Shown here one piece after another: positions 1 through 64,000 of a DNA stretch of 64,000 bases. Both the position numbers and the translations under genes were made by a program. This stretch comes from Longimicrobiales bacterium (GTDB lineage Bacteria; Gemmatimonadota; Gemmatimonadetes; Longimicrobiales; Gaopeijiaceae): assembly GCA_951828585.1 (NCBI GenBank), contig OX639991.1, forward strand, positions 1,148,576-1,212,575, in the 5' to 3' direction. Position 1 is the first letter of the stretch, and every line of letters starts with the position of its first letter. The notes under the pieces are model-generated. The model saw only the letters and a program-made list of their open reading frames with translations. It had not been told where the DNA came from and made no database searches.

Positions 1-1385
1 CTGGATGTCGTTGAAGTACGCCCACGCCTGTTCGACGCGGTCGGGCTCCATGAAGAGCTGCAACGCCGTCCGCGCCAGGACGCGGGCACCCGCCACGGCG
101 CCCTTGTGCGCGATCGGGGTTGCCATCGCTATCGCGCTCGACCAGTGGTGGCGGGCAGGCCCGGGACGTTCGACGGGAAGCGCAGGGTGATGGTGGGCAT
201 CGTCCAGGAGATGTCGCCGATGTCGTCCGAACCGCCGCTCCGGCGCGGGCCGGGGGTGCCGAGTTGTGACAGCTCGGTGGGCAGGCCGCGAGGGTCGCTG
301 CCGACCGACTGCTGGACGGCCTTCGCAAAGGCGTGGTCGTCTTCGGTCCATTCGGGCAGGCCCACCTCCTGGATGTGCTCGTACATGGTCTCGGCGACGG
401 TGCGGTTGAAGTGGCGCGGCCACGCTGCTCCGCGCACCTGGTACGTCATCTCGGTGTCGGTCATGATGGCCGCGCCCTCGGCGATGCGGACCGCGGTCTC
501 GTAGTTGCGCTTGATGTCCTCATAGTCCATCTCGCGGATGAAGTACCACACGGAGGCCCGTTGGGGCACGACGTTCGGCTGGTCTCCCCCGTCGCTGATC
601 ACGTAGTGCGACCGCTGGTTCGGGTGCAGGTGCTCGCGGCGGAAGTTCCACGCCACGTTCATGAGTTCGACGGCGTCCAGCGCGCTGCGACCGCGCCATG
701 GGGCCCCGGCGCCGTGGGCTGCCTCGCCCGCGAAGGTGAACTCCACGGAGACGAGGCCGGTGCCGCCGGCCTGTCCCCAGCTGACGGACAGGTTGCTGCT
801 GACGTGGGTGAAGAGGGTGACGTCGATGTCGTCCATCAGGCCGTCGCGCACAAACCACGCCTTGCTGCCGAGCTGCTCTTCGGCCACGCCGGGCCAGAGG
901 ACGAGGGTGCCTTCGATGCCTTCGGCCTCCATGACCTCCTTCAGCGCGAGCGCGGCGACCACGTTGACCCCCTGGCCGGAGTTGTGGCCCTCGCCGTGGC
1001 CGGGGGCACCGGGGATCAGGGGTTCGTGGTAGGCGACTCCCGGCTTCTGGTTCGCCTTCGGGATGCCGTCGATGTCGGAACCGAAGGAGATGACCGGGCT
1101 GCCGGAGCCCCAGCGGGCCATCCACGCGGTGGGAATTCCGGAGACGCCTCGCTCGACCGTGAACCCGTTCTCCTCGAGGATCCCGGTGACGTACGCGGAG
1201 GTCTCGATCTCCTGCTGGCCAAGTTCGGAGAAGGAGAAGATCTTGTCGACCATGACCTGGGCGAGCTTGGCGCGTTCCATGACGCCGGCCTCGACCCGTT
1301 CGATCAGGTCGTCGAGGTCCTGGGCGGCGGTGGCGGCGGGGGCCAGGAGCAGAGTGAGGGCTAGCAGAAGGAGGGTGCGGTGCAT
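1..1385 (-). pseudogene. M20 family amidohydrolase/peptidase (AbgB-like), frameshifted, cut by window edge
   Basis: Exported M20-type zinc amidohydrolase, related to aminobenzoyl-glutamate hydrolase subunit B. The N-terminus is a clear signal peptide (MHRTLLLLALTLLLAPAATA). The metal-site region reads GHGEGHNSGQGVN, followed by a typical dimerisation-domain stretch (TFAGEAAHGAGAPWRGRSAL). The open frame stops at 129 after NVPGLP. Removing the stop by a one-base shift near 151-152 restores the expected HHWSSAIAMATPIAHKGA continuation, which stays open to base 1. The likely cause is a lost G (CCCGCC for CCCGGCC). The 3' end lies outside the window. The gene is divergent from the aminotransferase. 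The family is clear; the substrate is not. Whether the shift is real decay or a base-call error cannot be told here. Confidence 0.85.
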
Positions 1386-1567
1386 GAAATGCTCTCGTGA
1401 GAATGGGGCCGTAAAGTTGCGCCCGGCACCTTAGGCAGGGGCGTGGCCGTCGGCAAGTAACTGGCGCGATACGGCTGGTCACGCCTATCATGCCCCAATA
1501 GGTGCGCCGTCCAAGGTGACGGGCGGTGGCCTGAAGAGTGGATCCCGGTCAGGAAGGAGCATCGAGC

Positions 1568-2734
1568 ATGAACACCAGGTTTTCTCGCCGACACTTTATG
1601 GGGAGCGCCGCCGCGGCCTTGGGCGCCCTCGGTCTGCGCCCGCAATCGGCCTTTGGCGTCGCCCTGCGGCCGCCCCCGCCCGGCCTCGCCCCTCTCGACC
1701 CCTACGACGACCTGGCCAAGCTGTCCTCCAACGAGAACCCCTACGGTCCGTCCGACAAGATGATGGCGTCGATGAACGCGGCCTGGAAGTACTCGAACCG
1801 GTACGGCTATCCCGACGGGGACATCCACGAGAAAATCGCGGAGCACCACGGGGTCTCGACCCGGAACATCATCATGAACGCGGGGTCCGGGGAGACGCTG
1901 AAGGTGGCCGGAATCACCTTCCTGGGGCACGAGGAGAAGGTCGTCGGCGTCGAGCCGACCTATACGAGCGTGTACCGGGTGGCATCGGGGATAGATGCGG
2001 ACGTGATCGCGCGGCCGCTGCTGGCCGACCACACGCAGGACATCGACGATCTCATCAAGGTTACCAAGCGCAACTACCGCGACGTAGGGATGGTCTACGT
2101 GGTCAATCCCAACAACCCGACGGGTGTGATCGTCCCGGACTCGGACATCCGGCAGCTTCTCGACGGCATTCCGGAGGACATCCCGGTGCTGATCGACGAG
2201 GCGTACCACCACTTCATCCAAGACCCGTCTTACTCGAGTGCAGTCAAGTACATCAAGGAGGGCCGCAAGGTCATCGTCACCCGCACCTTTTCCAAAATCT
2301 ACGGGATGGCGGGGCTGCGGTTGGGCTATGGCATCGCGCCGGCAGAGATGATCAGCGAGATGCGTACCTACGCCACCGGCAGCGTAAACGCGCTGGTCAG
2401 GTGGGGAGCGGTGGCGGCGCTGGAGGACCACGAGTCCGAGGCGTGGGTCAAGGACACGACGATCAAGCTGCGGGAGGCCACGGCCGAGCAGCTAAGGTCG
2501 CAGGGCTTCGAAGTGATTCCGTCGGAGACGAACTTCTTCATGGTGCACACCGGCCGTCCGGCGTCCGAGGTGAGGGCCGAGTTCCGCAAGCGCGATGTCG
2601 CCGTGGGGCGCGACTTTCCGCCAATGCTGGACTACCTGCGGGTGTCGATCGGGACCGAGGAGGAGATGAAGAGGTTTCTGGTGGCGTGGAAAGAGATCTT
2701 TCCGGACGGGATGACGGCGACGGGGGCGCGGTAG
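1568..2734 (+). CDS. Tat-exported PLP-dependent aminotransferase, histidinol-phosphate aminotransferase family
   Basis: Fold-type I pyridoxal-phosphate aminotransferase related to HisC. The start at 1568 is preferred because AGGAAGGAG lies 8 bases upstream and the protein then begins with a twin-arginine signal (SRRHFMGSAAAALGALGL), so it is predicted to be exported folded. Family motifs are present: NPNNPTG, LIDEAYHHF, and the PLP lysine K243 in TFSKIYGMAGLRLGYG. HisC enzymes are normally cytoplasmic, and no other his gene is nearby. A periplasmic amino-acid or peptide-linked transamination role is therefore more likely than histidine biosynthesis. The stop abuts the TTG start of the next gene, so it may be co-transcribed with the ABC export genes. 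Confidence 0.9.
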   Translation: MNTRFSRRHFMGSAAAALGALGLRPQSAFGVALRPPPPGLAPLDPYDDLAKLSSNENPYGPSDKMMASMNAAWKYSNRYGYPDGDIHEKIAEHHGVSTRNIIMNAGSGETLKVAGITFLGHEEKVVGVEPTYTSVYRVASGIDADVIARPLLADHTQDIDDLIKVTKRNYRDVGMVYVVNPNNPTGVIVPDSDIRQLLDGIPEDIPVLIDEAYHHFIQDPSYSSAVKYIKEGRKVIVTRTFSKIYGMAGLRLGYGIAPAEMISEMRTYATGSVNALVRWGAVAALEDHESEAWVKDTTIKLREATAEQLRSQGFEVIPSETNFFMVHTGRPASEVRAEFRKRDVAVGRDFPPMLDYLRVSIGTEEEMKRFLVAWKEIFPDGMTATGAR

Positions 2735-3568
2735 TTGCGACTTGCCGCGGCACTGCTCGCGGGTCTGACGCAATTCGCAGTTCCGGTTGTAGCGGCTCCA
2801 TCGGCCCCCTGCCCGGATGACCTGCAGGTCCTGATCGAGCGGCCGTACGCGGTCCAGGCCGGGATCCAGGCCGGTTCGATGGTACGGCTGCGTTCCGCCC
2901 CGGACGCCGAACCGTGCCCCGCTCTGGTCGCCGGGCTCTTCGAACCGCGGGCTGACCCCTCGGAACTCATGACCACCCGGCCGCGCGTGCTCTTCCACCT
3001 GCCGCACCTGCAGGCACTCGCCGGCCGTGAGGGCGAGGTGGACTACTTCACCGTCCAGCTGCGTCCGGACATCGACGCCGACCTCGCGGCCCGCGATCTC
3101 GAGCTGCTCCTGGCCGGCACCCGCGTGCACTCCGCGGCCGAGGTCGCCGACCGCGCTTCGACCACCTTCCGCGTGGTCAGCCGCTTTCACGCGGCCATCG
3201 CGGGCATCACCCTGGTGGCCGGCGGGGTCTTCCTGGCGTGCATAATGGTCCTGAAGGTCCAGGAGCGGTCGACCGCGGTCGCGGCGGCGCGGCTGGCCGG
3301 CATCCCGCGGCGGATCCTCATGGGCTGGACCGTCGCCGAGGCCGCGCTTCTGTCCGCGCTGGGGGGCGTGGCCGGACTGGGAGTGGGGTTCGCCGCTTCG
3401 GCCATCGTGAACGCGTACTACCAGCGCGTGTACGAGACGACCCTGGAGTTCTCGGTCGTGACGGGTGAGATGGTGGTCCAGGGTCTCGTGCTGGCTGTGG
3501 TGTTGGGGATGGGGGCGGGGCTGGTGGCCACTGTGCGCCTCTTTGCGGCCGACCCGCTCGAGTTGTAG
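2735..3568 (+). CDS. FtsX-like ABC transporter permease (first subunit)
   Basis: Inner-membrane permease subunit of a MacB/LolCE-type exporter. It begins with a hydrophobic signal-like segment (residues 1-22), then a periplasmic domain of about 130 residues. Three C-terminal membrane segments follow, near residues 158-178, 205-235 and 250-268, in the usual FtsX arrangement. The TTG start directly follows the upstream stop codon; no better start is visible. At 277 residues it is short for the family and lacks the usual strongly conserved N-terminal cytoplasmic/TM1 segment (RxxRxxLT). It is followed 10 bases later by a second permease and then the ATPase. The likely substrate is a lipid or lipoprotein, judging by the AttH-like partner at the operon end. 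Confidence 0.75.
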   Translation: MRLAAALLAGLTQFAVPVVAAPSAPCPDDLQVLIERPYAVQAGIQAGSMVRLRSAPDAEPCPALVAGLFEPRADPSELMTTRPRVLFHLPHLQALAGREGEVDYFTVQLRPDIDADLAARDLELLLAGTRVHSAAEVADRASTTFRVVSRFHAAIAGITLVAGGVFLACIMVLKVQERSTAVAAARLAGIPRRILMGWTVAEAALLSALGGVAGLGVGFAASAIVNAYYQRVYETTLEFSVVTGEMVVQGLVLAVVLGMGAGLVATVRLFAADPLEL

Positions 3569-3578
3569 GGGAACTCCG

Positions 3579-4769
3579 ATGCTCGCGCGCAACTCGATCC
3601 GCGAACTGCGGCACCGGCCGCTCCGAACGCTGCTCACCGTGGCCGGGGTGGCGGTCTCGACGGCCATGCTCGCCGACATGCTCATGCTCGGCGGGGGCAT
3701 CCAGCAGAGCTTCGGCGACCTGCTCGAGTCGCGGGGCTACGAGCTGCGCGTGTCGCCCAGCGGCACGATCCCCTTCGACACCGAGGCCACGATCCCGGGT
3801 TTCGCGCGTCTGCGGGACAGCATCGCGGGGGTGGCCGGGGTGGAGCGCGTCGCGCCGGTGCTGGCGATGTCGGTCAGCGTGGAGGTGGAGGACGGCGGGG
3901 GGGATGGGTCGCGGGATTCAAGGCGGACGCTCGCGCTGGGGCTGGATCCGGGGAATCGCAGTTTGTATGGCTTGGTGGATGGGGATGCGCCGGGGATGGG
4001 CGAGGCGGTGCCGGATTCGAGGCTGGCGGGAGAATTGGGCGTGCGCCTGGGCGGTCGTCTGAGGTTGGCGACTGCGAGCGGTTTCGGTACCTGGGGGCGT
4101 ACCGCGTCGGTGCGGGTGGCGGGGACGGGGGACTTCGTCTTCGCGACTGCGCGCGACATGCCCGTGGCCGTGCCCCTGGGCGACTTGCAGGCCCTCTCGG
4201 AGCTCGAGGACCAAGTCTCGTTCGCCATGATCCGTGTGCGTGCGGGGTACGATCCCGAAGTCGTCCGCGATGCGATTGCAGTCCTTGCGTCCCGGGTCGA
4301 GGTGGTCACTCTTGCGGGGATCTCCGAGAAGCTGGACGAACGACTGTCGTACTTCCGACAGCTCGCGGTGATCCTGGGCAGCGTGAGCCTCTTCGTGGCC
4401 GCGCTCCTGATCGGGACGATCACGGCGGTTTCGGTGAGCGAGAGGCTCGGCGTCATCGCGGCGGTCCGGGCCATCGGGGTGGCGCGGCGGCGCATCGTGG
4501 GCGACCTCACCGCCGAGAGCGTGGTGCTGTGCGTGGTCGGGGGAGGGATCGGGATCGGGCTTGCGGTGGTCGTGGCCGGGTACCTCGAGTCGATTCTGGC
4601 CGACTTCCCGGGGCTGCCGGTGGCGGTGCGGTTCTTCGTGCTGCGACCCGAAAGTCTGGCGACCGCGTATGGACTGGTGATCGCGTCAGGGGCGGTGGCG
4701 GGGCTGGTGCCGGCGCTGCGCGCGACCGGGCTCGAGGTGACGACGCTGCTGCACCGGGAGGAACCGTGA
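3579..4769 (+). CDS. FtsX-like ABC transporter permease (second subunit)
   Basis: Full-length FtsX/MacB-type permease of 396 residues. The ATG at 3579 follows a short GGGG purine stretch and gives the canonical opening ARNSIRELRHRPLRTLLTVA, the basic patch leading into TM1. A periplasmic MacB_PCD-like domain (about residues 45-245) precedes three C-terminal membrane segments. These include VILGSVSLFVAALLIGTITA and the conserved EIxGVLRAIG-type loop, here RLGVIAAVRAIGVARRRIVG. The stop codon overlaps the GTG start of the ATPase gene (GTGA), so translation is coupled. Together with the neighbouring subunit it forms the membrane part of a LolCDE/AttEFGH-like system. Confidence 0.88.
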   Translation: MLARNSIRELRHRPLRTLLTVAGVAVSTAMLADMLMLGGGIQQSFGDLLESRGYELRVSPSGTIPFDTEATIPGFARLRDSIAGVAGVERVAPVLAMSVSVEVEDGGGDGSRDSRRTLALGLDPGNRSLYGLVDGDAPGMGEAVPDSRLAGELGVRLGGRLRLATASGFGTWGRTASVRVAGTGDFVFATARDMPVAVPLGDLQALSELEDQVSFAMIRVRAGYDPEVVRDAIAVLASRVEVVTLAGISEKLDERLSYFRQLAVILGSVSLFVAALLIGTITAVSVSERLGVIAAVRAIGVARRRIVGDLTAESVVLCVVGGGIGIGLAVVVAGYLESILADFPGLPVAVRFFVLRPESLATAYGLVIASGAVAGLVPALRATGLEVTTLLHREEP

Positions 4770-5467
4770 GCGGGGAGGCGGGGGGGAGGGGAGACGATGG
4801 GATCATCGTCGTGGCCCGAGACGTCACGCGGGACTACCGGCAGGGGCGCACCGTGGTTCGGGCTCTTCGCGGCGCCGACGTGACGGTGGCGAAGGGCGAT
4901 TTCCTCGCCGTGACCGGACCGAGCGGATCGGGCAAGTCCACCCTGCTGCACCTGCTGGGCGGGGTGGATCTCCCCACATCCGGCTCCGTGCACTTTCTGG
5001 GCCGAAATCTCGCCGCGATGTCCGTCGAGGCGCGGGCCGCGCTCCGCCTGCGTCAGGTGGGACTCGTCTTCCAAAGGTTCCACCTCCTCCCCATGCTGAC
5101 CGCCATCGAGAACGTGGAGCTCCCCCTCGCGGCCATGCGGGTTTCGCGACGGGAACGCCGCGAACGGGCCGCCGCCGTCCTCGAACGGGTCGGCCTCGCG
5201 GACCGGCTGCGTCACCGTCCCGGCGAGCTTTCCGGCGGACAGTGCCAGCGCGTGGCCATCGCGCGCGCACTCGCCAACGACCCCGCGGTCGTCCTGGCCG
5301 ACGAACCCACCGGCGAACTTGACCGGACCACCTCCCGGCGCGTGCTCGCGCTCTTCCAGGAGCTGAACACCGCGGGAACGGCGCTGGTCGTCGCGACACA
5401 CGACCTGGAACTGGCGGCAGGTGCGCGCCGCCGCATCGAAGTCGTCGACGGGAGGACCCGGCCATGA
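4766..5467 (+). CDS. ABC transporter ATP-binding protein, LolD/MacB type
   Basis: Cytoplasmic ATPase of 233 residues that drives the flanking FtsX permeases. The GTG start at 4766 is chosen because it overlaps the upstream stop (GTGA) and GGGAGGA sits just before it; longer in-frame extensions run into the permease gene. Walker A is GPSGSGKST (about residue 52), the Q-loop region VGLVFQRFHLLP, the signature LSGGQCQRVAIARAL (about residue 155), and Walker B VVLADEPTGELD (about residue 178). All catalytic motifs are intact. The stop overlaps the ATG of the next gene by ATGA. The length and motifs match the LolD/MacB subfamily, which moves lipoproteins, lipids or peptides from the inner membrane. 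Confidence 0.95.
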   Translation: MSGEAGGRGDDGIIVVARDVTRDYRQGRTVVRALRGADVTVAKGDFLAVTGPSGSGKSTLLHLLGGVDLPTSGSVHFLGRNLAAMSVEARAALRLRQVGLVFQRFHLLPMLTAIENVELPLAAMRVSRRERRERAAAVLERVGLADRLRHRPGELSGGQCQRVAIARALANDPAVVLADEPTGELDRTTSRRVLALFQELNTAGTALVVATHDLELAAGARRRIEVVDGRTRP

Positions 5468-6912
5468 TCGCACGCCTCGTCTGGGCCTCGTTCCGGCAGC
5501 GTCCCGGGCGCAGCGCGCTGCTGCTCGGCGGCTACGCGCTCGGCGTGGGCGTCACGATCATCCTGCTCTCGGTCGGTGGCGCCCTCGTCGAACAGGCCCG
5601 CGACAAGGAGCTGGTCGGCGGCGGCGACCTCGTCGTCCTGCCCACCGGCATCGACCTCGAGACGCTCAAGACCGGCGGCGCCAGCTCCATGTACTTCTCG
5701 ATCGAGCAGTCGTCGCTGCTCTACCGCCAGGTCCTCGCGGGCCCGCGGTTCGATGACCGGATCGCGGCGGCCGCCCCCTGGATCGACGACGAACTCCTCT
5801 ACCTGGAGGCTGACTCCGGTCTCGTGCCGATCTCGGCGGGCGCCACGATTCCCGGACTCGCGGCCCAACTGGGAGTGGCCCCGGAGCTGGCCGCGGGCGC
5901 CTGGGAGGACCTCGACACCGACCGCCGCTGGCGGATCCCGACCGACGCCGAACTCTACCGCTCGCTCGACGCGCTTCACCTGCCCACCGGCGCCGCGGCC
6001 ACTGACTCCACCTGGGCCGAATGGCACTACTTCAACGTGCTGCTGCCCGATTCCGGCTGGCTCTACCTGACCTACATGATCGCCGGCGACGTCCCGGACG
6101 GACGGTGGGGAGGGCGCATGTTGGCGACGCGGGTGCGGCCCGGGTTCCCGGAACGGGCGTACTCCGAGCAATTGCCCGCCGGCGAGGTCGAGTTCCGGGA
6201 GGGGTGGCCCGACCTGGTGATCGGCCGGTCGAGCGTGACTGTCGAGGACGATGGGAGCTACACCCTGGCTGCACGCATCCCGTCGGAAACCGGCGGTGGC
6301 CCCATGGTGGTGGACTTGACCGTGACCGCGCGCTCACGCCGCTATCTGCCACCGGTGGAAATCGGGGGCGAGGGGATTGTTTCCGGCTACACCGTCCCCC
6401 TCCTCGGCGCCCACGCCGCCGGGCGGGTGTGCGAAGGCTCCCGCTGCCGGGAGATCGAAGGCGCCCGCACCTATCATGACCACAACTGGGGCACGTGGGG
6501 CGGCGTCACCTGGGACTGGGGCCAGGCACGGGTGGGTGACTACACGGTCCTATACGGCGGCGTCAGCGACGGTGACCGCGAACGCGGGGCGACGGGGCCG
6601 CGAATCCTCTACCTGACCGACGACATGGGGTTCGCGGGGATCTTCCCGATCCGGAGCCTGACCACGCACAGGCCCGGCGAGGACAGGCAGGCCGCGCCCG
6701 AATCCATCTCGATCCTGGCGACGAGCGGCGCCGATTCGCTGGAGCTGCACGTCGCCGTGGGCCACACCCGCGCCACTCCGGTCCCCGTCCGGGTGGACAG
6801 CCCTGCCGCGCTCTTCTTCCAGATGCGGGGTTCGGCGACGCTGTCGGGACGGCTGCGCGGTGCGGTGGTGCGGGGGGAGGGGGACGGGTTTTTCGAGACC
6901 TGGACGCGGTAA
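5464..6912 (+). CDS. FtsX-like N-terminal domain fused to AttH/CrtC-like lipocalin domain
   Basis: A 482-residue protein combining two parts. Residues 1-130 look like the start of an FtsX permease (cytoplasmic basic patch, one TM segment YALGVGVTIILLSVGGALV, then the beginning of a MacB-type periplasmic domain). Residues about 180-480 match the AttH/CrtC-like (COG5621) lipocalin-type fold, shown by WHYFNVLLPDSGWLYLTYMI and YHDHNWGTWGGVTWDWGQA. In attEFGH-type operons an ATPase, permeases and AttH are separate genes, so the fusion tethers the periplasmic domain to the membrane. The first permease of this operon lacks this N-terminal half, so the permease may be split across two proteins. Ligand unknown; a hydrophobic lipid or pigment is likely. 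Confidence 0.75.
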   Translation: MIARLVWASFRQRPGRSALLLGGYALGVGVTIILLSVGGALVEQARDKELVGGGDLVVLPTGIDLETLKTGGASSMYFSIEQSSLLYRQVLAGPRFDDRIAAAAPWIDDELLYLEADSGLVPISAGATIPGLAAQLGVAPELAAGAWEDLDTDRRWRIPTDAELYRSLDALHLPTGAAATDSTWAEWHYFNVLLPDSGWLYLTYMIAGDVPDGRWGGRMLATRVRPGFPERAYSEQLPAGEVEFREGWPDLVIGRSSVTVEDDGSYTLAARIPSETGGGPMVVDLTVTARSRRYLPPVEIGGEGIVSGYTVPLLGAHAAGRVCEGSRCREIEGARTYHDHNWGTWGGVTWDWGQARVGDYTVLYGGVSDGDRERGATGPRILYLTDDMGFAGIFPIRSLTTHRPGEDRQAAPESISILATSGADSLELHVAVGHTRATPVPVRVDSPAALFFQMRGSATLSGRLRGAVVRGEGDGFFETWTR

Positions 6913-6922
6913 GGGTTCCCCC

Positions 6923-7909
6923 TCACCCTTTCCGCCCCTTCCCCGAGTCCGCCTCACTCACCAACGCCTCGGGGAACGGCGCGAACAGCGCCTGGTCCAG
7001 GATGTAATCGGCCTCGAACCGCACGGCCCACGACTCCAGCAGCGACGTCACCGAGCTCGCGGGCGCCCGGCCGCTCCGAAACCGCGTCACCAGACTACCA
7101 AAGTGCGCCTTCTCACCCGCCGTCAGCCCGTCGCTGAAGAACCCGGCGATGTGCTGAAAGACGTTGATGAAAGTTCGAGCCCGCGGCATACCCCCGAGAG
7201 CGGCCATGAACCCGGCCCGGTAGCGCGCGAACACCTCCGTGAACGGCCTCCTGTCCGCATTCGCGACGATCCGTCCGAGGCTCCGCAGATGCTTCTCCCC
7301 GTACGCCAGGAGCACGAACTTGTACATGCTCTGAAACCGCACGAGGTCCCCCGTGCGCCCGCCTCCGCCGATCTCTCGCAGGCGCGCCAGCGCGAAGAGC
7401 TTGGTCAGGAAATGCTCGCGGATCCGCCGGTTGCGCAGACGGCCCTCGTCCTCCACCGCCAGGCCGCCGAACCTGGCCAGCACGGCACCCGCGAAGAGCC
7501 CCGGCTCGCTGCGCCCGGCAAACCGGCTTTGGGCGTCCTTGTACACCTTGACGCCCCCCGGGCCGCACGACGGTGACCGCGACTTGAGAATGAAACCGTC
7601 CACGCCGTCGGCCACGCTCAGGAAGCGGTCCGCAAACGTCTCCATGTCCTCGGTGACGTCCCGCCCGGTGGCCGGTTGAACCAGCAGCGTACGCTTTCCG
7701 GACGCAACCAGACGGATGGTGTCACGCGGAACTCCCAGTCCGACTTCGACTTCAGGGCACACCGGGCGGAATTTCACCCACGGCTCCAGGTGGCGGACCA
7801 GGTCGAAGGGGATCCGCTCGCCGTTGTAGCGGCAGGGCTCGAGTTCCAGACACCGGCTGAGCACCAGCACCGGCCTCGAAAAGTGCGGCTCTGGGCGAGC
7901 GTCAGACAT
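6923..7909 (-). CDS. DUF523/DUF1722 (YbgA-like) family protein
   Basis: Two-domain cytoplasmic protein. The N-terminal DUF523 part (about residues 10-150) contains the cysteine motifs SRCLELEPCRYNG, RPVCPEVEVGLGVPR and KSRSPSCG. The C-terminal DUF1722 part (about 190-315) contains LVRFQSMYKFVLLAYGEKH. The gene starts at ATG 7909; an in-frame TTG at 7918 would add three residues. Biochemical function is not established. In several phyla DUF523/DUF1722 genes sit next to photolyase, cyclopropane fatty-acid synthase and FAD-oxidoreductase genes in light or oxidative stress clusters. Here it follows the lipid-modification operon on the same strand, 75 bases downstream of the desaturase, which agrees with that association. 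Confidence 0.85.
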   Translation of the reverse strand: MSDARPEPHFSRPVLVLSRCLELEPCRYNGERIPFDLVRHLEPWVKFRPVCPEVEVGLGVPRDTIRLVASGKRTLLVQPATGRDVTEDMETFADRFLSVADGVDGFILKSRSPSCGPGGVKVYKDAQSRFAGRSEPGLFAGAVLARFGGLAVEDEGRLRNRRIREHFLTKLFALARLREIGGGGRTGDLVRFQSMYKFVLLAYGEKHLRSLGRIVANADRRPFTEVFARYRAGFMAALGGMPRARTFINVFQHIAGFFSDGLTAGEKAHFGSLVTRFRSGRAPASSVTSLLESWAVRFEADYILDQALFAPFPEALVSEADSGKGRKG

Positions 7910-7984
7910 CGGCGGCAACGGTGCAGGCGCCGCGCCGGGACCCTCCCGGTACGGTGTGCGGCTGCCGGCAGCGATCAGACAGAA

Positions 7985-8893
7985 TCACGAAGGCGCGCTC
8001 CCCTGCTTCCCGTACGCTCTCGCGGGCGGCACCCGCAGATCCCACACCAGCCCCATCTTCTCCAGCACCTTGAGGACATAGTGCGTGACGTCCAGCTCCC
8101 ACCAGTAGAACCCCTGCCGCTCCGATGACGGATACCGGTGATGATTGTTGTGCCACCCCTCGCCCAGGGTCAGCAGCGCCACCCACCAGTTGTTGCGCGA
8201 ATGGTCCTTCGTGGCGTAGCGGCGGCGCCCCGACATGTGCGCCACCGAGTTGACCAGGAAGGTCACGTGGTAGAGCAGCACCGTGCTGACGAACAGGCCC
8301 CACCCGACCATCTGCCAGGGTGTCGTGCCGAGTCCCGGGAACATCGCCTCAAGCCACCAGCCGACCCCGAAGAGAACGATGCCGAGGCTGAGCGGCGCCA
8401 GCATGTGCAGCCGGTCGAGGACGCGCAACTCCGGAAAGCGCCGCAGGTCCCGCACCAGCGACTCGTCATATCCGTCGTAGCGCCGCGACATGATCCAGCC
8501 GGCGTGCGCCCACCAGAAGCCCTTGAGCCCGGGTGAATGGGCGTCGTGGTCGGTGTCGGCGTGCCGGTGGTGAAGGCGGTGGTGCGACACCCACCAGAGG
8601 GGTCCGTTCTGACCGGCGCTCGCCCCGAGCCAGGCCAGCGCGAACTGGAAGAAGCGGCTCGTCTTGAATGACCGGTGCGCGAAGTAGCGGTGATAGCCGC
8701 CGGTGATGCCGAAAAGGCGCACCCAGAAGGTGACCAGGAGGGCGATCAGCGCGGGCACGCTCACGCCGGTGAACAACGCCCCCAGCGCAAGGATGTGCAC
8801 GCCCGTGAACGCATAGCTGCGCAGGAAGTCGATCCGGTCCGCGCTGGCGAGCGAATCGGGGTCGATGTGTTCTCGGGACGCGGTCTCGATCAT
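7985..8893 (-). CDS. Membrane acyl-CoA/acyl-lipid desaturase
   Basis: Di-iron membrane fatty-acid desaturase, 302 residues, introducing a double bond (probably delta-9) into acyl chains. The three histidine boxes are intact: HRYFAH (H-x4-H), HHRLHH (HxxHH) and WHNNHHRYP (HxxHH). About four membrane segments surround them. The ATG at 8893 overlaps the stop of the upstream methyltransferase (ATGA), which fixes this start. Longer in-frame extension only reads the upstream gene out of frame. As the last gene of the lipid operon it may supply unsaturated acyl chains, the substrate on which the two CFA-type methyltransferases act. Confidence 0.92.
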   Translation of the reverse strand: MIETASREHIDPDSLASADRIDFLRSYAFTGVHILALGALFTGVSVPALIALLVTFWVRLFGITGGYHRYFAHRSFKTSRFFQFALAWLGASAGQNGPLWWVSHHRLHHRHADTDHDAHSPGLKGFWWAHAGWIMSRRYDGYDESLVRDLRRFPELRVLDRLHMLAPLSLGIVLFGVGWWLEAMFPGLGTTPWQMVGWGLFVSTVLLYHVTFLVNSVAHMSGRRRYATKDHSRNNWWVALLTLGEGWHNNHHRYPSSERQGFYWWELDVTHYVLKVLEKMGLVWDLRVPPARAYGKQGSAPS

Positions 8894-9933
8894 CGTGCTT
8901 GCTTCAGGAATCGGTGGTGCGACACTCCCCACTCCCGGCCGTCCCCGTACCCGAACGTCTCGGCGACCGCCAGGAAGAACAGCCGCCAGCGCTGTACCCA
9001 GAGGTCGGCGGACGTTGCCCCGTAGGTATCGGCGAAGACCGACGCCACTTCGTCCCGTGCGGCGTCCAGATTGTCCAGCCATGCTTCCGCGGTGCGCGCG
9101 TAGTGGGTGCCCTGAACGAACCAGTCGACCTCTGGCATCAGTTCGCCGCGGAACTTCGGCACCAGCCATGGACTGGGCATGAGGCCGCCCGTGAAGAACT
9201 CGCGGGCCATCCAGTCGCCGGGACCGTCCCCCGAAAACCGATACGCGTGGGCGTGATGACAGAAAACGTGGACGAACAGCCGCGCGTACGGCCGCATCCA
9301 GCTTGTGATTTTTTTCACAAGGAGCTCATAGTTGTTCATGTGCTCGAACATCTCGACCGAGACCACGCGGTCGAAGCTCTCGGGCTCGAGGTCGAGGCTG
9401 GAGACCTCCGCGGTGATGACCTGGACGTTGCCGAGGCCCCGTTGCCGCGCCCGTTCCTCGATGTGGCGCCGCTGCGAGGTGGAGTGCGACACCGCGACGA
9501 TCCGGCTACGGGGATAGTTTTCCGCCGCGAAGAGCGTGAGCGCGCCCCAGCCACAGCCGAGGTCGAGGATATCCTGGCCGTCCGCCAGCTTGGCCCGGGA
9601 ACAGGTGAGCTGCAGCATGGCGAGCTCGGCGTCCGCGAGGGTGAAGCCCTGGTCGCCGTTGGGCCAGAGGCACGAGGAGTACTTTTGCCAGGGACCCAGA
9701 ACCAGTTCGAAGAACGCGGCCGGGACCTCGTAATGCTGCTCGTTCGCTTCGCGCGGCGCCGGTGCGATGGGCCCGGTGCGCAGGGTGGCCTCGTCCAGAG
9801 GAGGATCGTCGGCCAGGGAGCGCAACCGTTCCCGCAACAGGGCCCGTATCCCGGTTCGGACGACATGGTCGGATATCTTTCCGGACTCGGCGGCCGCGAA
9901 GGCCGACCGGGACAGCACTTCCTTGACGGTCAT
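8890..9933 (-). CDS. CFA-synthase-like SAM-dependent methyltransferase (second paralogue)
   Basis: Class I SAM methyltransferase of 347 residues in the cyclopropane-fatty-acid-synthase group (COG2230). The start at 9933 is supported by an AGGAGG site six bases upstream and by an ATGA overlap with the DUF1295 gene. The SAM-binding motif is ILDLGCGWGALTLF, followed by VVSVEMFEHMNNYELL, characteristic of CFA-type enzymes. The N-terminal domain differs from the 10795-12174 paralogue, lacking its long lipid-binding lead-in, so it probably acts on a different site or product. Such enzymes transfer a methyl or methylene group to unsaturated phospholipid acyl chains, giving cyclopropane, methylated or furan-type fatty acids. 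Confidence 0.88.
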   Translation of the reverse strand: MTVKEVLSRSAFAAAESGKISDHVVRTGIRALLRERLRSLADDPPLDEATLRTGPIAPAPREANEQHYEVPAAFFELVLGPWQKYSSCLWPNGDQGFTLADAELAMLQLTCSRAKLADGQDILDLGCGWGALTLFAAENYPRSRIVAVSHSTSQRRHIEERARQRGLGNVQVITAEVSSLDLEPESFDRVVSVEMFEHMNNYELLVKKITSWMRPYARLFVHVFCHHAHAYRFSGDGPGDWMAREFFTGGLMPSPWLVPKFRGELMPEVDWFVQGTHYARTAEAWLDNLDAARDEVASVFADTYGATSADLWVQRWRLFFLAVAETFGYGDGREWGVSHHRFLKQAR

Positions 9934-10718
9934 TGGTCCCTCCTGGGGAACCAGGGGATGAAGGCACTCGTGGTGCGCTGATAGCGCCGATACTCCTCGC
10001 CCCGACGCTCCACCGAGCGCCTCTCGATGGGCGGGATTCCGGTGATGAACCGGATCGAGAGCAGCAGGAGGACGGGGGCAAAGAGAATGGCCCAGAGTGG
10101 TGCATGGCCGTACGCGACCGGCACATAGGCCAACCAGTGCAGCCACTCGAAGAAGTAGTTGGGGTGACGGGAGTAGCGCCATAGCCCGGTGCGGCAGACT
10201 CGGCTCTCGTTGCCGGCGGCGGCCCGGAAGTGCGCCAACTGGCTGTCCGCGATCGACTCGCCCACCACCGACACCAACCAGATCGCCAAGCCCACGATAT
10301 CCGCGACCCGGAGCGCCGGATCCGGCGACCGCATGGCGAGCAGGAAGTGGACCGAGAGCACGATCACCAGCACCGCCTGAGCCTGGAAGAACACGAAGAA
10401 CTTCATCGGCGCCGCACGACCCCATTTCGTACGCAGATCCCGGTAGCGGCCGTCCTCACCCGGTTTCCTCACCCGCCCCACCAGGTACCCCGCCAAGCGC
10501 ATCGACCACAACCCCGCCATCGCGGCCACCATCCAGCGCCGCCACCCCACCCCCACCGGCACGGCCGCCGCGTAGAACACCGCCGCCACCCCCAACCCCA
10601 CCGTCCACGCGAGGTCCACCACATCGGCTTCCTGCGTCCGGAGCTGGCGGCACCAAAGCACGGCCATCACCGGAACGATCGCGGCGGCGACCACCCCCAC
10701 GGCGAGCACAGCGCTCAT
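9930..10718 (-). CDS. DUF1295 membrane protein (steroid 5-alpha-reductase / isoprenylcysteine methyltransferase-like)
   Basis: Integral membrane protein of 262 residues with about six to seven hydrophobic segments. The C-terminal signature is that of DUF1295: GLWRYSRHPNYFFEWLHW, then GIPPIERRSVERRGEEYRRY. The fold family (steroid 5-alpha-reductase, ICMT) works on lipidic substrates inside the membrane. ATG 10718 was chosen; an in-frame GTG at 10730 is also possible but a purine stretch sits against it with no spacing. The stop overlaps the start of the CFA-like methyltransferase (ATGA). It lies between two CFA-type genes, which implies a reductase or modifying step on the same acyl chains. 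Confidence 0.87.
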   Translation of the reverse strand: MSAVLAVGVVAAAIVPVMAVLWCRQLRTQEADVVDLAWTVGLGVAAVFYAAAVPVGVGWRRWMVAAMAGLWSMRLAGYLVGRVRKPGEDGRYRDLRTKWGRAAPMKFFVFFQAQAVLVIVLSVHFLLAMRSPDPALRVADIVGLAIWLVSVVGESIADSQLAHFRAAAGNESRVCRTGLWRYSRHPNYFFEWLHWLAYVPVAYGHAPLWAILFAPVLLLLSIRFITGIPPIERRSVERRGEEYRRYQRTTSAFIPWFPRRDQ

Positions 10719-10794
10719 TTCGCGCGCCACCTTTCCCGCCTCATTCGGCCACGGATTCCCACCGTCGCCGCACGTGTCACCAAATCAGTCACTC

Positions 10795-12174
10795 TCACGC
10801 CCCAACTTCCCGTTCCAGTACGAGCTGCCAGTCAGCCACGTAGCGAGTGCGGAACGCCGCCTCGCAGTACGCGAAGAAAAACTCCCAACGCCGCAGGAAA
10901 CTCTTGTCGAACCCCAAGTCGTACAAGGCGTTCCGCTGTTCCAGCAACCGTTCCCTCCACACGGCCAGCGTGGGGCCGTAGTGCGGCGCCAGGTCCTCCC
11001 GGTCGATAATCCGGAGCCTCGTCCGGCGCAGTGCTCCCTTCATCGCCCCCAGCGACGGCAGGTGCGCGCCCGGGAAGATGAAGCGCTGAATGTAGTCCGG
11101 GCGCAACCGATAGCGCAGGTAGCGGTTGTCCGGAATCGTGATCACCTGAATCACCGCTCGCCCCCCGGGCTTGAGCACCTCGTCACATTTTCGGAAGTAC
11201 GCGGGGAGAAAGCGGTGCCCGACTGCCTCGAGCATCTCGATCGATACGACAGAATCGTACATGCCGGTGATCTCACGATAGTCCACCAGGTTGATCGCGA
11301 CCCTGTCCGCAAGCCCCGCGCGGGCCACCCGTTCGCGCGCGTAGGCCGCCTGTTCCCGCGAAATCGTCAACCCCGTGACCCGGCAGCCGAACTCCGACGC
11401 GGCCACCTCGGCGAACCCGCCCCAGCCGCACCCGATCTCCAGAACGTGAGACCCCGGACGAAGTCCCGCCTTGGCCGCCAGAAGCCGGTATTTGGCCCGC
11501 TGGGCCCTTTCGAGGGTCTCCATGTCGATTCCGGACGCTTCCTGGCCACGAGGACTTCGCTCCCGCGACTCCGGCTCACCCTGCAGCATCCCCGCGAGGT
11601 CCCCCGGGCCATGGGCCCGCGCCTCCGCCGCGAGCACGTCCTCGCCGAAGTACGCGCACGAATAGGTCATCGAGGGATCGAGAAACAGCGCGAAAAACTC
11701 ATTGCCTAGATCGTAATGTTGCATGATGTTGTGCCGCGACCCCGACACGGTGTTCGAGCGTGCCCGGTGAGCCAGCCAGGCCATCCCCGCCGCGGGCCAC
11801 AGCAGGGGAACCAGCGGCCGCAGAAACCGCCGGTTGAGAATGCCGAGCCGGACCGCGTCCATCGGTGAGTCCGCCGACCACTCCCCGCGGATATACGCCT
11901 CTCCCGCCCCGATCTCGCCGTCGAGCAGCATCCGCCGGAAGAAACGGGGATCGTGGACGGTGATCGTGGCCTCCGGTCCCGCCTGCGCCCCCTCAAACCG
12001 ATGAAGCGACCCATCGGGGGTCCGCACGGAGAGGCATCCCAGCCCGACCCGCCTAAGCGAGCCCAGGATGATGGTGCGAGCGAGCCTTTCCACCATGTCC
12101 GCCCGACGCTCGGTGGGTAGCTGCCCGCTTTCCGGCGGTCGCACCCCCTTCACCGTCCTCACGAAGTCCGCCAT
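10795..12174 (-). CDS. Cyclopropane-fatty-acyl-phospholipid synthase family methyltransferase
   Basis: Full-length CFA synthase-type protein, 459 residues. Start 12174 has a strong GGAGGAGGGG site and overlaps the DUF1365 gene by 16 bases. It has an N-terminal lipid-binding region, then HYDLGNEFFALFLD and PSMTYSCAYF, the SAM motif VLEIGCGWGGFAEVA, and SIEMLEAVGHRFLPAYF. A less conserved low-complexity insertion lies between SCAYF and the SAM domain (about residues 205-235). The reaction is methylene transfer from S-adenosylmethionine across a cis double bond of membrane phospholipids, or a related methylation. It follows DUF1365 and FAD-oxidoreductase genes, an arrangement known from photo-oxidative-stress lipid clusters. 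Confidence 0.92.
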   Translation of the reverse strand: MADFVRTVKGVRPPESGQLPTERRADMVERLARTIILGSLRRVGLGCLSVRTPDGSLHRFEGAQAGPEATITVHDPRFFRRMLLDGEIGAGEAYIRGEWSADSPMDAVRLGILNRRFLRPLVPLLWPAAGMAWLAHRARSNTVSGSRHNIMQHYDLGNEFFALFLDPSMTYSCAYFGEDVLAAEARAHGPGDLAGMLQGEPESRERSPRGQEASGIDMETLERAQRAKYRLLAAKAGLRPGSHVLEIGCGWGGFAEVAASEFGCRVTGLTISREQAAYARERVARAGLADRVAINLVDYREITGMYDSVVSIEMLEAVGHRFLPAYFRKCDEVLKPGGRAVIQVITIPDNRYLRYRLRPDYIQRFIFPGAHLPSLGAMKGALRRTRLRIIDREDLAPHYGPTLAVWRERLLEQRNALYDLGFDKSFLRRWEFFFAYCEAAFRTRYVADWQLVLEREVGA

Positions 12175-12974
12175 CGTCCCCTCCTCCGCCCCGGCTGCCA
12201 GCCGCCTAGTCCGTTGTCCGGCGGCTCGGGTTTGCGGAAGAACGGCACCCGCTTCGCCCACAGCTTCGCCGCCTGCCAGTGGATCAGGAAGATCGTGCGT
12301 GCCGTCAGGTGCGGATACCGGAGCATCGCGCGCCCCAGTGTCGCACCCGTAAGAGGCTGGCGGGTCAGGTTGAGCGTCACGTCGAAGTACTTCTCCCCGG
12401 CCTCGAACTCGTCGATGTGGATCGTCAAGCGCTCGCCTGGCGGCGTCACGATCCATTCGTAGCGGACCCCTTCGATCGGCATGAACGGCGAGACGTGGAA
12501 CTGCTTGTCGACCTTCGAGCGCACGGCCCGACCCCCAACCGCTTCCACCCCGTCGAGCAGGTAGCAGTACGCCTCGCCGAAGGTGTTGAAGACCTCGGCC
12601 ACGGTGAAGCGCAGCCCGCCCGCGGCGTCCAGGCAGAAGAAGTACGACACCGGGTTGAAGACGTAGCCCAGCACTCGCGGATTGGTCAGCAGCATCACCC
12701 GGGAGTCGCCAAGCTCGCGGCCCTGCCCGCGGAGCCAGCGCGCCAGCTTGTCGCGCACCGGTTCGCCCGTGTCCCCCATGTGATCCCTGTCGTGAAACGA
12801 GACCGGCCGCGCGCGGTTGTACCCGAAAAACCCGATCGCGCGGTCGATGTCGGGAAGTTCGTCGAGGTCCAGAAGTAGCTGATAGACACCGTACCGGAAG
12901 GCGTTTTCGCGCGGTGCCGAGCGCCGGTGACGTACCGTGCCCAGGTACAGGCCGGAGCGGAGCGGGGTGCTCAC
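12159..12974 (-). CDS. DUF1365 family protein
   Basis: 271-residue member of DUF1365, a family nearly always encoded between a COG2907 FAD oxidoreductase and a CFA-type methyltransferase, as here. Recognisable stretches are TVRHRRSAPRENAFRYGVY, NPVSYFFCLDAAGGLRFTVA and KQFHVSPFMPIEGVRYEW. The GTG start at 12974 overlaps the stop of the upstream oxidoreductase (GTGA), and the gene end overlaps the CFA gene by 16 bases, so the three are translationally coupled. The biochemical role is not firmly known. Involvement in methylated or furan fatty-acid synthesis has been proposed for such clusters. Confidence 0.92.
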   Translation of the reverse strand: MSTPLRSGLYLGTVRHRRSAPRENAFRYGVYQLLLDLDELPDIDRAIGFFGYNRARPVSFHDRDHMGDTGEPVRDKLARWLRGQGRELGDSRVMLLTNPRVLGYVFNPVSYFFCLDAAGGLRFTVAEVFNTFGEAYCYLLDGVEAVGGRAVRSKVDKQFHVSPFMPIEGVRYEWIVTPPGERLTIHIDEFEAGEKYFDVTLNLTRQPLTGATLGRAMLRYPHLTARTIFLIHWQAAKLWAKRVPFFRKPEPPDNGLGGWQPGRRRGRWRTS

Positions 12975-14272
12975 TGCAAGCTCCCGCCGAGAGGTCCCGC
13001 CACTTCGACCGCCGAACGGAAGCCGTCCTCGTGGAAGCCGAAGCCGAGATACGCACCGCAGAAGTATGTGCCGCGCTGGCCGTTGAGTGCCCGGATCGCG
13101 GCCTGGGTGGCCACGGATTCCGCCGTGTAGACCGGGTGGGTGTAGGTGACGCGATCGTGGACGCGTGCGGGTCGCCGGGACGGATTCAGGGTGACGAGCC
13201 AGGGGGTGGCCGGGTCGAGGTGCTGCAGTCGGTTGAGGTTGTAGGTCATGGTCGTGACGGGGGATGGGTTGCGGCAGTCCGTGACATGATAGTTCCATGA
13301 GCCGCGCGCCGCTGGGCGTGAAGGCAGGCAGCTCGCGTCCGAATGGACCCATGTGTCGTTCGCTGCATACTCCCATGTACCCAGAGATTCCCGCTCGGGG
13401 TCGGTGGGTTCCCGCAGCAGGGCAAGGGCCTCGTCGGCGTGCGTGGCCAGGATGACCCGGTCGAACTCCTGGCTGGCGCCGTCGGCGAAGTGCAGGCGGC
13501 AATACCCATTCGCCCGCGTGACCGCCCGCACCGGCAAACCGGTGTGGACGCGGCCATCCAACCGACCCAACATGGCCTCCACGTAGGTCCGGCTCCCCCC
13601 GGTGAGCGACCGCCACTGCAGGCGGTTTCGCAACTGGAACAGCCGGTGCCGGCGAAAGAAGTCCATAAACGTCCCGGCCGGAAACCGCTCTACGGCGGGA
13701 ATCCCCGTCGACCAGAGCGCCGACGCCAGCGGATACACATAGTGTCTCCCCAAGACATCGGGGCCGGTCTGGTCGACGAGGTCTCGCAGCGTGGCCGCAG
13801 GTCCCGCCCACCCCCCGGTGCCGGATGTTGTGTGGTCCCCGGCCACCGCAGTCATCGCCAACCGGGCCGTGTTCGCTCGTCTCCCCGACCGATTGAACCG
13901 CCCGATCGTCGCCATAAATCGCAGGAACCCCGGCCGCAGTGCGTTGATCGGATCGGCGAAGACCCCACCGAGCCCCAGCCCGCTGTAGACCACCCGGCAG
14001 CGCTCGCACTCGAACGAGAACGACATGTCGATCGGCTGCGAACGAACGCCGAGCGCTCCGAAGAGGGTGGTCAGAAGGGGATAGGTCGTTTCGTTGTAGA
14101 CGATGAACCCGGAGTCGACCGCAACGGAACCGCGGGGTCCGTCCACTGCGTGGGTATGCGTGTGGCCCCCGATCCGCTTCTCTCGTTCGAAGACGCGAAC
14201 GTCGTGTTTCGGGGCGAGCAGCCAGGCCGCTCCGAGGCCCGAAATCCCTGTCCCAACGACGGCTATCCTCAT
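12971..14272 (-). CDS. FAD-dependent oxidoreductase, amine-oxidase-like (COG2907)
   Basis: Flavoprotein of 433 residues with an N-terminal Rossmann FAD motif (VVGTGISGLGAAWLL), the ERxxRIGGHTHT loop and a C-terminal GTYFCGAYLGFGFHEDG motif typical of COG2907. ATG 14272 gives the usual MRIAVVG opening; a TTG at 14278 would add two residues. It probably desaturates or oxidises an acyl chain or carotenoid-like substrate. It heads the leftward lipid operon, divergent from the amidase across about 80 bases that should hold both promoters. The neighbours (DUF1365, two CFA-type enzymes, DUF1295, desaturase) argue for membrane fatty-acid modification. Confidence 0.92.
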   Translation of the reverse strand: MRIAVVGTGISGLGAAWLLAPKHDVRVFEREKRIGGHTHTHAVDGPRGSVAVDSGFIVYNETTYPLLTTLFGALGVRSQPIDMSFSFECERCRVVYSGLGLGGVFADPINALRPGFLRFMATIGRFNRSGRRANTARLAMTAVAGDHTTSGTGGWAGPAATLRDLVDQTGPDVLGRHYVYPLASALWSTGIPAVERFPAGTFMDFFRRHRLFQLRNRLQWRSLTGGSRTYVEAMLGRLDGRVHTGLPVRAVTRANGYCRLHFADGASQEFDRVILATHADEALALLREPTDPERESLGTWEYAANDTWVHSDASCLPSRPAARGSWNYHVTDCRNPSPVTTMTYNLNRLQHLDPATPWLVTLNPSRRPARVHDRVTYTHPVYTAESVATQAAIRALNGQRGTYFCGAYLGFGFHEDGFRSAVEVAGPLGGSLQ

Positions 14273-14350
14273 CTCCAAACTTAGCCGATATTGAGGGTTA
14301 CACTCTTCCGCGCGAATCCGCCGCTACGCTTTCATCCACGCGTGTACCCC

Positions 14351-15832
14351 ATGAAACGAAAATCCATCCACCAGACGGCCGCCCGCGTGCGAAGAGGTGA
14401 AGAATCGGCGCTCCAAGTGGTCGAAAACGCGATCCGCTGCCACGAAGCCAGCGATCTCGGTTCCTACATCGTCTTTGACGCCGACGGCGCACGCGCACAG
14501 GCCGCCACGATCGACGCGGCCGTGGCGCGCGGCGACGATCCCGGTCCGCTCGCGGGCATCACCGTGTCGGTGAAGGACCTCTACGGCGTCGAGGGGCTCC
14601 CGATCCGGGCCGGAACCAGGCGGGAGCTTCCGGCCCGCTGGCAGCGCGAGGGCTTTCTTGTGCGCGCGATCCGGCAGCTCGGCGGAGTGATCACGGGCAA
14701 GACGCACACCGTCGAACTGGCCTTCGGCGGGGTCGGACTCAACCCGAACACGGGCACCCCGGTCAACCCCTGGGATGCGGCTGAGCACCGCGTGCCGGGC
14801 GGGTCATCCGCAGGGGCCGGAGTCAGCCTTTGGGAAGGGTCGGCCATGCTGGCGCTGGGGAGCGACACCGGCGGATCGGTCCGGATCCCCGCGTCGGCGA
14901 CGGGTGTCGTGGGACATCGACATACAACGGGGCAATGGCCGACAACCGGCGTGGTGCCCCTCAGCACGACCCTGGACACGGTCGGACTCCTCACCCACAC
15001 GGTGGAAGACTCGCGCTACGCGTTTGGTGTGATCGACAGGCTCGCGGGCCACGCAACGCACTCCGCCGCCGCCAACCCGAACCAAGTCTCCGGTCTGCGC
15101 ATCGGAGTCCCGCGATCAAACCTCTGGTCCGGAGCCACCCCCGGCATCGCCGCAGTCGTCCGAAACGCCCTGGACGAGCTGGAACACGCCGGCGCCCACA
15201 TCGTCAAACTCGACGCCCCCGAACTGGACGAGGCCAGCGAAGGCTACCTGGCCGGCGAACTCGTGCAACCCGAACGCTTCGAGTCCCTTGAACGCGACCT
15301 CCCGGGCTGGATGGCCATCCTCGACCCCACCGTCGGGAAGCGGCTCGAATCCGCCGGGGACGTGAGCGCCGTCGATTACGTTGCGATCCTGCGTCTCCGC
15401 CACCGCCTCTCCGCCACACTTCACGCCCGTCTGGGCACGCAGCGCATCGACCTCCTCGCCACGCCCACCCTCCCCATCACCCCACCACCCCTCGCGGCGC
15501 TGTCACAACTGGACGTCTACCGCGCCGTCAACCGCGACATGCTCTCGGGCACCGGCCCAGCCTCCATGCTGGACATGTGCGCGGTGAGTCTCCCCGCCGG
15601 CCTTGACGAGCAGGGCATGCCGGTGGGTCTGCAGCTCATCGGCCGCACCGGGACCGATTACGCCCTTCTGGATCGTGCCGCCGCGGTGGAGTCGGTGCTC
15701 GGGACGAATGTGGAACGGCTGGGCGTGCCACCAACGGTGACCATGGACATAGCAAGGACGCACCTGCTGCAGACGCTGCCACACATCGAGATCCCCCCCG
15801 GCCGGATGGCGGCACAGCCGGGAAGGAGCTAA
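14351..15832 (+). CDS. Amidase signature family hydrolase
   Basis: Amidase-signature enzyme of 493 residues that hydrolyses carboxamides. The Ser-cisSer-Lys triad is visible: K75 in VSVKDLYG, S152 in PGGSSAGAG and S176 in GSDTGGSVRIP. The enzyme resembles GatA/AtzF-type amidases but has no GatB or GatC beside it, so a catabolic or detoxifying role is more likely than tRNA amidotransfer. ATG 14351 is used; a TTG at 14291 in frame would lengthen it by 20 residues and neither has a convincing ribosome site. No signal peptide is seen. It lies 24 bases before a propeller lipoprotein gene that has its own good ribosome site. Confidence 0.9.
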   Translation: MKRKSIHQTAARVRRGEESALQVVENAIRCHEASDLGSYIVFDADGARAQAATIDAAVARGDDPGPLAGITVSVKDLYGVEGLPIRAGTRRELPARWQREGFLVRAIRQLGGVITGKTHTVELAFGGVGLNPNTGTPVNPWDAAEHRVPGGSSAGAGVSLWEGSAMLALGSDTGGSVRIPASATGVVGHRHTTGQWPTTGVVPLSTTLDTVGLLTHTVEDSRYAFGVIDRLAGHATHSAAANPNQVSGLRIGVPRSNLWSGATPGIAAVVRNALDELEHAGAHIVKLDAPELDEASEGYLAGELVQPERFESLERDLPGWMAILDPTVGKRLESAGDVSAVDYVAILRLRHRLSATLHARLGTQRIDLLATPTLPITPPPLAALSQLDVYRAVNRDMLSGTGPASMLDMCAVSLPAGLDEQGMPVGLQLIGRTGTDYALLDRAAAVESVLGTNVERLGVPPTVTMDIARTHLLQTLPHIEIPPGRMAAQPGRS

Positions 15833-15856
15833 AGTGCTCCCTGGAGGAGGACGGAA

Positions 15857-17308
15857 ATGCTCAACGCAATCAATCGATCCGGGCGAACCCGGGCGAACCT
15901 TTCGGTGGCCATCGCGGGCCTGGCGGCCGCGTGTGGAGGTGACGCTGAACGACGCGTGACGGCGGAGGTCGACACCATCGGGGGGGTGGTGGTGGTCCGC
16001 AACGGGACTGGGCAGTGGCGCGAGTCCGAGCAGTGGCAGGTCGTCGAGGAATTCAGGGTGGGGGGGAGCCAATGGGGAGAGAATCCCGACGAGGAACTCA
16101 GCTACTCAATGAACACCAGCGTAACCCTCGGACCGAATGGCCAGATCTTCGTGGTGGCGACGGCGACCCCGCGCGTGGTGGTGTTCAGCGGAGACGGCGA
16201 GTTCGTGAGGAGTTTCGGGCGTGCTGGCGAGGGGCCCGGCGAGTTTCGTAACCCGTCGGCCCTGGCGTGGGACGGATCGGATCGGCTTTGGGTCGCGGAG
16301 GGAATGAGTGGGCGGTATCACGTCTTTGACTCGACCGGCACATACCAGAAGTCCGTGCCGAGGCCGGTTCACTATCTCGCGCGTCTCCAACATCCTCTCG
16401 TGTGGGACCCCGCCGGCGCAATTGTCGACGAGGGCGTGTCCGACGACGCAGTGGTGCTGTACTTGCGTGTCGACACGCTGGGTCAGCTCGTCGATACGGC
16501 CGCGGCGATTCCAATGCTCGCAAATCCACCGGCCTTGCGAGACGTCCGCACCATGCCGACCTGGGAATCGTTCAGCCTGGTCAGAGCACACTATGTCCCG
16601 CGTCGGTGGTGGAGCCTGGCGCCTGATGGCACGGTCTGGTCGGCGGTGTCCGGACACCTTCGCCTGGTCCAGACCACTCGAAGCGGTGACACACTCCGGA
16701 TCGTCGAGACCTCGCATCGCCCTGCGGAGCTTGATGCGGGGGACCGGGCCGTGATCGCGGAGGGCCTCGCGGAAGCCGGCATCTCCAGAGGGGACATTGA
16801 GTTGGTCCGGCCGGTGTTCGACGCGATCCATGTCATGGACGACGGCCACATTCTGGTCGGGATCATTGAAGAAGTGGGAGAGGATCCCGGCACCTTCGAC
16901 GTGTTCGATCCTGTGGGGATCTTCCTGGGCACCCTCGATCTGGGCTTCGTGATACCGGACCGTAACATCCCGGCGCTCGTCGGCGATACGATCATCGCGG
17001 TCACTCCCGGGGATCTCGACCTGCCCTATCTCGTGCGCGCCACGATCAAGCGCTCCCGTAGCGGTAGTCCGCCGGCCGACGAAATTCTCCGCGAGACGGA
17101 CCCGGAAATGGCGGAGTTGCAACGCCGCCAGACCGAAGCGCTCGATTTCCACCCCGAGGTGCCTCAGGTGGACGCCTTGCGGGCGACATGGCAGGGTACG
17201 CTGTGGATACTGCGCACCCCCGGCGACGGGTTGGCGGCCTGGGTCAAGTTGGACGAACTGGATGTGCCGGCGGTGATCGTGCGCAGACCGTCCACGGAGG
17301 TGAGATGA
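15857..17308 (+). CDS. Six-bladed beta-propeller lipoprotein
   Basis: Lipoprotein of 483 residues with an N-terminal signal and lipobox cysteine (GLAAACGG). The body repeats propeller-blade elements (LGPNGQIFVVAT, RVVVFSGDGEFVRSFG, DRLWVAEGMSGRYHVFDSTG, MDDGHILVGI), including the RAGEGPGEF turn characteristic of this Gemmatimonadota-rich family. GGAGGAGG lies just before the start. It is strongly similar along its length to the product at 24940-26130, an evident paralogue, but has a 55-residue C-terminal extension that the other lacks. Its stop overlaps the next gene (ATGA). Function is unknown; outer-surface binding or a sensory role is a guess. Confidence 0.85.
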   Translation: MLNAINRSGRTRANLSVAIAGLAAACGGDAERRVTAEVDTIGGVVVVRNGTGQWRESEQWQVVEEFRVGGSQWGENPDEELSYSMNTSVTLGPNGQIFVVATATPRVVVFSGDGEFVRSFGRAGEGPGEFRNPSALAWDGSDRLWVAEGMSGRYHVFDSTGTYQKSVPRPVHYLARLQHPLVWDPAGAIVDEGVSDDAVVLYLRVDTLGQLVDTAAAIPMLANPPALRDVRTMPTWESFSLVRAHYVPRRWWSLAPDGTVWSAVSGHLRLVQTTRSGDTLRIVETSHRPAELDAGDRAVIAEGLAEAGISRGDIELVRPVFDAIHVMDDGHILVGIIEEVGEDPGTFDVFDPVGIFLGTLDLGFVIPDRNIPALVGDTIIAVTPGDLDLPYLVRATIKRSRSGSPPADEILRETDPEMAELQRRQTEALDFHPEVPQVDALRATWQGTLWILRTPGDGLAAWVKLDELDVPAVIVRRPSTEVR

Positions 17309-18486
17309 ACGGAGAATCGCGCCCTTACCGCGGCCGTCACGCCGGCCAAGCCGGTCGGCGGCTGACTCCTCACGTATTGGCTCTCTTACTGATCTCAAGT
17401 TCCTTGGCATCATCGGTGTCGTCGCAGGAACCGGCCACATCCCGAGGGACCGTGCTGACCCCGGCTCTCGTCGGGACTGCGGATGTACCGTTCAGCTCGG
17501 CGCGGGCGATCGCAGTGCTTGCCAACGGCCGTACGGCCTGCGTCGTGGACTCCTACGATCATCGGGTCCGTTGCGTCGACCCCGACGGCTCGGTGGTCGG
17601 GGTGTTCGGAGGCGAGGGCGAGGGTCCGGGAGAATTCGAGTTCCCGTCGGACCTCAGCCGGGGAGAATCGGGCTCGGTGGGCGTCTTCGACATGGGTCTG
17701 GGAAGGTTCACGATCTTTGAACCGGGGGGCGTTCTGCTGCACACGGTGCGGTTGCCCGGCTCTGGTGATCTGGATCCGACAGGTGCCTTCGGCGAATCCG
17801 TGTCAGGGATCGAAACGACCAGAGAGCCGGACGCCTACGCGGCGGGCGCTGCCCGAGGCGGTTTTCAGACGCTTTACGAGTTAGATATTGCCTCGGGAAG
17901 GGTTCTCCGAAGAGAGGAACTCCCGCCTGTACCCGTGCAGGTTGACTGCGGGCGGATCATGTATGGACGCCCGAACCCCCGTGGCGGTTGGGTTTTTCTT
18001 GCCTGTGAGGGTCACGTCGTTTTCCTTGCCGAGGATGGTACGACCACGGTGACTCAGGCACCCACGTATTTGAAGGAACTGCCAACGGAGCTCGATGTTG
18101 CCGAATACGTTTCCGAGAGGCAGCATTTCGCTGCGATGGGCCTGCCGGTGTCGCAGGAACGCCTCGATGAGTACGAGAAGACGCCAATACGGTATCAACT
18201 GGCGCCGAACAAGCACGCCTTCGACGCGGAAGGCAGGTGGTGGATCGCTACCTTGCGCGATCACCGTGAATTCTCGTATCTGGACGTCTTCTGTGACGGT
18301 CGATACGTGGGGACCGTGCAGGTTCGGGATCGTCTCTGGGGGTTCGACATCCTGGAGTCCGGGCTGGTCGTGGTGGTGGATCGGCTCGCCGGGTCGGACG
18401 ACCAGCCCAGCGCCATTCCTGCCCGCGGAGTGGATTGGTATGATATCGGCGGGCTGTCCTGGCAAGCGCCCTCTGCGTGCAGCTGA
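17305..18486 (+). CDS. Exported six-bladed beta-propeller protein
   Basis: 393-residue exported protein. The ATG at 17305 has GGAGGTGAG upstream and overlaps the previous stop (ATGA), so it is coupled to the upstream propeller gene. A basic N-terminus and hydrophobic stretch (HVLALLLISSSLASSVSSQ) form a signal peptide; no lipobox is seen. Blade motifs include RAIAVLANGRTACVVDSYDH, GVFGGEGEGPGEFEFPSDLS and FTIFEPGGVLLHTV. Two cysteines (VQVDCGRIMYG, FLACEGHVVFL) could form a disulfide in the periplasm. Role unknown; it is one of eight related propellers in the window. Confidence 0.82.
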   Translation: MNGESRPYRGRHAGQAGRRLTPHVLALLLISSSLASSVSSQEPATSRGTVLTPALVGTADVPFSSARAIAVLANGRTACVVDSYDHRVRCVDPDGSVVGVFGGEGEGPGEFEFPSDLSRGESGSVGVFDMGLGRFTIFEPGGVLLHTVRLPGSGDLDPTGAFGESVSGIETTREPDAYAAGAARGGFQTLYELDIASGRVLRREELPPVPVQVDCGRIMYGRPNPRGGWVFLACEGHVVFLAEDGTTTVTQAPTYLKELPTELDVAEYVSERQHFAAMGLPVSQERLDEYEKTPIRYQLAPNKHAFDAEGRWWIATLRDHREFSYLDVFCDGRYVGTVQVRDRLWGFDILESGLVVVVDRLAGSDDQPSAIPARGVDWYDIGGLSWQAPSACS

Positions 18487-18549
18487 TGAGGTGAGATACG
18501 CGGTCCCGGGCCAGCCTCGGGGCGACGCGTAGTTTCTCCCCGATCCCCC

Positions 18550-19470
18550 TCACCGCGGCCAGGGCAGCGCCAGCCCCTCCGGCGCCCGGGCCCGCCCGAA
18601 CCACCCCGCCAACGCCGCCAGACTGAGCACGTACGGCAACGCCAGAAACAGCGGATACGGCAGATCCGCGTCGACCGCCTGCAGCGCGAACTGCAGCGCC
18701 TCGGCACCCCCGAAGAACAGCGCCGCCGCGACCACCCCCTTCGGGCTCCACCGTCCCAGTACCACCACCGCGATCGCGATGAACCCCTTCCCCGCCGACA
18801 TGTTCTCGGCGAAGGTCCCCGTGTGCACCAGGCTCAAGTGCGCGCCCGCCACCCCCGCCATCAGTCCCGCGAAGACGACCGCGAGCATGCGCGTCCTCGC
18901 CACGGGCACACCGGAAGCGTGGGCCGCATCGGGCGACTCGCCCACCGCCCTGAGCACCAGTCCCCAGCGGCTGCGAAAGAGAAACCACCCCAACACCGGC
19001 ACCAGCGCGTAGGCCAGGTACACCGTCACCGCCTGGTCAAAGAACGCCGGCCCGAGCGCAGGGATCCGCGACAGCAGCGGCACCTCCCAGGCCGGTACCG
19101 TCGGCAGCTCCAGGGCCAGCCCGGTCACGCCGAAGCGGCTCTGGAACACCGCCCCCGTAAACCCCAGGCTGCCGATGGTCACGGCCGTCCCCGTGATGAT
19201 CTGGTTGGTGTTGAGCCAGACCGCGAAGACCGCGAAAAGTAGTGCCGCCATCCCTCCCGCGAGCGCCCCGGCCGCCAGTCCCGCGTACGGTCCCGCCGCG
19301 AGCGCCCCCAGCGCCCCGCCCAACGCGCCCCAGATCACCGAGCCCTCGAGCCCGATGTTGATCACTCCCGCCCGCTCCGAGACGGTCTCCCCGAGGGCGG
19401 CCAGCACGAGCGGCACCGCCAGTCCCACGGCGGAGACGAGGAAGGAGGAGAGGGCGCCGATGTCACCCAC
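18550..19470 (-). CDS. ABC transporter permease, nucleoside/BMP type (second permease)
   Basis: 306-residue inner-membrane permease of the branched-chain/BMP-nucleoside importer class, with about eight to nine membrane segments. The family motif GETVSERAGVINIGLEGS lies near residue 25, and FAENMSAGKGFIAIAVVVLG near residue 240. The GTG start at 19470 overlaps the previous permease stop by eight bases, with GAGG upstream. It is the last gene of a four-gene leftward operon. With the partner permease it forms the pore for a purine nucleoside or similar substrate bound by the BmpA-like lipoprotein. Confidence 0.9.
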   Translation of the reverse strand: MGDIGALSSFLVSAVGLAVPLVLAALGETVSERAGVINIGLEGSVIWGALGGALGALAAGPYAGLAAGALAGGMAALLFAVFAVWLNTNQIITGTAVTIGSLGFTGAVFQSRFGVTGLALELPTVPAWEVPLLSRIPALGPAFFDQAVTVYLAYALVPVLGWFLFRSRWGLVLRAVGESPDAAHASGVPVARTRMLAVVFAGLMAGVAGAHLSLVHTGTFAENMSAGKGFIAIAVVVLGRWSPKGVVAAALFFGGAEALQFALQAVDADLPYPLFLALPYVLSLAALAGWFGRARAPEGLALPWPR

Positions 19471-20524
19471 GGGAACCTCGATCCGCCAGCGCCTGCCAGC
19501 TTCTGTCCACGGTGAGCACGGCGAGGATGACCAGCGCCTCGATACCCCGAACCCAGACTTCCGGCACGCCCGCATCGCGCTGCATGGCCCCGCCCCCCGC
19601 ACTCAGCGCCCCGAACACGATCGCCGTGACCACCAAGGCCAGCGGATTGAGCCGCGCCAGGAGCGCAACAGCGATCGCTGTGTAACCCCACCCGGGCGAC
19701 AGGTTCTCGTACATGCGGTGCGTGATGCCCGCGATCTGCACCCCCCCGGCGAGCCCCGCGATCGCCCCCGACGTTAGGAAGGCGAGCCAGACGACCGGCT
19801 TCGCGCGGAACCGCCCGCTTACTTCGGCGGCGCGTGGCGAGGCCCCGACGGCGCGTAACCGGAACCCGCCGGGGGTGCGGGTGAGATACAGCCAGAGCGC
19901 CACCGCGATCAGCACGCCGATCAGAAAGCCCAAGTGAAGCCGGGTTCCCGGGATGAGGTCGGGGAGGTGGGCCGCCGCGGGAATCTCGTCGGTCTGGTTG
20001 AAAACGCCGCGTGACTCGCGCAGGGGACCCTGCACCAGGAACTGGGCCATGAAGAGCGCCACGAAGTTCATGAGCAGGGTCGTGATGACCTCTCCCACGC
20101 CCATCCCAGTCTTCATCGCCGCCGGGACGGATGCCCACAGCGCCCCGGCCGCGGCGGCGGCGAGGAGGGTGGCGGGGATGAGGATAAGCCCGGGAGTGCC
20201 GGGCAGCGCGACCGCGACGGCCACGCCGGCGAGCGCACCCGCGTGGAGCTGTCCCTCGGCGCCGATGTTCCATACGCGCGCCCGGAAGGCGAAGGCGACG
20301 GCCAGTCCGGTGAGGAGGAGGGGGGTGGCGCGGACCAGGGTGAAGGAGACGAAGCGGTCCCACGAGCCGAAGGCGCCCCGGAAGAGGGCGGCGAAGGCGT
20401 CGCCGGGTGAATAGCCGCCGAGCGCGAGGAGGGCGGCCGCGACGGCCAGGGTGGCCAGGAGGGCGGTGGCGGCGGTGAGGGCGGGGGTGAGGGGGGGGCG
20501 GGTGCGGAGGGTGGTGGTGCTCAT
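19463..20524 (-). CDS. ABC transporter permease, nucleoside/BMP type (first permease)
   Basis: 353-residue permease with about nine to ten hydrophobic segments. Family stretches include AFAFRARVWNIGAEGQLHAG, VGEVITTLLMNFVALFMAQF and ENLSPGWGYTAIAVALLARL. These match the YufP/NupP-like half of nucleoside ABC importers. The ATG at 20524 overlaps the ATPase stop (ATGA). Its product should pair with the 18550-19470 permease as a heterodimer in the inner membrane. Gene order (binding protein, ATPase, permease, permease) is the standard order of BMP-family importers. Confidence 0.92.
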   Translation of the reverse strand: MSTTTLRTRPPLTPALTAATALLATLAVAAALLALGGYSPGDAFAALFRGAFGSWDRFVSFTLVRATPLLLTGLAVAFAFRARVWNIGAEGQLHAGALAGVAVAVALPGTPGLILIPATLLAAAAAGALWASVPAAMKTGMGVGEVITTLLMNFVALFMAQFLVQGPLRESRGVFNQTDEIPAAAHLPDLIPGTRLHLGFLIGVLIAVALWLYLTRTPGGFRLRAVGASPRAAEVSGRFRAKPVVWLAFLTSGAIAGLAGGVQIAGITHRMYENLSPGWGYTAIAVALLARLNPLALVVTAIVFGALSAGGGAMQRDAGVPEVWVRGIEALVILAVLTVDRSWQALADRGSRG

Positions 20525-22236
20525 GGGGGACCGCCTCCGGCGGAGCGGGCTCCGGGGGTGGAGCCTTCCGGACCACGAACGGTGTTGCGCGTTTCGCCTG
20601 CGTGGCCATCGGCGTTCTCGTCCGGCCGCACCCGCGCGCCCAGCATCAGTTCGCCGATGTCGCGCGGGTTGTGCGCATCACGCGGCACCGGGATGAGGCG
20701 GCCACGCACCATCACCGCGATCCGGTCCGAGAGTTCGAGGATCTCGTCGAGGTCGGCCGAGATGAGGACGACGCCGGGGGGGTGGTCGCCGTGCCGGGCC
20801 AGGGCGGCGATGCGCGAGCGCACGGCCACGGTGGCCTTCACGTCGAGGCCGCGGGTGGGCGATTCCGCCACGAGGAGATCGGCGCTTCTGAGAAACTCGC
20901 GTCCCGTGACGACCTTCTGCTGATTGCCGCCCGAGAGGTTGGCGGCGGTGGCGGTGGACGAGGTCGCGCGCACGTCCATCTCGCGCACCAGCTCGGCTGC
21001 CGTCTCCTCGATCCCCGCCCAGTCCAGCCACGGTCCCTTGCGGCAGGAGTCCTTCCCGTGGAGCGCGAAGGCGACGTTCTCGGAGATTGTGAAACCGTTC
21101 ACAAGCCCCTCTTCGGCCCGGTCCTGCGGGATCCAGCCGACCTCTGCGGGCAGGGTCGCGTCACCTTCGTCGGGCGTGCGGATTCGGGCCAGGACGCGGG
21201 CCAGTTCACGCTGTCCGTTGCCATCGACGCCGGCGATCCCCAGGATTTCGCCGCGCTTCACCGCAGCATTGACGTGACGGAGCGCCGGTTCTCCGTCGCG
21301 GATCGTGGTGACGCCCCGGAGGGACGCGACCGGTGCTGGGTCCGCGGTACCGACCAACTGGTCCGCGGCAGGCGTGGCGGCTCGGCGTTCGTCCATCGCG
21401 GTCCGGCCTCTGTCCACGGTCGGCCGTTGCCCCCCTGCGGCACCCCGCGCCAAATGCCCCCCCACCGCCCCCCCCACCATCGCCTCCGCCAGCTCCCCCG
21501 CCGACACGGACGCGGCTTCCCTGGTCAGCACCCACCCCCCCCGCCTCAGCACCGTCACCCGGTCCGCCGCGGCCAGCACCTCGTCCAACTTGTGCGCGAC
21601 CAACACGATCCCAGTCCCCGCCCTCGCTACCTCCTTCAGCACGGCGAACAGGCCGTCCACCTCCCGCGGCGCCAGCACGGCCGTGGGCTCGTCGAGCAGC
21701 AGCACACTCGTCTCGCTCATCAGCGCCTTCAGGATCTCGATCCGCTGCCGCGCTCCCACTCCCAGTCCCTCCACCGGCAAGTCCAACTCCACTTCCAGCT
21801 TCAACTCCCGCGCCCGCGCCTCGACCCGTTCCCGGTAACCCGGCGCAGCCATCCCCCTCTTCGTCCAAGCCCCCCCGTTGAAGAGCGCGATGTTCTCGAG
21901 ACCGCTGAAACGCGGGACCAGCGAGAAATGCTGGTGCACCATCGCGACGCCGAGCGCACGCGCGTCCCGCGCACTTCTCAGCGCGACCTCGCAGCCCCCG
22001 ATCTCGACGCGGCCCTCATCAGGAGTCAGCAGGCCGCCGAGCACACGCGCAAGCGTAGTCTTCCCCGCTCCGTTTTCGCCGAGCAGTCCGTGGATCTCGC
22101 CCGGGACGAGATCGAAAGACACACCCTCCAACGCCGTGACCGGCCCGAAGCGTTTGGTGACGTCCCGCAACCGGGCGGCCAATCCCGACGATTCGCTACC
22201 GCCGCGCCGCTCGCAGGGTCCATTCCGAGTGCTCAC
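20521..22236 (-). CDS. ABC transporter ATP-binding protein with two ATPase domains, nucleoside type
   Basis: 571-residue double ATPase as in sugar and nucleoside (BMP) importers. Domain 1 has Walker A LLGENGAGKTTLARVLGG, an atypical signature LGVGARQRIEILKAL and Walker B VLLLDEPTAVLAP. Domain 2 has a degenerate Walker A (GVDGNGQRELARVL), a full signature LSGGNQQKVVTGREF, and ADLLVAESPTRGLDVKATV. This asymmetry is normal for the class. About 50 residues of low-complexity linker lie between the domains (around residues 260-305). GTG 22236 is the only in-frame start after the preceding gene; its ribosome site is weak. The stop overlaps the first permease (ATGA). Confidence 0.92.
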   Translation of the reverse strand: MSTRNGPCERRGGSESSGLAARLRDVTKRFGPVTALEGVSFDLVPGEIHGLLGENGAGKTTLARVLGGLLTPDEGRVEIGGCEVALRSARDARALGVAMVHQHFSLVPRFSGLENIALFNGGAWTKRGMAAPGYRERVEARARELKLEVELDLPVEGLGVGARQRIEILKALMSETSVLLLDEPTAVLAPREVDGLFAVLKEVARAGTGIVLVAHKLDEVLAAADRVTVLRRGGWVLTREAASVSAGELAEAMVGGAVGGHLARGAAGGQRPTVDRGRTAMDERRAATPAADQLVGTADPAPVASLRGVTTIRDGEPALRHVNAAVKRGEILGIAGVDGNGQRELARVLARIRTPDEGDATLPAEVGWIPQDRAEEGLVNGFTISENVAFALHGKDSCRKGPWLDWAGIEETAAELVREMDVRATSSTATAANLSGGNQQKVVTGREFLRSADLLVAESPTRGLDVKATVAVRSRIAALARHGDHPPGVVLISADLDEILELSDRIAVMVRGRLIPVPRDAHNPRDIGELMLGARVRPDENADGHAGETRNTVRGPEGSTPGARSAGGGPP

Positions 22237-22276
22237 CGGCGGTTCGCCACCGGCCGCGCACGACCCGTCACACCGG

Positions 22277-23302
22277 TCACTGGGACGAAACCGGATCCTC
22301 CTTTTCGATGAAATCGATCGAGGGCACCTCCAGGGTGCCGGCAATGATCGCCTGCCGCGCGCGGTCGATCCGCTCCAGCGCGTCCGCCGGAATCAACCCC
22401 TCCCGCGCCGGATTGGGCAAGAACTCCACCGTCCCCGTCGCAAGTCCCGAGTAGACCGGTTCACCCAGGGTACCGTCCCGCCACGCCTGCGCCGTCCGCA
22501 GGAACATGCCCGTGTAGTCGATTGCCGCACTGCCGACGATCACGTCGGGAGCCACATCGTTCTGGTCGCGATTCATGCCGAAGGCCCACGCCACGCGGCC
22601 CCTTTCGCGTGCCTCGCGCACCGACTGGAAGAAGCCGAAGCTGGCCGCGTCCACATTGTGGATCAGGACGTCGGCCCCCTCGCGCAGTTGAGCGGCCGCG
22701 GCCTCCTTGGCGGCCGAGACGTTGTCCCAGCTCCCGATGAAGGTCTCGAGCACGGTTGCGTCCTCGCGCACCGCCTTCACCCCGGCCTCGAAGGCCACGA
22801 AAGTCCCTTTTGCCGTAGGGATCTCGACGCCCCCCACCATCCCCACCACTCCGGACTGCGTCACCGCCCCCGCGGCCATCCCGGCGAGGTACGACGCCTC
22901 GTTGAGCTGGAAGATGAGCGCCACCACGTTGGCCGAAGGCCGGGACCCTCCCGAGACCACGAAGGTGACCTCAGGGTACTCCGCCGCGACCCGGCTCGCG
23001 GCGTCCTGGTACTCGAAGCCGTGGCCGAAGATCAGGCCGTAGCCGTCGTCGGCGTACGAGATGAACGCCTCGTCAAACTCGGCGGGGGTCAGGGTCTGCT
23101 GGTGGGAGATGCGGAGTCCCAGGGAATCGCCGATGCGCTGCAGGCCCTCGTAGGCGCCGGCGTTCCAGCCCGCATCGCTGACCGGACCGGGGGTGAGGAG
23201 GGCGACGCCGGGGGTGGTGGTGTCGGTCGCCTCGCGGTCGGTGCTGCATGCGAGTATGGCTGCCAGGGCGAGGGTTGTGGTGGCGGGGAGGTGGTGTCTC
23301 AC
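22277..23302 (-). CDS. BMP family ABC transporter substrate-binding lipoprotein
   Basis: 341-residue periplasmic binding lipoprotein of the basic-membrane-protein (Bmp/PnrA) family, which binds purine nucleosides. GTG 23302, with CAGGAA nine bases upstream, gives a short signal and lipobox (LALAAILACS). Family stretches are GPVSDAGWNAGAYEGLQRI, DDGYGLIFGHGFEYQDAA, EYPEVTFVVSGG and EASYLAGMAAGAVTQSG. Later come EGADVLIHNVDAASFGFF and PDVIVGSAAIDYTGMFL. It heads the leftward importer operon, upstream of the ATPase. A ligand other than nucleosides cannot be excluded from sequence alone. Confidence 0.92.
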   Translation of the reverse strand: MRHHLPATTTLALAAILACSTDREATDTTTPGVALLTPGPVSDAGWNAGAYEGLQRIGDSLGLRISHQQTLTPAEFDEAFISYADDGYGLIFGHGFEYQDAASRVAAEYPEVTFVVSGGSRPSANVVALIFQLNEASYLAGMAAGAVTQSGVVGMVGGVEIPTAKGTFVAFEAGVKAVREDATVLETFIGSWDNVSAAKEAAAAQLREGADVLIHNVDAASFGFFQSVREARERGRVAWAFGMNRDQNDVAPDVIVGSAAIDYTGMFLRTAQAWRDGTLGEPVYSGLATGTVEFLPNPAREGLIPADALERIDRARQAIIAGTLEVPSIDFIEKEDPVSSQ

Positions 23303-23617
23303 GGTACGTATTCCTGCGAGGGTGGTGCGGGGACGATCCACGGGAGGTTCGGTCGACGGTGCGGACCTGTCCGGAGGCCGAAAGATACCATGACGGGGGG
23401 CAGATGTCCTCTCTCTCTCAAACGCCGAAAGGGGGAGGGGGGACCGGTCGGGAATCGCATGACCGCGCACCGCCCCTTGCCGTTGGAGCGGCGGAAGCCG
23501 AGTGTCTTCGCGACACCATGTTTTCCGGGAAACATCTGTGACGACGACGACAGCAACGGTGACGACCAAGGCGCCTCGCTGGGTGAAGCGTGTACGACCG
23601 CCCCGATTGCACCGTCT
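23303..23617. other. Divergent intergenic region
   Basis: This region separates the BMP importer operon (leftward) from a frameshifted propeller gene (rightward). It should contain both promoters. No convincing gene, terminator or repeated operator was found. An in-frame upstream extension of the propeller gene from ATG 23459 is open but has no signal-peptide character before 23618. Confidence 0.5.
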
Positions 23618-24738
23618 GTGTCGGTAGCACGAGCGCTGGTGGTGGCCTCGGCCCTGGCCTGTCCGGGCACGCCGGGGCATGGCCAGGTTCCGCCGGTTTC
23701 GTGCGGAGTGTTTGCCGCCGATACACGTTGGCTCGCCGAGTCGTACAGAGAAACCGACACGTATGGTGTGGGATCCGAGGAAGAGTGGATCGCTTCCTAC
23801 GGTGGATTGGCCGCCAGAGGCGACAGCGTCTTCTTCTATGACCATGTATGGCCGCGTATCGTCCACCTTTCGGGAGAGCTGGAGGAGCGGCATGCGTTCG
23901 GGGGGGGGGGGGGAAGGGTCCTGGCGAGTTCCACGTCTCCTGGCCTATCAGATGGTTGGACGACATCTCGGAAGGATTCTTGGCTTTCGGCGGGCGTCAA
24001 GTGGTAGTCTACGACCGCTTGAACCTCGCTTGCTTCGATACCGATGGAGAGTTCCGGTGGTCTGCCCGGCGGCTGTCCCCCGTCCCTTTGAGCGGCGTGC
24101 GGTTCGTCAGTCCAGTGGACGAGAGCGAGCTGATCTTTGGAGTCGACTCGCTGGAAGTTCGAAGCCGGCGCCTTCAGCTGTGGAGAGTGCGACGCCTGGA
24201 CCCGAACCACCACGACCTCCTGTGGGAGCGTCCCATTCCCGGACGCGCCAGCGACGATGGCTTGGTTCCGCAGGGCGGCAAGAGGAGGGCACGGTCCTAC
24301 TGGGCGCGGCACCGCAATTGCGTCGTGGTTTCGGATGGCGGAAGCCGCCTTCTCTGGGTGGTCGACCTGTCGACCTTGAAGACGGATTCAATCGCCCTTC
24401 CTGAGTGGGAGATACCGGCGTTCGGAGAGCTCCCCTCCGACCAGCAGGTGTTGAACTTCGGCGGCCGTGACATGCAGACACCTCAGGAGCCGGCGCTTCT
24501 CTCGCGGTGGACGGGACTCATCGTGGATCCAGACGGTCACGCCTGGCTGCGGGCGTGGACGGAATCCCGCGAGGAGTTCCAGGTCTTTGTCGTATCACTG
24601 GCCTCCGGGGCGTCGCGACGCTTGAGTCCGCCCGGCTTTCCCACCGCATTCGGCGTCCCAGGCGTCTTCTACACGGCCCGAGCCAAGCCCGAGACGGACG
24701 AGCACCAAATCGTCAGGTTCAAAGCTGAGCGGCAATGA
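23618..24738 (+). pseudogene. Six-bladed beta-propeller protein, split by a 14-G homopolymer
   Basis: Two reading frames together make one propeller protein. The first runs from GTG 23618 (signal-like VARALVVASALAC) to a poly-G tract at 23900-23913. The second continues from the tract to 24738 with GKGPGEFHVSWPIRWLDD, LIFGVDSLEVRSRRL and LIVDPDGHAWLRAWTES. Twelve G residues would give FGGGGKGPGEF, exactly the length of the FGGxGEGPGEF motif seen in sister proteins; 14 are present, so the frame is lost. The stop of the second part overlaps a small gene (ATGA). It could be a phase-variable gene, a pseudogene, or a base-count error in the G run. The start is uncertain. Confidence 0.7.
23900..23913 (+). 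repeat. Poly-G tract of 14 inside a coding sequence
   Basis: Fourteen consecutive G residues coding glycine in the conserved propeller turn. Such tracts are prone to slipped-strand changes; one base lost or gained changes the frame. A length of 12 or 15 would keep the gene open. Confidence 0.9.
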
Positions 24739-24890
24739 AAGAGAAGCGCGCCGCAGAAGGCGGGAAGCGTCGGGATGACGCCGTGAACGCAGTCGTGAAC
24801 GTTGCGGTTCTTCTCTTCCTGGGCTACTTCTGGATCAGGAAGACCTGCAGAGGCTCTGCGAAGACGGTGGGTTCGCGCCGCAGGGAGTGA
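24735..24890 (+). CDS. Small single-pass membrane protein
   Basis: A 51-residue reading frame whose ATG overlaps the stop of the upstream propeller gene (ATGA). It has a highly charged N-terminus (MKEKRAAEGGKRRDD), one hydrophobic segment (AVVNVAVLLFLGYFWI) and a basic C-terminus (KTVGSRRRE). It lies 49 bases before the next propeller gene. The overlap and the membrane-protein pattern support it as a gene. No family recognised. It could anchor or accompany the propeller proteins; this is inference. Confidence 0.5.
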   Translation: MKEKRAAEGGKRRDDAVNAVVNVAVLLFLGYFWIRKTCRGSAKTVGSRRRE

Positions 24891-24939
24891 AGGAGTTGAG
24901 GGACCTGACCGGGGCAGGTGACGTGAAGGGTCAACGCAA

Positions 24940-26130
24940 TTGAGGGGATCCAGATGGTTCCCGGCGCCACTTGCCATCGGCCTAACGAGTCTGATGGCCG
25001 GGTGCGGAGGTGATGACGCAAGCCCGCGGGTGAGCGCGGAGGTGGACACCATCGCGGGAGTGGTGATGGTACGGAACGGGACCGGCTCATGGCGTGAATC
25101 CGAGCAATGGCGGGTGGTCGAGGACTTCAGGGTCGGGAGCCTTCGGGTGAGAAACCCGGAGAAGGAACTCAGCCACTCACGCAACACCACCGTGATCCTC
25201 GGGCCCAACGGTCAGATCTTCGTCCTGGAATACTCGACCGACCGCGTTGTGGTGTTCGATCGCGATGGTGAGTTCGTGAGGAGTTTCGGCGGCGCCGGCG
25301 AAGGTCCCGGCGAGTTTCGTAGCCCGATGGCTATGATGTGGGATGGCAAGGATCGTCTGTGGGTGGCGGACGGGCTCAGGGGGCGGTATCACGCCTTCGA
25401 CTCGACAGGTGCGATCCAGAAGACCTTGCACCGACCGGTTTATGCCACCAGGCGTATCCAGCATCCCCTCGTGCGGGGTCCCGCCGGGACTGTTGTGGAT
25501 GAGGCCGCTGGCGACAATATGGTCCTGTTCCTGGCGGTGGATACATTGGGGCACCTCACCGATACGCTGGCGAAGCTCCCCACGCTGGAGCTGTCGCGGG
25601 GCTTTCGGAACGTCATTAACCGGCCGAGTTGGAAGTCGATGCAATTCGTCAGCTTGAACTATATCCCGCGTTCTCGCTGGAGCCTGACACCCGACGGCAC
25701 GGTCTGGTCGGCGGTGACCGGTCAACTCCGCCTGGTCCAGACCTCAGCGGACGGTGACACCGTACGCATCGTCGAGACCTCTCACCGGGCCGCCGAGTTC
25801 GATCAACGGGATCTGAAGATGATTGCCGAGGGGCTGGCGGAGGCCGGGATCGCCAGGAGGGACGTCGAACTGGTTCGGCCTGTGGTCAGTGGGATCTATC
25901 TGATGGACGACGGCCACATCCTGGTCGGGATCATCGAACAGGTGGGAGAAGATCCCCGCACCTTTGATGTGTTCGATCCGGAGGGGCTCTTTCTGGGAAG
26001 CATCGATCTGGGCTTCAGGCTTCCCTACCGCAACATCCCCGCCATCGTCGGCGATACGATCATCGCGGTCACTCCCGGCGCCTTCGATGTGCCCTACCTC
26101 GTGCGCGCCACGATAAGACGTCCTCAATAG
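24940..26130 (+). CDS. Six-bladed beta-propeller lipoprotein
   Basis: 396-residue lipoprotein, close paralogue of the product at 15857-17308. They share VDTIAGVVMVRNGTG, ESEQWRVVEDFRVG, LGPNGQIFVL, RSFGGAGEGPGEFRSPM, AEGLAEAGIARRDVELVRPV and MDDGHILVGIIEQVGEDP with few changes. The TTG start at 24940 is the only codon that includes the full signal peptide and lipobox (LTSLMAGCGG); AAGG lies about 11 bases upstream. It ends shortly after AVTPGAFDVPYLVRATIRR and lacks the C-terminal extension of its paralogue. Function unknown. Confidence 0.85.
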   Translation: MRGSRWFPAPLAIGLTSLMAGCGGDDASPRVSAEVDTIAGVVMVRNGTGSWRESEQWRVVEDFRVGSLRVRNPEKELSHSRNTTVILGPNGQIFVLEYSTDRVVVFDRDGEFVRSFGGAGEGPGEFRSPMAMMWDGKDRLWVADGLRGRYHAFDSTGAIQKTLHRPVYATRRIQHPLVRGPAGTVVDEAAGDNMVLFLAVDTLGHLTDTLAKLPTLELSRGFRNVINRPSWKSMQFVSLNYIPRSRWSLTPDGTVWSAVTGQLRLVQTSADGDTVRIVETSHRAAEFDQRDLKMIAEGLAEAGIARRDVELVRPVVSGIYLMDDGHILVGIIEQVGEDPRTFDVFDPEGLFLGSIDLGFRLPYRNIPAIVGDTIIAVTPGAFDVPYLVRATIRRPQ

Positions 26131-26257
26131 CTTCCGGCCAGGTTGCGGGGGGAGGTGCCGGACCCACTTTGCGGCTAGTGCCGCTGGTGGCCTGTCACAC
26201 AGGATCGTAGAATACAACCGCGATCCGCACCCACCCCACCCCCCACCGGACCACCCC

Positions 26258-27664
26258 ATGAGCCAGTCCCGCGACCATTGGAGCTCCAACGCAGGCCTCG
26301 TGCTCGCCGCCACCGGCAGCGCGATCGGCCTCGGCAACCTCTGGAAATTCCCTTTCATCACCTGGGAGAACAACGGGGGCGCCTTCGTCCTTGTGTACCT
26401 GGTCTGCATCGCCGCGGTCGGCCTGCCGATCATGATGGCGGAGCTGCTGATCGGGCGCAGGAGCCAGAAGAGCGCGGTGGGAGCGCTGAAGGAGGCCATG
26501 AGCGCACGGTGGCCCGGGTTGGGCAAGCTGGGAGCGCTGGTGGGCTTTTGGGGCGTGCTGGCGGGCTTCATCCTGCTCAGCTACTACACCGTCATCGCGG
26601 GGTGGTCGCTGTACTACTTCGTGAAGACCGTGGGGTGGACGTTCGGCGGATACCCGGTGGGCATGTCGGCGGGCGACCTCTTCGGCGAACAGGTCAGCAA
26701 CGCGGGACTTCAACTGATGCTATCGCTTGGGTTCAGCCTCGGGACGATCGCGGTGGTCTACTTCGGTGTGAGCAGGGGGATCGAACGCATCGCCAGGATC
26801 TTCCTGCCCATCCTCTTCGGCATCCTGCTGCTGATGCTGGTCAGCGCGCTCGGCATGGGCGGCGCGGGCGAGGCGCTGAGCTACATCTTCCGCCCCAACT
26901 TCGCCGAATTGACGAGGGAGTCGGTTCTGGAGGCCCTTGGGCACTCCTTCTTCACCCTGTCGCTGGGCATGGGCGCGATGATCACCTACGGGTCCTACAT
27001 TTCCCGGAAGCACTCGGTGGTGAAGGCTTCGGGCGCGATCGTGGCCCTGGACACCCTGATCGCGCTGGTCGCCACCGTGATCATGTTTTCGGTGATCTTC
27101 TCGGTGGCCGGGATGCGCGACGAGGTCCGCGACTCGACGGTGGGGATGCTCTTCATCTCGCTCCCCGAACTCTTCTACAGCGAGGTGCCCTTCGGGGTGG
27201 TCCTCGGGCCGCTCTTCTACGTGCTGGTGGCGCTGGCCGCGCTGACGTCGACGATCTCGCTCCTCGAGGTCGTGTCCGCGTACCTGATCGACCAGCGTGG
27301 CATCGCCCGAAAGAAAGCGACGATCGGGGCCGGGGCCGCGATCTTCGTGTTCACGATCTTCGCGGCGCTGTCGTTCACCGGGACGGGCTTGTTGTCCACC
27401 ATGGAGATCTTCGAAGGCAAGCTGGGCTGGTTCTCGACCGCCGACCACTTCGTCTCCAACTGGATGCTCCCGACGGGCGGGTTCTTCATCACCCTGGCGG
27501 CCGGCTGGTTCATGACCAGCAAGTCGACCCGGGACGAACTCATGGACGGCAGCGAACCGCGGTGGTTCCACTACGGCGCGTGGCGCTTCTTCATCCGCTG
27601 GGTGGCGCCGATTGCGGTTGCGGCGATCATCGTGTTCGTGATCCGCGGGACGGACTTCAGCTAG
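26258..27664 (+). CDS. Sodium-dependent transporter, NSS/SNF family
   Basis: 468-residue inner-membrane symporter with about eleven to twelve membrane segments, in the LeuT/neurotransmitter-sodium-symporter family. The diagnostic N-terminal stretch is ATGSAIGLGNLWKFPFITW, which forms the unwound TM1 sodium and substrate site. GVSRGIERIARIFLPILF and GMGAMITYGSYI are also typical. It likely imports an amino acid with sodium. It stands alone between a propeller gene and an MNT/HEPN remnant, transcribed rightward, with an intergenic region of about 125 bases upstream that should carry its promoter. Confidence 0.94.
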   Translation: MSQSRDHWSSNAGLVLAATGSAIGLGNLWKFPFITWENNGGAFVLVYLVCIAAVGLPIMMAELLIGRRSQKSAVGALKEAMSARWPGLGKLGALVGFWGVLAGFILLSYYTVIAGWSLYYFVKTVGWTFGGYPVGMSAGDLFGEQVSNAGLQLMLSLGFSLGTIAVVYFGVSRGIERIARIFLPILFGILLLMLVSALGMGGAGEALSYIFRPNFAELTRESVLEALGHSFFTLSLGMGAMITYGSYISRKHSVVKASGAIVALDTLIALVATVIMFSVIFSVAGMRDEVRDSTVGMLFISLPELFYSEVPFGVVLGPLFYVLVALAALTSTISLLEVVSAYLIDQRGIARKKATIGAGAAIFVFTIFAALSFTGTGLLSTMEIFEGKLGWFSTADHFVSNWMLPTGGFFITLAAGWFMTSKSTRDELMDGSEPRWFHYGAWRFFIRWVAPIAVAAIIVFVIRGTDFS

Positions 27665-27701
27665 TCCACCTCGGCCATACGCTTGCATTCGCGCGGAATC
27701 A

Positions 27702-27822
27702 CAGAAGCAGAGGTCCTCCAGGTAGGCCTGGGGCACCCTCAGCGTGCACGGGCAAGGTTACTTTTCGCACGGTTCATCCAGTCACGCGGATCGTCGTGCG
27801 GGAATCGCTCAGGCGGCCTCAT
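27702..27822 (-). pseudogene. HEPN-domain toxin remnant
   Basis: The ATG at 27822 overlaps the end of the MNT antitoxin gene, the usual layout of MNT/HEPN pairs. It encodes 27 residues (PHDDPRDWMNRAKSNLARAR) matching the start of a HEPN domain and stops at 27739. In the next frame the expected continuation VPQAYLEDLCF follows directly, then similarity ends. The remaining roughly 90 residues of a normal HEPN protein, including the catalytic RxxxxH region, are absent; the transporter gene end lies next to it. It is therefore a truncated, frameshifted relic. Confidence 0.6.
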
Positions 27823-28153
27823 AGGCCACCGATCCCTCTCGCAGCGCGGGCTTGACGACCAGAGCGTGGCTGTTGGCGTACCGTTCGATGTCTTCCGGAG
27901 TCACCACGATCACATCCACCGCGATCCCGACGCCGACGAGCCTTTGGTAGATCCTACCCGCCAGGTCGCGCCGATGTACGCAGTCCTTTACCACCAGCAG
28001 GTCGATGTCGCTATGTGGCCCCATCTCTCCCCTCCCAGCCGACCCGAACAGAATGATCCTTTCCGGCCGTGCGACCTCGACGATGCGCTCGATGACCTCG
28101 TCGAGCACATCGCCCACCACTTCGCTCCTAGTGGCCATTCTCTGAACACCCAT
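27809..28153 (-). CDS. MNT-type nucleotidyltransferase antitoxin
   Basis: 114-residue minimal nucleotidyltransferase. The catalytic motif LFGSAGRGEMGPHSDIDLLV contains GS...RG and DxD, and DVIVVTPEDIERY supplies the third acidic residue region. These proteins neutralise HEPN RNase toxins by adding nucleotides (AMPylation) to them. ATG 28153 was chosen because AGGA lies eight bases upstream; ATG 28138 is an alternative. The partner toxin gene overlaps its 3' end but survives only as a fragment, so this is probably an orphan antitoxin. Confidence 0.85.
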   Translation of the reverse strand: MGVQRMATRSEVVGDVLDEVIERIVEVARPERIILFGSAGRGEMGPHSDIDLLVVKDCVHRRDLAGRIYQRLVGVGIAVDVIVVTPEDIERYANSHALVVKPALREGSVAYEAA

Positions 28154-28368
28154 AGGCATCATCCTACCATGCGCGGACAGCAGTATGCAAGGACCAGGGA
28201 GTCGCCGTCGCGGGGACCTTTGATGCCCGCAGAAACTGCCCCCCCGGCCGTCGTGCGGATGTGGTGTGGATCGCTTCCACTGCATGTACCGGCGCAACGC
28301 TCACGGCTCGCCAGCCGCTCCACGGTGGTATCTTTCCTAATAGGTCCACACCCATCCCTGCCCGCAGA

Positions 28369-30432
28369 ATGCGCCCCACCGTCCCCATCCCCCGAAAAAG
28401 GCCGTCCGAAATCTCCTTCGGCGGCCGCGTCCTCTTCCTCGCGGACGACGCCGAACTGATCCGACGACAACTCCACGAGGGGCTGGACCCGGAGTTGACG
28501 CCCGAACTCAAGGCCCGCCTCCGCGACCAGATCAGCACCGACGAGATCACCCCCGCGTACATCTGCTTCTTCTACGACGAGACGCTGGGCGAATTCCCGT
28601 ACCTGGGCCTGGAGGCCGCGAGCGGTAACGGGGGAGCCGAAGCGCCGATCGAACGGGGGACCGTGAAGGCGGGCGGGTTCGTGTGTTCGGTGGCGGGGAA
28701 GCGGCGGGGGAAGGGGTCGAGCCGCGAGCAGAGCCCCTACGCCGAGCTCATGGCGGGAATCAAGGTGGTCGTGAGCGAGAGCATCGAGCGTATCTACAAT
28801 GAGAACTGCCAGAACCTGGGCATACTCACCACGACCGACTTCGGGCTGATCGAGCGGATCCGCTCCGGCGAGCCGATTCCGCTGAGCGAGTTCACGGCGG
28901 GGACGGACGACATCACGCGGCAGATCATCGAGTATGGGGGGTTGTTCGAGTTCAACATGGCGCGGCTGGGGGGCCAGGTGACGCTCCCGCCGCCGCTGGC
29001 CGATGTCCCGGACAGCTCCGCCAACGGACAACGTCCCCCGTTCCCCCGCCCCATGACCCTCGGCGAGAAGATCTTCGGGCGGAAGTGGGTTGTGGACGCC
29101 GCCGCCGACGAGATCGGCGCTGCCTGGGTCAGACCCGGCGAGGCCGGCTTCTTTTGCGCCGACATCCGCTTTTCGCACGAGTACGTGACCCCGATGGCCG
29201 CCATCTTCTTCGAGCAGAAGATGGGTGCGGACGCGAGGGTGCTCGACCCCGACTCGATCCTCTTCTTCCGCGACCACCTGACCTTCCTGCACAAGGTCAT
29301 GAGCCAGGAACGGATCGAGCAGGGGCTGCTGGCGGTCGCCAACGAGCTGGAGGTCAAGCAGCGGGAGTTCTCGGAGAAACAAGGGATCCGGCTCTACGGC
29401 GAGCAGCAGGGTCATGTGATGGGGTCCGAGGCGATCTGCCACTCGAAGATCCTGGAGGACTATGCCGAGCCCGGGATGCTGATCATCGGGACCGACTCGC
29501 ACACGCCCCACGCGGGCGCCATCGGGGCCCTGGCCTTCGGGGTGGGCACCACGGCGATCTTCAACTCGTGGATCACGAAGGATGTGCGCGCGCGGATCCC
29601 GCCGTCGTTCAAGGTGGTGGTGGACGGGACGCTGCCCGCGAACTGCACGGCGAAGGACCTGATGCTTGAGATCCTGCGTCACCCGTATGTGCGCGATGGC
29701 CACGCCATCGGGCAGATCATCGAGTACGCGGGGCCGGTGGTGGAGCGGTTGTCGGTGGACGAGCGTGCGACGATGACGAACATGGCCGCCGAAGTGGGCG
29801 CCTTCACCGGCGTGGTTGCGGCGGACGAGCGCACCGTCGAGTTCCTGGTCGGGGAGCGGGGGATGGACGAGGTGCAAGCGCGTGCGTTGGTGGACGGCGT
29901 GCACAGCGATCCCGGTGCCCAGTACATCGAGCTCATCGAGATCGACGCTTCGCGGCTGCGGCCGATGGTCGCGCTGCCGGGGGATCCCGGAAACGGCATC
30001 TACATCGACGAGCTGGCGGAGCCGGTGGAGATCGAGATCGCGTATGCCGGGTCGTGCACGGCGGGGAAGAAGGAGGACATGGATATGTACGCCCGGGTCT
30101 TCCGCGAGGCGTGGGAAGGGGAGGGGCGGGGGGTGCATCCCGGGGTGAAGTGCTACATCCAGTGCGGCTCGACGGATGTGCGGGAGTATGCGCGGGAGCG
30201 GGGGTATCTGGATCTGTTTCGCGCGATCGGGGCGGAGTTCATCGAGCCGGGGTGCGGGGCGTGTATTGCGGCGGGGCCGGGGATTACGCGCACGGCCGAG
30301 CAGGTGTCGGTGTCGTCGCAGAACCGGAACTTTCCGGGGCGCAGCGGGCCGGGGCAGTTATATCTGGTGTCGCCGTACTCGGTGGCCGCGTCGGCGGTGG
30401 CTGGGAGGGTGGTGGGGTGGGGGGTGGGGTGA
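28369..30432 (+). CDS. Aconitase/3-isopropylmalate dehydratase family protein, swivel domain first
   Basis: 687-residue iron-sulfur hydro-lyase in which a LeuD-like swivel domain (residues about 15-200, motif GKGSSREQSPYAEL) precedes the LeuC/aconitase catalytic domains (about 230-680). Catalytic-domain motifs are IIGTDSHTPHAGAIGALAFG and GSCTAGKKEDM. The 4Fe-4S cysteines are C563, C629 and C632 (C-x65-C-x2-C). Swivel-first order recalls AcnB, but the HEAT domain of AcnB is absent. Length and motifs suggest a functional fused dehydratase; substrate (isopropylmalate, homoaconitate, methylcitrate or other) is open. No leu or TCA genes are adjacent. Confidence 0.85.
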   Translation: MRPTVPIPRKRPSEISFGGRVLFLADDAELIRRQLHEGLDPELTPELKARLRDQISTDEITPAYICFFYDETLGEFPYLGLEAASGNGGAEAPIERGTVKAGGFVCSVAGKRRGKGSSREQSPYAELMAGIKVVVSESIERIYNENCQNLGILTTTDFGLIERIRSGEPIPLSEFTAGTDDITRQIIEYGGLFEFNMARLGGQVTLPPPLADVPDSSANGQRPPFPRPMTLGEKIFGRKWVVDAAADEIGAAWVRPGEAGFFCADIRFSHEYVTPMAAIFFEQKMGADARVLDPDSILFFRDHLTFLHKVMSQERIEQGLLAVANELEVKQREFSEKQGIRLYGEQQGHVMGSEAICHSKILEDYAEPGMLIIGTDSHTPHAGAIGALAFGVGTTAIFNSWITKDVRARIPPSFKVVVDGTLPANCTAKDLMLEILRHPYVRDGHAIGQIIEYAGPVVERLSVDERATMTNMAAEVGAFTGVVAADERTVEFLVGERGMDEVQARALVDGVHSDPGAQYIELIEIDASRLRPMVALPGDPGNGIYIDELAEPVEIEIAYAGSCTAGKKEDMDMYARVFREAWEGEGRGVHPGVKCYIQCGSTDVREYARERGYLDLFRAIGAEFIEPGCGACIAAGPGITRTAEQVSVSSQNRNFPGRSGPGQLYLVSPYSVAASAVAGRVVGWGVG

Positions 30433-30503
30433 GTCGCCGTTCGCCTACATGATATGGATGTAGCCGTTCGCCGACATTGCCCATAAGTCGCCGTTCGCCT
30501 ACA
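30432..30503 (+). promoter_or_regulatory. Three direct repeats upstream of HipB-like gene
   Basis: The motif GCCGTTCGCCTACA occurs three times, at 30432-30449, 30461-30477 (two changes) and 30486-30503. The third copy ends 10 bases before the regulator start. Spacing is 25-29 bases. Repeats just ahead of an Xre/HipB regulator are likely its own operator sites. Confidence 0.6.
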
Positions 30504-30512
30504 ATTCCTATC

Positions 30513-30809
30513 ATGCGAGTCCGTACACCAGTCGACTTCGGCCTGATGATCCGCCGAGCCAGGCGGTCGCGGGGGATGACCCAGCAGCAGCTGGCGCGTG
30601 CCGCGGCCGTCGGTCGGCAATGGGTCGTAGAAATCGAGGCCGGGAAGCCGCGGGCTGAGCTGGGCAGGGTGCTCCAGACCCTGGCCGCGCTGGATCTGTC
30701 GCTGACCATACACGGCGAGGGGATTCCGGAGCTTCGCAAGTCCGGCAACCCGACCGAGGCCATCGATCTCCAGGACATTCTGGATGCGCACCGGCGCACG
30801 TCCCCATGA
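30513..30809 (+). CDS. HipB-like helix-turn-helix transcriptional regulator
   Basis: 98-residue Xre-family DNA-binding protein. Residues about 8-65 form the HTH (FGLMIRRARRSRGMTQQQLA, then VGRQWVVEIEAGKPRAELGR), typical of HipB/Y4mF antitoxins, followed by LQTLAALDLSLTIHG. The start at 30513 follows three direct repeats. Its stop overlaps an ATG (ATGA) that begins a HipA-like stretch of a few residues, after which the toxin gene is lost. It is thus an antitoxin without a full toxin and may still act as a repressor at the upstream repeats. Confidence 0.85.
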   Translation: MRVRTPVDFGLMIRRARRSRGMTQQQLARAAAVGRQWVVEIEAGKPRAELGRVLQTLAALDLSLTIHGEGIPELRKSGNPTEAIDLQDILDAHRRTSP

Positions 30810-30886
30810 CCGGCCGCCTGGTCGCGGTGGCCAACGGTCGGGTGCTCTGCGGCATCACGCGACCGAGCAGTCGAGTACGCACGCCA
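30806..30886 (+). pseudogene. HipA toxin N-terminal remnant
   Basis: The ATG at 30806 overlaps the HipB-like stop, as in hipBA operons. The first residues (MTGRLVAVANGRVLCGITR) resemble a HipA N-terminus. A shift of one base then gives DRAVEYAR, and similarity ends where the opposing PIN gene begins. Only about 25 of some 400 residues remain. The identification is tentative because the fragment is so short. Confidence 0.35.
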
Positions 30887-31396
30887 TCAGCGCTTGCGGC
30901 CCTCTTCGATCAGATCCCGGACCGATAGTCCACCGAGGCTGTGGGTGCCTTGAAAGGCCTTCAGGTCCTCGATCGCGGCCTGGACCTCGGAGGTGCCGTC
31001 GAACGGATTCAGAAACGCCACCCCGAGTTGTCGGTAGTCCCTGACATTGCGCGTCACGACCGTCAGACGGTGCACCACCGCCGTGGCCGCGATCATCGCA
31101 TCCTCCAGGAGCGCCCGGGACCTGCGATGCTTGAGCCGTGCCCATTCCCTGAATGCCACAACGTCCATGGGCAGGACTGCATACGAGGCAACAACGGCGT
31201 CCAGCCAAGTCTCCAGTTCGTCGGCCTTGCCGGGACTCCGCTCACGAATATTCTCGATTCCAGCCTGAATCTCACCCACGGTCACGGACGAGAGGAAGAG
31301 CTCCTCGGACGGTACCTCCGCAATCCATCTCGTCACCGAAGGATTGGGCCGCGGTCGGCGCAGTTCGGACACGACGTTCGTGTCGAGCAAGTACAT
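30887..31396 (-). CDS. PIN-domain RNase toxin, VapC/FitB type
   Basis: 169-residue PIN-domain toxin. The first conserved aspartate is in MYLLDTNVVSELRRPRPNP. The conserved glutamate is in VTVGEIQAGIENI, and further acids lie in ALLEDAMIAATAV and VTRNVRDY. These acids chelate magnesium in the RNase site. The protein is about 30 residues longer than standard, with a C-terminal tail after NPFD. ATG 31396 lies four bases after the antitoxin stop, so the two are co-transcribed. VapC/FitB toxins cut tRNA or rRNA when the antitoxin is lost. Confidence 0.9.
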   Translation of the reverse strand: MYLLDTNVVSELRRPRPNPSVTRWIAEVPSEELFLSSVTVGEIQAGIENIRERSPGKADELETWLDAVVASYAVLPMDVVAFREWARLKHRRSRALLEDAMIAATAVVHRLTVVTRNVRDYRQLGVAFLNPFDGTSEVQAAIEDLKAFQGTHSLGGLSVRDLIEEGRKR

Positions 31397-31400
31397 TGGA

Positions 31401-31661
31401 CTATTCCAGAGGAGGCGGTTCCCGGTGGCGATGCGGTATCCGGGGTGGGACCAGCTCCTCGGTGCGGGCTTCAGGAGCCAGCAACAGCTCCTTGATGTCT
31501 CGCCTGGCCGACCGATTGAGGCGGTGCCACTCGTCGATCGAGACCAGCACGGCCGTTTCCACCCCTCGCTTGGTGACGACCTGCGGCCCCTCGGACAGGG
31601 TCGAATCGAGCATCGCACTGAAACGGGCCTTGGCTTCCTGAACCTGCCAGACTCTGGACAT
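31401..31661 (-). CDS. Phd/YefM-type antitoxin
   Basis: 86-residue antitoxin. The N-terminal Phd/YefM DNA-binding part is QVQEAKARFSAMLDSTLSEG, then PQVVTKRGVETAVLVSIDEW. The proline- and arginine-rich C-terminus (about residues 60-86) would wrap the PIN toxin encoded just downstream. ATG 31661 is preceded by GGAGG at good spacing. It is probably autoregulated: paired GACTAGT elements lie about 80 bases upstream. Confidence 0.88.
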   Translation of the reverse strand: MSRVWQVQEAKARFSAMLDSTLSEGPQVVTKRGVETAVLVSIDEWHRLNRSARRDIKELLLAPEARTEELVPPRIPHRHREPPPLE

Positions 31662-31739
31662 GCTGCCTCCCTCCTTGCTGGATCGGTGTCGGATGCGCCC
31701 GGGCTCGTGAAACACGGTCCAGATGCTGGCGGACACGAT

Positions 31740-31760
31740 GACTAGTTATAAGACTAGTCA
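31740..31760 (-). promoter_or_regulatory. Paired GACTAGT elements, probable toxin-antitoxin operator
   Basis: GACTAGTTA at 31740-31748 and GACTAGTCA at 31752-31760 flank a TATAA sequence usable as a -10 box on the leftward strand. The core ACTAGT is itself palindromic. The position, upstream of the Phd-type antitoxin, suits autorepression. Confidence 0.5.
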
Positions 31761-31792
31761 GTTATGAATGAAGTGGCAAGCCCCGCCGACGG

Positions 31793-32857
31793 TCAGTCGG
31801 TGATGACGACGTGTCCCACCGCCCCGTCCGTCACCTTCCCCACCACAGCAGCGACATCTCCCGCCTCATCCAGCGCCCCTAGCAGCTTCTCCGTCCGCTC
31901 GGGCGGACACGCGATCAGCAGCCCCCCCGAAGTCTGCGCATCCGCCAGCAGGATCTGAACCGTCTCCGACACATCGCCCTCGATGGAGAGCGCGGACTCC
32001 GCGTCCTTCTGATTGCGCCGCGTTCCCCCCGGCACATGCCCCGCTTCAACCAGATCCGCCACTCCGTCCAGCACCGGAACCCTGAGCGCCTCGACCCGAG
32101 CCGACACACCCGACGCGCGACACATGTTGCGAAGATGTCCGATAAGCCCGTATCCGGTGACATCCGTAGCGGCCCGCGCACCGTGCGCCACCGCCGCCTC
32201 CGCCGCCCCCCGGTTCAGCCTGGCCATCCACCCGACCGCATCGCCCAGCAACCCCGCAGGACACTTCCCCGCCTTCACCGCCGTCGCCACGATCCCCGTA
32301 CCCAGCGGCTTCGTCAGCACCAGATCGTCCCCAACCCGCGCCCCGTCGTTGGCCAGCATCGCGTCCGGGTCGACCTCGCCCACCGCGACCATCCCGTACT
32401 TGGGCTCCGCGTCGTCGATCGAGTGGCCGCCCAGCACGGGGATCCCCGCTTCGGCGGCCTTCTCGGCCCCGCCGCGTATGATCTCCTCGGCCAGGCCCTC
32501 GTCCAGAAGCCCGCGCGGGAACGACAGCAGGTTGAGCGCGAAGAGCGGCCGGCCCCCCATGGCGTAGACGTCCGACAGCGCGTTGGCGGCCGCGATCCGG
32601 CCGAAGTCGTACGGGTCGTCCACGATCGGGGTGAAGAAGTCGAGCGTGACGACCAGGGCCCGTCCGTCGCCGAGACGATACACGGCGGCGTCGTCCCCGG
32701 TGCTGGCGTCGACGAGCACGCGGGGATCGGTGGTGGGGAGGAGGGGGCGCAGGACCTGCGCCAGCTCGGCCTGGCCGAGTTTACACGCTCACCCGGCGCC
32801 GTGGGACAGGGCGCTGAGCCTGATCCTGGGTCTCTGGTCGAGGGGTTCGGTGGACAT
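31793..32857 (-). CDS. selD: Selenophosphate synthase (selenide, water dikinase), selenocysteine-containing
   Basis: Makes selenophosphate from selenide and ATP for selenocysteine and selenouridine synthesis. Starting at ATG 32857, codon 23 is TGA (32789-32791) in HGAG-U-ACKLGQ, exactly where SelD proteins carry Cys or Sec, with K26 three residues on as in the family. The frame is otherwise open for 354 residues, with STGDDAAVY, FFTPIVDDPYDFGRIAAANA, LSDVYAMGGRPLFALN and DVTGYGLIGH. A six-bp hairpin lies nine bases after the UGA. Without readthrough the catalytic residue and the N-terminus would be lost, so this is a selenoprotein. It is divergent from the SirB1-like gene. Confidence 0.95.
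32765..32779 (-). promoter_or_regulatory. Candidate bacterial SECIS hairpin in selD
   Basis: On the coding strand CTCGGC-CAG-GCCGAG begins nine bases after the in-frame UGA codon and folds into a perfect six-bp stem. Bacterial SECIS elements, bound by SelB, sit in the coding sequence directly 3' of the UGA, as here. Confidence 0.6.
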
Positions 32858-33070
32858 GGATCAAGTTAACACCGGATCGGCTGCTCTCCGTTGCCGCCTT
32901 CAGCAGTCTCCCAGGTTCAGGATGGGCCGCTCGGACTACCGGTCCCGGGCATCGCTGCGGATGCTCTCGATGTCGGAAGATGCCCGTTTCACCGTTCAGA
33001 GTTTACGTTATCGGGATACCGCGACCCACATCAGGGATCGAAAACCAACCGTGACAGCAACCTCCCAGCC

Positions 33071-33925
33071 ATGAGCGCACCGCCCGCCTGGTCGTCGCGC
33101 CAGGAATTCACCCGCGAGGTGGAGCGCCCCGACGAGGAGATGAACCTCGCCCGGGCGGCCCTCCTGGTCGCGCGGGAGGAGTACGTCCAGCTGCCGGTGG
33201 AACGCTACCTGCTGCGCCTCGACCTGCTGGCCGAGGAGACGCGCGACCGGCTCGGGTCCGAGAGCGTGCCGCCGGTGGTGCTGTCCGAGGCGATCCGGCA
33301 CCTCTTCGTGGTGCGCAAGCTGCGCGGCAACCGCGAGGAATACCACGACCCGCGCAACTCCTTCCTCAACGACGTGCTGGACCGGGGACTGGGCATTCCC
33401 CTGACGCTCGGGATCGTGCTGCTGGAGGTGGGGTGGCGGCTGGACCTGCCGATGGAGGGCGTGAACTTCCCGGGCCATTTCCTGGTGCGCTACCGGGGCG
33501 AGGTGAAGCAGTTCCTGATCGACCCCTTTCACGGGGGGATGATTCGCTCGCGCAAGGAGGTGGAACAGATCCTGGTCAGGCACCAGGGGGTGCCGGCGCG
33601 CCTCGACGACCGCCTGCTCCGGACGGCGACGAAACGGGACATGATCGTCCGGCTGCTGCTGAACCTGAAGGGCATCTACCATCGATCCGGGGACGACGCG
33701 CGGGCGCTGGCCGCGGTGGAGCGCATCCTGGTCGTGTCCCCCACGGCCCGGGGGCAGATCCGCGACCGGGGCTATCTCCTGGCCCGCCTCGGGCGGGACG
33801 AAGAGGCGGTGACGCAGCTCGAGACCTATCTGGCGTTCGCGCCGAACGCGGGGGACGTGGAGCGCGTCGAGGCGTTGTTGCGGGATTTGAGGGCCGGGGG
33901 GCGACCGCTGTCGGGGTCGTCCTGA
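33071..33925 (+). CDS. SirB1-like transglutaminase-fold/TPR protein
   Basis: 284-residue cytoplasmic protein of the SirB1/transglutaminase-like family. The central domain shows YHDPRNSFLNDVLDRGLGIP and GVNFPGHFLVRYRG, and a TPR-like C-terminus follows (IYHRSGDDARALAAVERIL, then LARLGRDEEAVTQLETYLAF). The classical Cys of transglutaminases is replaced by Ser/Asn at NSFLN, so it is not expected to be a peptidase. Its function is not established. It leads a three-gene rightward group with ygfZ and an alpha/beta hydrolase, and is divergent from selD. Confidence 0.85.
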   Translation: MSAPPAWSSRQEFTREVERPDEEMNLARAALLVAREEYVQLPVERYLLRLDLLAEETRDRLGSESVPPVVLSEAIRHLFVVRKLRGNREEYHDPRNSFLNDVLDRGLGIPLTLGIVLLEVGWRLDLPMEGVNFPGHFLVRYRGEVKQFLIDPFHGGMIRSRKEVEQILVRHQGVPARLDDRLLRTATKRDMIVRLLLNLKGIYHRSGDDARALAAVERILVVSPTARGQIRDRGYLLARLGRDEEAVTQLETYLAFAPNAGDVERVEALLRDLRAGGRPLSGSS

Positions 33926-33937
33926 GCGGCTGACCCG

Positions 33938-35002
33938 ATGGGCGGCCTGCACGAGCTTCTCCAGGCGAGGGGCGCAATCTTCGCGGGACAGGGGGACGGG
34001 CGCACGCCGCGCCACTACGGCGACCCCAGGGGCGAGTACCGGGCCGCGACGGAGTCGTGTGGGGTGGTCCATCGTGGGGACCGGCGGCTTCTGCGTGTCC
34101 ACGGGCGCGCGCCGCGGCAGATGTTGCACGGGATTCTGACGAACCGGATTCCGGAGCCGCCGGGCGAGGCGGAGGCGGGCGAGGCCGTCTACGGGACGAT
34201 GCTCACGCCGAAGGGACGCATGGTCACCGACCTGACAACCCTCTGGTTGGGGGCTGGCGAAGGGGAGGGGCTGGGGCTGGATGTCGCCACGAGTGGGCAC
34301 GCGGCCGTGTTGGGGCACTTCACCCGCTTCCTCCCCCCTCGTTTCGCACGAGTCGACGATCTGAGCGACCGAACGGGACTGGTGACGCTGGTGGGAACCG
34401 GGGCGGACGCGGTGGTGCGGGACGCTTTCGGGACGGCTCCGGCGGCGGGTTATGTGCTTGTCGACGGCGGGCCGGCTGACGGCGGAGTGCTGGTGGTTCG
34501 CGGGTTGGAGCAGGTGCCGTCGTGGAACGTGTGGGCTTCGGAGGGCGACATGACCGACGTGTGGGGGCGGCTGGAGACGTGTGGCGCGGCGCCGACCGGG
34601 TGGGCCGTCTGGGAGACGCTCAGGATCGAAGCGGGGCTGCCGGCGTTCGGCGTCGACATGGACGGGACGACGATCCCGGTCGAGGCGGGCCTGGTGGAAC
34701 GGGCCTTCGACCACGACAAGGGCTGCTACACCGGACAGGAGGTGATCGTGAGGATTCGGCACAGGGGGCGCGTCAACTGGCACCTGCGGGCGCTGCGGTT
34801 CGGGGACGCGGCGCCGGCTGCGGGTCGGAAGCTGTTCGAGGAGGGCGGGGCGAGGGTCAGGGGACGGGTGACTTCGGTGGCGCAGTCGCCTCGGTTCGGG
34901 CAGGCGATCGGGCTGGGGTATGTGCGGCGGGAGATTGAGGTGCCAGGGGTGTTGCGGCTGGGGGACGGCTCGGGACCCGAAGTGGGGGTCGAACAGTGCT
35001 GA
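33938..35002 (+). CDS. ygfZ: YgfZ/GcvT-like folate-binding iron-sulfur repair protein
   Basis: 354-residue member of the YgfZ (IbaG-independent, GcvT-fold) family that supports iron-sulfur enzymes and tRNA thiomodification, using folate. The signature is KGCYTGQEVIVRIRHRG near residue 261, with the conserved cysteine. The N-terminal part shows HRGDRRLLRVHGRAPRQML and YGTMLTPKGRMVTDL. It starts 13 bases after the SirB1-like gene and its stop overlaps the next gene (GTGCTGA), so it is co-translated. An aminomethyltransferase (gcvT) reading is less likely: no gcv genes are near and the YgfZ signature is complete. Confidence 0.88.
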   Translation: MGGLHELLQARGAIFAGQGDGRTPRHYGDPRGEYRAATESCGVVHRGDRRLLRVHGRAPRQMLHGILTNRIPEPPGEAEAGEAVYGTMLTPKGRMVTDLTTLWLGAGEGEGLGLDVATSGHAAVLGHFTRFLPPRFARVDDLSDRTGLVTLVGTGADAVVRDAFGTAPAAGYVLVDGGPADGGVLVVRGLEQVPSWNVWASEGDMTDVWGRLETCGAAPTGWAVWETLRIEAGLPAFGVDMDGTTIPVEAGLVERAFDHDKGCYTGQEVIVRIRHRGRVNWHLRALRFGDAAPAAGRKLFEEGGARVRGRVTSVAQSPRFGQAIGLGYVRREIEVPGVLRLGDGSGPEVGVEQC

Positions 35003-36177
35003 GTACGTTCTATCCTCTGCTGGCGCACACCTGGGGTGGGGTGATCATCGCGGCGGCCGTGGGGGCGATTGGGTGGGCGCTGCTGGTCTGGGGACGGCGG
35101 TCGGCCTCGCCGCACCGGGGTCTTGTGAAGCTGTTCGGTTGGGTGGTTTGCGCGGGGTCGGCGCTGCTGTTGGTCGGTGCGGTGGTTTCGGTGGTGACGC
35201 TCATGCGCCTGGGTGGTCAGCATCCGGCTCCGGGTGAGCTGGTCGACGTGGGCGGCTACCGGATGCACATTTTGGCCGAGGGGGAGCGTCGGGGCGGGGT
35301 GACGGTGGTCTGGATTTCGGGCGCGCACGCTCAGGGGCTGGCGCTGCACCATCTGCATGTGGCGATTCGCAACGAGGCCCGGTCCGTTCTCTTCGACCGT
35401 CCGGGGACGGGGTGGAGCGATCCAGGGCCGTTTCCGCGCCGCACCGCCACGGAGGCGGACGAGCTCGCGAAGCTGCTGGAGCGGGCGGGCGAGCGCGGCC
35501 CGTTCGTGCTGGCGGGCCATTCGTACGGGGGACTGTTGGCGGCCAACTTCGCGCGGCGCTATCCGGATCGCACGGCGGCGGTCGTGCTGCTGGACGCGTC
35601 GCCGCCCGATGCGTTCATCTACGCGCCGGTGTACGGGGCGGGTGCGCTGGAGCAGCTGGTGGGGGATGGAGAGCGTGAGGGGCTCGCCAAGCTGTTCGCG
35701 CGCTGGACCGACCCCGAGCCGGCGCTGGCGGAATCGGAGGGCGAGATCGGCCGCATCCTGCGCCTGCAGAACGAGTTGCTCGCCGACGTGAAGCCCGCGA
35801 TGGACGCGAACCGGCGCCGTCCCGCCACCTCCTTCGCCCAGGCGTCGATCTTTCGCGAGTTCAGGGCGGGGACCGTCACGGCCGAAGTCCCCGACATCGT
35901 GGTCTACGACGGCGAGCTTGGCGACCTGCCCGTCCTGGTCGTCATCCCCGACGAGGACCCGGCCGGGATTATCGACCCGCTGGGGCTGGACGAGGGGGTG
36001 GCGGAGCGCGCGAAGAACTTTTTCAGGCGCGCGCGGGTGCGGTATCTCGAAGTCTCGACCGACACGCGGCTCATCCACGCACCGCCCGGGACGGGGCACA
36101 ACTACCCGTACGAGACGCCGGGGTTCGTGGTGGAGGTGGTGCGGGGGGTGCTTGCGGAGCTGCGGGCGGGCAGATAA
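34996..36177 (+). CDS. Membrane-anchored alpha/beta hydrolase
   Basis: 393-residue protein with two N-terminal membrane helices (VIIAAAVGAIGWALLVWG and WVVCAGSALLLVGAVVSVV), followed by an alpha/beta-hydrolase domain. The nucleophile S176 is in GHSYGGLLAANFARR, and the catalytic H368 is in GTGHNYPYE. LFDRPGTGWSDPGP is the usual oxyanion-side loop. The domain is probably on the periplasmic face. GTG 34996 overlaps the ygfZ stop by seven bases. Substrate unknown; epoxide, ester or lactone hydrolysis are all possible. The stop codon lies within an inverted repeat. Confidence 0.88.
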   Translation: MLSTFYPLLAHTWGGVIIAAAVGAIGWALLVWGRRSASPHRGLVKLFGWVVCAGSALLLVGAVVSVVTLMRLGGQHPAPGELVDVGGYRMHILAEGERRGGVTVVWISGAHAQGLALHHLHVAIRNEARSVLFDRPGTGWSDPGPFPRRTATEADELAKLLERAGERGPFVLAGHSYGGLLAANFARRYPDRTAAVVLLDASPPDAFIYAPVYGAGALEQLVGDGEREGLAKLFARWTDPEPALAESEGEIGRILRLQNELLADVKPAMDANRRRPATSFAQASIFREFRAGTVTAEVPDIVVYDGELGDLPVLVVIPDEDPAGIIDPLGLDEGVAERAKNFFRRARVRYLEVSTDTRLIHAPPGTGHNYPYETPGFVVEVVRGVLAELRAGR

Positions 36178-36217
36178 TGTAATCTCTACATTACTTTATG
36201 TCATGTAAAGTGTACAT
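36175..36217. promoter_or_regulatory. Two AT-rich dyads of the form TGTA-N5-TACA
   Basis: TAATGTA-atctc-TACATTA (36175-36193) and ATGTA-aagtg-TACAT (36203-36217) share arm sequence and spacer length, with centres 26 bases apart. They look like a double operator for a dimeric repressor. No gene starts within a kilobase downstream on the plus strand, and the minus-strand gene ends here, so the target is unclear. Confidence 0.5.
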
Positions 36218-36249
36218 TGGGATGAGCCGACCGCGCTTCAGCACGGGCG

Positions 36250-36819
36250 CTACCTCGCTCGGTCGCCGAGAACCGACAGAACGGCCGTCGCTCCAGCGTG
36301 CAGTGCCGGTGCGACAAAAACCCCGAACTTGTCGAACGCCTTGGCGAACAACGCTCCACTTCCGAACCCCAGGGCCGATCCCGCCAGGGCGAACCCGGTC
36401 CTCGCCCCCGTCACTCTGGCCATGAGCGTCGGCGCCGCGATCGCGCCCAGCGCAATCAGGGGGTTGATGCTGAATCCGTCGTCATCGACCTCGGCCAGGA
36501 CAAGCAAATCGAGCACCGCGGCGACGGGCAGGCTGAAGAAGAAGATGTTGCCGCCCGACACGGCGCGTTCGCGGAAGTCGGTGGTTTGGGACGGCAGGTG
36601 GGACAACGGTTGGGGGAGCTCGTCGGGGGCAAGTGTCGGCAGCCCGGGGCCCTGCGAAGCGTGGAACGGACTGCGCCGCACCTCGTCGATCGCTGCGCTG
36701 ACCGAGAAGAGCTGTTGCCCGGCCCGGTCCTGGGCAGTGGCGGCGTCGGCGCGGACGAGGCAAGCGCCCGCAAGCACGCATGTCAGCGGCCACATGCCCA
36801 AGCGTCGAGTTTTGGTCAT
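36250..36819 (-). CDS. Hypothetical exported/membrane protein
   Basis: 189-residue protein with a good GGGAGGA ribosome site before ATG 36819 and a signal peptide (MWPLTCVLAGACLVRADAA; the Cys could be a lipobox). Two or three hydrophobic segments follow around residues 95-110, 120-135 and 145-175 (NIFFFSLPVAAVLDLLVLAE, GFALAGSALGFGSGALFA). No family is recognised. It is probably a small inner- or outer-membrane protein. It converges on the alpha/beta hydrolase gene, with the paired dyads lying between the two stop codons. Confidence 0.65.
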   Translation of the reverse strand: MTKTRRLGMWPLTCVLAGACLVRADAATAQDRAGQQLFSVSAAIDEVRRSPFHASQGPGLPTLAPDELPQPLSHLPSQTTDFRERAVSGGNIFFFSLPVAAVLDLLVLAEVDDDGFSINPLIALGAIAAPTLMARVTGARTGFALAGSALGFGSGALFAKAFDKFGVFVAPALHAGATAVLSVLGDRAR

Positions 36820-36886
36820 TGACAGTCCTCCCGTTGGGAAGGGTACACGCCGCGACCGGTTTTCGGTTTACAGGTCGCGGCCCTGC

Positions 36887-37249
36887 TCACCCGCCGCCGG
36901 ACAGCCGCCGGTAGTGCAGCATCCGCGCAGCGTGGCCGAAGCCGAAGAAGTACCGACGCAGTCCCTCCGCCGAGCCGCTCGGCACGTCGGGGTCGAAGAA
37001 CAGGCGGCAGAACTCTTCGCGCGCCCGCAGGATCTCCTGACAACGGTGGCCGTGCCAGCGGGGGTCCGCGGCGGTCAGGTCGAAGAGCTCCAGGGCCCGC
37101 TCGAGAGCGCTTTCGAAACGGCTCGTTCGGCCTGCCTTGTGGGCTCTGATCGTGCGATCCACTTCGCTGCCCACGTTTCCCAGCTGCTCGACGAGTTCCA
37201 GGCGGGCCCAGGCGCCCGCGGCGGCGCGCTTGTGGAGAGTGCGGGTCAT
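36887..37249 (-). CDS. Hypothetical helical protein
   Basis: About 120 residues, rich in Arg, Ala and Leu, predicted largely helical (TRTLHKRAAAGAWARLELVE, RFESALERALELFDLTAADP, GLRRYFFGFGHAARMLHYRR). The start is uncertain: ATG 37249 has no clear ribosome site, and the frame is open to 37381. No domain recognised. The even residue composition and absence of low complexity favour a real gene. It lies upstream of the exported protein gene on the same strand. Confidence 0.5.
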   Translation of the reverse strand: MTRTLHKRAAAGAWARLELVEQLGNVGSEVDRTIRAHKAGRTSRFESALERALELFDLTAADPRWHGHRCQEILRAREEFCRLFFDPDVPSGSAEGLRRYFFGFGHAARMLHYRRLSGGG

Positions 37250-37394
37250 GTCGGCGCGAGCTGCGAACGTGGGATCGGTGATGAAATCGTCCGTCCGGTC
37301 GTCACAGCAGCGTCTCCTGGCAAAGAGTCGATTGTCGGGAGGCCGGAAGGTAACTTCGGGTGAAACGGCAAACCAACCCACGGAGGGTCACATC

Positions 37395-37604
37395 ATGGCC
37401 GAGGACCTGGCAGGAGTCCCCAAAGCGCTCATCGAGGCGGTGGAGGAGGCGGCGTCTCAACTGGAGCCGAGTGATGCCCGGATCTTGCGCACGGCGCTGG
37501 AGGACTACCTGGAGGAGTGCGAGGTCCGGGAGCGGCTTCGCGATTCAAGCGATCCGATCCTCGACTGGGACGAAGTCAGACCTGAGCTGCTCGATTCAGA
37601 CTAG
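37395..37604 (+). CDS. Small acidic antitoxin-like protein
   Basis: 69-residue acidic protein with a strong GGAGGG site eight bases before ATG 37395. The sequence is two helices (VPKALIEAVEEAASQLEPSD, ILRTALEDYLEECEVRERL) and an acidic tail (DPILDWDEVRPELLDSD) like that of RelB/ParD-type antitoxins. No toxin gene follows: the next 140 bases are non-coding before the S9 peptidase. It could be an orphan antitoxin or an unrelated small protein. Confidence 0.6.
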   Translation: MAEDLAGVPKALIEAVEEAASQLEPSDARILRTALEDYLEECEVRERLRDSSDPILDWDEVRPELLDSD

Positions 37605-37744
37605 GCGGAACGCCGCTGGGCAGGTTGTTCGGAACCGCCGCGGCGCATCCACAGGTTGCCCTTGACGCCCACCGTGGGGAAGTTGGAGCATCCCGTCCAC
37701 CCTGTCTCCATCCCATTCGAGCCCCGTGACTCCCGAGCCCAAAA

Positions 37745-39832
37745 ATGTTCCAGCAAAACCGATCCTGCCCGCGAATCCCGTGCGCCCAGCCGGTACGATC
37801 CACCGCCAGCCTCGTCCTCCCCCTTGCTGTCACCCTCATCCTCCTCAGCTTCGCCACCCCCACCCCCGCCCATCCCCAGTCCCGCTTCGAGCCCATGGAC
37901 GTCTTCCAGCTCGAGTACGCCGCCGACCCGCAGATCTCGCCCGACGGCGCCCAGGTCGTCTACGTGCGGACCTCGATGGACATCATGAAGGACAGGAAGC
38001 GCGGCGAAATGTGGATCGTCAACTCGGACGGCTCCGACCACCGGCGACTGGCCGCCGGGAGCTCCCCCCGCTGGTCCCCGGACGGCACCCGGCTCGCGTA
38101 CACCGCCGACGGCCAGATCCACCTGCGCTGGATGGACACCGGCGAGACCGCGACGCTGACCCAGCTCCTCAAATCCCCCCGCAACCTCCGCTGGTCCCCC
38201 GACGGCGCGCGCATCGCCTTCAACATGCTGGTGCCGTCGCCGCCGCCGAGCCTGGCCGCGCCACCGAAGCCCCCCGCGGGCGCCGAGTGGGCGGCCCCTC
38301 CCATCATGGAGGACCGCTTCAAGAGCCGGCAGGACGGCGTCGGGTACCTGGACTTCGGCTTCAACCACATCTTTGTGGTCTCGGTGGATGGCGGGACGCC
38401 GGTGCAGGTGACTTCGGGTGACTTCCAGCACTCGAGCGCGGCCGCGTGGACGCCGGACGGCAATCACCTGGTCTTCTCGTCGAACCGCAGCGAGGGCTGG
38501 GAACACGACTATCGCAACTCGGAACTGTACATCGCGTCCATCCTGACCGGCGAGATCGGCGCCCTCACCGACCGCCCCGGCCCCGACCACAGCCCCGCCG
38601 TGTCACCCGACGGCCGCCGCATCGCCTTCGTCGGCTACGAGGATCGCACCCGCACCTACCAGGTCAGCCGCCTGCAGGTCATGAACATCGACGGAACCGG
38701 CGCGCGCGTCGTCACCGGCGGCCTCGACCGCAGCGTCTCCAACCCCGTCTGGGCCGCGGACGGCAGCGGCATCCATTTCCAGTACGACGACGAAGGCAAC
38801 TCGAAGATCGCCTTCACCACCCTGAACGGCGACGTCACGGTCCTCGCCGGCGACCTCGGCGGCACCTCCTACGGTCGCCCCTACGGCGGCGGCTCCTTCT
38901 CCGTCGCCAACGACGGCACCCTCGCCCTCAACCAGACCCGCCCCGACATGCCGGGCGAGGTCGCGGTGGGCCGGCGCGGTGGCACGGGCGCACGCACCAT
39001 CACCGCCCTCAACGACGACCTCCTCTCCGGCAGGACCCTGGGCGCGGTCGAGGAGATCTGGTGGGAGTCGTCCTTCGACGGCCGCCCCATCCACGGCTGG
39101 ATCGTCAAGCCGCCGGACTTCGACCCGAACCGCCGCTACCCCTTCATCCTCGAAATCCACGGCGGCCCGATCTCCAACTACGGCGACCGCTTCTCCGCCG
39201 AGATCCAGCTGATGGCCGCCGCCGGCTACGTCGTCCTCTACGCCAACCCGCGCGGCAGCACCAGCTACGGCGAGGAGTTCGGCGACCTGCTCTACCGCAA
39301 CTATCCCGGCGAGGACTACGACGACCTCATTTCAGGCGTGGACGCGGTGATCGAGCTCGGCTACGTCGACGAGAACAACCTCTTCGTGACCGGCGGCAGC
39401 GCGGGCGGGATCATGACCGCGTGGATCGTCGGCAAGACGGACCGCTTCCGCGCCGCGGTGTCGCAGAAGCCCGTCGTCAACTGGATCAGCAAGACGCTGA
39501 CCGCGGACAACTGGTACGGATACTACTTCAGCCGCTACGAGGGGCTGCCGTGGGAGAACCCGGAGCCGTACTGGCGGTTCTCGCCGATCTCGCTGGCCGG
39601 GAACGTGACCACGCCCACCCTGTTCATCACCGGCGAGGAGGACCTGCGGACGCCGCTTTCGGAGTCGTACCAGATGTACCACGCCCTCAAGATGCGCGGG
39701 ATCGACACGGCGGTGATCCGGCTGCCGGGGGCGTCGCATGACATGAGCCGGCGGCCGAGCCAACTGATGGCGAAGGTGGCGAACGTTGTGGCGTGGTTCG
39801 AGAAGTATCGGGTGAGGCCGGCGGCGAGCTGA
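37745..39832 (+). CDS. S9 family prolyl-oligopeptidase-type serine peptidase
   Basis: 695-residue exported peptidase. It has a signal segment (VLPLAVTLILLSFATPTPAH), a WD40-like/TolB beta-propeller (about residues 50-400; repeated SPDG motifs) and a C-terminal alpha/beta-hydrolase domain. Catalytic residues: S552 in GGSAGGIMTAW, D633 in GEEDLRTPL and H665 in GASHDMSRR. The enzyme should cleave oligopeptides in the periplasm or outside the cell; the propeller gates access by size. GC3 is very high, as in the neighbours. The ATG at 37745 has no strong ribosome site, but an earlier start is not available without losing the signal. Confidence 0.95.
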   Translation: MFQQNRSCPRIPCAQPVRSTASLVLPLAVTLILLSFATPTPAHPQSRFEPMDVFQLEYAADPQISPDGAQVVYVRTSMDIMKDRKRGEMWIVNSDGSDHRRLAAGSSPRWSPDGTRLAYTADGQIHLRWMDTGETATLTQLLKSPRNLRWSPDGARIAFNMLVPSPPPSLAAPPKPPAGAEWAAPPIMEDRFKSRQDGVGYLDFGFNHIFVVSVDGGTPVQVTSGDFQHSSAAAWTPDGNHLVFSSNRSEGWEHDYRNSELYIASILTGEIGALTDRPGPDHSPAVSPDGRRIAFVGYEDRTRTYQVSRLQVMNIDGTGARVVTGGLDRSVSNPVWAADGSGIHFQYDDEGNSKIAFTTLNGDVTVLAGDLGGTSYGRPYGGGSFSVANDGTLALNQTRPDMPGEVAVGRRGGTGARTITALNDDLLSGRTLGAVEEIWWESSFDGRPIHGWIVKPPDFDPNRRYPFILEIHGGPISNYGDRFSAEIQLMAAAGYVVLYANPRGSTSYGEEFGDLLYRNYPGEDYDDLISGVDAVIELGYVDENNLFVTGGSAGGIMTAWIVGKTDRFRAAVSQKPVVNWISKTLTADNWYGYYFSRYEGLPWENPEPYWRFSPISLAGNVTTPTLFITGEEDLRTPLSESYQMYHALKMRGIDTAVIRLPGASHDMSRRPSQLMAKVANVVAWFEKYRVRPAAS

Positions 39833-39838
39833 GTTCGG

Positions 39839-40288
39839 GTGGCGAAGGGTGCTGCTGGGGGTGCCGCCGGGGGCGGGGGGGCGAAGCCGAGGCTGCTTTC
39901 GGGCGGAAATCCGCAGATTCCGAAGGGTGATGGGGACGGGCCGGTGCACGCGTATATCGCGGCCATGCCGGGGTGGAAGCGGGGGGTGGGGCACTCGCTC
40001 GACGCGCTTGTGGAGCGGTGTGTGCCCGGGGTGCGAAAGGCGGTGAGGTGGAACTCGCCGTTCTATGGGGTCGAGGGGCGGGGGTGGTTCCTGTCGTTTC
40101 ACTGTTTCACGAAGTATGTGAAGGTGACGTTCCTGAACGGGGCGTCGCTGCGGCCGGTGCCGCCGGTGGCGTCGAAGCATGAGGTGGTTCGGTATTTCCA
40201 TATTTGTGAGGGGGAAGAGGTCGACGAGGAGCTCTGGGGGAGGTGGCTTGAGCAGGCGTCGGGGTTGCCGGGGGATGAGTTGTTCTGA
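39839..40288 (+). CDS. DUF1801 family protein
   Basis: 149-residue cytoplasmic protein with the DUF1801 (YdhG-like) fold: VERCVPGVRKAVRWNSPFYG, GWFLSFHCFTKYVKVTFLNG, VVRYFHICEGEEVDEEL. Related proteins have been proposed as iron chaperones, but function is not settled. The N-terminal 25 residues are low-complexity Ala/Gly. The GTG start at 39839 lies six bases after the peptidase stop; no independent promoter is visible. Confidence 0.85.
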   Translation: MAKGAAGGAAGGGGAKPRLLSGGNPQIPKGDGDGPVHAYIAAMPGWKRGVGHSLDALVERCVPGVRKAVRWNSPFYGVEGRGWFLSFHCFTKYVKVTFLNGASLRPVPPVASKHEVVRYFHICEGEEVDEELWGRWLEQASGLPGDELF

Positions 40289-40290
40289 AG

Positions 40291-40311
40291 GTTTATCTTA
40301 AGTTTATCTTC
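40291..40311 (+). promoter_or_regulatory. Direct repeat GTTTATCTT upstream of antitoxin
   Basis: GTTTATCTTA (40291-40300) and GTTTATCTTC (40302-40311) are spaced 11 bases, about one helical turn, and stand out as AT-rich. They lie 30-50 bases before the antitoxin start and are likely operator half-sites for its autoregulation. Confidence 0.45.
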
Positions 40312-40341
40312 CCGCGTGCTTCGGGAATCAAGGAGTCGCCG

Positions 40342-40596
40342 ATGTCCACCACAATCAACGTCAAGACGCTCCGCTACGAGATGCGGCGGATCATCGAGCG
40401 GGTGAAGCGGGGCGAGGACTTCACGGTTCTCTACCGCAGCCGTCCCGCCTTCCGGATCGTTCCGCTGCACGGAGGGGTCGCCGTCGGCAGACCCGAAGAC
40501 GACGCGCTGTTCGGAGCCGGGGCGCTGGGCGCGTCGGGGGACGGACTGGCCTCCGCGGACCATGACCGCGTCCTCTATGGCAAATCCGGCGAGTAG
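40342..40596 (+). CDS. Phd/YefM-like antitoxin
   Basis: 84-residue antitoxin. The N-terminus (INVKTLRYEMRRIIERVKRG then EDFTVLYRSRPAFRIVPLHG) matches the Phd/YefM DNA-binding domain. The C-terminal GAGALGASGDGLASADHDRV would contact the toxin. AAGGAG lies seven bases before the ATG. It overlaps the downstream PIN gene by about 35 bases, so the pair is co-translated. Confidence 0.85.
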   Translation: MSTTINVKTLRYEMRRIIERVKRGEDFTVLYRSRPAFRIVPLHGGVAVGRPEDDALFGAGALGASGDGLASADHDRVLYGKSGE

Positions 40597-41050
40597 CCCG
40601 GGTCTCTTCGTCGACACGGCGGGCTGGATGGCCATGGCCGACGCCTCCGATCCCGCGCACGAAGCCAGCCGCCGCGCTCGCGACTCACACCTGCGCGACG
40701 GCGGGCACCTGGTCTCCACCGACTACGTGATCGACGAAACGCTGACGCTCATTCGGATCCGCCTGGGGCTGCGGGCGGCCGAGCAGTGGTGGGCGCAGGT
40801 CGACGCGAGCTCGCGCGTTCGGTGGGAACGGATCGGCGCGCCCCGCGCCCGGAAGGCACGCGAGTGGTTCTTCGAGTGGCGCGACAAGGGCTTCTCCTTT
40901 ACCGATTGCACCAGCTTCGTCGTGATGAAGGAACTCGGCCTCACGGGAGCGCTGACGACCGATCGCTACTTTTCCCAGGCCGGTTTCGAGACGGTGCCGC
41001 GCGATTCGAAGGGATCTCGCCGCCGCCGATTCCAGAAGGATGCAGAATGA
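40562..41050 (+). CDS. PIN-domain RNase toxin, VapC type
   Basis: 162-residue PIN-domain protein. Conserved acids: D in GLFVDTAGWMAMADASDP, E in STDYVIDETLTLIRIRLGL, and D in KGFSFTDCTSFVVMKEL and GALTTDRYF. It overlaps the upstream antitoxin gene. The start at 40562 or at ATG 40577 cannot be decided from ribosome sites. Unusually, its stop overlaps by ATGA the ATG of a large secreted amidohydrolase, linking toxin translation to that gene. Confidence 0.9.
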   Translation: MTASSMANPASSPGLFVDTAGWMAMADASDPAHEASRRARDSHLRDGGHLVSTDYVIDETLTLIRIRLGLRAAEQWWAQVDASSRVRWERIGAPRARKAREWFFEWRDKGFSFTDCTSFVVMKELGLTGALTTDRYFSQAGFETVPRDSKGSRRRRFQKDAE

Positions 41051-44000
41051 AGATTCGTCGACAAGGGACTGCGGGATTCACGGCCACCGCCGTCTTCGCC
41101 CTCGCCGCCTCCGCCCTCTTCGCTCCCACCACCGCCTCTCCCCAGGATCCACCCGACTCCCTCGCCACCGAGTCCCTCCCCCTCGAGCCCACCCGCCAGA
41201 TCCGCTTCACCACGAACGAGGGCTCGTGGATCTCCGTCGACATCAGCCCGGACGGCGCCACCCTCGTCTTCGACCTCCTCGGCGACCTCTACACCCTCCC
41301 CGTCGAGGGCGGCACCGCCACCCCCCTCATGACCGGCCCCGCCTTCGAGAGCCAGCCGCGCTACAGCCCGGACGGCTCGGAGATCGTTTTCGTCTCGGAT
41401 CGTAGCGGGGGGCAGAACCTGTGGGTGCTGGCCGCCGACGGATCCGACACGACGCAGATCACGCGCGGCAACGGCAACCTCTACACTTCCCCCGAGTGGG
41501 CGCCCGACGGCGAGTACCTGGTCGCTTCGCGGACCTTCAGCCCGCTGGGCGGGGCGGCCAAGCCGAGGCTCTACCACCGCCGGGGTGGGAGCGGGGTCGC
41601 GCTGATCGGGGAACCCGACAACCTCAAGGCCATCGGGGCCGCCTTCGATCCGACGGGGCGGTACATCTACCTGGCGCAGGGGACGGGGGACTGGACCTAC
41701 GACGCCATGTTCCCGAAGTACCAGCTGGTGCGCTATGACCGCGAGACGGGGCGGCGGCCGACGGTGACCGGGCGCTACGGATCGGGATTCCGGCCGGCGG
41801 TGTCGCCGGATGGGGCGACTCTGGTCTACGCCACGCGCCACGAGGATGCCACCGGGCTGCGTGCCCGCGACCTCGCGACCGGCGAGGAACGGTGGCTGGT
41901 CTATCCCATCCAGCGGGACGATATGGAGAGCCGGGCCACGCTGGACCTGCTTCCCGGGTACGCGTTCACGCCGGACGGCGCGGCGCTGGTGATTTCGTAT
42001 GGGGGGCGCTTGTGGCGGCTGCCGCTCGATGGGAGCGACCCGGTCGAGATCCCCTTCGAGGTGGACGTCACGATCCATGCGGGGCCGCGCCTGGATTTCG
42101 ACTACCCGGTCGAGGACTCGCCGACGTTTCGGGTGCGGCAGATTCGCGATGTCGTGCTGTCGCCGGACGGGAGCGAGGTGGCGTTCACGGCGCTGGGGCG
42201 GTTGTACGTCATGGAGGCGGACGGGGGGACGCCGAGGGAAGTTGGTGCGGAGGTGGAGGCCGCGCTCTTCCACCCCGCGTGGTCACCCGATGGGGAGACG
42301 CTGGCGGCGGTGAGCTGGGAGGAGCCGGATGGCGGCCATCTGTACGCGATCCCGGCGGAGGGCGGGCGCGCCCGCCGGGTCTCGGAGATGGCGCGCTACT
42401 TGCAATCGCCCGCGTGGTCGTCGGACGGCGGGCGGATCGTGGTCCTGCAGGCGCCGGTGAGCGGGCGCCTGATGGCCCAGGGCGGGAGCCCCACCAACAT
42501 CGCCTGGTACCCGTCCGGGGGAGGCAGCGCCACGGTGGTCGCCGAGGCGCTGGGCCGCTCGGGGCCGCACTTCCGGGCCGAAGAGCCGGAGCGGATCTAT
42601 CTGCATTCGTTCGGCAGCGGGCTGATCTCGGTCCGCTGGGACGGGACGGACGAGAAGGCGCATCTCCAGGTGACCGGATTCTCGGCAAACCGGGGCGGAC
42701 CGCCGGCGCGTGCGTCGTCGATCCGCATGGCGCCCGTGGGCGACCAGGCGCTGGCCAGGGTGGGCAACGATCTCTACGTGGTGACCGTGCCCCGCGTCGG
42801 AGCGGAGGCTCCCACCGTCTCGGTCCGCAATCTTTCCAGCGCCGCAGTCCCCGTCACCCGCCTTACCGAAATGGGCGGCGAGTTCCCATCCTGGAGCGCC
42901 GATGGCGGCATTGTGGCGTGGGCCCTCGGCAACGCCTACTTCCGCTACGACCTGGACGCCGCGCGCGCCTTCGCGGACAGCGTGGAGGCGGCGGAGGCGA
43001 GCGAGCCGGATGAGGCCGCAGAGGAGGAAGAGACCGAAGAAACCGGCGAGGCGGCGACCCCCGAAGACCAGGAGATGGACGACAAACCCGCCATCTACCG
43101 CCCCTCCGAAGTCCGCGTCACCCTCGACGCCCCCCGCGACCTCCCCGCCGGCCACCTTCTCCTCGCAGGCGCCCGAGTCATCACCATGCGCGGCGACGAG
43201 ATCCTCCCACGGGGCGACATCCTCATCAACGGCAACCGCATCGCCGCCGTAGGCCCGTCCGGCACCCTCACCGTCCCCGACGGCACCGTCACCCGCGACG
43301 TCTCCGGCATGACCATCACACCCGGCTTCGTCGACACCCACGCCCACCTGCGTCCCCCGGCCGGCATCCACACCACGCAACCCTGGGGCTACCTCGCGAA
43401 TCTCGCTTTCGGCGTCACCACCACCCGCGATCCCCAGACCGGCGTGTCGGACGTCCTCACCTACGCCGACCGCGTGCGATCCGGCGACATTCTGGGCCCA
43501 CGCATCTACTCGACCGGCCCCGGCGTCTTCGGCGACTACCAGGCGCTGGAGGGCATCCGCGACCTCGACCACGCCCGCGACATCCTCAGGCGCTACTCCG
43601 ACTACTACGACACCAAGACCTTCAAGATGTACCTCTCCGGCAACCGCCAGCAGCGCCAATGGCTGGTCATGGCGGCGCGCGAGTTGGAACTCATGCCTGC
43701 CACCGAAGCCGGTCTCGACTTCCAGCTCGACCTGTCGCACGCCATGGACGGCTACCCCGCCATCGAGCACAATCTGCCCATCTACCCCCTCTACCGCGAC
43801 GTCGTCCGCCTCTTCTCGGAGACGAAAGTCCTCAACACCCCCACCCTGATCGTCTCCTTCGGCGGCCCGATGGGCGAGATCTACTGGTTCACCCGCGAAG
43901 ATGTCCACGGGAACGAGCGCCTGGCGCGGTTCACCCCCCACGCGACCCTGGACCGGGTGACGCGGCGCCGTGCGGGCGCGGCCGGGGCCGTGGGCTGGGC

Positions 44001-44421
44001 TGTCGACGAGGAATTCGTCTTCGAGGACCACGCGCGGTTTCTGGCGGATGTGGTGCAGGACGGGGGATTCGCGGGGGTCGGCAGCCACGGGCAGCTGCAG
44101 GGGCTGGGCTTCCACTGGGAGCTGTGGATGGTGGCGTCGGGGGGGATGTCGAACCACGATGCGCTGCGGGCGGCGACGATCTTCGGGGCGAACGGGATTG
44201 GACTGGAGAAGGAGCTGGGGTCGATCGAGGTCGGGAAGCTGGCGGACCTGGTTGTGATGAGTGCGAATCCACTCGAGGATCTGCGGAATACGCTCACGGT
44301 GGAGCTGGTGATGGTGAATGGGCGGCTGTTCGAGGCGGAGACGATGGACGAGGTGTGGCCGCGGCAGCGGGCGCTGGGGTATCGGGGGTTTGTGGTGGAT
44401 GAGCCGGGGGGTGGTCGCTAG
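41047..44421 (+). CDS. Exported WD40-like/amidohydrolase fusion protein
   Basis: 1,124-residue exported protein. It has a signal peptide (GFTATAVFALAASALFAPTT), a long TolB/PD40 beta-propeller (about residues 45-640, many SPDG repeats), an acidic Glu/Ala linker (about 650-690), and a metal-dependent amidohydrolase domain (about 705-1105). Metal-site features are VDTHAHLRPPAG (about residue 761), the likely bridging lysine in TFKMYLSG (about 859), YPAIEHN and GSHGQLQGLGFH. NGIGLEKELGSIEVGKLADL is the family C-terminus. Likely a periplasmic peptidase or cyclic-amide hydrolase. The ATG overlaps the PIN toxin stop. Similar fusions are common in Gemmatimonadota. Confidence 0.93.
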   Translation: MKIRRQGTAGFTATAVFALAASALFAPTTASPQDPPDSLATESLPLEPTRQIRFTTNEGSWISVDISPDGATLVFDLLGDLYTLPVEGGTATPLMTGPAFESQPRYSPDGSEIVFVSDRSGGQNLWVLAADGSDTTQITRGNGNLYTSPEWAPDGEYLVASRTFSPLGGAAKPRLYHRRGGSGVALIGEPDNLKAIGAAFDPTGRYIYLAQGTGDWTYDAMFPKYQLVRYDRETGRRPTVTGRYGSGFRPAVSPDGATLVYATRHEDATGLRARDLATGEERWLVYPIQRDDMESRATLDLLPGYAFTPDGAALVISYGGRLWRLPLDGSDPVEIPFEVDVTIHAGPRLDFDYPVEDSPTFRVRQIRDVVLSPDGSEVAFTALGRLYVMEADGGTPREVGAEVEAALFHPAWSPDGETLAAVSWEEPDGGHLYAIPAEGGRARRVSEMARYLQSPAWSSDGGRIVVLQAPVSGRLMAQGGSPTNIAWYPSGGGSATVVAEALGRSGPHFRAEEPERIYLHSFGSGLISVRWDGTDEKAHLQVTGFSANRGGPPARASSIRMAPVGDQALARVGNDLYVVTVPRVGAEAPTVSVRNLSSAAVPVTRLTEMGGEFPSWSADGGIVAWALGNAYFRYDLDAARAFADSVEAAEASEPDEAAEEEETEETGEAATPEDQEMDDKPAIYRPSEVRVTLDAPRDLPAGHLLLAGARVITMRGDEILPRGDILINGNRIAAVGPSGTLTVPDGTVTRDVSGMTITPGFVDTHAHLRPPAGIHTTQPWGYLANLAFGVTTTRDPQTGVSDVLTYADRVRSGDILGPRIYSTGPGVFGDYQALEGIRDLDHARDILRRYSDYYDTKTFKMYLSGNRQQRQWLVMAARELELMPATEAGLDFQLDLSHAMDGYPAIEHNLPIYPLYRDVVRLFSETKVLNTPTLIVSFGGPMGEIYWFTREDVHGNERLARFTPHATLDRVTRRRAGAAGAVGWAVDEEFVFEDHARFLADVVQDGGFAGVGSHGQLQGLGFHWELWMVASGGMSNHDALRAATIFGANGIGLEKELGSIEVGKLADLVVMSANPLEDLRNTLTVELVMVNGRLFEAETMDEVWPRQRALGYRGFVVDEPGGGR

Positions 44422-44460
44422 CCTCGCCGGTATTCAGGAGCGAAGGGAAAGGAGCAGTTG

Positions 44461-44613
44461 ATGGCGATTTCCAAAGCGGCCCGCGTGGTCCTCATTGTCT
44501 CTGTGTTGGCGCTGAAGGGCTCTGCCGCTACGCTCGGCGTGGCCGGGGTGACGGCCCAGGAAGCTCCGGATTTGTACACCGCCGCGACGCCTCTCTTCCA
44601 TTCATCGACCTAA
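44461..44613 (+). CDS. Small secreted protein with signal peptide
   Basis: A 50-residue frame starting at ATG 44461 with AAAGGAGC seven bases upstream. Residues 1-32 are a classical signal peptide (SKAARVVLIVSVLALKGSAA, cleavage near VTAQ), leaving an 18-residue mature peptide (APDLYTAATPLFHSST). It ends 31 bases before a propeller lipoprotein gene. The ribosome site and signal argue for a gene. It may be a short secreted partner of the propeller, or the truncated start of a longer lost gene. Confidence 0.5.
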   Translation: MAISKAARVVLIVSVLALKGSAATLGVAGVTAQEAPDLYTAATPLFHSST

Positions 44614-44644
44614 GCCTCCACGCAAGCGAAGGAGACTGCCCGAG

Positions 44645-45970
44645 ATGACGCACACACCCCCTACTTCACGCGGGCACACCCGGAACATGGACAGGCCCCG
44701 CCACAAGTCACGACGACGATCGGTATCCCTGTTTAGCACCTTCACCGCCATGCTTGCCACGACCACCCTGGCCTGCGCCGATTCACCAGTCGGCGATAGC
44801 CGGCACGCGCCCGTCAGAGACAGCGCCGGGATCCGCATCGTGGAGAACGCTCCGCCGGACGAGAGCACCCCGCTCTGGTCTCTGGCCGAGACCCCGGATC
44901 TCGTCATTGAGAGCGCGCAAGACGGTGAATTCACGCTCCACCGGGTCAGTCGCGCGCGCTTCCTTTCCGATGACCGAATCGTGGTCCACCAATCGCCCTT
45001 CGAACTCCTCTGGTTCGACGCGACGGGGATGCTCCTCAATCGGAACGGTGGCAGCGGAGACGGCCCCGCCGAGTCCCGGTATGTGGTGCGGGTTGATCTC
45101 CTCGCCGGGGATTCGCTGATGGCGATCAGCAATTGGCCTGGGTCCCTCAAGATCTTCAGCCCCGATGGCGCGTTCGTGCGCACCGTTGCCGCGCCGGTGC
45201 CTCCGAGCGCAGTCTTATTCGGGCGGCTCGGTACTTCGGCTTGGGCGGGAATCTCCTTTGGAGGCGAGTCTCCGCCCGCCCGAACCGAAATGTTCCGCGA
45301 GATCTTTCACGTCGTGCGCTATGGTTCGGATCTTGGTTCGGCCGACACGCTGCTCGCCCTTGGCGCAAACTTGCTCTACGGAGATAGAAACGACTTGGTG
45401 AGTGTCCCCGGTGGTCCGCGCGGGCACTTCGCGCTGCATTCCGGAATCGTCGTCGCGGGGGATAGTGAAACCTACGAGTTGAAGGTGTTCGGTTCCGAGG
45501 GCGAACTACGCCAAATCATTCGGAATTCGATGCCGAATCCGGTCGAAGCCCGGTTGATTGCATCCGCCAGGTCCCGCTCTCGCCCGGCCGGGGCCACCGA
45601 AGAGGGTGGGCCACGTCGTAGCATTGAAGCGCCCGTCATGGAGACCGCACCTGCCTACGATTGGGTCTTCGTGGCGAACGACGGCGGGGTCTGGATTCGC
45701 CGGATCGCCGGGCCCGACGAGGAAACCGTCCGGACGAACATCCTCTACTCGTCGTCTGCCTTCACCTCCACCAGTGGACCACTGTGGGTCGCCGAGGGCC
45801 TGGACGGACAGGAATGGCACGTCTACGACCGACAGGGCATCCTTCGTGCGCGCGCCCTGCTACCGCCCCGGTTTCGCCCCACCGAGATTACGGCCTCGCG
45901 GATCCTCGGCGTTTGGAAGGACGAGCTCGGCGTGGAGTCGATCCGCGTCTTTCGGCTCATTCGATCGTAG
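44645..45970 (+). CDS. Six-bladed beta-propeller lipoprotein
   Basis: 441-residue lipoprotein; GGAG about nine bases before ATG 44645. A basic N-region precedes the signal and lipobox (FTAMLATTTLACAD). Propeller elements: RDSAGIRIVENAPPDESTPL, ARFLSDDRIVVHQSPFELLW, NRNGGSGDGPAESRY (a variant of the GEGPGEF turn) and LKIFSPDGAFVRTVAAPVPP. DWVFVANDGGVWIRRIAGPD is near the end. It is the same subgroup as the 48877 product (shared RDSAGI-IVEN opening). Function unknown. Confidence 0.82.
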   Translation: MTHTPPTSRGHTRNMDRPRHKSRRRSVSLFSTFTAMLATTTLACADSPVGDSRHAPVRDSAGIRIVENAPPDESTPLWSLAETPDLVIESAQDGEFTLHRVSRARFLSDDRIVVHQSPFELLWFDATGMLLNRNGGSGDGPAESRYVVRVDLLAGDSLMAISNWPGSLKIFSPDGAFVRTVAAPVPPSAVLFGRLGTSAWAGISFGGESPPARTEMFREIFHVVRYGSDLGSADTLLALGANLLYGDRNDLVSVPGGPRGHFALHSGIVVAGDSETYELKVFGSEGELRQIIRNSMPNPVEARLIASARSRSRPAGATEEGGPRRSIEAPVMETAPAYDWVFVANDGGVWIRRIAGPDEETVRTNILYSSSAFTSTSGPLWVAEGLDGQEWHVYDRQGILRARALLPPRFRPTEITASRILGVWKDELGVESIRVFRLIRS

Positions 45971-46021
45971 GGACCCGCGGACGAATCCTCGCGGCTCGCG
46001 ATCCACGGAGTCCTGGGGACC

Positions 46022-46462
46022 TCATTCCTGACCGCGCCAACGCGCTGAACGCGGCACCTTCCCCGAGCTTCCCAGCACGACGCATCCAACCCGCGCGATC
46101 CGCGTGAAGTGCGCATTGTGAGTCAGCACGACACCGGACGTTCGCGCAGCACATGCCGCAATCCAGATGTGGTTCGGGGGCAACGGCGTGCCGGCCGTTC
46201 TCAGCTCCGCGACAATCTGCCCGTATTGGCGCGCCACCTCCGGGTCAACGTGGATCGGCTCGACGACCGGGTGCGCCAGGAAGTCTCGGAGACGCGCCTG
46301 GTCCGCCGTGTGCTGGCCGCTCAGAGAAAACCCCGTATGGAGTTCCCCCAGGGCGATCACCGGAAAGCCGACCCAGCTCGCGCCGTCGATCACGGCAACG
46401 GTTTCCGGGTCGCCACGCAGGAAGTGGATGTAGGCCGATGTGTCGAGGCAGTAGCGGCTCAC
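46022..46462 (-). CDS. PIN-domain RNase toxin, VapC type
   Basis: 146-residue VapC-type toxin. Conserved acids: D in SRYCLDTSAYIHFLRGDPE, E in VIALGELHTGFSLSGQ, and a last region PPNHIWIAACAARTSGVVLT where the usual aspartate is replaced by Asn/His (PNHIWIAA rather than NDxWIAA). NAHFTRIARVGCV closes the domain. GTG 46462 overlaps the antitoxin stop (GTGA); GTG 46468 is a second candidate. The change at the third acid may weaken activity. The C-terminus is extended by a basic tail. Confidence 0.88.
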   Translation of the reverse strand: MSRYCLDTSAYIHFLRGDPETVAVIDGASWVGFPVIALGELHTGFSLSGQHTADQARLRDFLAHPVVEPIHVDPEVARQYGQIVAELRTAGTPLPPNHIWIAACAARTSGVVLTHNAHFTRIARVGCVVLGSSGKVPRSARWRGQE

Positions 46463-46704
46463 TTCCACATCCCGGGGTCGATTTCGTCGAATGGAGCGAG
46501 AGCCCTTTTGAAATCCCGGGCGCGTTCGTCGCTCCATCCACCCGCCAGGCGGGCGAGGCCGTTGGAACGGGGGGTCCCGACCCCGAGACCCTGTTTAAGC
46601 AGGTCGATGGCGGTGCGGTTGAGTGACTGGCCGCGCCGTCGCTTTTCCCGGTCAAGGGCTTCGGCCAGATCGGGTGGCACGTTGCGGAGGGTGATTGCTT
46701 TCAT
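46459..46704 (-). CDS. Ribbon-helix-helix antitoxin
   Basis: 81-residue antitoxin with an N-terminal ribbon-helix-helix of the FitA/CopG type (MKAITLRNVPPDLAEALDR then RRGQSLNRTAIDLLKQGLG). The C-terminal helix (LAGGWSDERARDFKRALAPF) should block the PIN toxin. ATG 46704. Its stop overlaps the toxin GTG. Two direct TGATGTCATA repeats lie 27-50 bases upstream and probably bind it. Confidence 0.88.
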   Translation of the reverse strand: MKAITLRNVPPDLAEALDREKRRRGQSLNRTAIDLLKQGLGVGTPRSNGLARLAGGWSDERARDFKRALAPFDEIDPGMWK

Positions 46705-46730
46705 GGTGACTTGATAAGAGTGCAGTCAAC

Positions 46731-46753
46731 TGATGTCATATAGTGATGTCATA
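46731..46753 (-). promoter_or_regulatory. Direct repeat TGATGTCATA, probable operator
   Basis: TGATGTCATA at 46731-46740 and again at 46744-46753, 13 bases apart, upstream of the ribbon-helix-helix antitoxin. Paired short repeats at this spacing are typical binding sites for such antitoxins. Confidence 0.55.
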
Positions 46754-46880
46754 CGAAACGGCGGTCAAGGCCGGTGTTGGGGGTCTACCGACGGGTCCTC
46801 CTGGCGTCACACCCCGTCGTTGCCTTCGCAGCACCAATCCGGTTACCTCTCTCAACCTCCGTCACCATCGGAAGCAACCC

Positions 46881-48101
46881 ATGCACCACAAGACACCCGC
46901 GCTCCTTCTCGCCACCCTGGCCATCTGCGCTTGCGGCGACCGCGCCTATCCCCCCGTCACCGAACTCACCATCGACACCCTCACAGACGGGTCGGTGCTG
47001 GTGGCCAATCCCTCTCATGGCGTCTGGGACGTGAACCCCGGCACGCGCTGGCGCCTTGCCGAAAGCCTGCGGATCGGCACCGCAACCGCAGGCGGCCCCG
47101 ATGCGTTCGGTGACGCCAGGTCGGTCACGCTCGACGAGATGGGGCGCATGTGGACCGTGGACTATCGGGCCAACGAAGTGAGGGTGTTCGACGGCGACGG
47201 GCGGTTCGTGCGAACCATCGGTGGCCGTGGCGAGGGGCCCGGCGAGTTCATGGGGATAGGTCGCGTGCGTCACGGGCCGGACGGCGAGATGTGGGTCGCG
47301 GACAATCGTCTTGACCGCTACGAGATCTTCGACACCGCCGGTACGCGGATCGGGAGACAACGACATCCCACCCGGTTTGGCGGTGGCTGGAGGAACGGGC
47401 TCTATCTCGCAGCTGACTTGATCGAGGATTCGGACCGAGACGTGTACCGGGTCTATCGGCGTGGGGCTACGGGCGGTCTTGAACCCGACGGGCGGGTCTT
47501 TGAGCTGCCGGAAGACCCTCCTTACCCGCCCAGGATCGATTTCACGCAGGGGCGTTCCACCGTGTCCCTGCCGGCGCCGTTTACCCGGAATCGCTCGCGT
47601 GTGACCGGCCCCAGGCTGGATTTGTGGTGGTCGGACGGGTATGACCTCGGTGGCCGCTATGAGATTCTTCATATCGACCTGGAGAGCGGCAGGACGCTAC
47701 GCAGGATACTCCAGCAATACGAGCCCGCCGCCATCACTGAGGCCGTGCGCGTCGCCGCCGTCCAGGCGGAACTGGAACGCGTGCGGCACGACAACAGAAT
47801 CCCGGGAGCCCGGCACCCTCCGCCGGAAGCGATGGATGCGGTGCCCAGGGTCTATCCCCCGTTCGAGAGTTTCCACCTGTCCAGGGACGGCTCGCTCTGG
47901 GTCCGCCGCATCCTCGGGGACGGAGTGGTGGGATTTGATGTGTTCGATAGTGAAGGGCGCTACCTCGGGCAGCCGGAGATGCCCGCCGGGCTGGTCAACA
48001 TGTCGGTGCAGGTCATCACCGGAGACCGGATGTACGTGATCGACTCGGATGAGGTGGGGGTGGATTACGTGGTCCGGCTGGAGATTGTACGGTCGCCGTG
48101 A
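46881..48101 (+). CDS. Six-bladed beta-propeller lipoprotein
   Basis: 406-residue lipoprotein. ATG 46881 (GGAAG upstream) gives a compact signal and lipobox (TPALLLATLAICACGD). Propeller features: LDEMGRMWTVDYRANEVRVF, RTIGGRGEGPGEFMGIGRV (textbook turn), GPDGEMWVADNRLDRYEIFD, FHLSRDGSLWVRRILGDGVV and YVIDSDEVGVDYVVRLEIVR. An in-frame extension back to 46743 crosses the toxin-antitoxin operator region and has no signal, so it is rejected. Function unknown. Confidence 0.85.
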   Translation: MHHKTPALLLATLAICACGDRAYPPVTELTIDTLTDGSVLVANPSHGVWDVNPGTRWRLAESLRIGTATAGGPDAFGDARSVTLDEMGRMWTVDYRANEVRVFDGDGRFVRTIGGRGEGPGEFMGIGRVRHGPDGEMWVADNRLDRYEIFDTAGTRIGRQRHPTRFGGGWRNGLYLAADLIEDSDRDVYRVYRRGATGGLEPDGRVFELPEDPPYPPRIDFTQGRSTVSLPAPFTRNRSRVTGPRLDLWWSDGYDLGGRYEILHIDLESGRTLRRILQQYEPAAITEAVRVAAVQAELERVRHDNRIPGARHPPPEAMDAVPRVYPPFESFHLSRDGSLWVRRILGDGVVGFDVFDSEGRYLGQPEMPAGLVNMSVQVITGDRMYVIDSDEVGVDYVVRLEIVRSP

Positions 48102-48142
48102 GGGCGTCCCCTCATCAAGCGGGAGAATCACCGACCTGACAG

Positions 48143-48739
48143 TCACCCGTCCTCCCCGCAATCCTCCCACTGGAGCAGCTCCGTCCCCACCCCCTCCGGC
48201 CCCTCCAGAAACCGCGACACCGGCGCCGCGTGCTCCGTCAGCCACGCCCGCGTGATCAGCTCCGCTTCGCCCGGCCCGGGGTCTCCCGTCGTCACCGCCA
48301 CGATCTCCACCGCCGCCGCGACCGGCTTCCCCTCTTCCTCCAGCAGTGCCCGGCGCCACCTGAGCCGCGCATAGTTGATCTCCGCGCAGCGCGGCTCCAT
48401 CTCCATCTCCCTGGCCAGCGCCACCACCAGCGTGTCCCACTCGCGACGCGCCCAATCGCCCTCCATCTCGTCCCTGACGTGATCGATGTAGACCAGACGG
48501 GATCCCCGCCGGGGCGGGTTCGCGGTGAAGCCGTAGTGATAGAGGCCGTGCATGAGCACTTCCACGACCCCGGTGTCCGGGACCAGCTCAGCGCCGGGAC
48601 GGGCGCTGGTGAGATCGTCGTAGGTCATGTTGAGGTGAACTCTGCTTGTCGGGAACTCGGCGGATTCCGGGAGCGGGACGGGTGGGTCGCCGCATGCGGT
48701 TGCGAGTGCGAGAAGTAGTGGGATGGAGAATGTCCGCAT
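48143..48739 (-). CDS. Hypothetical lipoprotein
   Basis: 198-residue protein with a signal and lipobox at ATG 48739 (FSIPLLLALATACGDPPVPL). The mature part contains HLNMTYDDLTSARPGAELVP, GVVEVLMHGLYHYGFTANPP and AAAVEIVAVTTGDPGPGEAE. No family recognised. It is transcribed leftward between two propeller genes and converges on the 46881 gene. A surface-exposed lipoprotein role is inferred only from the lipobox. Confidence 0.7.
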   Translation of the reverse strand: MRTFSIPLLLALATACGDPPVPLPESAEFPTSRVHLNMTYDDLTSARPGAELVPDTGVVEVLMHGLYHYGFTANPPRRGSRLVYIDHVRDEMEGDWARREWDTLVVALAREMEMEPRCAEINYARLRWRRALLEEEGKPVAAAVEIVAVTTGDPGPGEAELITRAWLTEHAAPVSRFLEGPEGVGTELLQWEDCGEDG

Positions 48740-48876
48740 TTGTTCTACTGCTTGCTTAGGAATTTCACCGGGTCGTACCTTGGGGATCCAATATCCAATG
48801 TACCGCCCGCACTTCCCGAAAGCGCTGGAAGCCGGGTCGGAGGCGTGTGCGGGGATAGCGACACCTGAGCTGAGCC

Positions 48877-50178
48877 ATGGCCGATGGCGTTTCAATGATG
48901 ATCCGATTGAAATCGTGGACCCCATCCCTTTCCTCGGTGGCTCTGTGCGCTGCCATTGCGGCTTGCGAGGGTATCGAGACCGAAACCCGACCCCCCGCCG
49001 TCACCATCCGCGACTCCGCCGGCATCGAAGTCATCGACAACCACGCCCCTGAATGGGACGAGGGCAGCGCGTGGACGGTTGCCCAGACGCCGGAAATCGT
49101 CATCGGTGGCCAGCACGGCGCGGTCGATGCCGACTCCTCCCATCTGGTTTGGCGCATCGGCGATGTCGTGGCCCTCTCGGACGGCCGGATTGCTCTCCTC
49201 TCCGGGGGCGAGAAAAGGGTGTTCTTGTTCGAGTCCTCGGGAGCGTTTTCGCGATCGATCGGGCGGGTGGGCGAGGGTCCGGGCGAGTTCCGCATCCCTG
49301 AGCACCTTCAGGTCCTCCCGGGCGACACCCTTGTGGTGTGGGATTTCATGTTCGGTCCGGTGGCCTATTTCGATTCCTCCGGCAGGTTCCTGCGGGACTG
49401 GCGCATCGATGTCGAAGCGCTGTTTGCGGCAACGCGGAAGCCGAATCAGATGTCTCCCGAACGAGTGCACCTACCCTTGCCGGACGGGTCATTCATTGTC
49501 GAAGCCTTCTTGGTACCACGTGATTTCATCCCGCCCTTCGGAGAACCCTACCGGGCCCCCGTGGAGTTCTTGAGGATCGACTCCACCTATGCAGCTTATT
49601 CCTTGGACCGGTGGGAGGAGGGGGAAGCCATCTACCTGCAGTCCGGCGGTTTCCCGGGCCTGCCTTTTCCCTTCAGAGTGCAGTTGGCGGCAGGTGGAAC
49701 CCCACTTTCGGTGTACGTCACCAACACCGATCGATACGAAGTTCACCAGTATTCCGGTACCGGCGTGCTACGCAGGATCCTCAGGCGCGCCGCGGATCCG
49801 ATTCCCATCACGTCCGGGGATGTCCAGGAATGGAAGGATGTGCTCGGCGGATCGCGGGACTGGGGGGCTTGGGACCGGGCAATGGCCGAGTTGCCGCCCC
49901 GCGAATTCCGACCGCCGATCATCGGGCTCCTGGTGGATTCCGGGGGCTACTTGTGGGTCAAGGACAAGTACAGCCGGGACCTTGCAAGGAGTGAATGGAG
50001 CGTCTTCGATCCGGCCGGCCGCTGGCTGGGTTCGTTGGAGATTCCGTTGTGGCGCGTGGAGTGGATTGGAGAGGATATGGTCCTCGGGGTCAATCAGGAT
50101 CCGGATACCGGGGTGCAGGTGGTGAAGGGTTATCGGCTGAACCGGCACGGGGGGGTCCATCCTGGCGGGGCGTTGTGA
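48877..50178 (+). CDS. Six-bladed beta-propeller lipoprotein
   Basis: 433-residue lipoprotein. The N-terminus (SLSSVALCAAIAACEG) carries the lipobox. The opening TIRDSAGIEVIDNHAPEWDE matches the 44645 subgroup. Propeller features: VVALSDGRIALLSGGEKRVF, RSIGRVGEGPGEFRIPEHLQ, YFDSSGRFLRDWRIDVEALF and LVDSGGYLWVKDKYSRDL. ATG 48877 or 48895 could start it. The stop codon overlaps an ATG that opens a 56-codon frame running into the 145-bp dispersed repeat. It marks the last chromosomal-type gene before the accessory region. Confidence 0.83.
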   Translation: MADGVSMMIRLKSWTPSLSSVALCAAIAACEGIETETRPPAVTIRDSAGIEVIDNHAPEWDEGSAWTVAQTPEIVIGGQHGAVDADSSHLVWRIGDVVALSDGRIALLSGGEKRVFLFESSGAFSRSIGRVGEGPGEFRIPEHLQVLPGDTLVVWDFMFGPVAYFDSSGRFLRDWRIDVEALFAATRKPNQMSPERVHLPLPDGSFIVEAFLVPRDFIPPFGEPYRAPVEFLRIDSTYAAYSLDRWEEGEAIYLQSGGFPGLPFPFRVQLAAGGTPLSVYVTNTDRYEVHQYSGTGVLRRILRRAADPIPITSGDVQEWKDVLGGSRDWGAWDRAMAELPPREFRPPIIGLLVDSGGYLWVKDKYSRDLARSEWSVFDPAGRWLGSLEIPLWRVEWIGEDMVLGVNQDPDTGVQVVKGYRLNRHGGVHPGGAL

Positions 50179-50217
50179 TGAGTCCGCGCGAGCCACGCCG
50201 CCGGGCGCTGCCGTGTG

Positions 50218-50362
50218 GGCGGATCGCTTACGGTCTGAATCCCGGCAGGAAATCGTCTAAAGTCAACTCGGACTGCACGATCTGCGTTTCCGGCCGTTGT
50301 ACTGGACCCTGCTGGACCGTACCGCGAAAGCGGGAAAAACGGGTTTGAATAGCGGGAGTCCC
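50218..50362 (+). repeat. 145-bp dispersed repeat, copy 1
   Basis: Closely matches 57962-58107. Shared blocks include GGCAGGAAATC, CTAAAGTCAAC, GGACTGCACGATCTGCG, CTGGACCCTGCTGGACCGT, AAAGCGGGAAAA and GCGGGAGT. Identity looks about 80-85%. Both copies lie on the plus strand, 170-230 bases before a defence-like gene. In one frame both encode a Cys-rich peptide (DCTIC...TGPCWTV) ending at the same TGA, but similarity continues past that stop, so a purely coding origin is unlikely. Confidence 0.8.
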
Positions 50363-50530
50363 AAGCCCCCGCCGCCTTTACTCCAACGGGCCCGGAAGCC
50401 CGCCCGTGGGCCTTGCCGAACTACTCACGCGCGCTTGCGCGGAAGGCTGTGGAGGAAGGAAACTGGGACCGGCACGATCAACGCTTGCCTGCCGCGACGA
50501 CGATCTCTTCCGCCGACTGGAGGCCGCATC

Positions 50531-52084
50531 ATAAGCGGACATGACTGGGACGGAGCAAAGATCCAGATCCTCGCCTCCAGCAATTCACAGGGGGTACACA
50601 AGCACCTTCGGATCTTGGAGTCCAACCGCGAGCGAGTCCTTCCGGGCTGGATCTGGGAGCTCCTCCAGAACGCCCGCGATGTCTCGGATGGAAACGCGAG
50701 CCTGATCGCCTCGGTAGAGTGGCGCGGCGACGAGCTGACCTTCCGCCACAACGGACGCGGATTTGAACCTGATGAGATCACGCACCTCATCTACTACGGC
50801 TCGACGAAACTCGAACTCGCCGACCCGATCGGCCAGTTCGGCACGGGATTCCTAGCCACGCACCTGCTGTCTCGTACCATCGATGTGTCCGGGCACCTGA
50901 CGGACGGCCAAACGTTCGCCTTCAGGCTTGACCGGAGCGGCGAGTCGGTGGACGAATTGAAGCATCGCATGGACGCCTCATTCGAGGCGTTCAAGTCCTC
51001 GTTGGCACCAGCCCGCGATGCCGGTGATCCAGGAGTGGCGACCAAGTTTCGGTATCCAATCGACAAGCGCGCTTCGAGAGCCGTGGACCAGGGCGAGCGT
51101 GCCTTGGAGCTTGCCGGACCCTACGTGACCGCTTTCAACCATCAGTTCAAGCGCATCGAGTTCTTGACACAGGAATCCGGAATCGTTCTTGAGCTGAGGA
51201 AACGGCGCGATCTCGCCGAAGTTGGGATCGGCGGCCGCGTCGATCGCCTCGTCCCCATTAGGGAAGTGGAGGTCGAAGTCTCAGCGCGTGCCAGCGCGCC
51301 GCTAACGCGTCGTAGCCATGTCGTGGCGGAACTCGATGGGGTCGCCGTGGCAATCCCCTTCGAGCGCCGGGGCCAGGAGATGGTCCTGGTGGCGCCGACG
51401 TGTGTACCCAAGCTGTTGTTGGGGTTCCCCCTGATCGGAACTGAGGACTTCAGCTTTCCTGTAGTCGTTCACAGCCTCCGGTTCTCACCGACCGAGGAAC
51501 GGGACGGCGTCTACCTCGGACAGAACGACGATCAAGTCAACCAAGAGAATCAGGCGGTCATCGAGCAAGCCTGCGGACTTCTGCTCTCAATCGCTGGGTT
51601 CGCGGCTGAATCGGGCTGGTCGCGCATCCATGTGCTCGCCGAAGTACCGCGTGTCCGTGAAAAGCCGTGGCTGAACAAGGCTTGGCTGCGCGGTCGCCTC
51701 GCGTCGAATCTGGTCGATCAGATCCGCGCAACGCCGTTGGTTCTGAACGAATTGTACCGGCTCTGCGGGGACATCCACTTCCGGATCGGCCAACGCTACC
51801 TGGCCGTCGAGTCCCTGGGCCGGGCCCGTCCCTCGGCAACACCGGCGAAGCCTCAGCCCCCGAAGCCAAGGGCGGAGTCGAAGCCGCCAAGGCCCGCACC
51901 GGACCATCCATGGCGAAAGCACTTCCAGACGAGCGCCCGGATGGCCATGGCACGGCGGAACCGGCGCCTCGCGGAAGAGGCTGCGCGAAGCAATGGACGC
52001 CTTGCGGAGCCGCCGGACGCCGTACCTGCGGGCGTCGCTGAAGGCCGGGAAACTCGCCGGAAACCGGATACGGTACAGGAATGA
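50531..52084 (+). CDS. GHKL (Hsp90-like) ATPase-domain protein, start codon missing, probably truncated
   Basis: About 517 residues. The GHKL fold is shown by WELLQNARDVSDGNASLI (N box), TFRHNGRGFEPDEI (G1) and DPIGQFGTGFLATHLLS (G2), as in sacsin/Hsp90-like ATPases often found in defence loci. GGAGG at 50519-50523 points to codon 50531, which is ATA; no ATG, GTG or TTG is found nearby in frame, so the start is abnormal or mutated. Similarity to an ordinary fold seems to end near IRATPLVLNE. The remaining 110 residues are Pro/Arg-rich, and a better-looking frame (REAMDALRSRRTPYLRASLK) appears near 51980. It may be a decaying gene. Confidence 0.65.
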   Translation: MSGHDWDGAKIQILASSNSQGVHKHLRILESNRERVLPGWIWELLQNARDVSDGNASLIASVEWRGDELTFRHNGRGFEPDEITHLIYYGSTKLELADPIGQFGTGFLATHLLSRTIDVSGHLTDGQTFAFRLDRSGESVDELKHRMDASFEAFKSSLAPARDAGDPGVATKFRYPIDKRASRAVDQGERALELAGPYVTAFNHQFKRIEFLTQESGIVLELRKRRDLAEVGIGGRVDRLVPIREVEVEVSARASAPLTRRSHVVAELDGVAVAIPFERRGQEMVLVAPTCVPKLLLGFPLIGTEDFSFPVVVHSLRFSPTEERDGVYLGQNDDQVNQENQAVIEQACGLLLSIAGFAAESGWSRIHVLAEVPRVREKPWLNKAWLRGRLASNLVDQIRATPLVLNELYRLCGDIHFRIGQRYLAVESLGRARPSATPAKPQPPKPRAESKPPRPAPDHPWRKHFQTSARMAMARRNRRLAEEAARSNGRLAEPPDAVPAGVAEGRETRRKPDTVQE

Positions 52085-52492
52085 TCACCGCCTTGTGGTC
52101 CCACCAACCCAACGCGACCGTCGGCGACCCCCCGATCTCCGGGCCGGGCAAGCCCGTCCCTCCGATCGGGGGGTCCACTACCCACCCCACCCCCCTCCCC
52201 GCTCCGGCTGGCCGGGGGTGGCAAACACTCACCCAGGGGGGGACATTTCTATTTCGCTCTACCCCCGGACATTTTCTATTCCGGTTGACACAGTGCTCAG
52301 CTCAGTCAGAGTTTCGCATCCACGCAGTAACGGTTACCTTAAACTCACTGCTTCCGGTGGTCACCGGCGTGAGAGGTTGGTAGCCTTGATTCGATCCTCG
52401 ATCTGTGGGGTCGCCGGGACGGTGTGGCTGGAGCTGCACTTGGCGGGCGGATGACGGCCTGCGACCAGACATTCGGCGAAGGAGATCATGAC
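52085..52492. other. Non-coding region between accessory genes
   Basis: About 400 bases without a convincing gene. It contains a GC-rich C-tract segment (52120-52235), the repeated GGACATTT elements described separately, and a promoter-like TTGACA at 52285-52290 upstream of the lipoprotein gene at 52493. Confidence 0.5.
52235..52290. mobile_element. Possible insertion-sequence end remnant
   Basis: Two near-copies, GGACATTTCTATTTCG (52241-52256) and GGACATTTTCTATTCCGG (52267-52284), followed by TTGACA. Read on the other strand it begins TGTCAACCGG and repeats AAATGTCC, resembling the multi-repeat termini of IS21-like elements. No transposase gene is present. Identification is by resemblance only. 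Confidence 0.3.
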
Positions 52493-53146
52493 ATGAGAAT
52501 TGGTACGATGTTTTCGAGCCGCGGCCACGGTGGCGCCGGGATGGCGCTTGTCGGATTGGCGGTGCTCGCGGCCGCCTGTGCCTCGCGCGGCGGCGCCCCC
52601 ACTCCTCTGACCGGGGCGGAAGCCGAAGCGTTCTTTGCGGGCCTCAATGGCGTGTGGGAACTGGACGAATCCAGTTTTAAGGGCCCGCCCAAGTTTCAAG
52701 TCCAGAATGACCACGCGGAAGTCCTCCATCTTGAGCACATGGACCTGGAACAAGCCCGCCAGTTTGCGGAGCGCAGGGGCGAGGAGACGCTTCAGAGGGT
52801 GACGGCGGAATTGAAACCCATCCTGGAGGTGTGGCTGCAGGTTCCGAACACGCTCACCCTGTGGGTGGACGAGGAGAGACTGATTTACGTGCCGACGCCC
52901 GGACGGAGCATGGAGATGCCGATGAGTGGCGAGTGGATCATCTGGCAAGACCCGGAAGGGCAATCCGTCCGCGCGCGGGTGTCCTGGGATGGCGACAGGC
53001 TTGCTCTCGAACGCCGGGTGGGTTCGCACGGGCAGGTGCGATCGGTTCTGGAACTGGTGGATGACCGGCTGCGGATTAGCCGCACTCTACGGGTCCCGCG
53101 CATGTCTACGTCGGCACCCCGGTTTGTCCTGATGTACGACCGGTAG
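52493..53146 (+). CDS. Hypothetical lipoprotein
   Basis: 217-residue protein starting at ATG 52493 (GGAG about ten bases upstream) with a signal and lipobox (ALVGLAVLAAACASRGG). The mature part has GAEAEAFFAGLNGVWELDES, ELKPILEVWLQVPNTLTLWV and RARVSWDGDRLALERRVGSH, suggesting a small beta-barrel or lipocalin-like fold (the FxGxW near the start of the mature part). Family not identified. It converges on the propeller gene at 53279. Confidence 0.72.
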   Translation: MRIGTMFSSRGHGGAGMALVGLAVLAAACASRGGAPTPLTGAEAEAFFAGLNGVWELDESSFKGPPKFQVQNDHAEVLHLEHMDLEQARQFAERRGEETLQRVTAELKPILEVWLQVPNTLTLWVDEERLIYVPTPGRSMEMPMSGEWIIWQDPEGQSVRARVSWDGDRLALERRVGSHGQVRSVLELVDDRLRISRTLRVPRMSTSAPRFVLMYDR

Positions 53147-53278
53147 ACCGGTACGAAGGGGGGAAGTAGGGGAGGCGAGTGTCTCGGGTGCCCTCCCGCT
53201 CGCCTCCACGACTGTCGAGCTCGCCTTCCGCTTTGCAGATGGTCAACGGCAATTGACACCCGGAGGCGGGGTGGCGGG

Positions 53279-54340
53279 TTACAGGAATGGCGCCGCCTCG
53301 GTCGCCTGCGCCTCCGGCGGTGCTCCCCCGCACGGCTCGCCGCTCACGATTCGGAGCGGGTGCATCGAGACTTTGTTCGCACTTCCCATGAATAACTGCG
53401 TACCGTTCTCTCCTTGGTCCTGCTGAAAAACGAGGACGCTGTCGCCCCTCACTCGCACGGGGATCCGAGTCATGTCGTTCCGCCCGCCTTTCCGCAGGAT
53501 CGCGTAGCATCCGGTCTCGGGGTTGATGATCGTGCCCCCGGTACGCCAATCGTTGCTGAGCAGCACGAGGTTGCCCCGGTCATCGAATGACGGATGCAGG
53601 TTGCGCGACCACGGTGGGCATGGTTTCCCGCCCATCTTACATCCCCAGTCCTCGGTGAACTCGGTCGGAACGGATATCCGCTCCACCTCGCCGCTCAAGT
53701 GGTACAAGAATACGGAGTCCGGGCCTTCCTCATGGGTTAGCACGACGAAGGCCCGGTTCTCCCTACAGATGATCCTTGCGAAGATCATCACGTTCCCGCG
53801 GGCGACGACCTCCTCCACCGAACCGACAACGCCGATTGATTCACCGGCGACCGCATCCGGTCCTATCGCCTCCAACTCGTACCGGAGTACCCCGTTGGGA
53901 ATCGGCACGGCAGGTTTGCCCCCAAGGTCGCAGACCGCTTGACGCATGGGTGCTCGCGGGGTCCACGACCCAACCGGGTTGGCGTCCGGGTCGTATGTGA
54001 CGACTCGATGGACTCCGGAAATGTACAGACCGCCATCCTTGGCGGGCGCCATGTATGCCTTGCCCTGTGAGAATTCGAACGGTCCGTCACCGCGAGGCGT
54101 CGAGATCGTCCGCACCCACTCGCCGGTCTCGAGCGAGAAGACCATGATCCCATTCGGCTCCTCGGCATCGTGGACGTAGAGCAGGCTACGGTCCCAGTCG
54201 GCGACCAGGTTTCCGGGCCTGATGGCTCGCCACTCGTCGTCGATGATCGTCCGTCCGGTCGAGTAGTCGACTTCGAGAATCTGCTGGGCGCTGCCAATGG
54301 CGGGGGTCGCCAGAATGGCAAGGAGGAGGGCTCGAGTCAT
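53279..54340 (-). CDS. Exported beta-propeller-like protein
   Basis: 353 residues with a signal peptide (LLLAILATPAIGSAQQ) and propeller features (GNLVADWDRSLLYVHDAEEP, GIMVFSLETGEWVRTISTPR, DGGLYISGVHRVVTYDPDAN, HPSFDDRGNLVLLSNDWRTG). Four or more cysteines (AVCDLGG, RIICREN, WGCKMGGKPCPP, TGCYAIL) distinguish it from the other propellers and imply disulfides. It starts three bases after the stop of a small exported protein gene, forming a two-gene unit. Function unknown. Confidence 0.78.
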   Translation of the reverse strand: MTRALLLAILATPAIGSAQQILEVDYSTGRTIIDDEWRAIRPGNLVADWDRSLLYVHDAEEPNGIMVFSLETGEWVRTISTPRGDGPFEFSQGKAYMAPAKDGGLYISGVHRVVTYDPDANPVGSWTPRAPMRQAVCDLGGKPAVPIPNGVLRYELEAIGPDAVAGESIGVVGSVEEVVARGNVMIFARIICRENRAFVVLTHEEGPDSVFLYHLSGEVERISVPTEFTEDWGCKMGGKPCPPWSRNLHPSFDDRGNLVLLSNDWRTGGTIINPETGCYAILRKGGRNDMTRIPVRVRGDSVLVFQQDQGENGTQLFMGSANKVSMHPLRIVSGEPCGGAPPEAQATEAAPFL

Positions 54341-54343
54341 GGT

Positions 54344-54697
54344 CTATTGGGCAATTCCAACAGAGACATTGTTGACATCGTATACACGCGTGCCACAGGA
54401 ACCATAATAACAGAGGACCCAACCCACCTCAAGCGATATTGTAATGTGGCCAATTACGACGGTGGTCGTACCAGTCGCAGTTAGTTCCAGCACAAGCGGG
54501 CAAGTGGCGGTATCCACGACCTCGTTAGCCCCATCAATCGGGACGACGATGTCGATAGTCAAGGACGGCGGGCAATAGCCCCTCTCCGCGCACTCCGTGG
54601 TCGGCACGACATCGGGTGCCGGTACGGCCGAGGTGGTGGGGGGGACCGCGACCACGAGCGCAAGCGCGACGAGAGTGAGTGCGAAGCATCGCTTCAT
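54344..54697 (-). CDS. Small exported cysteine-containing protein
   Basis: 117-residue protein with AAGGAGAT seven bases before ATG 54697 and a signal peptide (CFALTLVALALVVAVPPTTS). The mature part of about 90 residues has five cysteines (TTECAERGYCPPSLTID, ATCPLVLELTATG, LCYYGSCGTRVYDVNNVSVG) and reads as a small beta-sandwich. It is co-transcribed with the propeller protein gene three bases downstream. The arrangement recalls small exported peptides paired with propeller lipoproteins in Bacteroidota, but no family match is claimed. Confidence 0.7.
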   Translation of the reverse strand: MKRCFALTLVALALVVAVPPTTSAVPAPDVVPTTECAERGYCPPSLTIDIVVPIDGANEVVDTATCPLVLELTATGTTTVVIGHITISLEVGWVLCYYGSCGTRVYDVNNVSVGIAQ

Positions 54698-54943
54698 CGG
54701 TCTATCTCCTTCTCTGCTAAGGGTATTCCTCGCCCCACTGGGCGAAGGTTGACCAACGTAATGGACCAATCCGAATCCCGCAACTCTCTCTCCCTGAGTT
54801 CAGCCCTGCCGGTAGCCATCAACGGCTCGGAACATAATCGCGGTCCGGCCCGCGCCCGCGCTGGCTCAGCGCAGCTATCATCATCACAAGGTCGCGGCGA
54901 GCGTGCCGAACGACTCGGCTAAGCGTGCAACTTGCTCGTCCTA

Positions 54944-55141
54944 GGCCGCTTGCGGGCTAAGCATCGTGAAAAGGTTGAGGATGCATCTCAAGCGGCGATG
55001 CCAAGGGTGTTGAAGAGGCTTCGCATTTCGTGGTGGACAGCGGGCCGCTTGCGGGCTAAGCATCGTGAAAAGGTTGAGGATGCATCTCAAGCGGCGATGC
55101 CAAGGGTGTTGAAGAGGCTTCGCATTTCGTGGTGGACAGCG
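54944..55141. repeat. 99-bp exact tandem duplication
   Basis: Bases 54944-55042 are repeated without a difference at 55043-55141. The second copy holds the 3' end of the 55087-56745 gene; the first is an extra copy just beyond its stop. Perfect identity implies a recent duplication, or an assembly artefact. Confidence 0.93.
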
Positions 55142-56745
55142 GCGTAGCGTTGGTCCAGGGCGCTGCTGATGCGGGGTGCGGGCGCGCGGCAGGCCGTGGA
55201 TGCCGCGGCGAGGAGTGGGCAGACGACCTTGTCGCGGAGCAGGAGCAGAGCGGCCATCGCGCGTAGAGCTGAGGAGTCCACACAGTATCGGCGTGAACGT
55301 GGGATCTTGGCGGCCAACCCCTTGCAGCGGAACTTCCTGAGGTCGTAGGCGGCGCGGCCCGGCGAGTAGGATTCATCGTTGAGGAGCCGGGCGACCTTGG
55401 TGGCGAGCTCCGAGGACGTGAACCCCGCCGGGTTCGGCGAGAGTGCCAGGAGGGCCTGCATCACGGCACGGGCCCGAGGACGGTTGATGTCGATGCCACC
55501 GACGCGGACGGCGCCGAGGCGGCCGGGCCGGGGGAGCCGGTCTAGCAGGCTTGGATCGATGAAGGCCGTGTCCAGGCAGTCGAGCACCTCGATGAAGCGG
55601 TCGACCATTTGCCGAAGCACTTCAACGGCCTCGGGGAAGTACGACGCCCCGAGCCGACAACCCAGGTCGCGCGCATTGTGCGCCATGGCCTCGATGCGGA
55701 GGACGCGCTCGCCTTTCGTGTAGATCTTCAGCGTCAGGCGCCTGAAGCGGATGCGCAGGATCGTCAGATCGTACTCAGGTGTCTCGAGCGAGACCTCCAC
55801 GACCGGAGCTCGCGGCTGCCCCTTGTGTCGCCTCGGACGCTGCCGGCGACCGAAGAGGGTCTTCACGGTACGCAAGTCCAGCGGGCCCCGGACCCGGTCG
55901 ATGAGGGCGCCGAAGACCCGGTCCATCCGCTGGCCGCTCGTGAAGAGCAGGTTGCGGCTGTACTCGGCCTGGAAGAGCGAGTAGTGGTAGCGGAACCCTG
56001 TCCGCTCCTGGTCGGCGACGTCCAGCGCGAAGCACAGCACCGCCGAGTAGATCCAACGCTCCGGAGCCTGGACCAGGCGCCCTACAGAACTCTCGGGAGA
56101 GCTCAAGGTCTCTGCGACAAGGCCCAGGTCCCGGGCGTTGGATAGTTCCGTGAAGCAGTTGTCCTGCTTCCTGAAGGCAAGTCCCCGGCGCTCCGCTTCC
56201 TTCGCCACCCACTCATGGCCGTTGAGGATCACCAGCGCGTTGAACGGCGGGTGCGGGCAGAAGCGGATGATCATGTGGCCCCAGTCGCGGTCCATGATGT
56301 GGAAGGCGTAGTGGTTCACCCACGGCCTCGGCACCTTTCGCTTGATCCGCCGGATCCGCCCGTCGGCCGTGTGTTCGACGTCCCAGACACTGCCCGGCGC
56401 CCGGCGCACGATGACTACGAACACGCCCTCATAGCTGGGGTCGTCGGGCAGGTAGCCCCTGGCCAGGTCCTCGTTCCGTTCTCCACTCTTGCTGTACACG
56501 ACCGGTACGCCGGCACCCTTCGCCCAGCCCTTCACCCTGCGGGCAAAGCGCCCCGCCACCCGCATGAGCCGCGTGTTGTTCAGCCCCTCGTCCGATCCCT
56601 GCCAGCGCCGCCACCACATCCGCAACCCGGCCGCTCGCTGGCCGAGCTGGAAGTACGCGCGCAGTACCACGCGATCCACGCAGTCGTAACTGCCGTCCAG
56701 AAATCCTTCGAAGAGGAGGCCGCCGGCATCGCTCGTCCCGTCCAT
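55087..56745 (-). CDS. Uncharacterised mobile-element-associated protein with C-terminal winged helix
   Basis: 552-residue protein of unknown function. The N-terminal half is rich in aromatic and His residues (WVNHYAFHIMDRDWGHMIIR, HPPFNALVILNGHEWVAKEA, ERWIYSAVLCFALDVADQER, YSRNLLFTSGQRMDRVFGAL). The C-terminus (about residues 440-530) looks like a winged helix (ALLALSPNPAGFTSSELATK, GRAAYDLRKFRCKGLAAKIP, LRAMAALLLLRDKV). DNA binding, and possibly a nuclease or recombinase role, is inferred. It lies ten bases after an MbeD-like gene and next to relaxase fragments. A GTG at 56772 is an alternative start. Its 3' end lies in a tandem duplication. Confidence 0.7.
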   Translation of the reverse strand: MDGTSDAGGLLFEGFLDGSYDCVDRVVLRAYFQLGQRAAGLRMWWRRWQGSDEGLNNTRLMRVAGRFARRVKGWAKGAGVPVVYSKSGERNEDLARGYLPDDPSYEGVFVVIVRRAPGSVWDVEHTADGRIRRIKRKVPRPWVNHYAFHIMDRDWGHMIIRFCPHPPFNALVILNGHEWVAKEAERRGLAFRKQDNCFTELSNARDLGLVAETLSSPESSVGRLVQAPERWIYSAVLCFALDVADQERTGFRYHYSLFQAEYSRNLLFTSGQRMDRVFGALIDRVRGPLDLRTVKTLFGRRQRPRRHKGQPRAPVVEVSLETPEYDLTILRIRFRRLTLKIYTKGERVLRIEAMAHNARDLGCRLGASYFPEAVEVLRQMVDRFIEVLDCLDTAFIDPSLLDRLPRPGRLGAVRVGGIDINRPRARAVMQALLALSPNPAGFTSSELATKVARLLNDESYSPGRAAYDLRKFRCKGLAAKIPRSRRYCVDSSALRAMAALLLLRDKVVCPLLAAASTACRAPAPRISSALDQRYAAVHHEMRSLFNTLGIAA

Positions 56746-56781
56746 CGCACTCTGCCTTTCGTCTGATCTCACCCACCTCCG

Positions 56782-57054
56782 TCAATCTATGGCCCCGCTG
56801 CGCCGAAGGCGCCCCGTTTCCTGGGCGAAGTCCCAGGAAACGCGTAGCACTAGCCACTCGATTCGCCTCTGCAAGGCTGCGTTCTCCCCGCTCTGCCGCT
56901 CGACGTGCTGCCTCAAGCCTCCGTTCTCCTCGCTTTGCCGCTCGACGCGCTGCCGCAAGGCTTCGACCTGCCCGGAGTGCCGCCGCTGTTCCGTCTCGTA
57001 CTGCGCGGAGAGCCTCTTCAAGGCCTCCGTCAACTGCCTTTCCAACTCGCTCAT
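56782..57054 (-). CDS. MbeD/MobD-like coiled-coil mobilization accessory protein
   Basis: 90-residue protein, mostly coiled coil (ELERQLTEALKRLSAQYETE, then HVERQSGENAALQRRIEWL with an internal heptad-containing repeat RQ-VERQS-EN). The opening ELERQLTEALKRLSAQY is typical of MbeD-like proteins encoded inside plasmid mobilization modules. It starts nine bases after the broken MbeB-like gene and ends about 36 bases before the 552-residue protein start. Small mob proteins of this type assist the relaxase. Confidence 0.75.
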   Translation of the reverse strand: MSELERQLTEALKRLSAQYETEQRRHSGQVEALRQRVERQSEENGGLRQHVERQSGENAALQRRIEWLVLRVSWDFAQETGRLRRSGAID

Positions 57055-57063
57055 ACAGTTCCC

Positions 57064-57569
57064 TCACTCTCTCGACAGCTTCAACGCCGGAAGGTGCCCG
57101 TCCACCCACCAGGGCGGATCGGCCAACACCCCGTCCGGCACCACGACGAACCGCTCGCCCTTGATCACGTGGAACACGAGCCCCCAGGTTGTCCTCCTCC
57201 AGCTGGGCCAGAGTCCGCCTGGCGTCCGCGATGTCCCGGTTCAGTTCGGCGCGGGTCTCGATCCGGTTCTGGATGCTCCTCCACAACCACTGCATCGTCG
57301 CCCAGCTTCCGCCGAAGAAACCGAGCCAAAGGCTCAGCCCGACCACCAGCGGCCGTTGCCAAGCCTTTGCCAGCAACTCGCGCATCTTCCCGGTCGCCTC
57401 CTCCGCATCGCGCTCGATTGTTCCGAGCGCATTCCTCGCGACGCGCCGCGAGTTCTCGCCGAGCCGCTTCAGCTCGCTCGCGGTTCAACTCCTCGACCTC
57501 CCTCCGCTCGCTCTCCAGCCTCCTCTGCAGCCGCTCGGTCAAATCGTTGGCGGTCGAAATTCTCTCCAC
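57064..57569 (-). pseudogene. MbeB-like relaxase accessory protein, two frameshifts
   Basis: Three reading frames join into one protein of about 170 residues. The first is ERISTANDLTERLQRRLESE (from about 57569). After an apparent extra base near 57486 comes ASELKRLGENSRRVARNALG, then the membrane helix QRPLVVGLSLWLGFFGGSWA. After a second shift near 57187 comes WGLVFHVIKGERFVVVPDG to the stop at 57064. The domain order (coiled coil, TM, short periplasmic or cytoplasmic tail) matches proteins encoded beside MOB-type relaxases. The start overlaps the relaxase fragment, as mbeB is nested in mbeA in ColE1-like plasmids. Confidence 0.65.
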
Positions 57570-57896
57570 ACAGTCCTCCTTTCAGCCGCCACCGGTCCCC
57601 GGTCTCGGGGTCCAGCGGGGTGAGGTAGTCCTTGCCCTGGCGCGGCACCTGAGACCCGCCTCCTGCAGTGCGGAGACGACATCGGCACGATTCCGCACCG
57701 TGTCGTGCTCGACGCGCTGGAGCAGGTAGTCCCGGATCAGATCGCGGGGTGAGGCTTCCAGCCGGAGCCCGGCCCGCAGCCGCGCCGCCTCGATGACCGC
57801 ACGGTGACCGGGTTGCTCCACCCTGGCCCGCGCCGGATCGTCCGGGCGGCCCAAGCCGTGCTCGTGGTTGAAGGCATCGCTTACCGGGTCGAACAT
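57469..57896 (-). pseudogene. MobA/VirD2-type relaxase C-terminal fragment, frameshifted
   Basis: From ATG 57896 the frame reads NHEHGLGRPDDPARARVEQP, GHRAVIEAARLRAGLRLEAS and DLIRDYLLQRVEHD, a stretch typical of the C-terminal half of MOB-family relaxases. A missing base near 57652 breaks it; the next frame continues VPRQGKDYLTPLDPETGDRW and RLKGGLCGENFDRQRFD to a stop at 57469. The catalytic N-terminal half (Tyr and HUH motif) is absent. Upstream in the same frame is a stop, then the dispersed repeat. It is a relic and cannot be an active relaxase. Confidence 0.65.
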
Positions 57897-57961
57897 CCTC
57901 CGTCAACCCGGAGGCGCGATGTTGAAGCTCCGGCCGGTCTCTAGGTCGCAGCGTGCCGCGA

Positions 57962-58107
57962 GGGCGGATCACCCCAGGCTCGAATCACGGCAGGAAATCT
58001 CCTAAAGTCAACCAGGACTGCACGATCTGCGCTTCCTGCGGTTTGACTGGACCCTGCTGGACCGTGCAGCTAAAGCGGGAAAACCAGACTTGAATGGCGG
58101 GAGTTCC
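57962..58107 (+). repeat. 145-bp dispersed repeat, copy 2
   Basis: Second copy of the repeat at 50218-50362, same orientation. It begins at GGGCGGATC and fades after GGCGGGAGTTCC. It abuts the truncated mobilization module on its left and precedes the HEPN-like gene at 58333 on its right. Confidence 0.8.
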
Positions 58108-58332
58108 GCCACTGCGGGATTCCCTTGGCGAGCGTCTCCAACGACGTCGTGCCCGTGGCCGCCGACAGTCGGGGACCGGCCCGCCGGGATGAGGCTCGCT
58201 TGCCTTTGGACCAGACTCCGCGGAAATGTTCGGCTATTCGGACGACATGTTATCTTCCTTGGTTCTGGCAGCAGCTGTAGTCGAGGGGCGTTGGGCTGGA
58301 ATCCCGGTAGCCGCGTGGAGTTGATCGAAACG

Positions 58333-58953
58333 ATGACCGTTGAGGACGTTCCTCGGAAGTTGGGGGTTGCGGATCGCGCGTTCAGGGCGTCTTGGGCAGC
58401 CGAGTATGCCGGCTACCTTGCTCAAGCCTCTGAGAGTCTGCGGGATACCGCCACACAGGCGGAACAGCAATGCTATGAGTCTCTGAAGAGCCGAGGAGTT
58501 CGGCGCTTGGACTCGTCGGCCGAACTGGAGCCCGAGGAGCGTCGGCTTTTTACCAGCGCGCGGTCAACGAGTCACGCTGGCGCGTTGCTCTCACTGTTCG
58601 CCATCGAAGTCGCGCTCAAGGCCTATCAGATCCGCGACAGGGGCCAACAAAGCAAGAATGACCACGATCTCGCGAGGCTGTTTGAATCTCTCAATGAAGA
58701 GACCAGGGCACGTCTCAAGGAACTCTGTCCGGAGGTGATGGAAACCGTCACGAAACACCGCAAGGGGTTTGTTTCTCTCCGATACCAATTCGAGGAGTTG
58801 GGCGAATCGAAAGGCGTCAAGATTCCCAAGGCGACTGATCCCCTTCATGGGGTGGCGCCGCAGATCGTGGAGGCCCTGCTCGAAGAGCCCGCAATTCAGG
58901 AGGTCGTGGCAGCTGTCCGGACTGGGAGGGAAACGCGTGGCGTGGGCGAATGA
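58333..58953 (+). CDS. HEPN-like domain protein
   Basis: 206-residue cytoplasmic, all-helical protein. The segment HAGALLSLFAIEVALKAYQI, followed by KNDHDLARLFESLNEETRAR and HRKGFVSLRYQFEE, follows the pattern of HEPN proteins, whose C-terminal helix often carries an R..H or GHDL-type motif. HEPN domains are frequent RNases in defence and toxin systems. ATG 58333 is chosen; GTG 58317 is an alternative and neither has a strong ribosome site. It stands alone, 226 bases after a dispersed repeat copy. Confidence 0.6.
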   Translation: MTVEDVPRKLGVADRAFRASWAAEYAGYLAQASESLRDTATQAEQQCYESLKSRGVRRLDSSAELEPEERRLFTSARSTSHAGALLSLFAIEVALKAYQIRDRGQQSKNDHDLARLFESLNEETRARLKELCPEVMETVTKHRKGFVSLRYQFEELGESKGVKIPKATDPLHGVAPQIVEALLEEPAIQEVVAAVRTGRETRGVGE

Positions 58954-59618
58954 CACCCCGAGGGTGGGTGGGCGCTCGGGTGGCGTCGAAAACGCTTCCA
59001 CAACCGCATGGAGTGCTGGCGGGCGGCGTGGGACCGTTTCGATTCCGGCTTGACCAACGACACGAGCTGGGCCGCATGGAAGCGAGGTGCGAAATGATGC
59101 CCATGACGGTTCGGGTGGCCGCCGCGGCGGTGCCAACGTGGTCAGTAGTACCCGCGACGCCTTTCGCGACCTGCCCTTCTGACCCGTGAACTTTCCGACT
59201 CTCTGCATGTGACGGCGCACGATGGCCACCTGCGCGAGTCGCCATATCGGCGACCACGTGGCTTCTGAGCTTCGCTACCTACTGGCGCTGGCGTGCGCGC
59301 TGGATCCTGCCCGGGTGGGAATCGGCGTGGATCGGCTGGGCGATGACCGCACTGGAGGGGCCTGGGCCGGTTGAGTTAGACGCCGAGACCTGATCCGATC
59401 CCGCGACCGGGCACAGGCCGTTTCGGGGCGGCTCGGAGGCGCCAGTTGGCCGACGACCGGACAGCAAGCACCTCGGGCGAACCGGGGACCGCGACGACAG
59501 TCGTTGTTTTACCTTATTGGGACCGTTGATCCGGGCCGGTCACTCCGACCGTCGTCGGCCTCGTGGCGACTGCCGTGCCCGTGCTCGCGATTGTGGCCAC
59601 AACCACAGGAGCGCCGAG
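58954..59618. other. Intergenic region, no gene recognised
   Basis: About 665 bases between the HEPN-like and zinc-ribbon genes. Short frames exist on both strands but show no ribosome site, domain or biased composition. No repeat or hairpin with a T-tract was seen. Confidence 0.5.
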
Positions 59619-59900
59619 ATGTTCAGACTGCTGAAGGATACCGAAGACGGAAACACCGATGTGATGTGCGAGTGCGGTCGGTTGTATCAGGTGGACGACC
59701 ATCCCGATGAGGCGAAGTGCCCATGGTGCGGGGTCGTGTCGTCACTGATCGACGGTGCATCCAAGCCGGTGGATGACAACTGGTGGACCGAACCTGTCGT
59801 CGTGGGCAGGAGGATCGACAAGTGGTCGCAACCGATGAGGCGACCGAAGAGGCGCAGAGTGATCCACTATGGCCTCGACGATCCGCGTGGAATGGGCTAG
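59619..59900 (+). CDS. Small zinc-ribbon protein
   Basis: 93-residue protein. Residues about 16-45 hold two cysteine pairs (MCECGRLYQ and AKCPWCGVV), consistent with a structural zinc ribbon. The rest is Trp/Arg-rich (DDNWWTEPVVVGRRIDKWSQ) with a basic tail. The ATG at 59619 has a weak AGGAGCG site. No family recognised. The cysteine spacing supports a real gene; a nucleic-acid-binding role is a guess. Confidence 0.5.
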   Translation: MFRLLKDTEDGNTDVMCECGRLYQVDDHPDEAKCPWCGVVSSLIDGASKPVDDNWWTEPVVVGRRIDKWSQPMRRPKRRRVIHYGLDDPRGMG

Positions 59901-59962
59901 AGAGGTCAGAGTGGAATCCGGGCAGTCTCAACCGGCAACCCTTGCCGCCGTGGGTGCTTTGA

Positions 59963-60658
59963 ATGGCTGAATCGCGCTCAACGCATCGGATTGAACTCCG
60001 CATACCCGCGGAGATCATTGAAGCGACCGCGGACGCGATCCGGGACAGCGATCGAAGCCGTTTGGACCGACTGATAGCCGAATACGCAGCCCAGCGAAGG
60101 GTGAGCGAGGAGGAAAGAGAGCGCGTCGTGGAGCGGTGCCGGAAGGAATGGAGGCGGCGCGAAGCCCAGTTTAGGGAAGAGTTGGACCGGCGATGGCGAC
60201 CGTGGGCAACCTACATTCGGATCGACAGCGAAGGCGTGTGGGCATCCGGCAGCGTCGTGGTGTGTACCGGCTGTGGGCTCACGACTGCCGCCAGCACCGC
60301 ACGGAAGGCCCTTCACGACGTGCGCGACTGCCCCGGGTGCGGCGGGGATGGCACCGACGAAGAGCGCGGCGAGCGCGTTCACCTGACGCGGGCGCAGAAG
60401 CGGTGGGAGTGTGGAGACTGTTCGGCTGCGATTAAGCAGAAGACCCTCTACGTCGTCTTGGGCCTGCGTGGCAGTCCCGTTCCAAAGGTGATCGGGAAGT
60501 GGCCGGGTGTGCGGCGGCTGTGTATCGAGTGCTGGCAACGAATTGAGGGTGCCCGGGCAGCCGAAAGGACTGCACTACGTCCGGCACGGCGGACGAAGTT
60601 GCGGGTGCGGCAGGGAGTGAGGCCAACCCCCAACCGGACGATCTCCCGCCCCCGATGA
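59963..60658 (+). CDS. Hypothetical zinc-binding protein with N-terminal coiled coil
   Basis: 231 residues. The N-terminal 85 residues are a charged helix (SEEERERVVERCRKEWRRRE). Two zinc-binding pairs follow (VVCTGCGLT with DCPGCGG, and WECGDCSAA with LCIECWQ), then a basic tail. The architecture suggests a nucleic-acid-binding or regulatory protein. No family recognised. It lies 62 bases after the smaller zinc-ribbon gene on the same strand and they may form an operon. Confidence 0.6.
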   Translation: MAESRSTHRIELRIPAEIIEATADAIRDSDRSRLDRLIAEYAAQRRVSEEERERVVERCRKEWRRREAQFREELDRRWRPWATYIRIDSEGVWASGSVVVCTGCGLTTAASTARKALHDVRDCPGCGGDGTDEERGERVHLTRAQKRWECGDCSAAIKQKTLYVVLGLRGSPVPKVIGKWPGVRRLCIECWQRIEGARAAERTALRPARRTKLRVRQGVRPTPNRTISRPR

Positions 60659-61112
60659 GTGGCTTTTCGGCCCGACCCCATCCACCGACCGCGTCTCCGC
60701 TGTGAAGCGTCCGGCCAATACGAGCGACCAACCTCGCGGGCGACCTTACCCACCGCATCGTCGCCCCCGCCCTTGGACGGCGCTGTCGTTCGTCTCCGGC
60801 ACGGCTTGGCGGGCGTCCGCAAGGCTGGCGTGAGCCACGCTAAGGTGGTCAAGCCAGCATATCTCCCGTGGCCACACTCCGTGCGTCCCCGAGCGAGGCT
60901 GGCGGGGGGCGGTGCCCCATCTGACCCCTGTACCTTTCTTGAACGCTTTGCATGGATCGAAAGCGCGTTCAAGCGCGACGGGCGGTGGCGTCACCCCGCT
61001 TCCCCCTTGACGGGGCATGCCGACGGCTAGCCTATTCGGGGAAGCCATCGGCGTCCAACGACATTACCGCGTCCGGTGGAGCACGGGATCAAACTGAGGG
61101 CGGGTCTATACC
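60659..61112. other. Intergenic region, no gene recognised
   Basis: About 450 bases without a supported gene. Minus-strand frames of about 100 codons are open here but show no start signal or domain. The promoter of the three-gene operon that follows is expected near its right end. Confidence 0.45.
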
Positions 61113-61343
61113 GTGAGCGACCGCGGAATCATCGGGCAAGCCTACGGGCGGAGGATACACGCCCGCAAAGTCGTCGCCGTCGACGATGCCGGGGACGGGC
61201 TGTGTTGGGTTCGCCTGACCCGGTTCGGCAACGACTGGCTCCTGATTCGCTCCGATGCCCGCGACGTGTCGCGGACGGTGCGGAAGCTCCGCCAGATACC
61301 GCCGGGCGAGCAGTCGGATCGGTTCCCGGAAGTCGGGCAGTGA
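61113..61343 (+). CDS. Hypothetical small protein, first gene of GIY-YIG operon
   Basis: 76-residue soluble protein from GTG 61113, containing YGRRIHARKVVAVDDAGDGL and CWVRLTRFGNDWLLIRSDAR, which reads as a small beta-strand domain. Its stop overlaps the next gene (GTGA). No family recognised. Its membership in a tightly coupled three-gene unit is the main evidence for it. Confidence 0.5.
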   Translation: MSDRGIIGQAYGRRIHARKVVAVDDAGDGLCWVRLTRFGNDWLLIRSDARDVSRTVRKLRQIPPGEQSDRFPEVGQ

Positions 61344-61519
61344 GCCTGTTCCTCTACCTTGCCCTTGGGGCGCTGGGCGTCGCCGTCATCTTCGGACTGT
61401 CCACCGACGTGGGGGCCGCCGCCCGCCGCCTCCTACGCCCCATCGCCTCGGCCGACGAGGCTTCGCGAACGAAGATCGGGAGAGAGCAGGTAGGGCGCGG
61501 GGTGACGAGGGCAAAATGA
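61340..61519 (+). CDS. Small single-pass membrane protein
   Basis: 59-residue protein from GTG 61340, overlapping the upstream stop (GTGA) and the downstream ATG (ATGA). One N-terminal membrane segment (LFLYLALGALGVAVIFGLST) is followed by a basic, soluble tail (RRLLRPIASADEASRTKIG). The double overlap argues for co-translation with the GIY-YIG protein. Function unknown; a membrane anchor for the partner proteins is possible. Confidence 0.55.
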   Translation: MSLFLYLALGALGVAVIFGLSTDVGAAARRLLRPIASADEASRTKIGREQVGRGVTRAK

Positions 61520-62379
61520 CGGGCGGGAAACCCTTCAAGATTAAGATTCTCGTGGCCGACGGGCGTCCGGACGGGCTGCGCCTAGTCGAGAAGTCAAACT
61601 GGATCGGTCAGGGCATCGTGTGTCCACGAGGCAGGTACTCGTGGGCCAAGAAAGCGCGAGAGGAGTTTTCTCGCAGTGGTGTCTACCTCCTGGTAGGACA
61701 GGATGGCGACCCTCTGCCTAAGCTGTATGTGGGCGAGGCGGAAGAGGTGAAGACCCGTCTCGACCGGCACTACGAGGACAAGGATTTCTGGCAGCAGGCC
61801 ATCGTCTTTACCACGAAGGGAACGCCCCTGAACAAGGCGGAGGTCAAGTACCTCGAAGCCGGCCTTCTGAAATTGGCGAGGAGGTATGGGCGGTCGAAGC
61901 TTCAGAACACCAACAAACCCCGCCTACCCGGGCTGTCCGAAGCGGACCAGGCCGAGATGGAGGGTTACTTGGACGAACTCCTGTCCCTCCTCCCCGTCTT
62001 GGGTGTACCGTTCTTCGAACGCGAAGAAGCGCCATCCAAAGACCGCGAAGTCTACCATGTGGACCGATCGGGCTGCAAAGCGGCGGGCTTCGAAACGAAC
62101 ATGGGATTCACGGTCCGAGAAGGGTCACTCGCCCGGGAATCGACCGTGCCTTCCATGAAGGAGAAAGCGTCTGGGTACTACCTCCAGCGACAAGAACTCA
62201 TCAAAGAAGGGGTGTTGGAGAAGAAGACCAACCATTATCGCTTCACAAGGGACTGGCCCTTCAGTTCGCCGTCCGCCGCCGCGGCCGTCTGTCTCGGTAG
62301 CAACGCCAACGGTCTCATTGAATGGAAGGACGAGTCCGGTACCACTCTGAAGGCCAACCGAAAGAAGGCGACTGCTTAG
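61516..62379 (+). CDS. GIY-YIG nuclease-like protein with C-terminal DUF4357
   Basis: 287-residue protein. Residues about 45-130 form a GIY-YIG-like domain: SGVYLLVGQDGDPLPKLYVG (GVY...LYVG core), then EAEEVKTRLDRHYEDKDFWQ with the conserved Arg. The C-terminus (about 215-280) matches DUF4357: DWPFSSPSAAAAVCLGSNA then NGLIEWKDESGTTL. Proteins of this architecture occur in restriction and defence neighbourhoods. The ATG overlaps the upstream small gene (ATGA). Nuclease activity is inferred from the domain, not shown. It is the most complete functional gene of the accessory region. Confidence 0.85.
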   Translation: MTGGKPFKIKILVADGRPDGLRLVEKSNWIGQGIVCPRGRYSWAKKAREEFSRSGVYLLVGQDGDPLPKLYVGEAEEVKTRLDRHYEDKDFWQQAIVFTTKGTPLNKAEVKYLEAGLLKLARRYGRSKLQNTNKPRLPGLSEADQAEMEGYLDELLSLLPVLGVPFFEREEAPSKDREVYHVDRSGCKAAGFETNMGFTVREGSLARESTVPSMKEKASGYYLQRQELIKEGVLEKKTNHYRFTRDWPFSSPSAAAAVCLGSNANGLIEWKDESGTTLKANRKKATA

Positions 62380-62911
62380 ACACAATGGCCGGAAGCCAGC
62401 CCGGCGGACGGCCTCGAAACGGCCGCCGAAAAAGCACGCTCCTCGGATGCGAGGTCCGGGGACGGCGGAGCCGGCCGCTTCCGGTTCATCGAGGAACAAG
62501 GGGCCGACCTGGCAGCATCCGGGCAGTGGCCCGCGCTCCCAAGTGTCGTCGGGTTCGCCGGTCGCATACCCGCACATAGCAGGTCCCATGCGATGACGCC
62601 GATCTCCCCGGCGACCCGCTCATAGCCGTCGTACTCCGGGGGATGCCCCCCCCGGCCCGAGGTTCTTGTAAAACAAAAACACATCTGACTCCTCCGAAAC
62701 CCCGCAAACGCGGGGCCGCTTCGAGAAACCGCGTCAGCGGCTGTCCCGCACGCGTGATCGCGCCTCGGCGCGAAGGCGGTTCGTGCGTGTACGCACCTCC
62801 CCCGGAAAGGTAACGCATCCGTCGGGGGCCACGACTGGCGGAGATGCCCCGATGCCACCACTTTTCCTTCGCGCAGATCGTGCGGTCCATCATCCAGAGA
62901 GGAATGGAACG
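62380..62911. other. Intergenic region upstream of integrase remnant
   Basis: About 530 bases with no supported gene. A short GC hairpin (CCCCGC-AAAC-GCGGGG) lies near 62700, and on the minus strand it is followed at some distance by T-rich sequence near 62670, a possible terminator. No tRNA gene or obvious attachment-site repeat was found next to the integrase. Confidence 0.45.
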
Positions 62912-63847
62912 ATGGCACGCACGAAACGAAGTCGGCGCTCCTACGGCGTCGGCGAATGGGGCCGGAACCGGGTCAGGATCTTTCCCGACCCGAAGACCGG
63001 CATCTTCCAGATCGAGTGGCGAGAGAACGCGCGCAGGCTCACCCGGTCCCTCAACACCGCGACTGGGCGCGGGCGAAGAGGCAGGCGGATCAGTTCGCCG
63101 CAGGGTTCATCGACACGCCCAACGGCAAGGCGGAAGCCGAGCCCGAGCCGCTCACCCTGGAAAGGCTTTTTGACATTTACGCCGAAGAGGTGACGCCCAC
63201 CAAGGGCGAGTACACCCGGCAGCACGACCGAACTGCGATGGCGATGTTCCTCCGGTTCTTCGGACGGAACCGCGATCCGGCGACGCTTTCGCAGCGGGAC
63301 TGGGACCGGTTCATCGGGGCTCGGCGGGCGGGAAGAGTCGGCCCGAGCGGAAAACCGGTGTCCGACCGGACGGTCGAATACGACCTGAAGTTCCTGATGG
63401 CGGTCCTGAACTGGGCCGAAAGGTCGAGGGACGAGCGGGGCCACCTGCTTCTCGACAGGAACCCGCTCAAGGGTCTCAGGAAGCCTACGGAGAAGTACCC
63501 CGTCCGGGTCGTCCTCACCGAGGAGGAGTACCGGGCGCTGCTTGGGGTCTCGCGGCAGGTCGATTGGCGGTTCCACGTCGCGCTCGTGCTCGCGCACGAG
63601 ACCGGTCACCGGATCGGCGCAATCCGCCAGCTTCAGTGGTTCGATACCGACTTCGAGGGAAAGACCATCCGGTGGAGGGCCAAGCACGAGAAGCAAGTTT
63701 GCCAGCGACCTGATGGACCTGCCGCTCAAGGTGCTCTGCGAGCTTGGCGGCTGGAAGGATGCCCACACGGTGCTCAGGTGCTACCAGAGGCCGGATGCTG
63801 GACAACTCAGGACGGCACTGGAAGGCCGCCCGAGGGTTCGCGGCTGA
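62912..63847 (+). pseudogene. Tyrosine recombinase/phage-type integrase, frameshifted and internally deleted
   Basis: The N-terminus (WGRNRVRIFPDPKTGIFQIE) starts at ATG 62912 with AGGA upstream. A missing base near 63057 breaks the frame, and the next frame carries the core-binding domain (TLERLFDIYAEEVTPTKGEY, RTVEYDLKFLMAVLNWAERS) and the first catalytic Arg region (AHETGHRIGAIRQLQWFD). At about 63693 the sequence jumps from RWRAKHEK to KFASDLMDLPLKVLCELGGW, then RCYQRP to the stop. Roughly 80 codons, including the HxxR box, are missing, and the frame changes again. It cannot be active. It probably once integrated this accessory region. Confidence 0.75.
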
Positions 63848-64000
63848 AATCCCGACCAGCGGGAATCATTCGGCGGGAATCCGGCCCTCGAAATCCCTAA
63901 GTTCATCGGATTCAACCAGTTACAAATCCCATGCAACTTGTCGCGAGGGCGCCAGGCCACTGCCCCGGTCCCGCGCCAGGCCTAACCCCCCGCCACCGCC

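Follow-up and report, generated by a model that had tools for sequence, protein, structure and literature searches.

Slippage at runs of 14 G residues is established knowledge. Change in the length of a mononucleotide tract is likewise an established switch (PMC3639595; PMC2831843), and such a tract can lie outside or inside the reading frame. In porA, a poly-G lies between the -10 and -35 boxes and a change from 11G to 10G halves surface expression, while in lgtG of Neisseria the poly-G lies within the reading frame (both in PMC3639595), and hmbR undergoes phase variation through an intragenic poly-G (PMC3786947). According to PMC3711429, which mentions Gemmatimonadetes once, phase variation is marked by, among other things, repeats close to frame transitions and an exposed product. 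Among the literature matches listed, no paper has phase variation in Gemmatimonadota or sponge symbionts as its subject.

In the window, that is, the whole 64,000-nucleotide stretch of a Longimicrobiales genome analyzed here, we found 14 consecutive G residues, splitting a gene of predicted propeller fold that is open and conserved on both sides of the run. The split itself, as pointed out in the sequence-only reading, is present in the assembly, and the features concerned are as follows.

23618 to 23899, plus strand: 5' part of the propeller gene (94 codons), from the GTG start through a signal-peptide-like stretch and the first blade, in the frame stopping at 24005-24007; aligns to 11 orthologues at 56-73% amino-acid identity.
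23900 to 23913, plus strand: 14-G tract where the gene encodes the conserved turn FG(R)xG(E/K)GPGEF; relatives have interrupted G-rich DNA there.
23911 to 24738, plus strand: 3' part of the propeller gene, continuing in another frame up to the stop codon; it aligns to the 11 orthologues at 61-68% identity.
24005 to 24007, plus strand: stop of the truncated 129-residue product of the assembled sequence.
24940 to 26130, plus strand: adjoining open propeller gene (PF17170), with one of the 34 turn-motif matches of the same genome; its turn has no long G run.

The tract is the sole G or C run of at least nine in the window, where the next longest is 8, and it occupies a frame-setting position inside a gene whose frames differ on its two sides. 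The 5' frame runs from the GTG at 23618 through the tract to its early stop, and the 3' frame is open from 20 codons upstream of the tract to the stop ending at 24738; the two connect solely at tract lengths divisible by three. The distance from the TTC to the GPGEF codons is 17 nt in this gene versus 15 nt in relatives, in agreement with the earlier suggestion that a tract of 12 would fit the motif length. The same 15 nt are found in the 34 turn-motif matches of the genome, a spacing that is fixed by the search pattern itself. Two further matches lie in the window at about 16214 and 17605, neither with a long G run. The locus resembles lgtG and hmbR in having a mononucleotide G tract in the reading frame of a putatively envelope-related gene, with the length of the tract setting the frame. 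It differs from them in that the tract is species-specific, lies 94 codons into the gene, and belongs to an uncultured member of Gemmatimonadota, with a product that is putatively exported.

The propeller fold of the gene family is predicted from the orthologue L004, for which an AlphaFold2 model built with 13 sequences is a propeller (pLDDT 77.5, pTM 0.80). In Foldseek, the best solved matches of this model are NHL propellers (6xg7, E 4.8e-10, TM 0.46/0.59), followed by a Bacteroides exported protein (4raa, E 9.2e-9, TM 0.51/0.54). The family thereby resembles six-bladed/NHL-type beta-propellers and PF17170 relatives in predicted fold, and the window gene shares the turn motif with its PF17170 neighbor. 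In contrast to that neighbor, neither part of the window gene matches PF17170 at E up to 1, nor do the 13 relatives described below at E up to 0.1, the sole Pfam match among these at that limit being a weak PQQ_2 in two of them. Since the turn starts at the end of model strand 99-103, the truncated product would consist of little more than the signal-like stretch and roughly one blade. By eye, both the window gene and its orthologues have a signal-like N-terminus, and the protein is probably exported.

Searching 59 genomes with the 3' part of the gene, we obtained 17 matches besides the gene itself, none with an internal stop. Eleven of these are orthologues, in 10 genomes of the same genus, at 62-68% identity in this search, and the other six are distant (28-34% identity; three were fetched); a close orthologue was not found in 12 of the 22 congeners. 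The relatives seem to come from marine host-associated metagenomes, as we presume from record names. We read the turn in 13 relatives, the 11 orthologues and two of the distant proteins, leaving out a fourteenth (L014). It is open in all 13, with the motif FGRxG(E/K/S)GPGE(F/L), or YGR in one, and the longest G run at the turn is 5; among the 34 turn-motif matches of the window's own genome it is 6. Moreover, at least 10 G beside the GPGEF codons occur in one of 395 genomes of the phylum, namely the window's own. The tract, being absent from the relatives read and from the rest of the 395, looks species-specific and recent rather than a conserved switch site. The sequence-only reading is partly supported. 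It named orthologues lacking a G tract as a refuting result, and the relatives read do lack one; its frame-breaking poly-G inside a probably exported propeller gene, conserved on both sides, is borne out, and other long G/C runs of the genome, at phase-variation-like places of exported-protein genes, speak for it.

Apart from the tract, the gene looks free of signs of decay, as judged from its alignment. In pairwise comparisons of the 5' and the 3' part with the orthologues, 22 in all, divergence was always greatest at the third codon position, and neither part has a further stop or frameshift. At sites invariant in the other 11 proteins, counted without the first 60 alignment columns, which include the signal region, the window gene has changes at 1/32 and 3/94 in its two parts, compared with 0-3 of 31-34 and 0-7 of 91-98 for other members. 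Trees were also built, but their branch lengths were left out because of large distances. The tract does replace an Arg that is invariant in the 13 aligned relatives; Gly stands at that position in 5 of the 34 turns of the genome, suggesting that the wider family tolerates the replacement. The window gene went uncalled in a codon-usage scan, so its reality rests on homology. With both parts apparently constrained like intact orthologues, the gene would be either switched, very recently lost, or merely miscounted.

We favor the first of these with moderate confidence: the window tract is most likely a young, slippage-prone site able to switch the gene, in a genome with similar tracts at exported-protein genes. 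In this species, the G-rich stretch coding for the conserved turn would have become a pure G run of a size at which slipped-strand mispairing during DNA copying can alter its length. A tract length that is a multiple of three would give the full secreted propeller (ON), and other lengths would give a stub (OFF), of 129 residues at the assembled length, in which case the assembly represents the OFF state. Together with other long G/C tracts in promoters, leaders, and early codons of exported-protein genes, the tract would form a small set whose likeliest use would be stochastic switching of envelope or secreted proteins. We infer length variation in the population, expression switching, benefit, export, and cell-surface location. 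This phase-variation reading is plausible, and its support is better across the genome than at the window gene.

The genome (4.47 Mb) contains ten G/C runs of at least 12.

L079: the window gene, 14-G tract.
L076: G12 that ends 5 nt short of the GTG start codon in a Porin_O_P gene.
L080: G15 ahead of the gene for a small Cys-rich secreted protein, at a distance of about 80-95 nt.
L081: G13 ahead of a second gene for a small Cys-rich secreted protein, at a distance of about 68-81 nt.
L084: C14 in a lipoprotein gene, out of frame, six residues past the lipobox-like Cys.
L086: C21 in a secreted-protein gene, in frame, separating the ATG from the signal peptide.
L087: C13 ahead of a gene for a lipoprotein propeller (PF17170), at -36 to -24.
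L077: C12 in a gene that has other frame breaks as well.
L082: 22-base run between convergent genes, 6 nt behind one that we take to be TatA-like.
L085: C13 in the tail of a protein that matches sigma-70 region 4 below threshold.

Compared to expectations from a first-order model of the window, taken over both strands, moderate runs are depleted and long runs are in excess: 182 runs of at least 9 are expected versus 42-54 seen, 1.7 of at least 13 versus 8 seen, and about 0.5 of at least 14 versus 5 present. We located 42 runs of at least 9, with lengths of 9 (26 runs), 10 (4), 11 (2), 12 (2), 13 (3), 14 (2), 15, 21, and 22 (one each); at most 12 additional runs, all of 9-10, lie outside this set. 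Six of the ten runs of at least 12 lie about 100 nt or less from where another exported-protein gene starts, in the promoter, leader, or first codons, as classified by eye from translations in a reading that was not blind, and the window gene is a seventh exported-protein gene with such a run; the other three are neither in nor at the start of an exported-protein gene. These positions were assigned by reading translations because codon-usage calling missed the window gene and several of the tract genes. The rough base rate of such positions, used for enrichment by the binomial, is 3.9%, from 12 of 52 called window genes with a signal-like start by a simple rule, times 210 nt each. By the same reading, runs of 9-10 are in such places in 5 of 30 cases, or 6 of 30 counting the rule-flagged L285, and the difference between long and 9-10 runs has a Fisher p of 0.014, or 0.041 with L285.

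One further candidate and one wider comparison were set aside. The C12 gene considered as a second switched gene has at least two further downstream frame changes and is a probable pseudogene (L077:3010-4620; own genome 712544-720555). A run of at least 12 G is found in 19 of 23 genomes of the genus and not in the other four, including the single-contig G001, and this genus-wide abundance looks like a short-read artefact: among 29 congener loci fetched, 19 have the run no farther than about 150 nt from a contig end, and 3 have it next to N gaps (11 loci read). Genus-wide counts were therefore unused. The four genomes with no such run count against the switching explanation.

Retention of a tract at the same site with differing lengths in relatives was not found for the window gene, but the Cys-rich promoter family of L080 and the L086-type gene do have runs at shared sites. 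The search with L080 gave 22 places in 6 of 23 genomes. Of 12 family members with an aligned start, four, from three species, have a G run of at least 7 at -110 to -60 (lengths 15, 9, 8, and 7), in each case inside the spacer of the best -35/-10-like pair, with spacers of 15-20 and boxes that are consensus matches only. The ten other places were set aside, two as second pieces of counted genes and eight without an upstream run of at least 7. The arrangement is like that of porA in having a G run between -35- and -10-like boxes, here at secreted-protein genes of the window's own genome and two congeners. It differs in that its boxes are consensus matches, the Cys-rich family has no Pfam match, and the mechanism is not that of the window gene. 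Moreover, 96 genomes of the taxonomic family (a draw excluding the congener G012, which has two such spacers) contain 11 sites of the pattern TTGAC..G8..TANNNT versus 0 for the pattern reversed. Four of the five sites with at least 9 G precede a gene with a signal-like start, compared with none of the six with 8 G (Fisher 0.015). In G023, from another genus of the family, G9 and G10 lie in promoter-like spacers (L277:1500-2790 and L275:1500-2150), and of the genes downstream one has a signal-like start and one is lipoprotein-like.

For the L086-type gene, the congener G019 has C10 at the same place; this copy is out of frame and bears a second lesion. A paralogue in the window's own genome has C8, out of frame with its ATG. 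Pointing the other way, no upstream run of at least 7 was found in any of 19 close porin orthologues or of three close L087 orthologues, some starts being extrapolated from the alignment; L084 gave no close orthologue, and for L081 the threshold used yielded no -35/-10-like pair. Treating the L080 and L081 Cys-rich proteins as one family was rejected, with a weak similarity of E 0.003 in a single pairwise comparison, as was a relationship of L080 to L086 (no similarity, E 0.12). In the congener G018, a lipoprotein-like gene (L046:1348-2838) has an in-frame C33 within a Pro-rich stretch about 27 residues past the lipobox-like Cys, a layout resembling that of L084.

Somewhat more tentatively than for the window tract, we suggest that the lineage may run a small phase-variation repertoire, with poly-G/C tracts placed in promoter spacers, in leaders, or in first codons, and with a porin, lipoproteins, propellers, and small Cys-rich secreted proteins as the products concerned. 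If true, stochastic switching of secreted or envelope proteins would extend to a little-known phylum and possibly to symbionts of animals without adaptive immunity. Such genes may be misread as pseudogenes in the annotation of metagenome assemblies, and the switching idea is checkable on existing metagenome reads.

Homopolymers above about ten are easily miscounted, and an unlikely but serious alternative is that the consensus length is wrong and the true tract is in frame, so that the tract is real and the break is not. That both gene parts are constrained like open orthologues fits this alternative, and a genome in a single contig suggests long reads. However, a count error cannot turn the interrupted sequence of the relatives into a pure G run, and it leaves the positions of the other tracts unexplained. 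Against miscounting in general, the codon-usage scan flagged ten frame changes in the window, all of them more than 40 nt away from any homopolymer longer than 7; two of them, near 40.3-40.6 kb, are separate genes on reading and the other eight are assumed to be gene neighbors. Having overlooked the break in the window gene itself, the scan carries little weight here.

Less probable again is recent plain loss, in which neutral growth at the G-rich turn produced the G run and the gene is either a fresh pseudogene or, within a large family, a dispensable member. A tract confined to this species among the 13 relatives and the 395 genomes of the phylum fits this explanation, as do the missing Arg, the 34 turn motifs of the wider family in the genome, the many congeners without a close orthologue, and codon usage atypical enough for the scan to miss the gene. 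What argues against it is that both parts are free of any other stop or frameshift, that changes at invariant sites are not in excess, and that the other long tracts are associated with the starts of exported-protein genes. An old, conserved contingency locus of the propeller family is highly improbable, although the turn is G-rich in the members read, given the single genome in 395 with a long run there and the maxima of 6 and 5 G in the turns of the genome and of the relatives.

Elsewhere in the window, where no Rfam match was found, about 4 kb (57487-61503) is without the codon-usage signal of its own genome, consists mostly of short open reading frames, and is possibly foreign DNA. Two short adjacent open reading frames at 40342-41050 look like what we take to be a Phd/VapC-type toxin-antitoxin pair.

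What the first reader, a model, noticed from the sequence alone, without database searches (positions are those of the whole stretch)
50218..58107. Two 145-bp repeats each leading into a defence-like gene
Copies at 50218-50362 and 57962-58107 are alike over the whole length and in the same orientation, upstream of a GHKL ATPase and a HEPN-like gene. They could be insertion borders, recombination sites or a shared regulatory leader for accessory cargo. This is the least explained repeated structure in the window.
Basis: seen in the sequence. Interest (0 to 1): 0.6.

Follow-up and report, generated by a model that had tools for sequence, protein, structure and literature searches.

The report
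Left ends of cargo-carrying integrase elements
The two 145-bp repeats are the left ends of two members of a multi-copy family of mobile DNA elements, each moved by its own integrase enzyme and carrying changing cargo that sometimes includes anti-phage genes, in sponge-associated Gemmatimonadota bacteria.

Summary
The repeats are real (81% identical over 154 bp) and are not a stand-alone regulatory motif. Each is the left end (LE) of a member of a tyrosine-integrase element family. Anatomy: LE of about 145-200 bp, then cargo (total 4-21 kb), a 16-bp motif, a 386-aa integrase gene, and a right end of about 110 bp. Of 23 LE/RE pairs, 21 carry direct repeats of 7-14 bp exactly at the two termini. 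In the window the 57962 copy is the LE of a 6.0-kb element (57957-63951, direct repeat CGCGAGGGCG) with a decayed integrase. The 50218 copy is the LE of a second element that has lost its right end. A 20.9-kb sister in the same genome splits an HTH-ImmA/IrrE gene; five relatives keep that gene intact, and the split halves overlap by exactly the 11-bp repeat. All 23 genomes of the genus hold copies (5-68 motif sites each). Integrase nearest neighbours usually lie in other genomes, which suggests horizontal spread. Cargo is mixed: some is defence (type IIG R-M, PD-Lambda-5, TmtA-like GHKL, PDC-S14), most is unassigned. I judge it a new family of a known kind. Activity is untested.

The parts
50218..50362 (+). 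LE1: left end of element E1 (first repeat of the finding)
   Evidence: Homology to LE family, LE start 50218 by profile; left limit of an island absent in G083
50243..50252 (+). LE1 inverted-repeat arm (partner 50287-50296)
   Evidence: Covarying arms CGGCAGGAAA / TTTCCTGCCG in 54 LEs
50270..50285 (+). 16-bp motif GGACTGCACGATCTGC in LE1
   Evidence: shared with LE2 and, inverted, with the integrase leader
50297..52084 (+). E1 cargo ORF: GHKL (sacsin-like) ATPase, matches the N-terminal part of PADLOC TmtA; true start probably downstream of the TTG
56851..57949 (-). Truncated MobP-type relaxase / coiled-coil mobilisation locus in which E2 sits; probably part of E1
   Evidence: tblastn with the relaxase of L085, broken in frame
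57957..57966 (+). Left copy of the 10-bp direct repeat CGCGAGGGCG flanking E2
57962..58107 (+). LE2: left end of element E2 (second repeat of the finding)
57988..57997 (+). LE2 inverted-repeat arm (partner 58032-58041)
58015..58030 (+). 16-bp motif in LE2
58075..58105 (+). Two arm-like repeats GCGGGAAAA (58075-58083) and GCGGGAGTT (58097-58105) in LE2
   Evidence: One to three copies of GCGGGA[AG]TC (up to 2 mismatches) in 94 of 97 LEs and two or more in 113 of 121 REs
58090..58953 (+). E2 cargo: HEPN-like ORF (weak match)
   Evidence: Pfam HEPN E 0.006, below cut-off
59963..60658 (+). E2 cargo ORF of unknown function
   Evidence: No PADLOC or NCBIfam match; only sub-threshold Pfam matches
61255..62379 (+). 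E2 cargo: GIY-YIG/DUF4357 protein, PADLOC defence candidate PDC-S14
   Evidence: Pfam DUF4357 1e-21; PDC-S14 2e-94
62873..62888 (-). Site B: the 16-bp motif (1 mismatch), inverted relative to LE, just upstream of the integrase start
62912..63844 (+). Decayed tyrosine integrase gene of E2 (frameshifts, internal deletion)
   Evidence: tblastn pieces aa 1-47, 49-262, 297-386
63859..63941 (+). RE: right end of E2 with arm-like repeats GCGGGAATC at 63859 and 63873
   Evidence: Alignment of right ends
63942..63951 (+). Right copy of the direct repeat CGCGAGGGCG

Best explanation
Each repeat is the left attachment end of an integrative mobile element moved by a lambda-type tyrosine integrase. The element ends are an LE (inner border GCGGATC, a covarying inverted repeat, the 16-bp motif, two GCGGGA-type arm repeats) and an RE just behind the integrase gene (two GCGGGA-type arm repeats, a small inverted-repeat core). 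The integrase probably binds the arm repeats and joins the element's ends to loosely matching 7-14 bp target sites, leaving that sequence as a direct repeat on both sides. Shown here: the termini, the direct repeats, an empty site, an integrase family with conserved catalytic motifs, nesting of elements in one another, exchangeable cargo. Inferred: strand exchange by this integrase, a circular intermediate, and a role of the 16-bp motif in LE and in the integrase leader as a binding site that couples recombination to integrase expression. In the window, E2 (57957-63951) entered the mobilisation relaxase gene of a degraded E1 (LE at 50218).
For: (1) Direct repeats: of 23 non-nested LE/RE pairs, 21 share 7-14 bp at the two termini and 19 share 9 bp or more; swapped pairs reach 9 or more in about 5%, mainly where the same target recurs. 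Window E2 has CGCGAGGGCG. (2) Empty site: the element at G000:1498798-1519680 splits an HTH-ImmA/IrrE gene. The joined flanks give a 381-aa frame, and five relatives hold the gene unbroken over 459-461 bp at 76-90% identity. Own-genome matches are 1-300 and 290-461, overlapping by the 11-bp repeat. (3) The window island between 50164 and 63991 is absent in G083, where the flanking genes are about 23 bp apart. (4) LE and RE borders are found inside integrase genes of sister elements. (5) Integrase: Pfam Phage_integrase 4.9e-21; invariant R235, H332-x-x-R335, W356, Y366 in 11 intact copies. (6) The 16-bp motif occurs only in LEs and at integrase starts in the host genome. (7) Arm-like repeats at both ends. 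(8) The same PD-Lambda-5/R-M/helicase genes lie in two elements with different targets in two species.
Against: No circular junction was seen. Only one degenerate RE-LE join was found (L087), and it may be a scar. Two of 23 pairs show no convincing direct repeat. The window's E2 right flank is the host gene region and not the other half of the relaxase, so its right junction is not a simple insertion product. E1 has no right end. Most complete elements carry no relaxase (19 of 21), so how they move between cells is unknown.
Confidence: 0.93

Rival explanations
1. Integron-like system: the 145-bp repeat is an attC-like folded recombination site, the motif in front of the integrase is attI, and the cargo stretches are cassettes.
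For: The integrase gene diverges from the cargo and has a motif-bearing site directly at its 5' end. The LE inverted repeat covaries. Two LEs precede one integrase in the window.
Against: Recombination borders lie at LE and RE termini, not at the 16-bp motif. A conserved right end follows the integrase gene. The whole LE-to-RE unit, integrase included, is absent at the empty site. LE and B motifs are inverted to each other.
Confidence: 0.03
2. The repeat is mainly a regulatory leader (promoter, riboswitch or sRNA-type) for accessory genes, carried along by insertions.
For: It lies upstream of cargo genes, and its inverted arms covary, as RNA or dimer-binding sites would.
Against: No Rfam match anywhere in the window. 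Its left edge is the insertion border. The gene next to LE is often on the other strand. Relatedness of sequences can inflate covariation scores.
Confidence: 0.03
3. Ends of a DDE transposon or IS-derived MITE, with the integrase only a frequent passenger.
For: Multi-copy, many targets, flanking repeats of about 10 bp.
Against: The integrase sits at a fixed place next to a conserved RE in every complete element. Repeat length varies (7-14 bp) as with imperfect attachment-site matches. The ends are not terminal inverted repeats. LE and RE share arm-like repeats typical of integrase attachment sites. Transposases occur only as occasional cargo.
Confidence: 0.02

Closest known systems
Lambda/Tn916-type integrative elements (general tyrosine-integrase attachment-site architecture)
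   Same: Phage_integrase domain protein, arm-like repeats at both ends, short flanking direct repeats, relaxed target choice as in Tn916 (the last from my own knowledge)
   Different: Tens of copies per genome, no conserved conjugation or phage genes, a 16-bp motif shared by the left end and the integrase leader
GInt genomic islands (PMC5385486)
   Same: Integrase-moved islands with varied cargo (2.5-70 kb), imperfect flanking direct repeats
   Different: GInts need the ginABCD operon with three integrases; here one 386-aa integrase stands at the end opposite LE
Strand-biased circularizing integrative elements, SE (PMC10214605)
   Same: Integrase elements without conjugation genes, similar size (SE median 15.7 kb), cargo
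   Different: SEs have intA-tfp-intB-srap, 1-2 copies per replicon, Gammaproteobacteria only
Integrative and mobilizable elements, IMEs (PMC5704250)
   Same: Integrase; a MobP relaxase in 2 of 21 complete elements; frequent nesting in mobilisation genes
   Different: Most complete elements carry no relaxase
RAGE of Orientia (PMC10732058)
   Same: A highly amplified integrase-bearing element within one genome
   Different: RAGE is a conjugative element; these have no conjugation module and keep nearest relatives in other genomes
XerA/XerC/XerD-type recombinases (4a8e, 5hxy)
   Same: Distant catalytic-domain similarity
   Different: Far below NCBIfam cut-offs; longer N-terminal part; element-borne

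Membership tests
Tyrosine-integrase integrative element | Integrase with the conserved catalytic residues | tested here: met
   PF00589 75.7 bits; R235, H332, R335, W356, Y366 invariant in 11 intact copies; the window copy itself is decayed
Tyrosine-integrase integrative element | Short direct repeat at both borders | tested here: met
   21 of 23 pairs, 7-14 bp
Tyrosine-integrase integrative element | Empty target site in relatives | tested here: met
   HTH-ImmA/IrrE gene intact in 5 relatives, split with 11-bp overlap in the host; window island absent in G083
Tyrosine-integrase integrative element | Circular intermediate / recombinase activity | not testable with these tools
   Needs PCR, reads or an assay
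GInt | ginABCD operon with three integrases | tested here: not met
   One integrase gene, at the end opposite LE; paper PMC5385486
SE | intA-tfp-intB-srap at the left end, gammaproteobacterial host | tested here: not met
   Integrase alone at the right end; Gemmatimonadota hosts
Integron | Cassettes bounded by attC, recombination at attI/attC | tested here: not met
   Borders are at LE/RE termini and include the integrase
IME | Own relaxase or oriT for mobilisation | tested here: inconclusive
   Relaxase inside 2 of 21 elements; oriT not searched
Temperate phage or satellite | Phage genes or presence in viral contigs | tested here: not met
   No integrase relative in IMG/VR by this search; the most frequent Pfam matches of 80 cargo proteins include no phage structural family
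Defence island | Clustered defence genes | tested here: inconclusive
   Defence hits in the window elements, L165, L091 and the 20.9-kb element; none in most cargo scanned individually

The most novel reading that the evidence does not exclude
The LE/integrase-leader pair of inverted 16-bp motifs plus the covarying LE hairpin mark an unusual control or recombination mode, for example single-strand folding of LE or DNA looping that silences the integrase until the element circularises. That control could let tens of related elements coexist and trade anti-phage cargo in one genome.
Probability: 0.15. Interest if true: 0.75.

Novelty: new member of a known kind. Interest (0 to 1): 0.5.

Why it matters
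It turns an unexplained repeat into a precise tool. The LE and RE profiles mark the borders of a numerous element family in uncultured sponge symbionts, so their accessory and defence genes can be cut out exactly and new defence candidates (PDC-S14, TmtA-like GHKL, many unknown proteins) listed by position. One integrase family with tens of related copies and varied targets in a single genome is also a good natural data set for how integrases tolerate loose target sites.

Tried and rejected
Known RNA: no Rfam hit in the window. tRNA as target in the window: none; one LE elsewhere (L057) abuts a tRNA-like sequence seen by eye only. Gene fragment: the 561-aa protein at 55087-56772 was suspected to define the repeats, but it has a single copy in the genome. 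Integron reading: strong at first because of the integrase-adjacent motif; dropped after the direct repeats and empty site. Cross-phylum spread: MAGs titled Gammaproteobacteria with 9-38 integrases carry a Gemmatimonadota host gene at 68-69% identity, like the BD2-11 MAG, and MAGs titled Acidobacteria, Binatia and Terriglobia hold only 1-2 copies; L162 and L164 show the same ORF layout under two phylum labels. So this is mislabelling or misbinning and not evidence of spread. 'Defence carriers' as a general rule: rejected, most cargo proteins have no PADLOC hit. The right end of E1 was searched for in the window and not found. Viral contigs: none. The first PADLOC call on the 20.9-kb element failed on an off-by-one and was redone.

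Full report
OBSERVATION. The two copies are a direct repeat of 154 bp at 81% identity (50209-50362, 57954-58107), with similarity that drops sharply at both sides. One copy used as query finds the other at E = 1e-34, and about eight further copies in the 4.47-Mb host genome. Within the family, copies concentrate in the host's own genus (8 of 8 sampled) and in genus g12 (8 of 8). The 16-bp core GGACTGCACGATCTGC occurs 16 times in the host with at most one mismatch (control 1). It is in all 23 genomes of the genus, 5 to 68 times each, with zero control hits outside the host.

TWO KINDS OF CORE SITE. Half of the host's core sites lie in the 145-bp repeats. The other half lie, in inverted orientation, directly upstream of a gene starting MARTKRSRRSYGAGEWGRNRVR..., in the window at 62873, although at some sites that gene is truncated or decayed. 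That gene is a 386-aa tyrosine integrase: Phage_integrase 4.9e-21, catalytic motifs invariant in 11 intact copies, only distant XerA/C/D similarity. The window copy is decayed.

ANATOMY. Aligning the repeats and the DNA after the integrase stop codons gives a left end LE and a right end RE. LE runs inward as (R)GCGGATC, inverted-repeat arm CGGCAGGAAA, 16-bp motif, arm TTTCCTGCCG, then two GCGGGA-type repeats. RE has two GCGGGA-type repeats, a TAAGTTCAAC-like stretch also found in LE, a small inverted repeat, and a terminus near CTTGTC. Profiles of LE and RE paired 23 non-nested elements. Of these, 21 have a direct repeat of 7-14 bp exactly at the termini, 19 of them 9 bp or longer. Exchanged LE and RE flanks reach 9 bp or more in about 5% of cases, largely because some targets recur. 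Window element E2 is 57957-63951 with CGCGAGGGCG on both sides. One to three GCGGGA[AG]TC-like repeats stand in 94 of 97 LEs, and two or more in 113 of 121 REs. The LE inverted repeat covaries: one pair is G-C in 37 and A-T in 11 of 54 sequences, and cells changed on both sides number 20 against 8 in shuffles. A dimer-binding site or a hairpin would both give this, and relatedness inflates it.

EMPTY SITES. The host element at 1498798-1519680 (20.9 kb) interrupts a gene whose joined flanks read as a 381-aa HTH-ImmA/IrrE protein. Five relatives contain the joined sequence unbroken over 459-461 bp at 76-90% identity. The host matches it in two pieces, 1-300 and 290-461, about 20.9 kb apart and overlapping by the 11-bp repeat. 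The joined flanks of L091 give an IstB-like protein (name from my reading). LE or RE borders also fall inside integrase genes of sister elements. In the window, the gene ending near 50164 and the gene at 63991 are about 23 bp apart in relative G083, so the whole island from LE1 to RE2 is absent there.

WINDOW ELEMENTS. E2 sits in a broken mobilisation relaxase gene (56851-57949, minus). Six of 21 elements lie in or beside such a locus. E1 (LE at 50218) is followed by the GHKL ATPase and probably included that relaxase. E1 has no right end of its own. The right flank of E2 is the host gene region and not the rest of the relaxase, so a later deletion or rearrangement must be assumed; this is not resolved.

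CARGO. Element length is 4-21 kb. Hits to PADLOC are: GHKL as the N-terminal part of TmtA and a GIY-YIG/DUF4357 protein as PDC-S14 in the window, a type IIG R-M enzyme in L165, and a PD-Lambda-5 / PLD-SNF2 helicase / type IIG R-M set in both L091 and the 20.9-kb element, which have different targets in two species. Most other cargo proteins scanned one by one have none. Pfam shows relaxases, 6-bladed propellers, T5orf172, Mrr, Shedu and single signalling and transport proteins. Defence is therefore part of the cargo and not the rule; no matched background was computed.

DISTRIBUTION. A genome-collection scan gave 452 integrase loci; the top 80 are sponge-associated Gemmatimonadota MAGs, including Candidatus Palauibacter and BD2-11, apart from some records with other phylum labels. 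Genomes reached this way hold up to 38 integrase matches. Records titled Gammaproteobacteria carry a Gemmatimonadota host gene at 68-69% identity, so their labels are doubted and no cross-phylum transfer is claimed. For 63 of 80 integrases in genomes with three or more sampled copies, the nearest relative is in another genome (median 92% identity, versus 80.6% for the best in the same genome). This points to exchange between lineages more than local amplification, although shared inheritance contributes. The sample is the top of a ranked list.

MECHANISM. Shown: termini, direct repeats, empty sites, an integrase family with conserved catalytic residues at a fixed place, nesting. Inferred: this integrase makes the exchange between the ends and a loosely matching target; the arm-like repeats are its arm sites; the 16-bp motif in LE and in the integrase leader is a shared binding site that may link integrase expression to recombination. 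Intercell transfer is unexplained, since only 2 of 21 complete elements carry a relaxase.

COMPARISON. It works like a lambda- or Tn916-type integrative element. It is not a GInt (three integrases; PMC5385486) and not an SE (intA-tfp-intB-srap, Gammaproteobacteria, 1-2 copies; PMC10214605). The five literature searches found no description of this family, and the Palauibacterales paper has no integrase or transposon text. Subscription papers and preprints were not searched.

Noticed in passing
window:55087-56772 (-): 561-aa protein without any Pfam or NCBIfam match, single copy in the genome; a perfect 99-bp tandem duplication (54944-55141) overlaps its 3' end.
   Followed up: partly
window:16064-16712 and 25135-25780, also 47178 and 49219: A paralogous family of 6-bladed beta-propeller (DUF5128) genes; similar propellers also occur as cargo in L034 and L083.
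   Followed up: no
L087:7572-7586 (G000 about 1979.58 kb): A degenerate right end directly joined to a left end in the same orientation, like a circle junction or tandem scar, with no integrase found beside it.
   Followed up: no
L155:3035-3041: Two left ends face away from each other and share one target site, so two elements meet head to head.
   Followed up: no
L097, L109, L110, L113 (left flanks): Four elements from different genomes are inserted at the same point of a mobC-like gene next to a MobP relaxase, an apparent hot spot in mobilisation genes.
   Followed up: partly
L162 and L164: Apparently the same contig layout in MAGs labelled Gammaproteobacteria and Acidobacteria, a sign of misbinning or mislabelling in these sponge data sets.
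   Followed up: partly
L034, L036, L083, L098, L138, L155 (targets): Several elements sit in a dispersed palindromic target (TGCCAGCCCGGC / GCCGGGCTGGCA) that is itself part of a short repeated sequence of the host.
   Followed up: no
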